NCBI GenBank assembly: GCA_903813345.2
Contig: CAIIXF020000001.1
Coordinates: 11,321,598-11,385,597, forward strand
Length of the DNA: 64,000 bases
Reading direction: 5' to 3'
Origin: Owenia fusiformis
Taxonomy: Eukaryota > Annelida > Polychaeta > Sabellida > Oweniidae
This document shows positions 1 to 64,000 of this stretch, piece after piece. The translations under genes were made by a program, and so were the position numbers. Positions within the stretch are counted from its first letter, which is position 1; each line of letters opens with the position of its first letter. A model generated the notes under the pieces. The model was not told the DNA's origin. It did no database searches and saw only the letters and a list, made by a program, of their open reading frames with translations.

Positions 1-2073
1 CAAGCCACTTAGTTAGGTTTATAGCATAATAGAAGATAAACTAACACTGTTATCACTTTATTGAGCAGATAGGAAGTTTTGGTCGGTCATAGAAATCATC
101 ATTTTGGGTTATCGGAGTCTCTCTTTATTTAATGATTGTGAAAGACTCTGATTTACCATAAGACAGTTGATGCTGGGTACTTCATTCCTATGATCTCAAT
201 ACACTTTTTGGATTTTAAGAAACTATTTCTTTTATCAATGTCCCACATTGCCATGTGTCATGGTAACACTGGTCTATTCCCCATGCAAAACGTTGGCGAC
301 CCTAACTCGCCATTGTTTGCTTTTGTCTTAATTATGTCACCACAACAAGTGGTGACATATTGTTATAGTCTTCAACTTTTTTGTGGACGTTGTTCGGCGT
401 TTGGAGTTCGCCGTCTGACAGGTAGTGACATTTTGCATGTTATATCCTGCCTTGTTTCAATTTTATTATCTGGAATATGTCATTTCTTAAGGTCACTACT
501 AGTAGGGCTATTTCACGTATTGAACGATGTTGGATTACCAAGCTATGAAGATTTCATGATTGAAAATCAAACTGGTAAACGAATATGGTATTGAACTCTA
601 TCTTCATTCGGATAATACAAAAAAGTACATCATAACTGAGAAAGTATCGGAGGATTGCCATGTTTTGTATCGCTCTGCATACAAGGCTTCAGGAATGATA
701 TAAACCCCCAAATCCAACGTACATCAAGGGTCAACATTCGATGGAAGGATGAGTCATTTCGTGAAGTCTCCGAATGTTAGGCTTTAGTTAAGAAATAACA
801 TAACCCACTGATATGTACTTTTACGGGAATCTCTTATTTTAACGTGATAATTAAACACATGCTATGAATTAGACACATTGAACTTGAAGTGGTTTTCTCG
901 CATCTTATTGATCAACCTTGTGAATAGCTGTCAAAACTATTTCCTTGGTCGGAAGCAACATGCCAACAACAAATATGGTGGCTTATTAAACAAATAAAAA
1001 GGCGATACCAGAAAGGGTGGGCGATTCTATCCTAGATCTAGAAAGCTCACACCAAGAAATTGAGCCATTTAGACCATGGGCTTTCGCCGGTGTAACAAAA
1101 ATTATCTTTGTCTGGTATTTCTTTCATTTTGAATCACTGTTGGATTGGAAATTGTTTTGTAATTCAAGAAGAGAAAAATGTTTTGGGTCGAACCGCATTT
1201 GTATTAAACAAAGAATCAACATATAACTTTTTTAGCAATTGGTATCTATATACCGAAAGATATTTACAGTATTTACACTGCGCGAAGAGTCTACAGTAAA
1301 TACACTACTTAAGACGAAGCTCTCTTTTAAGAAGCGAAATCGAACGAATGCAAACGGTATGAGATATTGTATTTTTGTGTTTATTACATGGTACTCTCAG
1401 TACATGTGTACTAAGATTCACCAATAGTTTATAATCTTGCATTGAGATGAATGCTCACAATTGATTATAATATTTTGACTCCATTGAGGTTACCATGAAT
1501 TTGGAGCCTCGACTAATCTTGATAGTTTTGTTCCTACATTGTTCAGTCATTTTTGAAGTCACATTCGATATTCTATGTTGAAAGGTATAGCAGACTCGTC
1601 AACAGCGTGTCAAATAGAATTAGACATCCCATGTGTAATAGAGAACTTGAAGATACTCTCTTAGCAGAACCTAAAACAGTAAGGGGTAAATGTAAAGAAA
1701 ATAAACAATGACTAATGATTCCAACTTATAATGAAATAAGTATTATGGTTTCTAGTATTAATGACGAAAGTGATACTGGAATAACATAGTGTTTTGTCGA
1801 TTTTAAGTATTCTAAGTGACATCGCTTGAAAGGATTTCTTCTAAGCGTCACTGAACTCGAGTCGATTTTTAAGGCCATTGGATGTGCCTACCACCAAGCA
1901 CCAGATTAGAAGAAACGTATTGTCATGGTGTAATATGTCATTTTCCGATAGGTGTAATTGTATGTAACTTACTTGTACACACAGGTCCCTTTGGAAAGTA
2001 TCCCTTTGTGCAGAAACACCGTTTAGATTTATCATTAAAAAGGCTTGCAAATTTACTACCACTCTTCTTTATG
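1..2073. other. Left flank, no firm gene
   Basis: AT-rich sequence downstream of the minus-strand Ly6 gene. The one notable item is a possible plus-strand exon at 422-574, described separately. The other open frames here are short, lack recognisable domains and have no convincing pair of splice sites. The Ly6 3' UTR must begin at 2073 on the minus strand, but I could not assign a poly(A) signal. Confidence 0.4.
422..574 (+). CDS. Possible exon, paralogous to 6903-7045
   Basis: An open segment with an acceptor (ctgacag) before 422 and a possible donor (GTAAAC) after 574. Entry needs two bases of a codon and exit leaves one. The 50 codons read as a mainly hydrophobic segment followed by GLPSYEDF and ending before a split codon. 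The 3' part resembles 6903-7045, which has GLPGYET and the same exit phase. I do not recognise the family. It could be an exon of an unassembled plus-strand gene or a decayed copy of one. No start or stop exon was identified. Confidence 0.25.
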
Positions 2074-2120
2074 TTACTGAGAGTCAGCGCAGGTGGCCGG
2101 CATTCCATTTTCCGATGGTA
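2074..2120 (-). CDS. Ly6 gene exon 4 (C-terminus)
   Basis: A strong acceptor (acttttacttttcag) precedes 2120. Joined to the single G left by exon 3, the frame gives VPSENGMPATCADSQ and TAA at 2076-2074. In another frame the same segment stays open with four cysteines to a GTAAGT donor after 1973, so an alternative role for this exon is possible. Confidence 0.5.
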
Positions 2121-5100
2121 CTGAAAAGTAAAAGTATGGGTTATGATGTATAATATTGATTTTAGCGAGTTCATTTCGATGTTATTGTTATCGGCAATCT
2201 GTTGCAATAAATGTAACACCACTAGTATCGGTGTCATGTGTGTCAGGCCCTATTAAATTAGACAACATTCTCTTTAAAAATAATGGGAAGACTTGAGTAA
2301 AGGCATAATCATCACCGGATAAATTATTTTTCATAGAATTCCAACACACGATACAGCAATACATACAAATGTGCATACATATTTATATTCAAGCTTTAAA
2401 ATGTTGTATTTTGGAATATTATGAAGTAACAGGGTGGTCCAAAAAAAGTGAACCCCTGCAACAGGCTACAATTTTCTTAATACATGCATGAATTGGCTCA
2501 TATTATCACATGTTGTAGAAAAAGGTCTAAAATTTGGGTTAATGCCATATTTTACTCTCAGTCTTAAATTTTGAAAAAATTACAAGCGTTTAACAAACAT
2601 GCCTGGAAATTTCACACTTTCATTGATCATTTTGAAGCATTTTTAACTGTTCAACAGTTCAGGGGTATGTTACCTACACCAACAGTTAGAGGGGCGCCTC
2701 TTATGGAAGGAAGTTGCCCCCTGTGACCAGGAATCTGATCACCCCTTCATCAAATATCTTTAAAAAATCAAAAGAAAATCCAATATTCAATGTTTTGAGC
2801 CATATGCTAGTTTTAAGCCATAATGTGCAAGATTTTAAATTGAACAAAGTCAGAAAATATTAGTTCTTTAAGACTGCAGCTTAAAAAATTCTCAGGGGAA
2901 AGGTGTTAAAGGGTTGAAGTATCGCGGATACTGAAAATCACAATTTGTCCATTTTCAGTAATGTTTGGTTAGGGCTTATTATTTCTGCAAATTTCAAGAC
3001 TAAGAAAAATGTATGGTACCAACATAACTTTTAGACCTTCTTCTACAACATGTGAAAAAAAAAATTCCTGCAAGTAATAAGGGAAATATGGCCAGTTGCA
3101 GGGGTTCACTTTTTTTGGACCACCCTGTTTAAACGTTCTGGTCGCCTCCATACCTCTGAGGCTCTTGGACAGGTTGTGAAGAAGTTCTTGCACACTGGCC
3201 TGTCTAAATATCCCTGTAAACAGTCGTTGGTTTGCCTGCACAATTTACCGAAGGCCCGCAAAGGACTGTCTTTAACTGAAAAAAGCCAGCGTTATTGTTA
3301 TTAACACACTGAATGTGAGAGAAGTTTTTTGTAATCAGCTATTATATTGGCTTTCAATGGAATCGGACTCAGAACAAGTTGGCTACATTTTGGATTTTCT
3401 GAGAATATAAAAGATGGCGTACGTGTTGCACTCACCTATTTTTGCGTTGCATTTCATTTTTCCACAGCAGAAGTTCCATCTACGTGTCCATTCGGCATCA
3501 GTGTCTAAGAGCTCCTCACAATGGTCCTTTGCTTTACAGCCCTTCTCTACCTGGTACTTCTCCCAACCCAATTTGATAGTCTTGCTGTAGCATTGGTACT
3601 ACCAAGTAAAAATAATGGGATGAAAGCGACATTATCATTTGATTAGCCCCATAGTCAAAATACAAATGATTGAACTGATATATCATTTAATGGAATAGAT
3701 GTGAGACTCAACTTAAATGAAAAGGTGAGCCAACGGGGGTCATGATTAGAGATACACACGAGACAGCAGTCAAGTCAAGTAAAGTATAACACATGTTCAT
3801 CGGAAATGCATTTTAAGTTGATTTCTCTTTCATTTTTCTTGGCAATGTGCGGTTTACCAAATTCCTCAGGTACATGAGAGGAAATCCGATTTGCATTTTG
3901 TCTTTCAAATGTTACCATGTGCGTCTTGATTTACGTACCTTTGTTCTGTCACGTTGTTCTTCAGTAGTAGTAAACATGGGATCTGGAGTTGTTTTGCGGA
4001 CTCTGTTCTCTTTATCATCGTTGTCATCATCATCTTCATCATACATACCATTTCCATATATAGTATTGTCGTAATTAATTTTTTTCTTCTGTGTCTTCTT
4101 CTTTGATACTAAAACCTCCTCCTCTTCCTCATCGTATTCTTCATACTCCTCATATTCATACTCTGTATTGTTTGATGACGGCTCGTCGTCATAATAATAC
4201 AGACCATCAGCAGACCTCTCAACACGCCCATTCCCTCTTTTCCCTTTCCCACGTCCCTTCCCCTTCCCTCGTTTGTTCAGTTCTGCTAGATCCTGATAGT
4301 AATATTCATATAGTTCAGTGGCATCTTCGTCTTCTTCCGTTTCGTAATAATAATCATCAAATTTTTCACATCGTTCAAGGTCAGCTGATTCTAAACATCG
4401 CACGTTAGCGTCTATTTCATTTTGACCCTTTCCCGTACAAGAGTAACATTTGATACAATCTGAAAATGAAACAATACAATTTACATGAGTTTCATCAACG
4501 TTTGCAATTTCACTTACGTAACGATGCAGATCTATGTCAACATTTGCATTATCAGACTTATTCATGACTGTAAACTATGGACTTGCCCAGTTCTCATTAT
4601 AAAAATGCAGTCATTAACTATTTTACTTCAAAAGGTTGCAAGCGCTACAGCTAAGAGTTCTATGTTGTACTTGACAATGAACCTCTTTTAAAACAATGGC
4701 CCAGATAATTACTTGTTGGCCTTCCTGATGAACAGTATATTTAATGACACAGTTCAAATTAATTAATGTGTCATCATCTGTTCTTCTTCAGGATCACTTT
4801 TAATTTTTCTCGTTGATGTTTAAATTTCCGATTCTGATTTTATGAGTTTCTTCCACCATTGCTCATTGAGAATGTTTTGGGCCACCCTGTATATTTCTCT
4901 ACAAATAACGTTTAATCAATAGTAATGTAGTAAGGAGAGTGACCAAAATGCAGAAACATAATGTCCATTTACATTGAATTATCATTAGAATTGATAGCGG
5001 TGATTTTGGACTACTAGATATGTCCTTTTAGCATCAGACTTAGCTGAGACAATGGAAAATGCTCAACTACAAACATTTCATGAGTACTGCGTCGTCTGTA

Positions 5101-8100
5101 TTTATAATGATGCACTTAATCAAGCCTTTGTGTTACTCCAACTATAAATTTGTTTTGTAATTAAAGTTGGTAAGTATGCGCACTACATTTTTCCACAATG
5201 GTAGCATAGCATAGATAATATAGTTTGCCAGCGGTTATTACCATATGTTACGCCGCACCAGGTGGTAGTGTAGGTTGCACTATTGTTCTCAATGCTAGAG
5301 TTACTGACGTATATAACATATCACTGTTCTACATTAATACCGATTTCAGCTCTCTGGTATTCCTGTTTTAGAGCACAACTCCCTGACAAAATAACAATTT
5401 AAATTTGAATTTTTTGACGATGGATATATGTTACGTAAGGGTTGGACAACATGTTTTCTAGTGGAAACTTATCTTATAAACTACAAACATTTTCACACCT
5501 TTGATGTCGAATATACACTGAGCTGTTTATTTTTGTATTCATCACTTCAGGAGTGATTCAGAAATGATCCTATGGACCTCGAGAAATAATTTTGCTATTT
5601 GCCTGTTCAAGAGAAAAACAAACGAGTTAATCTTTGTCACGCGTATTTTCTCATAATCCCAAAATTCCATACTTAAAGAGAGAATCAGATCTAGCGGGCA
5701 AATGTTTCAATTTTAATGTATTTTGGCTCATATCATTCCTTGTTATGTCTATTTTCTAAAACTCCTCAAAGTACATTCTTTATTCCAGAAACTTAAAGGG
5801 ACATTCCTAGCCAGACCATTTCTATCCTGATATGGTAGCTACAATCATATATACTTTGCATATTTAGCAAAACACGAGAATGATGTCATCAACCCTCAAC
5901 TTTCACAACCTTGCCTATAACAGTATAGGACAGTAGCATAAAATCACTTTTAGGCAAGCGGTCCTTACTTGATGTGCAAAAATATTTTCAGCGCTTGTCA
6001 GCCTGCTTAGAATAAAAGAAGAGACTTTTAGGATCAAGTCATAAACAAATTTGAAAAATAATATTCAGCTGGTTTTATCATTCTTAATAGATCCTTACCT
6101 AATGTTATATGCAAAGTTCTTGAGAGATGATGACATCACTTCCTGAGTGAAATCTTAAAAGATGACAGCCTTATGGAATTGAGCACTACAATTTTAAGTG
6201 ATCAATATTGACCATATCTAACATTTCCCCATGTTTTGCTAAACATGGAAAGTTTATATAAATATGATTATAGCTATCATATAAAGAGAGAAATGGTCTG
6301 GCAAGGAATATCCCTTTAAGATTTTTACAATAATGTGTTATTTTTCAATCATTTTGGTTTTTTCTACAATTTTTGCACTTTGAATCCTGAATAACTTCAC
6401 CAAATTATAACATATCTCGAGTCTTTTGGGATATATTGTATTTGAGATCATAAAGAATATATTGGTGGGTACATGTTGCTTGCAATTTTGTCATCCCCTA
6501 TAGATCTGATACGACCTTAAAGTCCATGTGACCCCTTCCCCTCCTACTGTACAGAGCAGCACAACAACTTACTATTTGACTGGTTGAACATAAATGTTTG
6601 ATCATCCTCTAAGCAGATTATAACTTTAGCAACTTAACATCCGTTTTGACAAAATATCTCAAGGTTTCCCTCTGGCTCTCTTAGCTGATCAATTACAATT
6701 GCCTATGGTAATTTATCAAAAATGCAAGCTTATCTAAATAAAGTCTCACTTTTCCAGAGGGCTTTACAGTGAGAACGATTAGTGTCTTCACTGTTTTATT
6801 AGTGCATTTGCATATACTTGTACATGTTTTTAAAGAAATTATACACGTTCGTTAAATATATGAAATCCATAAAACATATCTACTACCCCGTCCCTGTTTT
6901 AGATTAGTTATCCTGCTAGTAACATTGCCACTGTTTGAACTATGGAGAGAAGAAATCGCACACGTATTATCTTTTCCAATCGCATCGATTGTACGTCACC
7001 TGTACACGGGAGTTTATCATCTTGGATTACCAGGATATGAAACTGGTAAGCGAATATTGGAGCTAACCAAAATTTTCAAAAGGCCATAGTTAAGCTTTAA
7101 TGTCCTCTTTAAGAACCCCATATTCTTACTATTGAAAATGGATTCTACCAATACTCTCCAACGTGAATAGTTACGAGATCAACTTGATTTCTTCTTGTTG
7201 AGATAAGTTGTGATAGCATGATCGAGTCTTGGCAAGTATATTAACTTATATGTTGAATTGTATTGCTAAAATCCATTTTTATAGCATCAATAGGGTAAAA
7301 TGACATTGGGGTTGCTTTTTAGAACTTTTTGTTGGCTTTACATGGGTGTATATATTATGCTCAATAACTGATATACTGTTTAATGAAACCTTTATCGTTA
7401 TAATTCATTGTATCTAGGACTTTGTCTTTTGGCCTAAAGGATCAGCAAGTCGAAACAAAATTCTAAGATTAATTAATAATATAACGCTTTACACAGTAGA
7501 ACAAAATGTATGGTTCGCTCTTGTCCCGGTGGACTTTCTTAAAGCTTTCGACTCTCTTCGTCATCATTATTTTTTATTAAGGTAATTAATAAAAGTTCAC
7601 GTTGAGAAATATGTCATTTCATGGGTAAAACAGTATTAAAATGATAAGTTAAGTTATGCATCCAGGGTTCTAGTTTTAAGATTAAGATATAAAAGGGGAT
7701 CAAACATGGGGATTCGTTACCACCTAAATTATTTTTATGTGGATACAATATCCTTTATGGCAAAAAATATATACGAGATGATAAATAAAAAAGAAATCTG
7801 GATTGGAAGCAAAGAATTAAAATAAGCATACGATTTAAGTGCTATTGTTATTTGTTATTTACGTTGTATTTTAGTTTTACTCCGGCAAGATTTACTCATA
7901 AACCAAGGGAACCCCTAGAGACAATAAGTGAACGTCAACCAACCCTCGAATGTCATTTTGCCTACTACTGGTATTCATAATAGTTTCTGATTTGGGAGAC
8001 CTCATCGGACTTCAACGTTCGTACATTAAGGTGAGATAATCAATTAATTAATCAAGTTAATTACTATTATTTATTACATCATTTGAAAAAATGAATGCGA

Positions 8101-11100
8101 GTATTCAAACACTGGGAGAAATAACACCATTCTATTTGATCATTGTTCGTCAACCAATGAAAATTCGACATTTTTAGCTTTTAACAGTAATGATAATTGT
8201 TCTGTACACTTTCATATACGCATTATAAGCTTTCAATCATAAAGAAACCAAAAGGAACAGAAACTACTACCTACAGTAGCTAATGAGTCAGCCCCCAAAT
8301 CGACCTCGTTTCACAGTGCATTCTGAAGTTAATAAATGGGCTTCACAACCCTCAATCATCTCAACAGTTGCACCGTTACATGATTTTCTGAATGAATTTG
8401 CGGGAGGAGAGCATAAAAATAACTTATCTTGATATACAGGTTGTTAATAAAGTTCTTGAAAAAGGGTTATAATAGTGCTAACATTTTTAAACATGAAACA
8501 AATTGCATTGTGATTGGTGTTTGCAGGAGCTATACAGTCTAATAAAAATGAGTACACTTTTATATCCAAGGTGATTTTTTATTTTAATGCTTCCAGTATT
8601 GTTTGTGTATGCTATATCTCTGGATAGAGACTTAAATATTCTCATTAAATAATATATAATGTACGATGACTAGATAACAAAAATGCTGTCTTACACCATA
8701 TTATTGAGTACCATGGGATATTTTAGAGGATACACCAAGGGTGTATTATGAATGTGAAGTACAGGGTGAGCAAAAAAAGATTGAACTTTGTTCGATGTTC
8801 CACTAAACCCATCATATGGGGTTTATGTATCCCAGCTTATTAGATACAGCAGGGCGTGTTCAAAATATCTAGATTTCAAATCAAGACACCATATTTTAGT
8901 TACCAAGCTGTTAGGACAAGGTTATACTTGTAAAAAACTTAAGAAATCCTTTCTGGGCTTCGCTGAAAAGTACAAGTCATTAATTTTGAAATTTCAAATT
9001 TTACCACTTGAAATGCTGAAGGATGTAGGAATGGTATAAAACAAATTGGCACCTTTTGAGGTGAATCCCGGCTATGGTATTAATGGTTGAGAAATAGGAA
9101 TCGAAACCAGCCATAGTTTTCTCCTGATGACCATTGTGAATGTTGTGTTTTATGGATTATGATGATAGCTTTGCGAACGGATGTTGACCCCTTGAATTGC
9201 CTATGGACTTCGAGACTGGATTTTATCTATCCCACATCATTTGAGACTGAATACTCTTATCTTTTATGAGTACTAGTATCTACAACTATTTTTGATGTTT
9301 TGAGTATTGGCTATCAATTTTTCAATTTTTCTTCAACATGTATTGTAATGACTTCAGTATGAATGAAATGTCCCTTGGTGTTCTGGTCCTGGATTGTGAT
9401 ACTAGTATTGGTTCTCGATTGGAGGGGGGATGTTAGACATTGTTTCTTTTCACGTGAGATCATGGTTTTGGGATATATAGGGTCTACTTTTCTTATGACA
9501 GATTTACACTTACAGTTTGCTTTTCTTGTTGGGTTTCCTTGAAGTTTTTAGTCACCCTTCCCTTTTGGCATTTGTGCTTATATATTCTTTCATTCTAATG
9601 ATTTCATTGGTCTATTTCAAAGGGTTACGATTTCATGGCCATTTCTATGTCACCACTTTTGTTAAAGCCCCCGTTTTTGTGACGGTGGTCGGCTTCTGTA
9701 ATGGCGGTTGGCGCTCGGCTTCTATAGCAAATTTCCAATAAATTAACAAATAACCGTTGAGACTGACTTCAAATTTTTTCCAAAATCATCAACGAGTTCT
9801 CATTTTTCAACCCACTTCAAATTGACAATTTTTTATCTAAATCATCTACTAGTTCTCAGAGGTTCAAACCTGGCTTTAGATTTGGGATTTGACCTTCAAT
9901 GACATTCTTAAGGTCAGAAAAGGTCAAAAAGGTATTTTTCAACCCACTTCAAATTGACAATTTTTTATCTAAATCATCTACTAGTTCTCAGAGGTTCAAA
10001 CCTGGCTTTAGATTTGGGATTTGACCTTCAATGACATTCTTAAGGTCAGAAAAGGTCAAAAAGGTAGTTTTCAACTCACTTCAAATTGACAATTTTATTA
10101 TCAAAATCATCTACAAGTTCTATCTTGAGATTTTTCCTTTAGTGACATTCTCAAGGTAAAAAGGTATTTTTCAATTTCTTCAAATCGAGTTCTTTTTTCA
10201 AGATCATTTACAATTTCTCAGAGGTTCAAACCTGCCTTTAGATTTGAGACTTGACCTTCAATGACCTTCTCAAACCCAAAGTGTTCAGTTTTCAACTTGC
10301 TTCAAATTGGCCAATCAGAAATTCAAATCTGACTTTTAGATTTAAGACTTGACGTTCAATGACCTTCTCAAAGTAAAAAGGTCGAGACGTTAAATCTGAC
10401 TTCAAATTGAACTCATAATATTGTGGGCGCGATTGGGTGACCAATATTAGCTGAAAGCAATGGATCGCATGAGTTTTCCCTATGGGAAAATAAGATGGGA
10501 AATATTGTTTTCCACTTTATCTAAAAGGAATTCCTTTAAAGGGGTTATGTACTGTGTGTCAAAACACAACATATTGACGCAAGAAAAATTAAAAAAGCAG
10601 GGGTGGAAGGGGTTGAAAATCAGGGAAATATTTCTGAAAAAACATGTGGGTGGGTTGTTTGCATCTTCCCTGTCTCAAATTCGAAATTATCTTATCATCT
10701 CTAGGGGTGCTTTTCCTAGAGATTATGCATTGGTCTTACATATGCACCTATTTAAATCCTCAGAAAATAGCCAAAATCCAACATATGACTGTACGAAATC
10801 TGTTGCGATATTTTCCTTCCTCCTTCGGTAGCTATCTTGAGAATGTCTTCTTGAGTGGAGCTCCCATCCAATGTCTCTAGGAATCAGAATACAAAGTTTG
10901 AACCATATCCATCAACTCGTATTTGGGTTTTCAAAGATTACGTTCTGGTACGAGGAATGGCGGCCATTTTGGAATTTAGCCACCATCTGTACGAAAATGA
11001 TATAGTGACATTATTGCAAACGACATTGTTTATTTCAAAGCTCTGGCTTATATAGAAAAGATTTATAAGGAAAACAATTACGAAAAGTCCTCCAATATTT

Positions 11101-12284
11101 TTGGAAATACCCAAACCTCAACTCAAACTCCTTCGAATATATATTTAGACCACCAACAAGTTCAGATGCCTTGTTATTAAGGTCTGACTTTGCTGTATGG
11201 TTTGCTATCAATCTCAGCTTGTTTGAGGCATCCAGTTTTAAATTATCGGGATACTTTTAGAAAATATCTATACTTATCCGGAGCGAGACATTTTTTGTAC
11301 CAAAACTATAACTTTAATGTTTTGAACAGACCATCAGTAAGAACCATCGCTCGCTGTAAATATCAAATAATATTCCCTTACTGGACAACAAGCACGGCAT
11401 AACTGAAAATATTTATCCTTGAATCACGAGTGAGGGGTCTTTAGTCAAAAACGTTTCTAAAACTTTGGATATCGCTAATAAGTACCATTATACCATATTT
11501 TGTTGTAAAAGACCGAATATTTGCGGCATGACCTACGATAGGAGGGGTGCATATATTGGCTATATGGGGGCGTGCCGCTAAAGTTGGTCACTTTTTCGCC
11601 GAAAAATCTCTAAATTTGGGTCAAATTTTGAAGAAAAAATCCTAGATATGAGTCCCATTTTGATGAAAAATCCCTAGAACTGGGTCTACTTTTTGAAAAA
11701 TCCTAAAATTGGGTATTGTTTTTGAAAAAAAGAAAACCCCTAGATGTGGTTGGATATTTTGATGCGGGACTCCAGTAATACTATAAACAATATAAACCAT
11801 TCTTACTGGCTGTTAGTTGAAATAATGACCATTGTTTCACCTAAGTCAGTATACATTACATATACTGTGAATTAATGTTACACGAAACATTGACATTGTG
11901 AATTTCAAAATAAGAATTGACTGAACACGTACATGATAAAGAGTGAATCTGATAAATCAGAATGAGTGTTACCATTTTGAACAGCTCTATCAATACACAA
12001 ATCAAATCGGCCTTTAACCCATGCACCCCCTCCCCCTCCCCTTTTTGGTGCTCCGCCAGTCTGCCTGTAGTAGAGATGCTACAAGAGTTAAACCATGTCA
12101 TTTTGGCAACAATAGCCTTTTTAAGATAAACACAAATATATATTACAGTGACATTCAAAGACAATTAGTTCAAAAATTAATTGAATGGTCTAACATTGCA
12201 TTAAAGTCTCAACTTACCTCCCAAAGGCACAATGAAGAATATCCCAAATGCGATGATAACACAAAGACAAAATAATCTATGCAT
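2074..12284 (-). CDS. Secreted Ly6/three-finger protein with a large acidic Tyr-rich insert
   Basis: Four coding exons join in phase to 265 residues: 12284-12218, 4459-3939, 3598-3436 and 2120-2074. Exon 1 is a signal peptide with a long hydrophobic core ending in PLG. Exon 2 opens with DCIKCYSC, the usual Ly6 start directly after the signal peptide, and exon 3 carries the Ly6 end motif FCCGKMKCN. Between the fourth and fifth framework cysteines lie about 140 residues of Tyr/Asp/Glu-rich sequence interrupted by Lys/Arg/Gly clusters, including RVERS. The C-terminus is hydrophilic, so I expect a secreted rather than a GPI-anchored product. Ly6 proteins usually act by binding other proteins; the partner here cannot be inferred. 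Intron 1 is about 7.8 kb. The last exon is the least certain part: its acceptor is good, but a second frame through the same exon ends at a GTAAGT donor. Confidence 0.75.
2430..3127. mobile_element. 698-base MITE with about 150-base terminal inverted repeats
   Basis: Both ends start with CAGGGTGGTCCAAAAAAAGT, and the inverted similarity runs inward for about 150 bases. No coding capacity is evident. It lies in the last intron of the Ly6 gene. The ends resemble those of Tc1/mariner-like elements, but the target duplication is unclear. A half-site of the same kind occurs near 4880 (ggccaccctgt). Confidence 0.8.
3436..3598 (-). CDS. Ly6 gene exon 3 (second half of three-finger domain)
   Basis: Acceptor (tttttacttggtag) and donor GTGAGT bracket 163 bases read in phase 0 from the preceding exon. 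It starts YQCYSKT and includes EKGC, DHC and the diagnostic terminal cluster FCCGKMKCN. It ends one base into a codon. Confidence 0.75.
3939..4459 (-). CDS. Ly6 gene exon 2 (first finger plus acidic insert)
   Basis: Acceptor (tttcattttcag) and donor GTACGT bracket 521 bases. The exon encodes the CIKCYSC start of a three-finger fold, two further cysteines (NVRC, LERC), and then a low-complexity region: runs of Tyr next to Glu/Asp, a Lys/Gly/Arg block (KGKGRGKGKR), more Tyr/Glu repeats, KKKTQKKK, an Asp run and a Thr/Pro-rich end. Many tyrosines lie in acidic context, which suits tyrosine sulfation of secreted proteins; this is an inference. Confidence 0.75.
5797..6315. mobile_element. 519-base MITE flanked by TTAA (piggyBac-like)
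   Basis: The terminal inverted repeats begin AGGGACATTCCTaGCCAGAC and extend about 90 bases. TTAA sits immediately outside each end (5793-5796 and 6316-6319), the target-site signature of piggyBac or Kolobok elements. There is no transposase. It lies in Ly6 intron 1. A degenerate relative of one arm is near 59187-59290. Confidence 0.75.
6903..7045 (+). CDS. Possible exon, paralogous to 422-574
   Basis: A good polypyrimidine acceptor (ccccgtccctgttttag) precedes 6903 and a GTAAGC donor follows 7045. The frame between is fully open: hydrophobic start LVILLVTLPLF, then a helix-like stretch, then GLPGYET. Both ends split a codon. It lies antisense inside Ly6 intron 1. No start, stop or partner exon was identified, so it could be an exon of an overlapping gene or a relic. 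Confidence 0.35.
7505..7830 (+). mobile_element. LINE reverse-transcriptase remnant (L1/Tx1-like)
   Basis: The translation contains VDFLKAFDSLRHHY, the RT motif with a catalytic-type Asp. An ISWVKQY segment follows and then a RGSNMGIRYHLNYF stretch that aligns with the RGVRQGDPLSPYLF motif of L1-type elements. Stops interrupt the frame. Only a few hundred bases of RT remain, inside Ly6 intron 1. Confidence 0.5.
9040..9600 (-). repeat. Interspersed repeat family copy
   Basis: In reverse complement this segment matches 32690-33015 (shared aaccagccatag region and poly-A-rich blocks) and 19550-19960 (shared block ending in gggacatttcattcata). A shorter piece is at 51424-51475. The family is about 700 bases, non-coding and unclassified. 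Confidence 0.6.
9760..10430. repeat. Tandem repeat, about 131-base period
   Basis: At least four copies of a unit that includes caacccacttcaaattgaca and agaggttcaaacctg. The first two full copies are nearly identical and later ones diverge. It lies in Ly6 intron 1. Confidence 0.85.
11598..11765. repeat. Short diverged tandem repeat
   Basis: About five degenerate copies of a roughly 37-base unit built on aaaaatccctaga followed by tgggtc and a T-rich tract. A related stretch occurs near 21150-21240. Confidence 0.55.
12218..12284 (-). CDS. Ly6 gene exon 1 (signal peptide)
   Basis: ATG at 12284-12282 followed by 21 more codons and one base, then a consensus GTAAGT donor. The translation has a short basic N-terminus (MHR) and a long Phe/Ile/Cys/Val-rich hydrophobic stretch ending near PLGG. 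The split Gly/Asp codon joins the next exon in frame, placing the first Ly6 cysteine two residues after the exon junction. Too short to be found by open-frame length alone. Confidence 0.7.
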
Positions 12285-13650
12285 TTTGAATAAGCAGTGT
12301 CTCGTTGTTCTAAATCCTAAATTTGTTACGTTTTCATTATTTTTACTAATGTTAAGGTACAAATTAATTCCAATCAAATTCAAAATGGCGTCGCTTGTAA
12401 CTCAAAATTAATCAAGACATCTGTCATTGAGAAATAGTCAACGAATTAAATTTATGTCACATGGTCACATGGTATGTAACATCTTGGACATTAGCCCTTT
12501 TAACAAACAGGCCGTACAGCATTGTTTTAACTACATATATTCATAGAGAACTAAAAATTCATTTCAAACGTAGCTCTGTGGCCTCGGTTTCAATTTTTCC
12601 AATTTTTGATATTCATTATTTAAGAAAGTTGAAGGTTAACGGTCAAGTGAAGAGGGAATCTGGGCGCAAGGCTTGATCTGCAATCAAAGAATATAAAATA
12701 GGTTATATAAGTAGGTAACCTGGACGCACTCGCTGTCTTTACTTGTGCCGCGCGTATGTTATCTGAGGGATAGGACGTTCCCTGTCTTGGTATTCTGATG
12801 CATTTGGACAGCATCTTGATTGAAGAAATTAATTGCACTGAATACACCTGTAATGCCTCGAGGTAATTGGTAGCACGTTCCGTAATACTGACACATGAGG
12901 AAATTAAATCATTGAAAAAAACTCAATACATCGCCGTTCTTGATCCGCCTAGGTTCGATTCCCTGTTCAGCAGACAAAATTCTGTATTTAATTATATATT
13001 CAGGTACATAAGGATAACAGAATCACAAAGAATACACCCAGGATTAAAACTGAATGCAGCCTTGCTGTTTAATCTTGCTTACCAACAGGGTTAATCAGAT
13101 GCGCAACTCAATGGGACTCGTGTAGACCCACAGATGACATATCACGAGTGGGTTGCACTTCATTTCCGTAAATAATGCGCTCACAAAGTCCACTACATTT
13201 GTAAAGTAATATTGATACCAAATATATCATGATTGGATTTTTACATTTCCCTGCTCCTAAAACTCAAATAAATCTAAACTGAACAGCGTGCAAGAGACCC
13301 CGCCACATAGTGTGGGGCCATATTGTCGGCCTAGGCGCGTCTGTCAGTTCGTCCGTCCGCCTCTCTGTCTGTTCATACGCCCGGCTTTTTCTCCAATACT
13401 GCTACAGTTATCACCTTCAAATTTTCAGGGATAACTTATGAGTACATACAGATGTGGATGAAATTATAGAAGTTAGCGAGCGATAATACTAAAGTATCAT
13501 ATCATATTAGAATGGTGTTTTGAGTTTTCATAGTTTAACGATTAAGTAGCTTTATAAATAAGTGTCCTGTGTTGTAAAAGTCGATGTTACTGTTTACAGT
13601 AGTTGTATGCAATAATTTGAAAAAGAAATAAGCAAAAACTCATAAATTCT
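12285..13650. other. Intergenic region upstream of the Ly6 gene
   Basis: Contains the presumed Ly6 promoter, but I see no clear TATA box. The CpG-richer stretch near 13300-13380 (cgtccgtccgcctc) resembles ends of dispersed repeats seen in marine invertebrates. No supported gene. Confidence 0.3.
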
Positions 13651-15795
13651 ATTTTTTATTGTCGCCCATTTTAGATTTTCCGTCCTAAAATCTTGTCTGT
13701 CAAGTGTTGTGTACGCGTTTTCAGGTGAACTGATTGGTAGATCAATTTCAAACTTTTAGAGATGATTCTTAGTATGAAAATCAAGAGCTGATTAGTTTTT
13801 CGACATTCTGGGTAAATGTCAAGGTAGCCATTTTGGATTTTCCGTCCTAAAACATTGTCTGTAAAGTATTGTCTACGCCTTGTGGGGTTAACTCTTTGAC
13901 GGATCAATTTCAAATTTTCAGGGCTGGTTCTTAGTATGAAAATCTCGAACTGACGTTTTTCGGCAATCTGCGTAAGTTTTAAGGCAGTCATTCTGGATTT
14001 TCCGTCAGTCTAAGCATCTTCAGGGTAACCATTTGACGGTGGATCAATTTCAATTTTTTAGAAATGATTCTGGGTAAATTTTGAGGTGGCCATTTTGGGT
14101 TGACAGTTGACAGATCGATTTCAAATTTTCGGGAGTGATTCTTTGAATGAAAATCTCAAACTACCTTGTTTATGCTTAGTCCGGTTAAATTTTAAGGCGG
14201 CCACATTGGATTTTCTCTTAAAATCCTGTCGTTTGAACTGATTTATGTTCGGCATTCAAGATGAAAAAAGTGCAGTATATAGGATCACCCATTTGTGGGG
14301 ACATGTTGTACACGTTTGTGTTCTTGTTTGTTATTTAAACTTTATTGAAATTACTGGCAAAACATCTGTTAATTGCTTCAAAATGTTTAAAAATGAATCT
14401 CGTGTGGTTTTCAATCTTGTCACATTGGGAATAGAGAATTAACGGATTCCATATTGCAAAGTGAAGAATGACATGCTATGTACACTCCCCTCTATAAATT
14501 TGAAAAAAAGATTCAAACATTGGCAGGCATCGGTATTCTATCTCATCAAAACGTTCAGTTGCAAAACTTTTGGAAGGGAGTGTAGACTAAATGAAAAAAC
14601 AAAGGATCTAATGTGAGAATACGATCGCAGACTGAGGAATAATGAACAATTAGGCAATGTCAGGGCGCTCTGATCTAAAGGCTTCAACACCCATGTATAC
14701 AAAATATATATATATAAATCGACGGGTGGTGTCAATTATTTTAGTTTTTCATTATCGTAATAAAGCCGAAGTATTGTCTACGCCTTTTGAGGTTAACTCT
14801 TTGACGGATCAAATTTTCAGGGCTGGTTCTTAGTGTGAAAATCTCGAACTGATTAGTTTTTCGGCAATCTGCGTAAGTTTAAGGCAGCCATTCTTGATTT
14901 TCCGTCAGTCTAAGCATTTTCAGGATAACCATTTGACGGTGGATCAATTTCAATTTTTTAGAAATGATTCTAGGTAAATGTTTAGGTGGCCATTTTGGGT
15001 TTTTGTCTTAAAATCTTCTCTGTAAAGTCTTGTCTACATTTTTTCTCGCGAACCAGTTGACAGATCGATTTAACATTTTCGGGAGTGATTCTTTGAATGA
15101 AAATTTCAAACTACTTTGTTTATGCTTAGTCCGGTTAAATTTTAAGGCGGCCACATTGGATTTTCTCTTAAAATCCTGTCTTTTCAACTGATTTATGTTC
15201 GGCATTCAAGATGAAAAAATTGCAGTATATACTGTAGGATCACCCATTGGTGGGGACATGTTGTGCACGTTTGTGTTCTTGTTTGTTATTTAAACTTTAT
15301 TAAAATTACTTGCAAAACATCTGTTAATTGCTTCAAAATGTTTAAAAATGAATCTCGTGTGGTTTTCAATCTTGTCACATTGGGAATAGAGAATTAACGG
15401 ATTCCATATTGCAAAGTGAAGAATGACATGCTATGTACACTCCCCTCCATAAATTTGTCAACTGGAAGATTCTTTTGGGATCACGTTTCGTCTGTATGTC
15501 TGGCAGTAGAGGTATGGTAAATTAAGGAACACAATTGAGATTCAAACATTTACAGGCATCGGTATGCTATCTTATCAAAACGTTCAGTTGCAAACCTTTT
15601 GGAAGGGAGTGTAGACTAAATGAACAAAGGATCTAATGTGAGAATACGATCGCAGACTAAGGAATAATGAACAATTAGGCAATGTCAGAGCGCTCTGATC
15701 TAAAGGCTTCAACACCCATGTATAAATAAAAAAAATATATAAATCGACGGGTGGTGTCAATTATTTTAGTTTTTCATTATCGTAATAAAAGCCAA
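13650..15795. repeat. Nested tandem duplication, two copies of about 0.9-1.0 kb
   Basis: The block from about 13866 to 14765 is repeated at about 14768-15793 with high identity, including the shared end segment ttagtttttcattatcgtaa. The second copy carries roughly 100 extra bases around 15457-15540. Each copy is itself built of diverged units of about 150-170 bases containing ccattttggattttccgtc. It is non-coding. Confidence 0.85.
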
Positions 15796-18127
15796 ACTCG
15801 AGTAAACACTGGTTAAAACAAGCCTCGAGACTGTAAAGGTGAAATAGAATGATTAGTAAAACAATTTATTTCCCCTTGTCTTGAAGGAAACGGCATAAAT
15901 ACCTCAGAATCATGTGAAAAATTAGAAACAGTTGCACTAGATTGCCAGATGTAAACGAAAAAAATCTTTGTAGGATGTAAGCTTTGAACCCCCATAGAAT
16001 ATATGACTTTGTGCCATTATTTATGAGGAAAATTTCACTATTTGTCAACTGGGATGCAAAACCAATATTCCACATTGTTTTTCAACCTATATATTTTAAA
16101 GTTCATTACACGATTGGCAGCCATGCATGTAAAACCATATGGGTGTCAAGGTCCAGCAATACTTTCATTCTTACTTTAGTCTACTGAGGACACGTTTCGG
16201 GACAAACTATTTTAAAGGCTGTCTGTGCTTATCCTAGTTGAAATTGACATTTTTGGAGAAGCCAAAACATTTCTGCACAAGTTATCGCATATTTTTGTTT
16301 TAATCATCTAAATTAATCTTTCCTTGTAATGTAGCCTATGCCCCGGTTATCTTACAAATGTGTTATAATGACACTGTGTATCTATGGAATTTCTCCTGCT
16401 TTATTAGTAGCCCGGTTATAATTCTATATTTCTAGCTATCATTTCTAAATATAACAATCTGTGGCTCATTGTAAAGTATTACAAGCCAAGTGTGTAAATG
16501 GAAACTAGCCGGTGAAAATTCGAACAAACGAATGTAGTAAGCAAGAGACGTAATTATATCTATCTCTATAAAGCTCTGCGGGGCTTTCCCTCCTCTTGCT
16601 TTTGGGTATATATTCCAAATACGATGTTGCATAATCATGAAGTTACGTGTGCACTGCGCAACATAAGCAAATATTACGTAATCTTTTCTTTATCTGACAC
16701 AATTACATAAGCTCTTTCTCGATAGACAGCCGCCTCCCCATGTCAAACAATATATTTACATCTTTATTTGATTTTTACATGTAATAAATTTTGTATATAA
16801 CCTTACAAGTGCTCTTTGGATATAATTTGGATATAAATATTCATGAAAATGGCATGTCACTTTGAATAATTAAGCCTTGACCATCAGAATTGCCGATTGA
16901 AAGTCAAATTTAGTATTTCTAAATTCGAGCTTTTGAATGGTACAAACCTGCTCATTTAGAAGCAAGTTCAATTGAACATAACCTCTTCTGAGACAGATAC
17001 TCTAATAATATACGATATGTACAAAGGCATTTGAATACTTATGAATGAAAAAAACGTATAAGACATGACTATAACTGGTACCGCATCTGATGACGAATAC
17101 CAAGAACGGTGCATGGGATGTAAACTGTGTTGAAAATACAATTAATAAATTGAAAATAGAAGATAGATTTGAAATCATATAATTACGATATGAAGAAAAG
17201 TCGCTCGAAGCTCTCCAAACTCCAGAACATCTCATTGATTCGTAAGTTTGAGGACGGCCAAATATATTACACGATTCTCAAGTGGTTGTCCGGGATACTA
17301 ATATATAACCCCTTACTATTCTGTAATATATGTTTGTAATGTGATATGCATGTCATGTATAAATTGTTTTGCTCTCCAATAAAACGGAGGAAATAAAGAA
17401 ACATAAACATAAACATATATAAATTGAATCGTTCGTAAATTTTGTTAGTTATTTCAAATATTTTCGTATTTTCGTGTACCATACAGAGATGCATTTCAAA
17501 CTGTTTGATAGGGTCATATATTATTAGAATTTAAATCCAATTTCGGCAATGACACAATACGGTGAACTGTACAGTTAATCATAAAGAATAGAAAGTTGTA
17601 ACAAAGAAGAGTGAATTCCTTTTCTATTGTTCCATTGCATGTGACCATTCAGCAAGATTTCAGGTTTTCAGCCTTCCACCCGACCGCCATCCCAAATTTC
17701 TTGGTTATTTAGAGATAGAATCAGATCTATAGGGAGGGTGACAAAATTGCAAGAAACTTTTACAGTTGACCTAACATCATTATTCCCAACGATGTCAAAT
17801 ATAATATCTACCGACAGATTCACAATATGATATAAATATAAATTAATAAAAATGGTAACAATATTTACATAAAAGTATACACATTATTGTAAAAATCTTA
17901 AGTTTTCCTAAAATAAAGTATGCTCTTTTGGTAATTTAAGAAAATAAACATGACAAGAAATGATGTGAGCCCATAATGTTCTAAAATTTAAGTTTTTGTT
18001 AATGTTAGTTGATATATCCGATTGTCCCTTTTTGGTTACGTGACAATTCGACTGATTTCGATAAAGGCTCATTTTTATTCATAACTTACATTTATATTCT
18101 AAGTCAATGTCGAAGTGATTTAACCCT
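15796..18127. other. Intergenic, no supported feature
   Basis: AT-rich sequence. The open frames are short and lack recognisable domains or paired splice sites. Confidence 0.3.
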
Positions 18128-18748
18128 AGAAGCCCTAAGGGGGGGGGGTCAAAATGACCCCCCCCCCCCCCCTGTTAAGTTTTTTCCCCATAACTTTTTA
18201 TTGGCATCTAGTAGGATCTTCAAATTTTCAGTAGCTGGAGCTACAGATATAACACATGTTTTCTGAAAAAATCAGCAAAATTGCACATAGGGTAGTTGAT
18301 TTATTATGATGTTATAATCAGCTCCAATATCAAAAATCGGAAAAAGCTAGCACTATTTCTACCATACGTGGTATCTTTAGAGTAAAATTATGCAATTTTA
18401 CATCATCAAAGTTGTTGAAGTTATTACACCAAGTTGTAGATAATTGAATGAAGTATATTTTGGGAAAGTTTGGACATCCTAGCTTTACTAGTTTGTTATA
18501 AATTCATTATGCTGTAATCATCATCTTCAATAGACAAAAGCGGAAAAAAGCTCGCACCAATTCTATCATGCGTGTTGTCTTTAGAATGAAATTACGCAAT
18601 CTTACATCATCATAGTTGTTAAAGTTATTACACCAAGTTGTAGGTAATTGAATGAAGTATATTTGGAAAAAGTTTGAACTTCCTAGCTCCATTAATAAAA
18701 ATTTTACAAGGGGGGTGCCCTTTTGACCCCCCCCCCTTAGGTGTTCGT
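18128..18748. mobile_element. Element with G/C-tract terminal inverted repeats and internal duplication
   Basis: The ends read CCTAAGGGGGGGGGGTCAAAA in opposite orientation, and inverted similarity continues inward for about 60 bases. Inside, about 205 bases are directly repeated (roughly 18290-18495 and 18496-18700), sharing ttattacaccaagttgta and gaatgaagtatat. It looks non-autonomous and has no coding capacity. Confidence 0.65.
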
Positions 18749-18934
18749 GTAACTTTTATCAATTTAAGGACATGTCACAAATTACTTGGTGTGTTTAAAG
18801 TAGATCAAGGTCATGGGTGAAGGTCATTATAGGCTAATGCCAACATTTCAGTTCGGTTCAATATATAGGTTTTTATGCATTTTACACTTTAAGTACATTT
18901 AGTGCACCTGGTGTGTTTAAAGTAGTTTAAGACC

Positions 18935-19215
18935 AGGGCGCATGTTGGGAAAATTGATTTGTTTTGTAAAATGTATAAAAAACGAGAAAATTCAGTGAAA
19001 AAAAATTCTGAAAATTTTCTGAATTTTTCACTGAATTTTCTGGTTTTTATACACTTTATCAAAACATTCTTCTCACAAGTCTTTTCTAGGGACATAAGTG
19101 CACTCTTTGTGCAAAACTGGAAGATATAGACAATGTGGGGAAGGAGTGATTCTTGTTTGAAAAATAACATGTGACTCAATTGAGGGATGCAGAAAATTTC
19201 CCATCATGTACCCTG
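18935..19215. repeat. Hairpin-forming repeat unit
   Basis: Outer arms near 18940 and 19195 are inverted (gggaaaatt versus aatttccc). An inner near-perfect palindrome is centred near 19010 (gaaaattcagtgaaaaa and its complement). Flanking blocks at about 18800-18900 and 19210-19385 are direct repeats sharing ggtcatgggtgaaggtcat and ttcggttcaatatatagg. Confidence 0.6.
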
Positions 19216-19549
19216 ACCTTAAGGTCATGGGTGAAGGTCATGCCAATGTGACATCAAGAATCTCTACACCGTTTAAACCATATCGAAGTCATTTAAGTCA
19301 AGCTAACATTTAGAAATCATTTCAATTCGGTTCAATATATAGGTTATTATGCATTTGACACTTTAAAGTACATTTAGTACAATTAATTTTTTGTGTGACT
19401 TTAAAATAACAAAAGTAATTTAAGAACATCGCACGTAAATCTAAGTAAGTCACTCAGAAGAATTCTTGATAATTTAATGATGAAATTCCGAATCGTCAGT
19501 ATCGTTTTATAGGTCCAAGGCAAAAATAGTTATATATTTATTTCATGGT

Positions 19550-19960
19550 GTATCCATGCTACCCTGTATATGGACTAAAACTCCAAAATCACACAACATG
19601 AAAAAACACACGTGCAAAATGGATATGTATGCGCAAGTGCCAATGCGAAAGTACCAAAAACTCGTTACAGAACACAGTAAGAAAGAGAAAACATCTAAGT
19701 GTACACCAGTCATACGTAAAGCAAACCCCAACTATCCCAAAATCATAATCCAAATGTGATAAGAAACAGTGTCTAATACGTCCTCCCGACCATTCAAGTA
19801 CCAATATCACAATCCGAGGCCATAACTCTAAGGGACATTTCATTCATACTAAAGTCATAACATTTACACGTTGAAGAATTGATTTAAAATTGATAGCCAA
19901 GACTCATAACATCAGAAATAGTTGTATATACTAAATAATAATGATAGAGCAAAGAACATA
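19550..19960 (+). repeat. Interspersed repeat family copy
   Basis: Matches the reverse complement of about 9220-9600 across most of its length and the first part of the 32690 copy. Shared landmarks are gggacatttcattcata and ttgatagcca. Confidence 0.6.
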
Positions 19961-20921
19961 TTAAGATAATGGAATCTATAACACAATTGCATAGATGAGC
20001 ATCTAGGAGCCCAACCAGATATTTATGGGAAGCAAGCCCCAATATCCCAAAGCATGTTCAATTCCCCTCACCCCCATGTAGGAATTTTGCAAACCTTCCG
20101 GACGATATTTTCAATATTACACATGTTTCATACATGCAATTATAAATGCATGATTATGATGGTAACTTCCCATCGGATTTCATCCGAAGTCGAGTAAAGT
20201 TGTGTAATTCTTGGTTCAAAACAAGTAAAGCATCTCTTGAGTTAAAAGAAGACTCCCAAAGTATATGTTGAATCAGGTGACTGACTTCCAGCGCAAATTG
20301 TGTAAAACCACGAACGTTTGATCTCCGAACTAAGAATACAATATGTTGTGTTATGCTACATTCTAATTTTTCAAAAAGGAATGTTTGACACATTGCAACA
20401 ATTCCAAGATGTCATTCTACTGATATTCTTGGTTGATGTTATACATAGTTTCCAGTACTTACTCCCACTGCAACGGTGTCTGGATCTGGAACAAAATAAG
20501 TTGAATTGCAAAGAAGGATTTGTGAAGGACTAAAAGAACATTTTAAGTGGCATTGGAGCACAATGCTAATTTGTAAGATAATTGAGAGTTTAAGCTTGCA
20601 TATAAAATCGAAACGCCAACCTATACGCATGACCAATCGCCCATATAAATGCATCGCTTAAATATTTTCCGTTCACGTTTAGGTTGTGAAAAACATTGCA
20701 AGCTTACGCTCCCTAATGTCGTATGTAAGGCAATTATGTTGTCTTGATTATGGACTTGAGGAAATGTCAACTCCTTTGAATGTACCACCCTTAAATTGTA
20801 CCATATCATAGACTTAGTGACCATATGATCAAACGATATCTCGAAATATGAGTCGACACATTGAAGTTGTTGATCTCCACTTGATTAGAAGGTATCGTCT
20901 TGGTTTTAACAGAGGAGTTGC
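19961..20921. other. Intergenic, no supported feature
   Basis: AT-rich DNA with no recognisable gene, repeat or RNA. Confidence 0.3.
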
Positions 20922-21003
20922 CATCCTCCGTATCGCAGGGTTACAGAATCATGCACAAAGTTGGAAGGAAGGAACTTTGTGTAACCCTGCGATACGGAGG
21001 ATG
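20922..21003. repeat. Perfect 24-base inverted repeat (hairpin)
   Basis: Arms 20922-20945 and 20980-21003 are exact complements around catcctccgtatcgcagggt, separated by 34 bases. A further acaaagtt/aactttgt pair lies inside. The arms are GC-richer than the surroundings. Confidence 0.85.
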
Positions 21004-22982
21004 AGAAGTTGCCCTCATGGCATGAAGTCATCACTTTGTTTGTTCTTTGGAGTTTTAAAATTATATTCTTAAATGATTTAAGCATATAATTTCAAGTTGT
21101 GCTACACGAATCAGGAACGGGTCTGAAAATGAACAAGGAGGGGGGGAGTGTCACATTTCAAGTCTGAAAAAATATTTCCCCTAAAATCCAAAATTGGGCC
21201 TAAATTTTGAAAAGTTAAGGTCCATTTTCTGGATAATTTGGCCTTTAGTAACAATTCAATTATGGCAAAAGAGGGCCCACATTTTTCTTGGCCCAGTGCG
21301 AATATCGCAGGGATATTTTGTTTGAAGCACTTCCACACTGAAATACACACAAAACTACATCCCAGACGTTCTAAATTGATGCGAAACACATTGTTCTACT
21401 TTAAATGCTTTTCATGTGGTTAGGGGGCATATCGGTTAATTTAAGGAGTAATCATCGAATACACAACACTATATTTATCATAAGTAAGATTTTAGATTAT
21501 TACATAATCAGTCGGTGTTTCATGGAAACATTTACTCTTCCATACAAAAGTTTGGCAACCCAAATTCACTATCTTTATTTGACGACAAATATTCACTTTC
21601 TTCAGAATCAAAAAAATTTTGTGAATTTATTTTTATATCTCGATAACTCTCTCCCAAAAAAATGTATAGTATTCTCTAAAATGAGACTCTGTGGTAGCTT
21701 TTCTAATCACAAAGCAATATAAATATAAACAGCAAACAACAAAGACAATTCAGTTTTTCAGTTTTCTAATTTGCCATGCTAGAGACAAACAAACATCCTG
21801 GCGCGTATATAGGTAAGTAAAAGTATATAGTAAGACGAAGCTATGTTTTAAGAAGCTAAGTCAAGCTGGTGCGAAGGTTAACTGCATTGTTGATTTTTCA
21901 AAAACACATTAAGGGTTTCATACAAAATACTTAAGTTTTTTAATCATGTTACGAGCACTGGTAGATTCTTTACTATGGTATAGACAAAACTAAGCTTATA
22001 ATCTTGAGTGTAAATTTCTAACCGTCTGTTTTGCATTTTATCCACAAGATCAATTCATTGCTGTCTATCAACGTAATGCCTATATGTCTGAGCAACCCAT
22101 CACCTATTCATAATAAAACATTCACGGTTATTCGGTTCCTGCAGATTGCTACGTTGCAGTTTTTTTAGGAAATTCCCCAGAATGGCGGAGTGACCCTCTA
22201 CGATGAAAAAGTATATTAGCTACATAGTCTGCACCCCACTGTAGTGACAAATGAACAGTTGTTTAATCCGGTTGAAATGTCAAACAGACATTGTAAAAAG
22301 CTCAAATGCAATGCAGGCCCTATTAAAATATTTGTTTATTCATGGTGTTTCGCCCTTTTGATCGATATTCAAGACTACGCCACGCCGGCAGTGAAAACTC
22401 CGTGATATTAGTCTAGTTCTTCCCTGAACTTTTTACTGGATGCGTTGTATGTACACCGAAATGTCAAGTATACAGTATAGGCAGTTGCTTTCTCCCCATT
22501 CTAGGTGAAAGTCACGAGTCTGATCTGAAAACAAGAAATAGACAACCCTTTTCAATATTTTATTCATTTGCACTTCTCTAAAAGAGAGCTTCATCTAGTA
22601 ATTACTGCAACCATCTAAATCCCAGGGTATGAGTCAATGTTTTTCAAGCTAAGGCATTAGTATGACAAAATGTCACTACATATTACAAAAGTGAAATCAT
22701 AGACGTCAAACGCCGGTCAAAAAACGGCTCACGTGAAAATGGTTTCTAATATCCATGCATAACATAAGAACATTGGCCCAAATGACTTGGGCAAAGGGCA
22801 AAAAGGCCACGATGTATCAGCCAAAATCTTTGGAAACAGGTAGAACAATTGCATTTTCATGCCCTTATTTTGATTTAAATCCAAAATATATGGTACTGAA
22901 AGATGCCATTTGAATGTGTGGGATGAAATTGAAAAATAAACTATATGAAATATGCACTTGTGTAAATAGATGTATTTGAAAT
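21004..22982. other. Intergenic, no supported gene
   Basis: Contains a relic of the tgggcc/aaaatttt-type short repeat near 21120-21250. The remaining open frames show no domain signal. Confidence 0.3.
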
Positions 22983-23340
22983 ATGATCACTCTGCCCATC
23001 ACTCGCCACATTACCAGATATTCAACATCGATTCTTTCCAAGAATTCCCATATGGGTCAAATCATGCATGCTGTCATTGTGCCTTTTACTCTCCACAAAT
23101 TACAAGATATTCAACATCGATTCTTTCCAAGAATTCCCATATGGGTCAAGTCATGCATGTTGTCACTGTGCCCTTTACTCTACATAAATAACAAGATATT
23201 CAACATCGATTGTTTCCAAAAATTCCCTTATGGGTCAAATCATCATGCATGCTGTCATTGTGCCCTTTACTCTCCACAAATTACAAGATATTCAACATCG
23301 ATTTTTCCAAGAATTCCCATATTCCCATATGGGTCATTCC
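22983..23340. repeat. Minisatellite upstream of the collagen gene
   Basis: Four copies of a unit of about 87-90 bases, each with caagatattcaacatcgat, then aagaattcccatatgggtca and a tgtcattgtgcc block. Small insertions vary the last copies. It ends about 670 bases before the collagen start codon. Confidence 0.85.
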
Positions 23341-24008
23341 TCGCAACCATGTATGTCAGACAGACACGTGGTATACCGCCACGAAATCCATGGTTTTTAG
23401 TACCATTTTATGGGTACTATAGGTAGGTCACCATGCTCTCTTTGAACATGTTCTTATGGAACCTCTGGGAACGTAAAACAATAAAGAGCCCAAATAGATC
23501 TTTCGTTTGATATACAGAGGTACGTTACATCTAATGGAACCATGATTGTTGTGTTTTCTTTGATTCTGTGCGAATCAACTAGTTGTGCAACTGAATTTGG
23601 TCTCATGTGTTCCAAACCCAGACGATATAGCAAGTGATAGCTGTTTGCTGACTATCAAATTTCTTACAACTTCTGTTCTTAATCATTTTTTATCAAGCTT
23701 TCCGAACGGCAAGCTTTTTTGTGTCACAGACGTAAAAAATAACATGGAAAATCATTTTCTCGTAATCCTATTGGCTGATCCCAGACTAGAGATCTAAATT
23801 TACCTAACAAATGCTGTTTTTAAGTAATCGCTCCGCAACATTTCTTCACATTCAGGAACGTTTGCATTTAGCTGTACGGAGGTGCATGTGATACCAGGGA
23901 AAACTGGCAACACTGCAAGCCGCAGCACGAAGGCATTTAAAACTTATACATCTTCATAATCATTTGTAAATATACCTCATTTTATAGACTATGAAATAGT
24001 AGACAATT
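23341..24008 (+). promoter_or_regulatory. Presumed collagen promoter and 5' UTR region
   Basis: This stretch sits between the minisatellite and the collagen ATG. Weak AT-rich TATA candidates occur near 23940-23990, but none is distinctive, so the transcription start is not placed. The call rests on position only. Confidence 0.3.
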
Positions 24009-24123
24009 ATGGCGAGGACTAATTTTACAATGAGTTTATTAGTGCATTTTGTTGTCGTCGTGATATTGCAGTCCGTATTATTCCAAGATGGGGCCGTAAC
24101 CGAAGCAGCCAAGAGAAGGAAGC
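24009..24123 (+). CDS. Collagen exon 1 (signal peptide)
   Basis: ATG at 24009 starts 38 codons plus one base before a GTAAGT donor. The translation has a hydrophobic core ([16 protein letters not shown]), then polar residues and a basic AKRRK end. A second in-frame ATG lies seven codons downstream. The first is preferred because it is upstream, open and in ATGG context. The following intron is 8.1 kb. Confidence 0.85.
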
Positions 24124-27100
24124 GTAAGTATATTATTCTGATAAACAAATATGATATAATGAATTAAATAAAGAACCAAGTTATTCTTTAATATAATCAT
24201 CAAATAACAAAAACTGCGCAAATGCTGATTTCTCTCAAGTCTTATCTTAAAACCATGGCAACTTTTGTTTTAACACTGTACGAAATCGATTGAGCAAATC
24301 GGTTATCGCTAAAGATACGATTTCATGAATAGTATATATTTAAGTGAGAAAAGCTTTTAGAGCCTAAAAATCATTTTAGCATGTATGACTTGATTCGAGT
24401 TACCAGGGATTACCCTAACATTTGAGGGAGTGGATGCTTTCATGCTACATCCATGGAATTTTTAAAATATGCTTGCACCAACATGAAAACAGTTTTGCAC
24501 CAAGTTAAAAATCATGAAAATTCGCCAAATTTGACCAACTTAAGGCTTTACTATGTAAAAAGAATTTCGAACTCATTTGGAAAAAGACGACTGAGTTACA
24601 CATCCAAAAAGTTGATTCATTAGTTACGAGAGTTCAGGAAGGCAACTCCTGCTGTTTGAGCATTCCTAGTTGTCGAATTTGCACATTCAGTACAAGAATG
24701 AGTGATGTATCTATTCTTGACGATAGAGCCGGATATTTAGGGCATCGATCATTAGGCGAAAAACTTTGTATTTTAAGGTTTTTAACCCGTATCATTATAA
24801 CTTTCTCTACCTTTTTTCATAATCTGTGTTACATGGTCGACCTTCTTCCAGTTTCATATCTACATCTCATAACTCTTTCATGTAGACCACCAATACCTCA
24901 GATCAATTACATTCTAAAAGCAATCATGAGTTTTACCACATGTGGTTATTTTGTGCAATGATATCCCCATCAAAGTCTAGCTTTTATCTACAGAGGTCCT
25001 TTACCCACCCAGGGGTTACATTGTTCCACTACATACTACTTTAATTTGTTCATTTATCAGACGGGAAATTTTTGACTTTTGCATCGTCTTTATCATCAGT
25101 GCACATTTGCTGTCTGGAAGGAACCATTAAATCTTGAGGAACATTACCTTCCAGTAAGATATATTGCATATGAGAATGTAAAGAGCGTTATTCGGAAAGA
25201 ACCCACAAATGGTAACACAAGAAGAGCAAAATTACATCCAAATCAAATATATATTAATCAATAAACAAAAAATGGACCGATACATTATATCAGATACAAG
25301 ATTTATATAATATGGGTAATTATTTGAAGTAAGTAATTTGAGCAGGTTTTTATAAATATTTTTATAAGTGTATATTTCAACGTCAAGTACTTTAATTTCT
25401 GTTTACCATATCCCCCACAATGATCCGTCCTGGCCTTGATTTTCAAGTATAAACCGATAAAGTTGTTATTAGAAAAAAATGTTAAAGCGGCAGTGAATGA
25501 CCGAGAGTGTAAAATATTGGAAGCAGTTTTTAAGACGCATTCCTGGGTGAATAAATATAATCCTAAATGTACGATTTCTGAAACAAAAATTGTGATATCT
25601 AATTAATCAAATATGATATTTTTTGTACGATTTAAGGTGCAGATATGTCCAAATTAAAGGACATCCACCCCTTCAAAATTATTGCTATGAACAAGGATAA
25701 GGATTATCATGAAATTAACTTTTGAACTATTGTGAATATTATATGATTTTGTGAAAGTTGTTCTCAATTTGTTTCTTGTCTTAGTTGCACTTTAAGACAG
25801 CTGTATATCATAAAACATTCAAATTAGTCTGTTCGTTACATCATGGCCTTGTTGGAAAAAGTACACATATGGTTTATTTAAATCATTCTGATCGTTGTAA
25901 TACATTTTAAAAACATGGGTTTCTTTTCTAGTCCTGTAATTCGCTGACTTTAAATGAGACTGTTTAATTGAGGCAGACAAACTCGTTTTTATTTCTAAAA
26001 ACCCTTCTTGTTTTTCAAATGTTCCTACTTCAGTGTTTTCGTATTTGCTGAAATCATCTGTCTCTTATAATTGTTGTGTTTCTTTGTGACAGCACTTTTT
26101 GCGAACTACTCTTATTTATTATCGGCCAAATATCATACATTTATTTTCAGTTTTCCGTCTTTGGATATGTTTGGTTTTCTTCAAGCTAGATGCATGCTGT
26201 GACTAATGAAATTATTAATGGTATATATGTCAAATTCAGAAGTAGAAGGCAATTTAAACAGTCATGCCGGCTGTTAAAAGTTAAAACTCGTTACTTATCC
26301 TAGAAAATCACAACAGGGAATGGGAATATACAAGGTAAATAGTTGACCTTAGAGTGTCCTGAAAGGTTGGACGTAATGGGTAGTTTTTTTAGTTACGTTT
26401 ACACAATATGTACTTCATCACCAAGAAACGGGGTTTACATACTGGAATTTGTTTTCAAAAGTTCAATGACCTTTTGTTTGCTGATACTGTCACTCCACAG
26501 TGTTGGAAAATATATTGGTTAAATAAATCTTTTTTTGCAGTGTCAGTTTTCAGTAGGGAGTTCACTGAGCATATCAGCTGAACGATTCCGTTTTGTGTGG
26601 GCGTCTGAAACTGCACAGAACTTTGATATAATGATATGCTTCTGGGAAATGTTCTCTATCAGCAAGTATCCCATGAAATAGTGAAACACATAAGACTTTG
26701 AAGAATTTTGCACTCATTTTGGAAAATACAGATACTCATGTATAATGCAATGATACAAAAACTTCTAGATATATTTACTAACGTTTTCACATAGTTCACA
26801 AGAATGCATAATTTGTCACAACACTATTCCAAACTACTATATTATCTAAAAACAATATGTAGCAGTCTTGCATAACTTTTGACTTTTGATGGATAAAAAG
26901 TATGGGTCATTATATTTTAGTCTTTTTGCGGTGAAATATAATCAGCACGTTGTAAGCGTTTCTAAAATTACCCAGCTTGAAACAAGAATAGGTTTCGCAC
27001 AACATATGTGTTTGCAGACAGAGGAAGTGTGTTTATGCTTAACTGAAGTTGATAAATGCTGAGTTATTTTGACATTTTTGATTATTGATATAATTTGTTG

Positions 27101-30100
27101 CTGGTTCATCTACCTAATTCTACACCTTTTCTGTCTAGCATTACTGAAAACATCCGTCTAGAGATGGACGATTCCAGTCACAGTCAGTGCGGGCAGACCA
27201 CTTGAATTTTTTTAATTCACTTTTTTATTTATTCAGTTGCAATTTTGTCCATAACTTCATCTCCATGATTTCTCCAAGGAAGTCCTTGATATCTCAGAGA
27301 CAAATACGCAGTATTTCAGAGGGTTTAGCATTCATGCATTCGAGACTCAGCCATTATTACGTGAGACCTTACATCCGATTGTAAAACTTCTTTTAAACAC
27401 CTGGTATACGAGACTTGTTATGTCTACCCCTCTCCAAAAATATCTTTATCGATATCCAAGCCCAAAACAGTTCTTCGATGTTTAGGCGCAGATTACCGTA
27501 CAGGTTCTAAATGTTATGTAACTGTGAGAGTGTTTTTGTTCTTTACTTTCCGACCCTTCACACAATTAATAATCTTTGGAGAATTAAAAGAATTCATTTA
27601 AAAAAGCATATTTCCATTTGTTTTTGGTGTTGCTTCACTCAGAACGACATATCAAGGTTTCACCACTATGTTTCACTGCTACCATAAGGCGTTCTCTACA
27701 TTTGCATACGTACTTGTCTCAAAAGTATGAAACACCATTGAAAAAACAACTTAAAGCATAACTCCCTATACACATGAAGGAATGCTTCACGGGTCCTTTC
27801 TCAGAGAAAACACCCTTTGTATAAACAAAGATACTAAACATAAGAAGCTAACATAATATGTGTCAACACCTTTAGTGTGGCGAAGTCTGCTAGATAAGAG
27901 ATATATGTATTTTCCTGACATATAACAACCTTGTGCACTATTAGTTCGGACAACCTGCTAACACTAACAAACGTAGATTATTTGGAAAAGTTTTAATCTT
28001 TACACTACTTTTTCTTGAAATGGTTTGTTTTATTTGTTCTCCTTTAGTAGTATCGGTATCCATGATAGTCAGAACTGTTGAAAGTACACGATTAAATTTG
28101 TGTTAGGTAGTCGAATTTTCCTTTGAAATGGGGTACAATAACATAATATATTGTACTGTAATCGTGTCTGATACTTTTTCCCCCGATACTGTCGAATTCA
28201 GAGAGTCACAAAACCGACTGTTGGTGATCTCGTCAAATATCAATGTTCTCACGAGTGTCGAAAGTATAAATAACCCAAACTATGCAAGAAATACAGAAGT
28301 ACAGTTAATTTATTTTTAAAGTAAACTGTTTCTAACTATTTCTTAAAATGCTAAAGGCCAATTACAATTCCTTTGAACATTAATGTGAGACCGACATAAT
28401 AATAAATTGTTTTATTGTAGATAGGCATTTTCTGATATAACACTATGTTAAGTAATACTTTTCAGGACGATAGCCTCAATGAGATGACAATATCTCTTGT
28501 TCTATTCAGTATTTTTACACCAAGTTTTGACAAGTTGTTTAAATGTGATAATCCTTATTAAAAATTGTATTTCAGTGATAAATTTTGAAATATAGGACCA
28601 GCGGTAAAGGTAATTTGCAGTTTTTCCTTAAAAAAGTATTTTTCGTATCCATCACCAGCCAAACATTTTCCTTTTATATTCACCTTGGGAAAGGGTTAAG
28701 CGTTTGTGAGTATCATTCTTCTTTTCGTACTTCACAAGCTACTACTCCTTTTTTTGGTTACTCTCACTAGTACCATGAAGCCGCTAGTAGTAATTAGATT
28801 AAGTTCTCTTTTCAAAGAAGCAAAATTACTAAAAAAGAGTACATAATTGGTTACAGTAGTTCGACGGAGTTCAGACGGTTCCCAAAGTCTTTTGACAGTT
28901 GCTATAACAATTTCACAAGTGTTGGGAGGTATTTCAACTCCTGTTGTGTAAGTGTATTCCTTCAGTGATGGGTTCAGCCCAACAAGTTTCAATATTGGAC
29001 AACACAGTACCAGTAGTTTATATAAAAAAAATCACCACAAGAATGTATCTGATATTATTTTTTGTCTAGAGTCCGTCAAAAATTGCAAACTGATCTTTGA
29101 AATGTCAACATGTACAAATTGTTTTTCTTCCATATTTTCTCCTATTTCAAGGTTTGCGTGACCTTTCCGGCCATATGTTTCTGATGTCAATGTGGAATTT
29201 GGGTCATTATAACAGTCTTCACTCATATGAAATACTTTACTATGTCCAATACGTTTGACACGCGTGTCCCGAGGCTGCAACCTGATCTATATATTTCAGC
29301 ATAAGAAATTGTTTTTGTTCTATATTTTCTCGTATTTCAATGTCAACATGACTTTTCCATTTGTTTCTCTGTAGGATATAATAATGCCAATGTGGAATGT
29401 AGGTCATCATATCAGCCTGTACTCATATATACATTATTTCATTAATCTTTTATGGAAAATGGAGTCCAAGCTATTTTGCTTTGATTTTTGTATCCCTGGT
29501 AAAAACTGTCTAAAACATATGTTTTCATGTTTGTCATCAATCGACACCACTTGAAATTTCAGAATGTTACAAATTATTTTCCTACGATTTTCTTACCTTT
29601 CCAATGGGTTGAGTATGAGGAAATCGCGCACAGAATTTTTAAATATAGGTCATCGAAAAAACGTTCATCATGTCAAAGAGCATTTTTGACATGTGTATTG
29701 TACGTATGTTCTAAGTCTGTGTAATGTTGTAGACAAAATCTCAGCGTGTAATTACAAACTGTTGTTGCAGTAATGTCAAAATATATTTCCCAGCTGAACG
29801 CTTCATCCCCCCCTTAGGCAATGACATTGTGAATTTAATGCAATGTGAACGAGGTCATGAAAATTTGCTTAAGTACCATTTTTTTCTTGGATAAAAACAG
29901 AAGAGCCAGAGACATATGATTCTTGAGTCGCTGCACCACTGGAGACAAATTCCAGCATGTTGCAAATTTCTTTTTTTTCATTTTTTCGTATTTCCATGTC
30001 AAAATGTTTTTTGAGATGCTCGCTTTTTGTTGCAAGGATCACTTTTCGGCGGGAAATTATTTCAAATTGTCAAAGACATATTTTGAAAAGACAACTGTAA

Positions 30101-33100
30101 TGTGAGAGTCTAATATTAGAAGTGTAAACTTTTGTAAAACCCTTTCTCGAGGTTAAACCAACCTTCTTAATTGGTGTTATAATGAACAGATACACAGTTG
30201 GATAAATGATAACTTGACGCTTTGTTCAAAATATCAATCTTTTTTGGTTGAACGTATGCCACGTCAGCTTGGAGAATTTATCACTTTTGTCAGGAGACCA
30301 CCCTGTGAAGTTTGCTTTTAATTATTCATAACGAAATTAACGTGCGCCGAAGTTGTGCATTTGTTTGGGAATTTATCAAGATATCTTTAAATGATTAATG
30401 CAGTTATGTTTTGGAGATTATTTAAAGAGATCACCATCCAAACTGGGATTTCCTTAGTTAAAAATGAGCAGACATTATTTAACACTTTCGAATTCTAACA
30501 TAAGTGTAGTACAGCATTTGCGTTTTTAGGTTTCTCCATTAACATTCTGAATTTCAAATTACCCAGATCCTACATTGTGTTCTCTGTCATTAGTACCAGT
30601 TGATGTGTTTACCTTTGCGCAATCTGTTATCTTTCCCTGTTTTCTGGCATCTTTTGATGTAAATGTCTAGCTTATTTTTTGATTTCCCCTTCGAAAACAG
30701 TTATTTGGATCAAAGTCTGGACGGAATGTACATCGTGTCATCTCAACCTTATGGTTTTTATACCCCATAGCACTTATTCTCCCGAGAGTTATCTGCAAGA
30801 AGTCAAAGGTTATTGTTCAGTAACCACAATTTATATTAGTTTGACGTGAGACATGCACACCATTCGAAACCAATAATTAGGCTAAAAAATGATGCTTTAT
30901 TTTGTTGAGAGTGGCATGTTTTTAGAATTATTTCACCCATTAGATGAAACATATGGTTTCATGGAGTCAATGCTCGTTTTACATACTTGACATTATTTTT
31001 TACATCATGCAGGAATTCATTTATATACATGGCTCTGAGAATGCAGTATATTACCGGTTATATAATCAATGAATAGTCCTCGATCCTTGAATTAATTTTT
31101 ATTCGTCGATGTATGTAAAAGTCTATAATTGATCTGTTGCGTTTAGCACATAATGCATGCCAGACTGGATCTATGTCATACCAGACGTAACGTATTCCCA
31201 AAACAAAATACAATTGCGCTGTGTAAACGTGTTAAATACCAGATAAAAATAGTTGATACGTTGACCTTACCTGGTAACTGGCGGTTCATATCACATATCT
31301 GGCATTCTAAATGTAGACGAATCGCGTCTTCATACTTTGTGTAAGTCAATTTAATTTACTTTTGATTATTTAAAGTTTCAAGAGAGATATACAAAATATG
31401 TTTGTAGCCACTGGTTCACTGATTAAATAAAATTTATTGTTCGTTATCCGACGTATTCCCAACTTTTAATTCCCAGAAAACAAGCGAAAATTGAATAAGA
31501 ACAAAACAGAAAACATATTGTACATATTGGGCTTATGATAAAAGCGCGGTAAAATAATGATGGACGTAGTTAAAGTAACACCCATTAATTTTCCTGTGTA
31601 CACATTAACAAAGGCCGAACGTAATACCTGGAACGTGCCTCGTTCGCAATTTCAATGTATTCGACGTTCGGCTTTTTACCGTATACTATTCTATCAACCA
31701 TGAAATATAAACCATTGGGAAATTCCACAGACGAATGCTCTAATGCAATACATCGAAATCATCGGATTGATTATGAAAAAACAAGGATTTTCGATACATA
31801 ACCCCATATACCACGGGGTAGCTCCATATATGTCCCCTCTCTAATAGAAATAATACATAGATCACCCATTGAGACAAAAGGATATGGCCGAATCATTTCG
31901 TCATACTTTTTATAAAATTAACACAAGATAAACAAAATAAAAAATATATAAAATATGTATATTTTCACTGGTGATTACACTGATAAATCTTTATTTCAAT
32001 CAACCATCGTCCCAATTCTTGATTTCGATTTTTGTCTTTTACCTTTTCAAAAGCGCCCTCTTCCGTTTCAACAGCACCCTCTGTGGAGTAGTCCCATTGT
32101 CTAATGAAGATCATTTAAAGCCCCGGATGTCGTGTCGTTTCGTTTGATACACAACTTAAGCCCCGGGTATTAAATAAGCCCTTGCATTGCATTGACCCGA
32201 ATACTTTCTATTTTCAGCATGTAAATATGACGGAAAGACATATAAACACGATAGCGTGTGGCAACCGTATGGAAATCAAGACCCATGTTTTGTTTGCAAG
32301 TGCCATAATGGAGAATTCTTTTGTGAAACGCAAAAATGTGACAAACCTAATTGCCCAGGAGCAGTAGCCAAGGAAGGGGAGTGCTGCCCGAAATGCCCAG
32401 GTAAAGACATCACCCAAACATCTATTGTATTGTATTGTATCTTTATATCATTTAGCGTATATATATAAATTATATAATAAATATAAATTGTAATATTTAA
32501 AGATTATACGACAATAATATACTGATTTCTCTCTCTCTCTCTTTCAGATAGTGAAGAACTTGAAAAGGTACAGAATAGCTTGCAATTAAGTATACTTTCA
32601 TAGTTTAAACATAAAAAACTATCGAACTTCACTATTGTGTTTTCATGATATATTTCTATTTATTGTGAGACAGAAATACACCACTTTGTATCTAAGCACA
32701 GGTGCAAAAGGGAAAGGACCAAAAGCTGTAATGGAACCTAGCAAGAAAAAGCAAACTCTATTCGTGCATACCAGTCATAAGAAAAGAACCAAGAACCAAT
32801 CCAAGACCAGAACACCAACGGACATTTCATTCATACTGACGTCATTACAATAATATATGTAGAAGCAAAAATAGAATTTTATAATTACTTTCAAGGGTCA
32901 AAACCCATTTGCAAAGCTGTCAAAGTAATCCATAAAACACAGTAATTCACAATGACCATTATGAAAAAACTATGGCTGGTTTCGATCCCAAATTTTTCAA
33001 CCATTAAAGTCATTTTATACTTGAACGTTACTTATAGTATACCATCATTCGGAAATATAATATATTTTAATATTTCAAGATGAGGGCTGCTGCAGAAGAG

Positions 33101-36100
33101 AGACTTGTGACAGTACAAGTAAGTATACGCACATTGAAAACATTGTATCATGTAAATATAACTAAATGAATGCAAACATTTGCTTAAAACATTTAAGACT
33201 AATGAATGTGCAACGCGTTTTCAGTAAATGATAATTATCATTCAAAATACGTTACAGAATGTTCATATTGTGTACACAATTTATATACATTGGGGATTTG
33301 CTTTTAGGGACCTCCAGGACGCATCGGAAGAGCTGGACCTCGTGGAGGTCAAGGAGATAGAGTAAGTAGCTATGTCTTTAAATCATTCAGAATAACACAT
33401 ACATTAAAAAAGTACATGAGCTGTCTAAAAATTAAAAAACGCGCACCTTATCTATTCATCAGATATAACTGATGGTTGCTTGACCAAATTTTCGTTGGCA
33501 CAGTTGTACCCTCCACAATACTCTAGACGATTCAGCGGCAATACATAATATACATGTATATATGAGCTTAATATATATGATTATAAATTATAGGGTGACG
33601 AAGGTAGCGATGGTAACAATGGCGTCCCAGGGCCACCTGGTCCACCAGGTCCTCCAGGAGAGGTAAGCCGACTTTATTGAGCTTTTTTATTTGTTAAATG
33701 AAATATTATAACTTGTTCAATTTGACCAGTCATTGATATTTAATTCAACATCATTTTTGTAAAGTTCTTAATGATATGTGATGTGAAATAAATGTGTATG
33801 TGTAGAGATTTCTTTTAAAAGTATTCTTAAATAATTTATTGAAAATAGCCCCTTGCTGAAATCCTCTATAACTTTAAAAACTCCAAGCTTTAAAAACAGG
33901 AATTAGAAGAGCAAAATGGATACTATTACAAGTGATAAAAACTAAGGTTCTTAAACAGGACATGTGTCTTGATTTTCTGAGGATTTAGGTTAATACTACA
34001 GAATAGATCACAGTATGATTTCAAGATAAAAAAAAGTCAAATAGAGCTGAATTAGTTTATGTTTGTTTTTTAACATTCCATGTGCAGTAATTGTCAAAAA
34101 GTCTACTGATAGATTTCTATTTTAAGTGAAATGTACTTGAAGTATTGTATGTAATTATATACCAGTGTCAAAATTTTACAACAATTAGTTTTGCATCCAA
34201 AATATATGAAAATTATAATTTAAAACAATAAAAAAGTGTTTCATGTGCATTTTAATTATTTTCTGTAGATTTGAATTAGTATTTTAGTGTAAATAGAATG
34301 TCGTATAGAATATTTACTTGTATATTCTATACAGGCACTGTAGTGTATTCTGTTTTCTTAGTTTTATTTATTCAGAAAAGTTAATATCTCCTTGATTCAA
34401 TATTCTGTTACTTTTATTTTTGGTAATGTGTTTTTTTTATTTCTGAGTGGATTCTCCTCAATATTATGTCTATATTTTGTTTGCTTTACATCCTTGGTTG
34501 CTTTGGTTACGTTATAGGCTGCAGCATCTACTTGGGACCAAGTTAGGTCAAACTGGCAGAACTCTGATAAAGCAGGCGGGGCTCAGTTCCCTCCTTCTAT
34601 AGTTGCACAACAGGTACCATTGTCTGTGTGTCAACAAATAATCCCCTAACCCTCCTAAACCCCTAACATCATGTAACACAGTCTAAAACATCGAAATTTC
34701 AGTCTCTCTCTAAGGAGCTGGAATTTGGTTGGATGGTGAAATATGTGGTATTGCATCAGAACTCAAGAGACGAAAACCAGGACAGTACAAGGATCCACTT
34801 AAATATTCATATTAAATGCAAACCATAACTGTTTCACCATTATGGAACTGAAAGCACTTATTTACTACTTATATTCTACAGTATTTTAATGGCATTGGTT
34901 ACAGGCACAGGCAGCATATTGGGATACATTGAGAGAAAGCTGGCAACAAACTGAGAAGGGACCTGGCCCAAACGCGGCCTACCGTGGTCCAGCAGTGATG
35001 CAGCAGGTTGGGAAGTCATATCTTATTAACCTTAATGTTCTCAAGGATATGGATACGTTTCTAAACATGTCTAACATAACACACACTGTTGAAATATTAT
35101 CTAACTCTCTAATGAATAAAACAATTGTTATGTTGATAAAAAACAGGAAAATTAACTTTTACAAAAAGATTACACGTTCATTTTTATCACTTACATATTT
35201 ACTAATGAATCTTAATATAAACTAGAGAACCATCTAAAATAAACTAATGATATTATTGTATTTTCAATGCAACTCTATGTTTAATGTAACTAATGCATTT
35301 GTAGTATTTACCTTTAAACATGCAATAGTCATACTTAAAACAAAACAAAAACATTTTTAGATAATATAAAATATTTAATTGAAATGAATTTCAGCACAAG
35401 TTAGTTCACTATATACAGAAAAATCATTTCTTATATCTAGGTTTGCTTCCATCCCCTCAATTTTTGTATCTTTTATTATAGGGTCCAATCGGTCCAAGAG
35501 GTTCACCAGGACAACCGGGTCCAGCAGTAAGTATTTTAATCAGGGTGATATATTCTGTAAAACATAACGAATCACGACATGAAGAATAAATATTTAGACT
35601 AAAGAATATGATAAAGCTTTTTAAGAGCTGAGTTTCAGGATACATGTTTATAGTAGCGTTGTAGCGTAGTTAATACAAAGTAGTTCTGCTGCCTGGAATA
35701 GCTTTACACTATTAAGGCGTTCTTTAGAATGTCAGACGCAACCTTATAGTTGGAAACGATTAATATTTTACAGACAGATTGTAAAAATAAACGTTCATGA
35801 GAACAATGTTTTATTAACGGTTTAACCTAAGGAACAGGCACATCTCATCTTTGCATGTACAGTCTATTGAATTGTACCTACTCGAGCGCAATAAACAAGA
35901 TGAATTAACAACAGATTCTAGAAATTAAGATAAATGGGACAAAAAAAGAAGTTAGTTTCTTCATAACCAAGAAGCTGGCTAGCTAGCTATACCACATGTA
36001 ACGGAAACTAACGGAAATGCTTGCGGTCTTATGTTACCCATGTCAGCATAATAAACAATTTGTATTCAGACTTTTTTGATGTTCTAATTTCGGACTTATG

Positions 36101-39100
36101 AACTAGATCTAGCTACTCTGGTAAAAAATAAAAATTATTTTTGGTGGATTGAGCGTTGTCTGCGTCAAACATGCTGTTAAGTGAAAACACGTGGGGCACT
36201 ACTATCGACTACCCGAATATCCTAAAATAAATTAGTAAGGCTGGAAATGTTGTTTTTTGTATTGTTGGTAACCGCAGACTCACCACAAGGACATTTTTCT
36301 TATTTATTGTCTCTTGTTTTAAGAAAAAAATTAAAATCAATGTTCTTGACATAAGGGTTTTCCAGAACAGTCTTGTTTCTGCTGGTCGCCGGACAGTTGG
36401 CAAAAACAGGATATAGATTTGACCCACCCGGGTCACCGCTAAAATAATATATTATTGCAAAGAAAATGAAATTATAATGAACCGATTTAGCCTTCTTAAA
36501 TGTTTGAATGTTAATATGTTGACGTTTTGTTATAGGGTCCCCAAGGTTTCCAGGGTATTCGAGGAGAGGCAGGAGAGCCAGGACCACCGGTACGGATGCC
36601 TTTGATAACATGAAATATTTCTATAAAAAGAATTATAATACGAATTATCTACGAAAAGTAATATAATTTTAATATATACTTGATATTCTATTATATAATA
36701 TATACATAAAGCGACATCCATAAATTAGAATAACATTGGTGAGAAATATTTATACAAAATAAACTAATTCTAATCTTTGTATATTTCAGGGTCCATCAGG
36801 TTTGAGAGGACCCCCAGGTCTTTCTGGTCTGCAAGGAAAAGATGTAAGCATTAGTCCTGAAAAGTTTAAAAGTCAACGTGCCCTAGTCATTACTTAGCTT
36901 TTATAGCACAAGTATGCTAAAAAGTATAAACGCGTATTTATAGAAATAGTTTCACACCACTATTTTACCTGATCACATGTCTGAAAAGTCGCAAGATTCA
37001 ACTGCAAACAGTTTATTCTCTTTTCAATCCGTTCTAACTGTATATCCTGGAGAGGCCACCCGCATTCATAAGTTCATAACCTAAACCGTTACTCCATGGA
37101 TAAATCTCAAATTTATTCAATTTTTGTGTGGTTCATGAATAATTCGAGGGGTTGCTAACAGTTCTATAAATCCTGATTAGATGGATTTACTTATGCAAGT
37201 TCAAGTGTGAATCCATTTGGTGTGGATTGGCTAAATCCAAAATGATCTGGGATTTAACTTTCGGCTGTCGGCTATCGGATTAACCTACTATTTTATGACC
37301 AACTGACTTAAATATGAATAGTACCTGCCACTATTCCTTGCATATTTAAATGAGTTTTCCACAAAAAGTAAGTTAATCCGGTAGCCGACAGCCGAAAGTT
37401 GCATTCGCGTATACAAGATAACATTTATTTGGATAATCCCCGGCACAAGGACTATAGTTAAATTCTTCAATGTTCCAGGGTGAAGTTGGACGTGATGGTG
37501 ATCCCGGCTCAAGAGGTCTCCCAGGGTCTCCTGTAAGTTTTACTTATATATCTTGTATTAGAAGGGAAATTGCAGTATTCGTAAATGTTATACTTTTAAA
37601 CAAGTAAAATTGCTAACATGTCATAATGGCTTAGCTATGAATTTTGGTCAATAAATCAAAAATGCTTATCTGTCTTTCCACTCAAGTTCCAAATTGAATT
37701 ACGATTATGTCTGGTTTTTGTACAACCTCCTTGCTCTCTTTCAACATGTCAGCTTTAGTTAGACCAATTACAAATTCCGATTTTGCTTTTCTGTGCTCCT
37801 TTATTGTAGAGTGTGTAGTTTGCAGAACTATGAACGTAATAAACCATTTGTTTTAGGGTCCAAGAGGTCCATCCGGAATGCCAGGTATGCCAGGACCAAA
37901 GGGACACAGGGTAAGTATAATATACCTTGAACAAGCGAATAATGTTCGAATATGATGTGTAACCTGGATAAACGGAGATTTAAGGCATGAGCAAAAAGAT
38001 CAATTCTAATTGGTCCATATTAATAAATGAACGTATAAGCATTCATTTGCCCGATTTGCTGCTTTACCACTATTTTATGTTTTTGGAATTTCATTTTAGG
38101 GTTACCGAGGTCAACCAGGATCTAAGGGAGAACAAGGGCGTGGTGGTGAGAAGGGTCCCGAGGGATCCCCTGGTCCACAAGGTCCTCATGGACCAGTTGT
38201 AAGTACATGTACAGTTTCAATGTTTACTAGGATATAGCATCATGAAGGCTTTAAAACCAACATCAAAATGAAAATAACACAAATGTTCAATGATTGTTTC
38301 TCAAAAAGTTGACAAGCTAAAGCATATATATATGATATTTTATATAGTTATTACTTTATGCAGAAGAAATGCAATCCAATTCAGTAATTATTCTATCTTA
38401 AATAATATCAATTTATAGGGAATCAATTGCATTGTGTTGTTGACTTAATCTTAATGCTTGTATCATCTCATGTTTAGGGTCCAAGAGGTCCAGCTGGTGA
38501 GCGAGGTAGAGATGGTAAACCCGGTCCTGCAGTAAGTATCCCTTCTATACAACAGCATGCAAGTGGACCAACATAGTTGTAATAGTAATAGAATAGAAAA
38601 AATGGTTTGTACTTTCCTAAAAAAATATAATTTAGAAGTCGTCCATTCGTGCAAAATAAAGTAAAATATCACGCTTACTTGTTCAATATTTTAGGGTCTT
38701 AGAGGTGTTGATGGTCTAGGAGGTCCATCTGGTCCACCAGGTCCAATCGGTCAACCAGGTCCACCAGGATTCCCAGGCGCACCAGGAGCCAAAGTAAGGA
38801 TTTGAGTGTGAAAAAATATATATCATTACACTATAAATTAGTCCTGATTATGATAGTATAGTTTTAATGCTGTAATTTACAACACTACTCCAATGTGCCT
38901 CCAAAAGCAGGCTAGCAATAACAAGACATGTGCGGCAAATCTAATCATCATAATTATTATATTATAGGGAGACAGAGGAGCACTAGGTTTGAAGGGTAAT
39001 CATGGTTTACAAGGTCCACGTGGTGAAAATGGAGCTCCAGGAGACGCTGGTCAACCAGGACACCAAGGTCCCCCCGGTAGAGATGGAGTTAATGGAGACA

Positions 39101-42100
39101 AGGGAGACAGAGTAAGTTTTCATAGTATTTATATTAAATGTTTATTTTTATATTTATTTACATGTCAGGTGTGAACCTTGGTGGATGGACAAGATGCGAG
39201 TAGAAATAATTTTGATTTAGCCTACATCATTAAATAAATAAAATTCAGTCAAAGTGATATCATTTTTGAAATACACTTTATAGAAAATATTCTGAACATT
39301 TGGCCTCACTAAAATGTGATACTTCATTGCTCCATATCACGCGAATTCAGTTTTCCGTTTTTTTCATTTTAGGGATCACCCGGTGGCCCAGGAAATCCAG
39401 GTTTCCCAGGACCCCGTGGCCAGAACGGACAAGATGGACAACCAGGCATTCAGGGAATCAAGGGAGACTCTGTAAGTTGATATTCCAAAGTTACTTTGAG
39501 ACGATTTCATAACTATTGCCCTTATTGTCAAAATGTTTGATATTTAATGTTGTTATCTGTAGGGCCAACCTGGACAACAAGGTTACCAAGGAGAAGCTGG
39601 ACCAAAAGGTTCACCTGGTACTTCTGGAGATAGAGGTGCCCCTGGTCTTACCGGACCACCAGGCAAACGTGGATCAAGAGGTGCCACCGGAGCACCAGGA
39701 CCTGCTGGCCTTCAAGGAGAGAGAGGTCCCCCAGGTGGTAGAGGTGCTGCTGGAGCTGATGGTCCTTCTGGTCCACCAGGTCCATCCGGTGAACGAGGAG
39801 AGAGAGGACCCAATGGAGAAGTTGGACCAACTGTAACTATATTATTATTAGTTTTCTATAATAAAAATATAATAATTCTAAAAAACGTTCGGTTGTATAA
39901 TAGAAGTATTTTACATAATACGATCAATTGTTTCTATTTCAGGGCTCACCTGGTCCCCGTGGTTTGAACGGTCCACCAGGTCCAAGAGTAAGTATAATCT
40001 TATAAACATATTATAAAGTAATCATAATCATAAATAACTTTTTTAATATTCCTGTAAGCTGTGATTCATTTGGATATAACGTTTTTGTAATTTCCTTTTT
40101 AAAGTATTTAGAATCTTAGACATAACATGTCATGTGTATTACTATGTATGTTTCTTTTAAAGGTCTATGGGTTCTTGTTGCTATTGTTTCTTTAAGTTTT
40201 GTATTCTTGCAACTATTGTAGGGTATTGATGGCCGAGCAGGATCAGATGGTAAACCAGGACCCCCTGGTCCACAGGTAGACAAATGGCAACGATATAACA
40301 CTGTTTGCTTCCCAACATTGCAACATGTGTTGAGACAAGTTTCAGACATGACGTGTAACACGTCAAAGTGAAAAGGAAACGGTTGATCGTGTTACACATG
40401 TGTTGACAGATTAAGAAACTTTTCTCCATACAGTTGCTGTTGTTTCATGAGTTCATTCATATAATGGTAATCACATACTAACTTATAGGGAACTAATGGA
40501 TCACCTGGTAAAGATGGCTTACCCGGTCCAGCTGGATTCCCAGTAAGTATGAGCTATACTGATCCTTCTAATTAGAGACGATATCATTTCTAATCAAACG
40601 ACGCTCTCAAATGTTAACATAACATGAGCAATTCATTATCATCATTATTGCATAAAATTGTATTAATATCATTTCACATCAGAATAGTACTATAGCTTTA
40701 AAAGTCAAAAAAAGCTTAAGATTATATTTCCGACTCAATTTGGTATTTGGGCACGAATATATATTTACCTATACAATAACATAGGGTTTTGAAACCTATA
40801 GTACATTAAATTATTATCAAACGCTACGTATTACATTGCATCCAATATTATATGTATTTCGCCTTCTTCACAGGTATATTTATCATTACCTAATTGAGAA
40901 TATACGCGTACTAAAACGTTGAATGCCTATTTTCATTTATTAATTATAAACTTTTTGTTTTATCTTTTTTCATATTAATGTTATTTATTATTTCATATTT
41001 TTTAAATTATATTTTATGATAAAGTTATATTTTGTTCGTTAGACGTAAATATTTTTATCTTTATGAATTATTACAATTTTTATTTTACCTATATTCTATT
41101 CTTTCTGTTGAAATAATTTAATAATAGATATATATAAGTACTTTCATTTTTGGTATTTCAGTGACAAAACATATAATTTTGTTAATGATATTGTTATAGA
41201 TGTACTAATTTTATCATAGCTGTCGTTAAACGTCTCATTTTCTACATTTAACCCAGTGCTATTTACAATAATAATTGCTTTGGTATGTTTCAATGAATCA
41301 AATATTTTAGGGTGAAGCTGGTCAAGACGGCAAACCAGGTGAACAAGGACCACAAGGTATCCAAGGTCTTCCAGGTATGCAGGGAACGCCCGGCCAGAGA
41401 GGATTCCCAGTGAGTTCATATAATTAGTATCAAAATATATCATATAAAGCAATAGCGATGATTCGATTACTGACTAGCATTATAATTTACAGGTTTGATA
41501 ATATTCTATATTTTATTTAAGTAAGATCTATGTTATAAGTGATATCACTTAATTCAAGATGAATAAAAACAGAAGGAGCTCACGTGTCTCGAACTGAAGA
41601 CCTCGTGGTTATGACACAGCGCCTAGTTTGGCTTGTTTCTTATTGATGTGATGTATTCTAGGGAGAGGCTGGAAAAGATGGAAAACCTGGAGAGACTGGA
41701 CCATCAGGACCACAAGGGGACCGAGGCAAACCAGGCAACGATGGTAAACCAGGACCACAAGGAGCTCCCGTAAGTTACACTAAGTAACTATATAAATGTG
41801 ATAATATTTAGGATTTTTGTTCCTCAGATTTCATAATCAATAATATGTTTAATATCGTGAATTCCAATTCAATTCTGATTCATGAATGCTTTTCACATGA
41901 TATAAGCTTTGATTTCATTATTTGATTAATTTCACTTTAATGCTTTCTTTAGCAATATGATTATACTACAATACAATCACCAGGCCATGTAAATGATATC
42001 CATGATGTCTATTTTGTATAGGGAGAGGCCGGTGATAGAGGTCAGCCAGGTAATCCAGGACCACCAGGATTCCAGGTATGTTCATATAAACAAATATAAA

Positions 42101-45100
42101 AATGTATATACAGTAAGGGTATTTGACACAACAGCAATTATAGTTTCATGTCATTTGGGCATATAGGTCCGTGTTTCTGGTATAATTTGATTATCTAAAA
42201 ATATTTTTATGTTACATTGTATATTTCTCATATCTATGAATCATGCTACTTAATATGATGATATGTTTATTTCAGCATCATTGAGCGGCACAATGTCGAA
42301 TGATCAACAACGCTTTGTGCCCCTTCTCTGCGAAACTTCGTTTATTTTTAGTACAATACAGTACAACAGTTGACTTTGTTTTCAGCGATTTTGTAATATC
42401 TATACATTTGACATTAATTAAAGTTACATAATAAGAATAAATTCAAAAAATAACTTTAAAGTATACATACATTTTATTTAAATGATACAAGTTTTGTTAT
42501 ATGGTATTTCGGGCGGCTATTGTAGGGACTCCCCGGAGAGAACGGCAAAGCAGGAGAGCCAGGCAAGCCAGGAGAAGTCGGACCTCCTGGACCACAAGGG
42601 TCTAGGGGTGATGTTGGTCCACCGGTGAGTCAGGATGTGATCACAACACATCAAGGAAAGGACTAACCAAATAACTGCGCAACATTACATAACCACTGGA
42701 CATAACTCCATACCTAACACTCAGCTTTAATTGTTTTCAGTACTAAGGATGGCAACCATGGAGTAACATTAACTATAATGTCATCAACTAATCATCGCAT
42801 AATAATGTATCACAATTCAGGGTTTACCTGGTGAAGCAGGCACAGCTGGTGAACCCGGCAAAAATGGAGAAATTGGACCTCCTGGCCCAGCCGGGTCTCG
42901 TGGTGGCGTTGGCTTGCCGGTATGTGAGTGCCTGCTGCAAACGCACTTGGGCTCGGACTGTATGTCTGTTTTGTATGTTCAGTGTCGTTGCATCATACAT
43001 TGTATTGTCGTCTCTGTGTGCTTGAAACATCAGCCCTTGCATGTTAGGCAACAGTATGATTATTAGTGACGGAAGGTCGTCGACTTCTGCAAATGATGTC
43101 TCAACAGGTGCATTAAAGAGCATGTAAGCATAAAGAAAATGTTCACTATGTGCATATTTAGGGTCTTCCTGGAGAAGTAGGACAACCAGGAACTCCTGGA
43201 AAGGATGGTGATGCTGGGGCAGCTGGTCCCCAAGGTGCACGTGGTGCGATTGGATTACCCGTGAGTGACCGCGATTTCCACACGTAGATTTGAAAGCTAG
43301 TCCATTCAATACCCTTTGTATTTTAGACTCCGTAGTACTTTTAAGTTTCATTATTATCCTTTCGATCCTAGCTTACGAGATTACCTTTTCCTTGCTTCTA
43401 ACCCTTGTAGGCACCAACATTATTACATCTTATACATCAACGAAATCAGAATTGACATCAGAGGAAAATTAGAAAAACATTCCTCTTCATTGCTTATATG
43501 TTTCTACTGTTTTATTGGTACTATACCTAGTACAAGTGTACAACACTCACAAATGAACTTTGGAGGAACAGCTAAATAAACAAACGGATTTTGGAAAAAA
43601 CAATTGGGCGAGTTGTACTCGTATTTTTACTAATTATGATTTTCTGTCTGGCATTTGAACTTTTTGTCTTTCGTTGTCTGGGATCAAAAGGTTCCAGTGC
43701 CTTTGCGGGTTGAGTTAACCTTCAGAGAGCTTTCCACCATTTCAATATCTCTTCTCAGCATCTCTTGGTGGTGGTTTACATCTTGAGATATCCTGAAACT
43801 GCGGTCCTATTCCACATACTATTTATGTTTCAATTGTTTACCTTTGTATATTTTCCTTTTATATTTTGCTGTCATTCAATTGCATGTTTATTTGCATTCA
43901 GTATTTCTTTTTTGAATTTGTTAGTTCGTTCGTAATTGTCATGCATTCTTATTAATATTATTGCATGTATGTCAAGTCCTTTGTTTCACATTAACATGTT
44001 CAACATCTAAACAAAATGCCAGTATTTGATATTCTTAACTGAATTAACCATAATTTTCTTAATTCAATATATGGAAGCTATTTAGTAAGATGCTTACTAA
44101 AAATACTGATTTATAAAAAGATGAATATAGCTGCATGAGTGAGGGATATTATTTCTAATTGTTGTTTATTATGTTTTCAAAATGGAAAACGAGCAGAGGT
44201 AAGTGCACCCATATGGTACATTGATACAACTTTTATCAAATTTGATTCTGGAATTACTCTACGGTAACCTTTTTATAGTCCAAGTTGTACCTAAATAGAT
44301 GGTGTTTATAAGCTGATCCCCTTTAATGTAATGTAAACAATCACGTCGAAATATATTATCACAAATAAATGTAATAGAGCAAATTAAACTAAAGATGTAG
44401 AACAAAGTGTAACATATAACTTTGTGAAAGTACAAAGACTTCCTGTGGTAACAAAAGAACACGTTAACTTATAGGGAGAGCGAGGTCAACCAGGAGAACG
44501 TGGCGAGGCTGGAAAAACTGGAGCACCAGGAGATCGTGGACCAGGTGGACCCTCAGGAAAAGATGGTGAACGAGTGAGTTAATTAAAAAGTAGTTCATCG
44601 TCAAAAAATGAATCAAATGACATTATTAGATACTATATACATGTATGAATTTGAAGAAAAGTAGTCTACTTGGGATTTACTAAACAATTTAAGTTACATA
44701 AGTTAAAGCTAATATGTGGCCCCATCCCGCTTGGTTCTGTTATTGTTTTCTTGGTTGACTCTGATCGTTTCTTCATAAACATTTATGCTAAACATGTTTG
44801 TTATCTAATACAGGGACTGCCTGGAGAACGAGGAGAGCCAGGACCCCAGGGAACTGCAGGTTTAGTGGTGAGATAATATTCTTTTAGCTTAGCATTCAAA
44901 TAATATCAATGATTTAAAACTAAAAGTACCCTAAACTACAAGTTGGAATACTCATATAATCAAAGTACATGATTTATCATAAACTTACTGAAAATTAAAA
45001 ATCAAATCTCACTGGAGTATCAGACATTGAAAAGAACAAAAAAACTGATTGACATCAACTAGTGACAGAGTGTAGTGTAGTTAAGTGACGATACGTGTTT

Positions 45101-48100
45101 CTGAAATTCCAGGGTCTGCCAGGTCAACGAGGAGAGCCAGGAACATCAGGACCAAAGGGAGAACGAGTAAGTTAGGCTTGTCTGGATTTAAGTACTAGTA
45201 TTTACAGTAGAGTAATATGCTTTAAAATGTCAATTGGTAGGTTAAAGTCCTTCACAGTATGTAGTACGTTTGAAAAAAACAATTACAATTTACAATTACA
45301 GTAATAACCTTCATATTTGTAATTACTTTTACAATAGAAATTCACTGTCACAGGTATGTATGCGGTGTTCGCAGGGGTTGGGTGCGTTGGTTGCGAACAC
45401 ACCCCCTTCTTGACCAAATGCCCAAAAATTTCGTTATTCAATACTCAGAGGAAATAACCATGTGCTCCAGAGAAAATGGTGGAGAAGCTAGGCTTCAAGT
45501 GCAAGCTATAATGTTTTTTAGACACACCCCTTGAAAAAATCCCAGGGACGCCCCTGGTATACATGTAAACTTGTACTTAAGTAAAATTGTTTATCTAGAT
45601 GGCATTATTAATTGTGTTCTTTAATTGATTTACTTTTCCTAAATGTTATATAGATGATTTCTTTGTTTTAGGGTAACAGTGGAAATTCTGGACCACCAGG
45701 ACAACAGGGTAAACAGGGTCTCCCCGTAAGTATGCAGTATTCAATAGACTCATTGAATATTAATGTTGATTATAATCAACCTCGTACATACATAGTAAGA
45801 AATCAGAAAGGTATAATTTTTTCATCAATTATTCCTACATTATATTTGCGTTGCAAACTGTTAATAGGGTGAAGCTGGAACCCCTGGTCCAAGTGGGCCC
45901 CAAGGGTTAGCTGCTCCAAAAGGTGAAAATGGACAACCAGGTCCAGCTGGGCCTAGAGGAGCGACGGGTAAATCAGGAAACAGAGGGGCTCCAGGAACAC
46001 CAGGACCAGTTGGTCTCCCAGGAACTCCAGGACTTGCCGGTAACCCCGGTCCTAAAGGTGACACTGGCGCTGCAGGTCCCCGAGTAAGTTCTAATTTTTT
46101 TCATAAGCATTGAAAATATTAACATTGAATTTTATATTATAGGGTGAACAAGGTCCTAAAGGTGCAGTAGGTCTCCCAGGTAAAGATGCACCAAAAGGTG
46201 AGGATGGCGCTGCAGGGCCACCAGGTCCAAGAGGTGCCCCAGGTAAAACTGGCAACAGAGGGGCTCAAGGGTCACCAGGATCTCAAGGACTGCCCGGTAC
46301 CCCTGGACTTCCAGGCCAGGCTGGGGCAAAGGGAGACGGGGGAGCAGCAGGTCCACGTGTGAGTAAGGCGTGATCAACTGAGCCTGATGACCACTCACAT
46401 GTAACAAATGATGTTATAATTCAACTCACCTATAACTTTTTTCTCTTATAGGTCTAACTATAACACATGGTATGATACTAGCATACAAATGTACCAAGGA
46501 TGTGCAAAAGGATGTGTCCATGCAGAAAAATAATATACATTATGATAACATAGAATATAACTTGTAATGAAAGCTAAGCCTACTATTCTAATCTCGAGAT
46601 ATGCATATAATAGATGTTTATTTTAATAAACCTAATTGAAACATTATGAAAATGGTTTGACTCAACCAGTTTGCTTGTTGTTTGGATGATATTATCATTT
46701 AAAATGGGTTTGTTTTGTTTGATTTAAACCTGCATGTTTATTATTTACTCAGTTTTTAGGGTGTCCACTATCTTTAGCCTAATACTATCATGTAACCCTG
46801 TATGTATCTTGATTTGTTTGAGTTATCTATCTTTTTATTAATTCTGATTGTGTTATATTACTTATAAATCATTTAGGTTGTAACTTTATTTTACCCGAAT
46901 ATTATCTGTTATTCCTTTTGAAACAATTGCTTTCAAATGGTATTAGTTTTGCCCCAAAATTATTTAAGTTGATATCAATAGAATCTCTTTTTTATTTTGC
47001 CTTTCAAGTATTCTCGACCCTTGTGATTTTCATTTCGATTAACCTGAGTATATTATATTTATGTTTTGTTTTGCATTCTGTCCTCTATCCTTTAGATATT
47101 CTGTCGCTTAATTTGACCCTCTTTTCAATGTCCAAAATCAATAGTATAGCCTCTAACTACTCCATAATGCAATGTGTTTGATATTTGATGAATAGGGTCC
47201 CAATGGTGCTATTGGTGTCCCAGGTCCCCAAGGAGAAGCAGGTCGAGCTGTAAGTATAACTTTTACACATACTGTACATCTAAATTTTACAATCTGACAT
47301 ATTTTTGTTTATAGTATATTTTAAAATTCTTTGTTAATATAATTGTGTATAGGCTCTGTAACTTGTTATATCAACTGATTCAATGATTCTCCTAAGAAAA
47401 TAAATGCTTCTGACATGAATGATTCTTAAAATAGGGAAAAGACGGTATCCCAGGTAGACAAGGAAAGAGAGGAGATCCAGGTGTTCCCGGAGACGCAGGA
47501 CCACCAGGTGCCCCAGGACGACCAGGTCAATCAGGATCTACTGGCCAACCTGGAAGCCCAGGTACCCCAGGAGCAGCAGGCAAAGAAGGAATCAAGGTAT
47601 CAATTTTATTGAATACTGGATCTGGGCGCTAAGACTGTTATCTTAATCAGAAATATGTTGCTCTCTTATTTATTTATTTTTAGTTCATTTGTTCATTCTT
47701 CATACATAACATCTTGTTCTCTTATTTAGAGTTGCAGGAAGACTTGATTGGTTCATTACATAGTGTACCAATATATTCGATAGGAATACTATAAGTATTC
47801 TATACTAGAGTATTAGGTTTACTCAATTCAATGTTTACAATTTAATGACATGTTACTTATTCATCTCTTCTATTACTTAGGGAAGCCGTGGTGAGTCTGG
47901 ACGACCAGGTAAGGATGGTATCAACGGAAACACAGGACCTCAGGGACCCCCAGGAGAGAAGGGCGGTAATGGTGAAGATGGCAAGGATGTGAGTGTTGCT
48001 CAGTTGCTGGAACATGAGAACTTAATACAATATGTCCCATTGTTTAGTTATATAATAGATCTTATTGCTAAATTAATGAAATTATCCAATGCAAATAAGC

Positions 48101-51100
48101 AATTTATTCTATTCAAAATTGCAGTATATCATAAGAGTATATTCTAGGTATTCTTTTAGTTTTGCATAGTGCTGATATTAAACGAAACTTATAATGAGTA
48201 ACCAATTTATAATAAGATGCATACCTTGCCATTTGTGCTATGATAGGGTTTACCAGGTCCCCAAGGTCCACCAGGCCCACAGGGAGAGCGTGGTCTCGTA
48301 GGCTTACCCGGTCTGAGAGGAGAGCGTGGTCCAACTGGTGCTGGAGGACCAAGAGTAAGTTGGATAGTTTGCCTAATATTAGCACTTACTAATACTTCTA
48401 CATGTGTGTTATATTTAGGGTGCACCCGGTGTTCAGGGACCTCCCGGTCAAGCGGGTAACCGTGGATCACCAGGAATGCCAGGTATGGCTGGGGAGAGAG
48501 GTCCTACGGGTCCCGCCGGAGGACGTGTGAGTTACATTCACCAGACTAAGCATGTGCCTTGCCACACGCTTACGATCACCTTGACGTGGTCGAACTTGCA
48601 TTTCATGTCCAAAGAAGTTGCTGCTCCAGTAGACTCCGATAGGAATACTTTTTTTGTAGCTTTCCCTACCAATTTCGCCTTATCCGATGAAGGTTTTTGT
48701 TGCATTCCTTCAGACATATCAGTTATCTCAAGCATATACGTTTGTTGGTTTGGCAGAAAGGAGAAGGTGACACCCGGAGTTTCAAGTAAACGTTTATTGT
48801 GAAAATAAATATATTAAAGTTAAGTTTTCTCAAAAGATGCAGACTCAACAACCATTCGTTCAAATCATATTCTGATTCATAGACGCTGCATGTCTTCTTC
48901 CTCCTTGGCCCCTTTGAACGCCAATCTCCATAGATCACATTCCCAAACCCATATGCGTGCATGTTTAGGTACTTCCTCGCAAAGCTACATATACTATATG
49001 AATTCCCATGAGGCGTCTCTTTGTATCTTTGAAATGCTGTTGAAACATAGATGATGGTGCGCAACAATGAATTTAGGAAACAAGTTGGGCATGTGTTTGA
49101 AAGAAGAAGGGAGGCGGTTTATGATCGATGAAGTTGTGTAGGGTCTGTATCTTTAAAAAGACGAAACTTCGGGTGAGACGGGCTGCCCATGTAGTAGTTT
49201 AGATTGCTATGGTATTACAAACACAGTCTGCATGTGTTTAAGGTGTGCCCTATGGCCAGCTGAGTAATTATTTTAGTTGTACATATATGAGCTATTATAC
49301 CTCATGAATGTTTGCCAAATGGACGTGATATTTCTGTTGGTGTGTGTATGAGACTAGCTTCTATAGTTTTATATTCAGTTTTACCTTGTATTGTATAAAT
49401 GTGTGTTGCATTTTGGAATGCGATGTCAATCCAACTGCTGGAATCAAAGCACCAACTATTCAATTGTCTTCTCAAGATGTACTTGGTTTATTATATCGTC
49501 TCAGACTCCCGAGAGCCAAATCAATTACTATATATTAACAAACTTTTATTTTGCATCATGGAATAAGGTGTAATTCATTAAAGATGCAGCCCCTATCATT
49601 AAACTCTTTACGCATTCATCACATTTCTACTTCATTTGCACATTAAATGCACTGGAGCATATCCACTACTGTTTCGCAACGTATTCATCGCATGAACATT
49701 GAATATGACGTTTTTAATCAATACGTAGAATATGATATATTTTAAAGCATAGGTGAAGGTGTTTGGTCAAAAGTTTTCTTTAGAAATGAATTATACTGGG
49801 TCTGCATCTTTAGAGGATAAGATATGGATAATGTAGAATTTCTTTTTACTTAAATAACACTGATTTTTTAATGTATTAATTTAGAGATATATGTGTATTA
49901 AAATTATGTAAGTGATGATCATAAACCATACAATTGTAAATATGTGTATGATAATGACTCGCGTATGCAAATTAGTTAAACCGTATGCTCAGCCAATCAG
50001 GATCAAGATAAACATCTAAGCTTGTATTCGCGAATGCAAATAGCGGCTGTTGGCCACCGGATTAATCTACTATTTTATGACCAATTTATTTAAATATGAA
50101 TAGGACTTGCCACTATTCCATTCATATTTAAATGAGTTTGTCATAAAATATTAGGTTAATCTGGTAGCCGACAGCCGAAAGTTGCATTCGCAAATGCAAG
50201 CTAAATGTTCTAACTGTTTTCGACAAATGGGCTACTTAACATATTTTTGATTTTTTAGTCAAACAATTTGTGAATGGTTCTAATTTTGATTTTGATTTTA
50301 TAACAGATTTCCTGAGAAAAAGTAACAAAATATTTTTGAAACTGGATTAAAATTACCTTTGTCATTTTAGGGTGAATCAGGATCAGCCGGAAAAGATGGA
50401 CGGCCAGGTGACAATGGACGACCAGGACCACAAGGCAACCCTGGACCACCAGGTCTCACTGGAGAACAAGGACACGAAGTAAGTTTATTTAGAAGTAAGA
50501 CAGATATACTGTAGTTGTATTGTAGCTGTACTGTAGTTAGTACTATAGAATGCCATTTCATGTTTTCTTTTTAATAGCAATACACACAGACTCAGTTATA
50601 TCACGTTTTATATTTGCTTAGGGTACACCCGGTAAAGATGGTGCCCCTGGTCTTCAAGGACGCCCAGGAGACAAAGGACCACCCGGCTCTGCAGGCAACC
50701 CAGGACCACAAGGTCTCCCAGGACCTCAGGGACCCCCAGGCGCAACCGGATCTGCTGGTTCTCCAGGAGCCCGTGGTGAGAACGGAGAACGTGGTCCAGC
50801 TGGTGTCCGAGGACCTCCAGGTGCTAGAGGCTCAGCAGGATCTCCTGGTGTACAGGGAGAGAAGGGTCAGCGTGGAGATAGAGGAAACAAGGGAGATAAG
50901 GGTTGGCAGGGTCTTCCAGGTCTCCAGGGTGTGACTGGTAACCCAGGTCCCCAGGGAGAGGATGGTCAACCAGGTCCACCTGGTCCAGCTGGTTCAAGAG
51001 TATGTAAAACTCTCCAAATTCATTTGATAATATAAACTTGTGATGATAATACAATCTGAAATAATATTAAATTCTTCCGTTTTTTTGTACATTTATATAT

Positions 51101-54100
51101 ATAAATCATTAATGCGTTGTAGGGTCAACAAGGTAATCGTGGTCAACCAGGTCAAGCAGGATCTCCCGGACAACCAGGTTCCATTGGACCCCCTGGTCCC
51201 CGTGGTCCCGAGGGTAGCGACGGGCGCAATGGGCCACCAGGACCTCCAGGTCCACCAGGTCCCCCAGGTCCTCCAGGTGGTGATGCTGGATGGGGTGGAA
51301 ACATTTGGTCAAGACCAGGACCAAAAGGACCCGACCCACTTTTGGTATGTCTTCACTTGTATGTTTCTCCTCTCCACCATGCTGAAATTGATAAACTTAA
51401 TAAAAACCATACAAGTTTGAATATATAAGCGCAAATGCCAAAGGGAACGGACCAAAAACTGTAAAGAAAGCTAGTAAAACTGGGGCGTTATTTGATGATT
51501 TATTTATAGGGTGACGAAGCACCAAAGGATGTCTTTGAAGCCATGAATCGTCTTGAAAAGGCCATTGAAACAATTAGGAAACCCGATGGTACACAAAAAG
51601 CTCCAGCAAGAACCTGCAAAGATCTCGCCAACTCCAATCCCGAATTTGAAGATGGTAAGTATTACTAACCAATTATGTCCAAATGTAGTGCCTATCATCA
51701 TGTTCATTGATGATATTCCAATGCATGTAATTGTCCTCTAAGTTGGATTTGATATGTTTTCATCATATATATTCTGTTGATTGTAGGTATGTACTGGATT
51801 GATCCTAACCAGGGCAGCATTGCTGATGCCATCCAAGTGTGGTGTAATATTGGCGATTATGAGACTTGCATTCTGCCAAAACCAGAAGAGGTAAAAACTT
51901 TGCTACATTAAAATGAATATTTCATCATTTATTTTAATACTTTTGTCTTGTAATATATTCGCGATTCATTTTACTCCTAGCAACACTAGTAGATGGGTTA
52001 ACTACATTTGGACTTCATTGTATGATGCAAATGTCCCATTTGGCATGGAAGTTCCTTTGTGCAATAGAAATAAATTTATCCAAAGACACAAGCTAGATGG
52101 CGCTTTATATTGGAAATATACACATTTTTTAAAATGGCCGCCAAAAATTCATCAGAGACAATATATTTGATTCTGTGCATGCTACAAGTATAAGATTGGT
52201 GTCAAAAAATACAGCAATGTAGTCGTAGAATCTATTTTATTAGATCTTGAGTCTTGAAAATTAAGAACTTCCACTTTATATTCAAAATATATGCATTTTT
52301 CAAAATGGCTGCCAGAAATATAACAAAAAAGATATCTTCGCTTCTAAGCATGCTACAATGATAAGAGTGGTGTCTAAGTATACATTAATATTGGGTTGTA
52401 GAATCCATTTAAATAGGTCTTTCTTAATAAGACTTTTCACTTTATAGGAAATTATGTATTTTTAAAAATGGCCACCAGAAATATAACAATGATGATATCC
52501 TCACATCAGTGCATGCTACACTGATCCGATTGGTGTCAAAATTTTATATTTATGGGGTAGGAGAATCAATTTTATTAAGTCTTGTCAATCATCGGATACT
52601 TCTTCTGCAAACTATATCAACTGCGGCGTCCCTAAGGGATCCATCCTAGGTCCACTTTTATTTTTGATTTACATAAATGACTTACCCGATGATCTTTTTG
52701 GAAAGGCATTTATCTACGCTGATGAAACATCACTATATTACCCCTTCGATCCATCCGATCCTGACATGCATACTATCAATCATGATCTTAATATCATAAC
52801 TAACTGGTCTAAAAAATAGAAAGACAGAGGAAGTTATCTTTCAAAGCCAGCGCTGTGTATTTGCTACTCCGCCACCTTTAGCCAAACTTGGAAATGGGGA
52901 AATTAAAAGGAATAATCTTCATAAGCATCTAGGGTATACTTTTGATTATCTTCTTTCTAACAAAAATCATATATATGACATTGTCAAGAGAGTACAAAAA
53001 CTGCTTAATCCATTGAAGGCACTTACATCAAAAATTAACTCGAAACATTTGGAGACAATGTACAACTCATTCATAAGGCCTCATTTTGATTACGCAGACA
53101 TTCTTTATCATTCATCAACTCAAGTACTGATCAATATCCCTAGCAATTTACATTATCAGGCTGCATTATTGTGTTCTGGGTGTCTCCATGGCTCTGATAC
53201 AGGTAAAGTTATGGGGGTCTTAAACTGGTGCACACTATCCCAAAGGAGGGAACAACACATTCTTAACTTCATGTACAAAGTAATCAGAAACCAGGTACCT
53301 TCCTATGTATCTTCAATATTTGAAGAATTCAAAAATCCAGCTACCAGAAGAACAAGCAATACAGAGGTATACCAAATTCCTATAAGGTCAACTGCCCAAT
53401 TTATTAAATCCCCTATTCCTAATGCAATATCACTGTGAAACAAATTACCTTAACCTCTTTTAGAGTATGCCTTAAAATTTTCCCTACGATCATTCAAAAA
53501 AGAAAGTAATAAACACTATCTGCCCAAGAGAATAATGAGTTCAACGTCCCTGATTAATTTAACAGGGTCTCAAGAAATCACTCTCAACTGAGCTCGTGTT
53601 GACTTATTTTTGAAAGCAAGACTTTTTGCACACCAATTTACATTTATAGACTCGGCTCATTGTTCTTGCGGCAAACCTGAAACACTAAAACATCTATTTT
53701 TCAAGTGTCCTCTATGCCAAATTAATAGGCATGCCCTGATGGAAGAGGTCAACAAAATCATTTTTATAATAAGATCAGCCAACTAACAAACATGGATGAT
53801 AAACTTAATTTTCATTTATATGGTGACGAGACATTATCCTTAGCAGAACTAAGTAGACTTCTTATCATCGTCAGCAATTTTCTCCATGACAACAAGACAT
53901 AGCAAAGAGGTCTCATCTAAGCCCTGGAGAACTCATAATATATATCTTGTTTTTTACACATCTACTTGGCACAAACCGCTCTGGTCCCTGGGATACCCTT
54001 CATGCACAGTCGTCCTCAAACAACTAAATACTATTCTTAATTTTTTACATGTAAGTGATGGCCAACCTATAATGCCAATATGGCGATTGGTGGCCGAAAA

Positions 54101-57100
54101 TGTATTGACTTTACTTCAATAAAGTTTATACTATAAAAAAATTATAGTTTTCACTTTATATTGGAAATATATGCAGCTGAAAATATAACAAAGATTGTAT
54201 ATTTGCTAACAAAGATTGTACCTTTGCTAACAAAGATTGTATCTTTGCTAATAAAGATTGTATCTTTGCTTACAAAAATTGTATATTTGCTAAAAGTTTC
54301 TTTACTTCTGGGCATAATATTTCATAAAATTGGCTTCAAAATCTACATTTTTTTGGGAATGTAAAATCTATTTAATTACTCAGATGCAAGTAGGTAGTTA
54401 CCATTTTCCCCACCAGGTGGATAATTTGGGTGAAATAACGTTGCAGGGTATTACAAAGTTCCCTTAAACTTGAATATTCTTAATTTTTAGTGGTTCGCAT
54501 TTCATATTACTCTTTTGTATCTGATAGTTGTACAAATTAAAATATCTCCAGTTAAAGAAAATATTATCTGCACAACAAAAGATATTTCACTTTTTGTGTT
54601 TTATAACATGGACTATGGGGAATCTCCCTGACCTAAATTTCACATTTTCGAAGAAAATTCTATTTTAAAGTTGATGGACTCATTTCAAAACCACATTTCT
54701 TGATGTATTTTTTCATGACGATTCCAAATTCAACATCAGTTAAGTTAGACTGAATTTTGAATTTTAATGACAAAAATTGTTACTACTCGCATCTAGCAAA
54801 TTGGATTATGAGTCTTAAAAATAATAGTTTTCGCCTTAACACAGCAAATGTGTATTTATCTTTCACATGTTCTTTTTACTCAAATTCACCAGAAAGACCA
54901 GTGTCTCTTTAAAAACTTGCAATAAACATGTATCTGCAATGATAGTGCAACTTTAGTTGTTGCAATGCAACATACATAAGAAAGAAATGTGATAGATACA
55001 TGTAGAAACCACGCAGGACAGACATACATATGTACCTACATAGTTAGAAAGGGCCAGAAACCTTCTGGCGAGAGAAAATCTTGAAGATCGGAATAGATTT
55101 CAAGGGCTGCATATTATGACAGTATTGCAGAACCCTCTTCATCTCCTCTGACCAAATCATGGACGATGTCTCTGTTTACCGAGTCTTCCACTAATCCAAC
55201 CAACAAACTTTTAAGCTTGTTGTTGATTGGCAACCATTTTGAAAAATACATGTATGTATACACATACAGCACTGAATATTGTCATATTGGGAAAAATATT
55301 CTTATTTTCTCATTTGAACAATTAAGAGATTGAGATTTTAAGATTTTAAACGGTAATATGCCTCACCATGAGTACTTCCTGGCCATAGTTTCCGTCATCG
55401 CAAATTGATATTCAAAATTACACTTTCAAACTATTCTACTTTTGAAGAAGTTTAAGAGCCCTTGTTAGATATACTTTTTTGTAATATTTTCCACACCATT
55501 GAAAAAAAGGCGTTATTTTCAATAAAAAGTGAAAATGTTTGTTAACTAATAGACATACAGTACAATATCAGAATTTCCGCTGATTTAAACATTTTGGTGA
55601 CCATTTAGTCAATGAATGCTAAAAATTATATTTAGACAATAAAAAAAATTGAGATCTAACTTAATATAATGTAGCCATACCTTGACGACATATCTAGTAA
55701 GTAATAGCTAATCAACTCCTTCTCTGGGACATTTCGAATTTTCTGAGGCATTAATCATAAAATTAACACAATCTTCAATTTAATTGAGTACATATGGCCG
55801 GCCATACTTTGAAGGAATCTGACAATAATTGCAAAATCATACATTCTGTAAGACAGACGAAGAACTGACAGACTGGCGGACGGAGGGCTTCACTATATTC
55901 CCACTGAACTTTCTTCGTTGGGAAAATAAAGACTATAAACCTTATTAAATGAGTTCTACCACCCATTAATGTATACTTGGACATCAATCTTACTATTGTA
56001 GCATGCATACACGTGAAGATATCATCTTTGTTACATCTCTGGCAGTCATTTTGAAAAAGGCATAATTTTTTGATATAAAGAGGAAGTTCCTAATTTTCAA
56101 GACTCAAACCCATACTAAATTTATTCTTCACCCACAAATGTATATTTAGGCACCAATCGTATCATTATAGTATGCATAGAAGAAAATATATTGTCTCCGT
56201 TGTATTTTTGGTGGCCATGTTGAAAAATTTGAATATTTCCAATATAAAGCACCATCTGGCGTGTGTCTTTGGATAAATTTGATTCTATGGTCCTAAGGTA
56301 CTCTCGCGTCAAAGGAAACATTTGCATCATAGATTGAAGTCAAGACCCCCTAAAATGCAGTTAACCCATCTACTACACCGGAACTTATATTGATACATTC
56401 TATGTTCAGTTGCGAAAGACCCGATTATAACTTATAGCTAAATTTATGACTTTTCCATTCATGAAACGGGTACTTTTGGTATTTTTCTAATATTCCAATC
56501 ATATTAAGTATTCTTATTTAAAAGGTATTGAATTTTTATTGGCCTTTTAGTTTATTATGGTCATTTTTCATAGTCGTTTTCAAACAATGGCAATTGTTCT
56601 TTCTCAGGTACACCGTGGAACATGGTACGAAGGTCCAAGCCGACATGTTTGGTTCGGAGAAGAGATGAACGATGGATTTACAGTAAGTTCGATCTTTCGG
56701 CAACGATATAAAGTATATGTCATTTAAACAAAATTGAATAACTTTAAAAGAATACACAGCTATAGAGACACTTCTATAAAGGAGTCATCTAAATGTCTCA
56801 CTAAATCAAAATTTTATTCATCGTAAGTACAAATATGATATTTGAAGTAAAGCCTTGTAGTGCTACTTTGACAAACCACCAATGATGCAAACAATCCTCA
56901 AGTCAGTTATTTTGTTTTTTCAGTTCTCTTATAAAACAGACAGGGTCCAACTGACCTTCCTGCAAATTCTCAGTGAAACTGCCTACCAGAATATCACATA
57001 CGTATGTAAGAACTCAGTTGCCTACCTTGATGCTTCCACTGGAGAGTATGACAAATCACTTAAGCTTATGACATATAACGATCTAGAGTTGGTCGGAACA

Positions 57101-57460
57101 GAACCCGTCAAATTCAGATACAGTGTAAAGGAGGATGAATGCCAGGTAAGACTACACGCACATGAAATTACAAATGATATGAACGATAATGCTGCCAAAG
57201 AATAACCAAGCGTTGCTAGCCAAGCCACAAACAAATGTCTCAAATAATTTTCATACATTACAGAGGTACAGGTGCCATAGAGAAATAAAATATGCATGTT
57301 TTTATGATTTCAGTACAAGAAGAATAGCTGGGGTAAAACAGTATTTGAGATATCAACTAGTAAAACTCAAAGACTTCCAATCACCGATGTTGCTCCATTT
57401 GACATCGGACAGGCCGACCAAGCATTCGGACTTGTACTTGGCCCAGTTTGCTTCTCATGA
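24009..57460 (+). CDS. Fibrillar procollagen alpha chain, VWC-containing (clade A-like), complete
   Basis: Forty-seven coding exons join in consistent phase to about 1682 residues. In order: signal peptide; VWC domain; short linker; minor triple helix; non-helical telopeptide region; 1203-residue Gly-X-Y major helix; C-telopeptide; and a COLFI C-propeptide ending GPVCFS. The chain would trimerise through the COLFI domain in the ER, be cleaved outside the cell and assemble into cross-linked fibrils. Most helix exons are 45, 54, 99 or 108 bases or their fusions, start with a full Gly codon and are in phase 0, so exons can be skipped without a frameshift. Unusual points are the helix length, tandem exon duplications, two Gly-to-Ala triplets and loss of two propeptide cysteines. 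Exon coordinates are in the block entries below. Confidence 0.95.
24124..32217 (+). other. Collagen intron 1 (8.1 kb)
   Basis: Long AT-rich first intron. Around 28900-30050 there are several diverged copies of a roughly 220-base unit, containing tattttctcctatttcaa-like and gccaatgtggaat blocks, in loose tandem. No additional coding exon is needed, because exon 1 and the VWC exon join in phase. Regulatory elements, common in collagen first introns, cannot be recognised by eye. Confidence 0.5.
32218..32400 (+). CDS. Collagen exon 2 (VWC domain)
   Basis: 183 bases encode [14 protein letters not shown] and onward to ECCPKCPG. Ten cysteines occur in the von Willebrand factor C order (C, then CxxCxC, C, C, C, CC, C). 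This matches the single-exon VWC module of the vertebrate COL1A1, COL2A1 and COL3A1 N-propeptides, where it can bind BMP/TGF-beta ligands; ligand binding here is inference. It leaves one base of a split codon. Confidence 0.9.
32548..33118 (+). CDS. Collagen exons 3-4 (linker; 20-base microexon)
   Basis: Exon 3 (32548-32567) follows a CT microsatellite polypyrimidine tract and encodes DSEELEK. Exon 4 (33080-33118) encodes [13 protein letters not shown]. Together they convert the phase-1 exit of the VWC exon to phase 0 for the helix. The 20-base length makes exon 3 essential for frame. Exon 4 in another frame is cysteine-rich but cannot join the Gly-X-Y frame. Confidence 0.65.
32690..33015 (+). 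repeat. Interspersed repeat family copy in collagen intron 3
   Basis: Shares caaagctgtcaaagtaatcc-like and aactatggctggtttcgat sequence with the reverse complement of 9060-9200, and the gggacatttcattcata-type block with the 19550 copy. Confidence 0.6.
33308..33662 (+). CDS. Collagen exons 5-6 (minor triple helix)
   Basis: Exon 5 (33308-33361) is six perfect triplets starting [10 protein letters not shown]. Exon 6 (33594-33662) holds seven more triplets ending [11 protein letters not shown]. This is the short N-propeptide collagen helix that precedes the N-proteinase region in fibrillar procollagens. Confidence 0.9.
34518..35006 (+). CDS. Collagen exons 7-8 (two telopeptide-like exons)
   Basis: Exon 7 (34518-34613) and exon 8 (34905-35006) are non-helical and similar to each other: both start Ala-rich, contain a W-D-x-x-R/L-x-x-W-Q core, a single cross-link-type lysine ([18 protein letters not shown]), and end in QQ. 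The first recalls human COL2A1 DEKAGGAQ, and the second ends AVMQQ before GPIGPRG as COL2A1 ends GVMQ before GPMGPRG. N-proteinase cleavage would fall at an Ala/Gln bond, possibly VAQ-Q. Both exons are in phase 0. Confidence 0.85.
35482..39832 (+). CDS. Collagen exons 9-19 (N-terminal third of major helix)
   Basis: Exons 35482-35526, 36536-36589, 36790-36843, 37479-37532, 37857-37910, 38100-38198, 38478-38531, 38695-38793, 38968-39111, 39373-39471 and 39563-39832. All are uninterrupted Gly-X-Y. Exon 10 begins GPQGFQG, as in vertebrate types I-III. Exon 13 ends GPKGHR, matching the MKGHRGFSG helix cross-link site. Through exon 18 the cumulative length (756 bases) fits the vertebrate exon pattern with 54+45, 45+54 and 99+45 fusions. 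Exon 19 (270 bases) is one 54-base unit longer than expected. Confidence 0.92.
37256..37402. mobile_element. MITE copy in collagen intron 11
   Basis: Inverted arms contain aactttcggctgtcggcta and its complement around an interior with two inverted atttaaatatgaata-like blocks. The same element is at 50019-50202. The left end here is eroded. Confidence 0.7.
39943..42075 (+). CDS. Collagen exons 20-25 (major helix)
   Basis: Exons 39943-39987, 40222-40275, 40489-40542, 41311-41409, 41662-41769 and 42022-42075 (45, 54, 54, 99, 108 and 54 bases). All are perfect Gly-X-Y in phase 0 with agGGN acceptors. Sequences such as [13 protein letters not shown] are rich in charged X and Y residues, as expected for fibril-forming chains. 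Confidence 0.92.
41570..41645 (-). repeat. tRNA-Met-like fragment or SINE head
   Basis: On the minus strand the sequence reads like the anticodon and T arms of an elongator tRNA-Met (gcgctgtgtcataacc, then gttcgagac). The T stem and acceptor stem do not pair properly, so it is a tRNA-derived relic rather than a tRNA gene. It lies in collagen intron 23. Confidence 0.35.
42526..43260 (+). CDS. Collagen exons 26-28 (triplicated 99-base helix exons)
   Basis: Exons 42526-42624, 42821-42919 and 43162-43260 are each 33 residues starting GLPGE and share the pattern GEPGK..GE.GPPGP. Exons 26 and 27 are identical at 26 of 33 residues, and exons 27 and 28 at 20 of 33. The intervening introns are short (196 and 242 bases). 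The arrangement indicates tandem exon duplication. Any one can be skipped in frame. Confidence 0.9.
44475..45725 (+). CDS. Collagen exons 29-32 (major helix)
   Basis: Exons 44475-44573, 44814-44867, 45113-45166 and 45672-45725. Exon 30 begins GLPGER, an integrin-binding-type hexapeptide in vertebrate collagens. The exon 30-31 junction reads [16 protein letters not shown], resembling the sequence around the vertebrate collagenase site but with Thr at P1' and one triplet fewer. Confidence 0.9.
45340..45560. repeat. Possible dispersed repeat in collagen intron 31
   Basis: A GC-richer patch with gttcgcaggggttgggtgcg, acacacccccttct and agacacaccccttgaaaaaa blocks, unlike the flanking AT-rich intron. 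It recalls short dispersed repeats but no second copy is obvious in this window. Confidence 0.3.
45868..46358 (+). CDS. Collagen exons 33-34 (duplicated 216-base exons with Gly-to-Ala triplet)
   Basis: Exons 45868-46083 and 46143-46358 are both 72 residues and identical at 48 positions, separated by a 59-base intron. In each, the sixth triplet is Ala-Pro-Lys rather than Gly-X-Y (contexts GLAAPKGEN and GKDAPKGED). This places two single-Gly substitutions in an otherwise perfect helix. Codons are GCT and GCA, and the surrounding frame and splice sites are intact. Confidence 0.92.
47196..47988 (+). CDS. Collagen exons 35-37 (major helix)
   Basis: Exons 47196-47249, 47435-47596 and 47881-47988 (54, 162 and 108 bases). 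The 162-base exon is the same size as vertebrate COL1A1 exon 40 and anchors the exon alignment in the C-terminal half. All are perfect Gly-X-Y. Confidence 0.92.
48247..48526 (+). CDS. Collagen exons 38-39 (108-base pair at collagenase-site position)
   Basis: Exons 48247-48354 and 48419-48526, separated by 64 bases, both 36 residues and both containing GERGPTG near the end. Exon 38 has GPQ as its fourth triplet, followed by [10 protein letters not shown]. Vertebrate exon 41 also has GPQ fourth, followed by GIAGQRGVVGLPG. If exon 39 is counted as the extra copy, the distance from this point to the helix end equals the vertebrate one. Confidence 0.9.
48829..49162. mobile_element. Possible MITE, gatgcag-type ends
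   Basis: Ends aaaagatgcagact and agggtctgtatcttta are inverted. The same end sequence recurs at 49575 and 49817 in this intron. Interior non-coding. Confidence 0.4.
49575..49817. mobile_element. Possible MITE, gatgcag-type ends, second copy
   Basis: Ends cattaaagatgcagcccc and tgggtctgcatctttaga are inverted, about 240 bases apart, in collagen intron 39. Confidence 0.45.
50019..50202. mobile_element. MITE copy in collagen intron 39
   Basis: 184 bases bounded by AGCTTG and CAAGCT. The inverted arms include gcgaatgcaa and ggctgtcggctacc-like blocks. The interior matches 37256-37402, including the atttaaatatgaatag segments. Confidence 0.75.
50371..51344 (+). CDS. Collagen exons 40-42 (end of major helix and C-telopeptide)
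   Basis: Exons 50371-50478, 50622-50999 (378 bases, equal to five fused vertebrate exons) and 51123-51344. Exon 41 contains [16 protein letters not shown], the counterpart of the vertebrate GIKGHRGFSG cross-link site. Its GDK lysine is exactly 84 residues from the helix end, as Lys930 is in a 1014-residue helix. The helix closes with five GPP triplets. The C-telopeptide begins GGDAGWGGN and holds one lysine (GPKGPD). Confidence 0.92.
51424..51475 (+). repeat. Fragment of interspersed repeat family
   Basis: Matches one end of the family seen at 9040-9600 (reverse), 19550 and 32690, sharing gcaaatgccaaagggaa. Confidence 0.5.
51510..57460 (+). CDS. Collagen exons 43-47 (COLFI C-propeptide)
   Basis: Exons 51510-51654, 51787-51890, 56608-56682, 56924-57145 and 57314-57460 (stop TGA). 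The domain shows the family landmarks [57 protein letters not shown] and GPVCFS. The calcium-site residues in DPNQG..AD are kept. Only six cysteines are present; those normally after RTC-DL and in QGC are replaced. The chain-recognition region is shorter than in vertebrates. The likely BMP1/tolloid cleavage is before the Asp of LLGDEAP. The fibril-nucleating trimerisation role is established for the family. Confidence 0.95.
52588..54147 (+). mobile_element. 5'-truncated LINE (jockey/CR1/L2-like)
   Basis: The translation shows [20 protein letters not shown] followed by [10 protein letters not shown] (where ADD is usual), so the catalytic YADD-like box is altered. Downstream frames carry [30 protein letters not shown] and a C-terminal [17 protein letters not shown] zinc-finger-like motif typical of this group. 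Several frame breaks make it inactive. The 3' end is aataaagtttatactataaa. It is inserted in one unit of the foldback element's left arm, in the same orientation as the collagen gene. Confidence 0.75.
54186..54292. repeat. 21-base minisatellite, five units
   Basis: Five copies of aacaaagattgtatctttgct with one to three changes each, arising inside a foldback-arm unit just after the LINE. Confidence 0.85.
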
Positions 57461-58270
57461 AGAAATAACTAGGTCATTCTCAAACATTCATCTCATACAA
57501 AAGTTGCTTCTTAGATATATAGGCAACAAACATTTTACCATGAGAAACACGAAAGCATTTAAAAATGTGCATTTATAGGTTCCTATCTATGTAAATATTT
57601 GCTCACTGCTACGTAGAGTTATATTTTCAGTTTTGTGTAGGCTAGAATCAAGCCATAGTTTTGACATATAGAGTATTGGCGTCCTTATAATGGACACAGA
57701 GGAGCAAATATGTACACGGTTAGGGTAGAATTAAAACAATTTAAAACGACCAACCAGCTAGGAGAGGAGACTCCTTTCACTTGCAGGATGACGTTCTCCT
57801 ACCTTACCAAGAAATGTAGGAGATTGAACCCCTGTATATGTGGCTATCATCCCGACCCCACACAGGAGGTCGGTTGATGTCCAACAGGCAAAGCCATGAG
57901 GGGGTTTCCTCCCTGGTTTAAAAATCGTCGACAACCAGTCGAACTTAAAGCACTTGTGATAATCTAGCTCAAACTGCCCTATTAGATATTATTTTGTATT
58001 TGATGTATTTTATCGTTTTTCTGATTTCAAATTGGTGCTGAAGATGTAATGAGTTTATACAAAATGATTTGAATCTTACTATTTACTTACAACCATGATG
58101 TATCATGCAATTAGAGACAGGACAAACATTCAAAAACAGTGTATTGAAAATACTTTCTCATATAGTCAAACGACAATCCCAAGGATATTCTTCTAATTGA
58201 TGCAACGCTCAATTCATTCATTTGCTTTATTCTTAAGAATGGGCCCTACAATGAATATAATAAAATAGGT
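57461..58270 (+). other. Collagen 3' UTR (presumed)
   Basis: Follows the TGA. The first clear AATAAA is at 58259-58264 and another is at 58392-58397, so a 3' UTR of about 0.8-0.95 kb is likely. Neither signal can be proved from sequence alone. Confidence 0.4.
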
Positions 58271-59650
58271 ATGTTGACAACTCTTTATCCAGCAGTTCCC
58301 CTGATGAATCTTCATCTTGACCTCCAAACAGTAAGTCTTGTTCTCTATTGCTTGAACCATGGAAATGTATTACTGTATGTAGTTGCAAACAAATAAACAT
58401 ATGGTAAATACCAAGTTTGAATTGTCTGTTAATCACTGTACCATTGACGTTTCAACATACAGAATTCAAATACTATATACGTACATAAAGAACATCGGTG
58501 CTCTTGTTGAGATCACTCAATCTGTCATTTTCTTATGTAACGTCTGATGGGATCAAGGTTTTCAATGTAGATTTGCGCATATATACACGTAATGTTTCCT
58601 ATTTTGTTTTGGCATCATATTTTTATGTCTCCACCAATTAGCCTTCACCTTTGTGTGATCAGAGTCCTTAAAACATATGACAATTTAATTGAAATGTGGC
58701 TTTAACCAAGGTGTGATCAGCAGGCATAAAGTTCATAACGCCAAAATTATTCTGTAACATTATTCTGTAATGAAATTCCATATTTTGTAGATTCCTGATT
58801 CAATCCACCTTTTACATGAATCCAATCCACTCAACCAATCCATATTTTAATGTTTACCAATGCCAATAAAAATGTTACAAGTGATTCAAGTTTTGGGCAA
58901 TATATGTTACCATGTCAACAGATTATGGGACTTGAAACACTTCTCACATTTGCAATTCAGATGACTTGAAAGTCATACTTTGAACAATGAACACTAAAGA
59001 CATCTCCCGATTTTAGGCGAAATTGCTTACCATAGCAATGAATAAAGGAGCTTAGACAGGTTGCAACCATCTTAGAATACCTTGTTTTAGATGTTTAATG
59101 TATTATTCGATTTTACTCTGGCACAACCATGACTCCATAAAAGGAAAACAATATATTTGATGTAAGAGCGACAAAACTTTTGAAGGACATTCCTCACAAG
59201 CATGTTGATGTCCAGCTTGATATGGTTGCTATATAAAGAATCATAAACTAAATATGATAAATATTTAAACCGAATAACCATTAAAATGTATTCAATTCAA
59301 CTGTGTTGCCACCTTGAAATATACACAGAATGGAGTTATGTCATCGATTCTTACATATAACAGTTTAGTGAAAAACTCAAAACAGCTAATGAAATTCGTG
59401 TATGGCCACAAAAAAATGTATTCTGTATACTTTGATAAGCATTGGGTGCTCTTTGATGAGACATTTCCGTTATAACAACCGATGACACAACTTTTCAAAG
59501 TTGCCATTTCGCCTTTCAAAGATCTCCACGTCACATTAGAGGTAATATGAAACATGCATATAATCAAACATGCTATTTTAGTATTAATTTTTCTGAATAA
59601 ACTTGTGTACAAGCTATCCCAGAAAAGAATGAATAAGTTTCTCTTGAAGA
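58271..59650. other. Intergenic between convergent genes
   Basis: No supported gene. About 59187-59290 is a degenerate arm of the TTAA-type MITE seen at 5797-6315 (ggacattcct and gatatggttgctat blocks). Confidence 0.4.
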
Positions 59651-59658
59651 AAGATGCT

Positions 59659-59701
59659 TTTATTAAAATATTCAATATCATTTTTGATCAAATAATTTAT
59701 T
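59659..59701 (-). terminator. Poly(A) signals of the acidic-repeat gene
   Basis: Minus-strand AATAAA occurs at 59701-59696, 18 bases after the stop, and again at 59664-59659. Both fit the end of the gene at 59719-61508. Confidence 0.5.
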
Positions 59702-59718
59702 AAATTTCTATTTGAAAG

Positions 59719-61508
59719 TCATTCAGAATCCGTGTCAGATTCTGTTTTTGATCTTGTAGAAACGCACAGATTCCTTCTGAGGAACGACCTAATTGCGTTC
59801 CGCTTGGTTTTTTCCTCAAGTGACACTTTTTCGGTTATCTCGACTGTTTCTGTTCCCCCAATTTGGCCGCCTTGTGCTTCCATGTCGGCAATATCATTTT
59901 CACTGTTGGCATACCTATCTGCATAAGTGTCAATATAAGTATCAGTTTCGTACGCATCGTCAATGTTATGAAAATTCTCAACCTCGGAGTCGTTTTCATT
60001 ATCTTCGTCGTCTTCATTATTCTCTTTATCATCGTCTTCGTCATCGTCTTCATTATTCTCTTCATCATGGCCTTTGTCATCGTCTTCATTATTCGCTTCA
60101 TCATCGTCTTCGTCATCGTCTTCATTATTCTCTTCATCATCGTTTTCGTCATCGTCTTCATTATTCTCTTCATCATCGTATTCGTCATCGTCTTCATTAT
60201 TCATTTTATCATCATCTTCGTCATCGTCTTCAATATTCTCTTCATCATCGTATTCGTCATCGTCTTCATTATTCGCTTCATCATCGTCTTCGTCGTCGTC
60301 TTCATTTATCTCTTCATCATCGTCTTCGTCATCGTCTTCATTATTTTTGTCATCATCGTCTTCGTCATCGTCTTCATTATTCTCTTCATCATCGTATTCG
60401 TCATCGTATTCATTATTCATTTTATCATCGTTTTCGTCATCGTCTTCATTATTCTCTTCATCATCGTCTTCGTCATCGTTTTCATTATTCTCTTCATTGT
60501 TGTTAAGGTTCATCCTGAGTTTAATATAGATAAGTCGTGTCACTGCGTATTTACAGAAGGATTTGTAGATTTTATCGAAATCTGTCAAATTTGGGCGATA
60601 CTTTAATTCCAGCTGTAAAAATACATTGTGCTATATGTATTTTGCATACAACGATCACATTTTCAATTTTCTGAAAAGTGCTGGTCATTTTAAAAGCAAT
60701 AAAACGTACTTTGACTATTCGTATTTACGATTATTTGATTAACAATTCAACCTGAACGTACAACTTTGTTCCGGAAGTGCGAGATGAAGGCATCTATTGT
60801 GACACCATCACAATATGTAGCAGAATGTTCGTTTGTATTCATATCTAGGGATGATGGTCTTCCCCAATTTCTAGGCACTACCAAAGTACCGCCGGAAACA
60901 AACATTTTGTATATGTCGTTATGGTTGGAGGGAATGGTCGCAGTGCTGGATGGTTCGGACTCATGCCTTCTTTTAAAAGCTCTATTAAAAATTGCATAAG
61001 AAGTATTACCAGATCGTCTTGCAATGTCCGATTGGGTCGTAGAAATAGCGCCATGTCCCATGTATCTACGGAACAAACTAGATAAATTTGCCCGATGATT
61101 TGCCACGTCTCTTGATGTTTCGGGGCTATACGTTCCTTCTCTGCGATTTCCGTAGCTTTGTGGAGCTCGATATGGAACATTCGTAAATCTTGATACGTCA
61201 ATTGCGTCTATATTCAACTCTGCTGATCCGGCTGACGAGTCTTCTACCTCTTCGCTTGATATAGAAGTGGTATCTTCATTATCATAATGAGGCAAATTGT
61301 AGTTAAACTCGCCCTCTTCAATTGGCATTGAGGGGGTATCTTCATTATCATAATGAGGCAAATTGTAGTTTAACTCGGAGGCTGAAAATGTGGCGCCTCG
61401 TCCTCTTGGGTTGTACTCTTCGGATTGGTCTGGAAAATTGTAAATACCTAAATTCAAGGTCCATTTTCTCAAATTGAATCTTTTGATCGTTAAAGCTCTT
61501 AAACACAT
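59719..61508 (-). CDS. Unknown 546-residue protein with 12-residue acidic repeat
   Basis: Two exons: 61508-60762 (249 codons) and 60612-59719 (297 codons plus stop), joined in phase 0 across a 149-base intron with GTACGT donor and gtatttttacag acceptor. The first exon has a tandem 22-residue repeat built on NYNLPHYDNEDT and a basic region (SLFRRYMGHG, FNRAFKRRH). The second continues LELKYRPNLTDFDKIYKSF into about 13 units of NNEDDDEDDDEE, then a mixed tail ending SDTDSE. No signal peptide or transmembrane segment is seen, so it is probably intracellular. If the intron is retained, translation ends four codons on, giving a 253-residue form without the acidic part. I do not recognise the family. 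A TATA box and poly(A) signals support a real gene. Confidence 0.65.
59990..60515. repeat. 36-base coding minisatellite
   Basis: About 13 degenerate units of 36 bases (tcatcgtcttcgtcatcgtc-type on the plus strand) encode the NNEDDDEDDDEE repeat on the minus strand. Unit length is a multiple of three throughout, so the frame is kept. Confidence 0.9.
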
Positions 61509-61610
61509 TCTTTTTTCACTTATAAAAATCGATATTGGATTATTTTAAAAACGAGTAACGTTTTCATAAAATTTCCTTCGAAAATCTGCATCTTTGTTAT
61601 GCCTTCTTCC

Positions 61611-61618
61611 CTTTTATA
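61611..61618 (-). promoter_or_regulatory. TATA box of the acidic-repeat gene
   Basis: TATAAAAG on the minus strand, about 105 bases before the chosen ATG. Transcription would start near 61585-61590. One or two short upstream ATG frames lie between, both closing before 61508. Confidence 0.5.
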
Positions 61619-61779
61619 AAGATCACTTCTAGCATTTTACACTATGTATAGTTTGCCAGACTATGTCTTGAAAGACTGTAATAATCTCGGCCGTAACAAC
61701 AGTTTCCTCCCAGCCCTTGATGATTTCAAGGCAACAAGTTGATACCTTCTACTACCCAGATCACATTATCTACAGGCCC

Positions 61780-61990
61780 GTAGCCGGGGGAGTTCGAGAC
61801 CCCCCCCCCCCCTCCCCCTGGCCAAAATTCTTTCAAAATCATGCAGTTTTTCACCATTTTGAGCACTTTTTATGTGATTTTGGTCAATTTTGGCCAAAGT
61901 TCTCAGAAGTGAACCTGGAATTTTTAAAAAGTGACCGGGTGTCACTTTGCCCTTGGCAAATCCTGGCTAGGGGTCTGATCTAGAAAAGGT
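61780..61990. repeat. Possible dispersed repeat with C-tract
   Basis: A C-run near 61800 followed by ggccaaaattctttcaaaat and tggccaaagttctcagaagt blocks, compositionally unlike the flanks. Resembles the G/C-tract repeats elsewhere in the window but without a matching second end. Confidence 0.3.
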
Positions 61991-62181
61991 GAACACAGGG
62001 CAACCCCGACCCAAAAATGACGATGATGATGCTGATGATACGATAAGTAAGAAAATCCATAACAAAGTTGAATTTTTGAAAATCTGATGTCAATGTGATA
62101 AACAGGTATACTAGATAGTACTAAGCTGTACCTATCTCAAGTTATCTAGATTATTGTTAACAAATATTAAAGACGTACCAT

Positions 62182-62478
62182 TCATTTTCCAACATCTATT
62201 TTGAAGTAACCAGATTTCTTTTTATGGACGACTATGTTATGTTTACTAACAGTGTCATGGAATCCAACGAAATACCAATACCTTGAGTGTGGCGTCATTG
62301 AATTGAATTGCCATGGTGTTATTTGCCATGGTGTTATTTTTAGAAACATTCTATTGTACTTTTGCAGAAGTGAAATAAATTGCACATCATTTTCACACCC
62401 CATTCTCTTATCGTCGTAGCACTGGAAGTTTACGACGTTATACCAAGTATTTTTGGCGGGAGATTTGTAAGTACTCAT
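62182..62478 (-). CDS. Small unknown open frame, left copy of inverted duplication
   Basis: 98 codons from ATG at 62478, starting MSTYKSPAKNTWYNVV and ending KIDVGK. I do not recognise it. The start matches a plus-strand copy beginning at 63061 (MITYKSPAENT), and similarity extends about 35 residues. An internal doubled ITPWQ comes from a 15-base local repeat. A GTAAAC donor-like site lies inside, so it may be a first exon. Confidence 0.35.
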   Translation of the reverse strand: MSTYKSPAKNTWYNVVNFQCYDDKRMGCENDVQFISLLQKYNRMFLKITPWQITPWQFNSMTPHSRYWYFVGFHDTVSKHNIVVHKKKSGYFKIDVGK

Positions 62479-63130
62479 TCATTTCATGGTCCTTTCCCTT
62501 TCGTAGAAACATTGACCATACCATGCTGATATACCTCTAGTATCACTACGTCTCTACATTTTGTCTGAACACGATCTAGAACTTCTCAAACCATCTAGAA
62601 AGCACGACAATTTCTTGAAAACATATGATAATTTTTCACGAAAATAATCATAGTTTCTAAAATTATAGCCTTATCATCTTGAAATATTGATAAAATTAAA
62701 AATACAATTTTTACGTATCATCCAGACACTTCAGTTTCCCAAATTAATAAAAGAATTCCTAGATATTAAATTTTCTTTGAATATATACAACGTTCGAAGA
62801 ATTAAATATCTACACTGAAATGACATATACTACCTTCTTCACGTTGTATACTTTCAAAGAAAAAAAGATAATCTTTCAAAAAATTGTCCTGGTTTCTAGA
62901 AGGTTTGAGAGGTATATGTTTTTAAACAGAACTGACCCCAGGATCTAACAAATAAATGCTGGACTGTTAGCATTGTGAAAGGCTGCGCTCAACACCTGCA
63001 TGGTATGGTCAATGTTTCTAGAAATGGAGAGCCAAATTCTCTCAAAACGTCTAAATAAATGATTACTTACAAATCTCCCGCTGAAAATACTTGTATAACG
63101 GCTACCTGGACAGTGTATGCAACATGATCT
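62410..63130. repeat. Long imperfect inverted repeat (about 720 bases)
   Basis: Arms match from near 62410 and 63130 inward, for example gcgggagatttgtaagta against tacttacaaatctcccgc, and cattgaccataccatgc against gcatggtatggtcaatg. Matching continues toward a centre near 62760 (acaacgttcgaaga/cttcacgttgta). It has no TIR-type sharp ends because similarity fades into the flanking open frames. Confidence 0.75.
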
Positions 63131-63210
63131 TAATGGTATGAAACTACTTTTTGCATTATCTCTGCTGAAACTAGAACTAAATATTGTTGAAATTACTGAC
63201 AGCCAATCCT
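63061..63210 (+). pseudogene. Right copy of the inverted duplication, decayed
   Basis: Begins MITYKSPAENTC, matching the left copy, but the original frame soon closes. Similarity (QC, SLLK, EIT positions) resumes in an adjacent frame, indicating a small indel. Probably non-functional, or a divergent copy with different splicing. Confidence 0.4.
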
Positions 63211-64000
63211 GATGATCACCACCCTGCTAGGCCTGCTCTAAGGGTATTAGCACTAGTTAAGAAGGCTCATATTTTACTATCAATAGTGGAGGGTCTTGTG
63301 CAGTTGTGCCAAGACCATCACAGAAGCTGACTTGGCACTAGATAAGGTGGGCCATATTGGACATTAGGGAGGTTAAGATTAGCGTAAAAATATACGTGTA
63401 CCTATCCCTATCCGTATGTTTGTTACGGATACGTTTAGGTAATGCGTATTGCAAAATGAGTTTAAGATTAACGTAAAAGGCTACGAAACCGTATGCTACA
63501 ATTTATGATAAAATTAACTCCTAATCATAGAATAAAAACCATGCGATGGCTTATATGGCATATACCAGTACATCTCACCTCCAAGAACTGTTATATACTT
63601 CAGAGAGTGTGTGGTGTAGCTACTGTAGTTGGGAGGGGGTGATGCTTGAGGGTCCGCTAACCCCCCTATCACACCAAACTAGTTCTTACCCGTTCTTGCC
63701 AGTCCTACGAAAACGTCGTAAAACGGGCTCAATCTGACTGTGGTCGGGAAATATGTCTGAAATAATTAGCTTCTTCGTTCTTAAACAGTCTTCAATACGT
63801 CCATCTCGTTCGCAGTTCGTTCAGGTCGCACCACGTCGGTGTGCAACGTACTAGAACGCGTCCCTTAGTCTAGAAGGTCAACATGACCTGATAACAGAAC
63901 GGCATGGTCGCCATCGAATTTTGAATCGATTCAAAATTCTAAAATCACATTCCCGTCTGAGAACGTTCATAAAGTTCGTGAATAGACCTTAGAAAGTTGC
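63211..64000. other. Right flank, no supported feature
   Basis: No recognisable gene. A repeated phrase (aagattaacgtaaaa) occurs near 63375 and 63470. Confidence 0.3.

Follow-up and report, generated by a model that had tools for sequence, protein, structure and literature searches.

The window analysed here is a 64,000-nucleotide stretch of the Owenia fusiformis genome (contig CAIIXF020000001.1, positions 11,321,598 to 11,385,597, forward strand). It contains a fibrillar collagen gene on the plus strand, with 34 main-helix exons and the COLFI exons of the C-propeptide.

35482..51284, plus strand: main triple-helix region of 34 exons (402 triplets with every exon included)
51510..57457, plus strand: fibrillar collagen C-propeptide, four exons, COLFI positions 3-82 and 116-233 of 233

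The COLFI 83-115 piece has a candidate open frame at 56551-56727, which by its appearance is likely to be the right one, and short helix exons are found upstream of the main helix, including one at 33594-33662. All 34 main-helix exons have an AG acceptor followed by a whole Gly codon; 33 of them end at a GT donor, while the last one continues into the C-telopeptide. Each helix exon is open, is in phase 0 and has a length divisible by 9 bp. The gene encodes the C-terminal COLFI propeptide of fibrillar collagens and has the fibrillar plan of 54- and 45-bp exons with whole Gly codons at exon starts. The 54/45 exon plan of fibrillar collagens is described in a section of PMC2852846. Gly occupies the first position in 400 of the 402 main-helix triplets and both exceptions are Ala residues of one pair of exons (cluster C), meaning that the repeat of Gly at every third residue is broken once per chain if these exons are used exclusively and twice if all exons are joined. 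A fragment of a reverse transcriptase (RVT_1, 52496-52816, plus strand), whose 29.6 bits equal the curated cut-off, occupies part of the long intron that separates C-propeptide exons. A 303-aa open frame (59719-60630, minus strand), made up mostly of Asp, Glu and Asn repeats, follows downstream of the gene.

The two exons that contain the Ala residues are direct neighbours.

45868..46083, plus strand: cluster C copy 1, helix exon of 216 bp, sixth triplet APK with Ala encoded by GCT
46143..46358, plus strand: cluster C copy 2, helix exon of 216 bp, sixth triplet APK with Ala encoded by GCA
46084..46142, plus strand: intron between the C copies, 59 nt, the shortest of 36 measured in the gene

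An earlier sequence-only reading had described this pair as two duplicated helix exons sharing a Gly-to-Ala break, and the description is accurate: each copy encodes 72 residues (24 triplets), 48 of the 72 are identical, the intervening intron is 59 nt long, and Ala-Pro-Lys is the sixth triplet in both, in the contexts GLAAPKGEN and GKDAPKGED. The exon junctions are phase-0 GT-AG sites. Only 21 of the 48 identical residues use the same codon and the longest identical stretch is 13 nt. Because the two Ala codons differ (GCT and GCA) and identical stretches do not exceed 13 nt, a single sequencing error or recent gene conversion is unlikely. At the X and Y positions of the triplets the copies share 24 of 48 residues; none of 662 comparisons with other helix stretches exceeds 14 of 48. 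Synonymous divergence is high (dS 1.29, dN 0.27, dN/dS approximately 0.2; NG86), which suggests that the copies are old and constrained. Assembly or haplotype duplication was also considered as the source of the copies and was ruled out by dS values above 1. The Ala substitution is most likely older than the duplication, as had been proposed, and was retained in both copies despite strong divergence at silent sites (dS of approximately 1.3); this retention concerns a single residue and is hence a weak test of selection on the Ala itself. No further close copy of the C exons was found in the genome among the 150 of 1188 first-look candidates that were scored, where the other listed matches were at most 60% identical. 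A wider contig scan with C copy 2 returned at least five confirmed loci, all in bacterial records. Elsewhere in the genome an erythrocruorin-linker domain was detected (3 matches), a domain that according to PMC6400237 is not confined to annelids; a search for mollusc haemocyanin gave no match, and neither did its control.

The C pair is not the only set of tandem look-alikes in the main helix.

42526..42624, plus strand: cluster A copy 1, 99 bp
42821..42919, plus strand: cluster A copy 2, 99 bp
43162..43260, plus strand: cluster A copy 3, 99 bp
48247..48354, plus strand: cluster D copy 1, 108 bp, slot of human alpha1(I) triplets 256-267
48419..48526, plus strand: cluster D copy 2, 108 bp, same slot (human alpha1(I) triplets 256-267)
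48355..48418, plus strand: intron between the D copies, 64 nt, second shortest of the 36 measured
40222..40275, plus strand: cluster E exon, 54 bp; either E exon is surplus to a 338-triplet helix
40489..40542, plus strand: cluster E exon, 54 bp, alternative candidate for the same slot as 40222

Ranking of 107 same-length exon pairs by identity at X and Y positions placed tandem neighbours from A, C, D and B (44814/45113) in all six top positions, with a distant 5-triplet pair close behind in seventh place (0.40 versus 0.41). We compared each pair against other helix stretches. The A1-A2 pair was matched by none of 718 comparisons and the C pair by none of 662, while the D pair was equalled once in 734, A2-A3 once in 718, A1-A3 three times in 718, the B pair 11 times in 770 and the E pair (40222/40489) 174 times in 770. 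This comparison identifies A, C and D as firm duplicates, leaves B doubtful and gives no similarity support to E. The A, C and D copies are thus homologous tandem exons of equal length and phase; the E exons are equal in length and their similarity is not significant. Another two neighbours of 11 and 12 triplets (41311-41409 and 41662-41760, plus strand) have 19 of 33 residues in common over their first 11 triplets, 11 of these being Gly, and are perhaps an older duplication; the best 338-triplet sets include both of them.

The length of the encoded helix depends on how the copies are used. All exons joined give 402 triplets and one exon per slot gives 338 (1014 residues), and a main helix of about 1014 residues is obtained only in the latter case. 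We examined register by ungapped scoring against human alpha1(I) and rat alpha2(I), with any of the 34 exons free to be skipped. The human alpha1(I) sequence used here matches rat 3hqv_A over 1014 residues with no gap, which validates it. Lengths of 326, 332, 337, 338, 339 and 344 triplets were compared, using scores that are not adjusted for length: at 338 triplets the score was 860 against human alpha1(I) and 566 against rat alpha2(I), and the five other listed lengths reached at most 693 and 454, respectively. The top-scoring set leaves out two A exons, a single exon each of C and D, and either 40222 or 40489; both B exons stay. There are near-ties: a set that leaves out the exon at 50371 and retains both D copies reaches 858 versus 860 against alpha1(I), and sets skipping 39943, 47881 or 42022 score 562-564 versus 566 against rat alpha2(I). 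When gaps were allowed freely in triplet alignments of the all-exon chain, they fell across many exons at each of three gap costs, and the clusters could not be located in this way. A phmmer search of a composite sequence against PDB gave a placement out of register.

Exon boundaries offered a second comparison, for which we used a grid of vertebrate exon lengths and the boundaries of a second fibrillar collagen gene in the same genome.

C6:21225357-21246431 (L018-L020): second fibrillar collagen gene of the genome, 343 helix triplets

This paralogue has no Gly break in its 343 triplets and has one 90-bp helix exon, and no tandem exon pairs were noticed in it by eye. With E, A, C and D reduced to one copy each, 27 of 28 internal exon boundaries of the window gene fall on the vertebrate and paralogue grid, compared with 25 of 28 when B is reduced in place of E. 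The grid test is blind to same-length neighbours, and 30 of 30 listed sets tie at 27/28. The B pair, although its exons resemble each other (X/Y identity 0.42), was rejected as an exclusive cluster by the register and grid tests: the 24 models using B rank 221-562 of 10230 in the register test, and both tests indicate that the surplus exon is 40222 or 40489 and not a B exon. The C6 paralogue, with 343 triplets and not 338, was of no help as a register reference, scoring below zero, ungapped, against all 24 B-type models.

The D-period of 234 residues was assessed with a charge and hydrophobic spacing score, which makes use of no other sequence. Human alpha1(I) peaks at 234 residues with a joint score of 2.03. 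The 24 one-copy models score 1.87-2.41 at this spacing, and in all nine of those listed the best spacing is 234 or 235. When the clusters were toggled in all 16 combinations, the fully reduced chain scored highest (2.25) and ranked 234 first of 110 spacings; 234 was also the top spacing in two partial reductions (1.54), and the score at 234 was 1.83-1.86 when a B exon was removed instead of an E exon. Of 1500 same-length subsets sampled from 10230, 40 reach the score of the lowest one-copy model and 16 reach the model mean. The 234-residue stagger is present in the one-copy models and absent from the all-exon chain.

The introns that separate the C copies and the D copies are unusually short. 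The other 34 introns measured in the gene are at least 91 nt long, those of the C6 paralogue at least 83 nt (n = 38), and those of five other collagen loci in the genome at least 84 nt (n = 64; paired by an automatic splice-site rule that may miss very short exons), so that all 136 other collagen introns measured in the genome are at least 83 nt. The 59-nt intron contains four branch-like motifs, among them TTAAC with its A at nt 39, and the 64-nt intron contains three, among them CTAAT with its A at nt 38. A branch-like A located 38-39 nt from the 5' splice site would leave little room for the spliceosome. In C and D, steric hindrance probably blocks double inclusion, as the spliceosome would be unable to use introns of 59 and 64 nt. 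The A introns (196 and 242 nt) and the E intron (213 nt) are of ordinary length, and these clusters would need a mechanism other than short introns. A search of 15 intron pairs for RNA pairing structures turned up no convincing case (z-scores of -2.3 to 2.3, 40 shuffles per pair, with long introns represented by their first 700 bases). Double inclusion would keep the reading frame, given the phase and the lengths of the helix exons.

From the gene sequence we infer, with considerable confidence, that the C exons are alternatives, most likely mutually exclusive ones, for a single 24-triplet slot of the fibrillar helix, at helix triplets 195-218 in the numbering of this chain. Each finished chain would have a 338-triplet (1014-residue) helix with exactly one Ala-for-Gly substitution, at residue 598. 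The three A copies, the two D copies and the one surplus 54-bp exon would follow the same one-per-slot rule, and if they behave like C then 24 helix variants of equal length and equal D-stagger are possible.

The sequence-only reading implied two breaks in one chain, which corresponds to a gene in which all copies are constitutive and the helix is elongated to 1206 residues (402 triplets) and contains two Ala breaks at a distance of 72 residues. Every exon is open and all junctions are good phase-0 GT-AG sites, in keeping with such a chain, but it would be 64 triplets too long for ungapped alignment to the mammalian chains, only 16 of its 33 internal boundaries fall on the exon grid, its joint score at 234 residues is 0.71 (rank 39 of 110 spacings), meaning that the period is lost, and it requires splicing of the 59- and 64-nt introns when no other measured collagen intron is as short. 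Length, register, exon grid and D-period all favour either C exon alone, and we regard the constitutive use of both as very unlikely.

We consider it very unlikely that one copy of each pair is decaying or rarely used and that the chain is effectively fixed. Copy 1 is closer to the human chain than its twin in both C (71 versus 39) and D (40 versus 24), which fits this reading. Against it, 115 of the 117 triplets in the exons of A, C, D and E still begin with Gly, the shared Ala accounting for both exceptions, and the A, C and D pairs have dN/dS of approximately 0.1-0.3, with dS estimates of approximately 1.3 or more that are near saturation. Least probable of all is that the copies are independent cassettes (either, both or none included) yielding helices of differing length: the frame permits this and the A and E introns are ordinary, but chains of unequal length would not be expected to make an in-register trimer or hold the 234-residue stagger, and the short C and D introns speak against including both copies.

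Under mutually exclusive use of the C exons, the Ala is residue 598 of 1014 by computed position. The window helix is without the first human triplet and has one extra triplet (GGD) at its end, which places the Ala at the equivalent of human triplet 201; the corresponding triplets are GDK in human alpha1(I) and GDR in rat alpha2(I). Gly substitutions like this elsewhere in the helix cause disease, and in peptides a Gly-to-Ala change leads to local loosening of the triple helix. By analogy, the likely effect of the Ala is a local loosening that the fibril tolerates, which would be an old feature inherited by both C copies. A tolerated local kink is enough to account for the Ala, and the results lend no support to the cleavable point that had also been suggested. 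The accompanying claim that fibrillar helices normally tolerate no missing Gly is too strong, as passages of PMC2852846 report two successive Gly substitutions and one imperfection in types XXIV and XXVII and numerous exceptions in an ascidian chain. A Gly break carried by both alternative copies would be a natural test of Ala tolerance at one helix site.

Duplication also extends to the N-telopeptide, where tandem exons share 9 of 21 aligned residues.

34518..34613, plus strand: first N-telopeptide exon, encoding 32 aa with Lys in DKAGG
34905..35006, plus strand: second N-telopeptide exon, encoding 34 aa with Lys in EKGPG

These are possibly a further exclusive pair, offering a candidate choice of cross-link site. 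The D slot (human triplets 256-267) includes Gly775-Ile776, which we take to be the vertebrate collagenase site. KGP is the usual context of the telopeptide Lys before vertebrates and KAG is among the vertebrate variants, according to a portion of PMC5120351. Given the position of the D slot at the collagenase site and the KAG and KGP contexts of the telopeptide Lys, exon swaps could adjust proteolysis and cross-linking. We tentatively suggest that 24 variants (48 with the telopeptide pair), generated by length-locked swaps, tune stability, proteolysis and cross-linking tissue by tissue while length, D-period and the Ala hinge are kept; this is plausible, at slightly less than even odds. To our knowledge, fibrillar collagen helices are regarded as rods of fixed length whose main helix is not varied by splicing. 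If the proposal is true, splicing diversity is compatible with D-periodic assembly, at a length of exactly 1014 residues.

The closest known counterparts of the window gene are fibrillar collagens of the clade A type, a likeness based on features and not on a tree. It shares with mammalian alpha1(I) and alpha2(I) the COLFI C-propeptide, the short helix exon before the telopeptide, a 338-triplet main helix, ungapped register, the 54/45-bp exon plan and the D-period, and differs from them in having duplicated alternative helix exons. Both muscle collagens of abalone were reportedly described in 1999 as having a 1014-residue helix in which Gly598 is replaced by Ala, and the computed position of the Ala in the one-copy chain of the window gene is exactly 598. 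If so, the Ala would go far back among lophotrochozoans, and what sets the window gene apart would be the duplication alone. The Haliotis discus muscle collagens have the accessions BAA75668 and BAA75669 in a portion of PMC5120351. Searches of the open-licence PMC literature for Ala breaks in abalone or vent-worm collagens found none.

Alternative exon pairs exist in other fibrillar collagen genes. COL11A1 exons 6A/6B are such a pair in a vertebrate gene, and these exons and COL5A1 64A/64B lie in propeptides. The COL5A1 64A/64B exons are presented as an alternative pair in a section of PMC13077938. As in COL5A1 and COL11A1, the alternative exons of the window gene are neighbours, but they sit in the main triple helix instead. 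Among the titles and abstract openings listed by searches of the open-licence PMC literature, none described exclusive exons within a fibrillar helix, and the word 'collagen' is absent from the main text of a survey of 236 human exon-swap events. The window gene has in common with these human swaps that homologous neighbouring exons are exchanged with important residues kept, and differs from them in that several swaps within one helix would have to hold an exact length.
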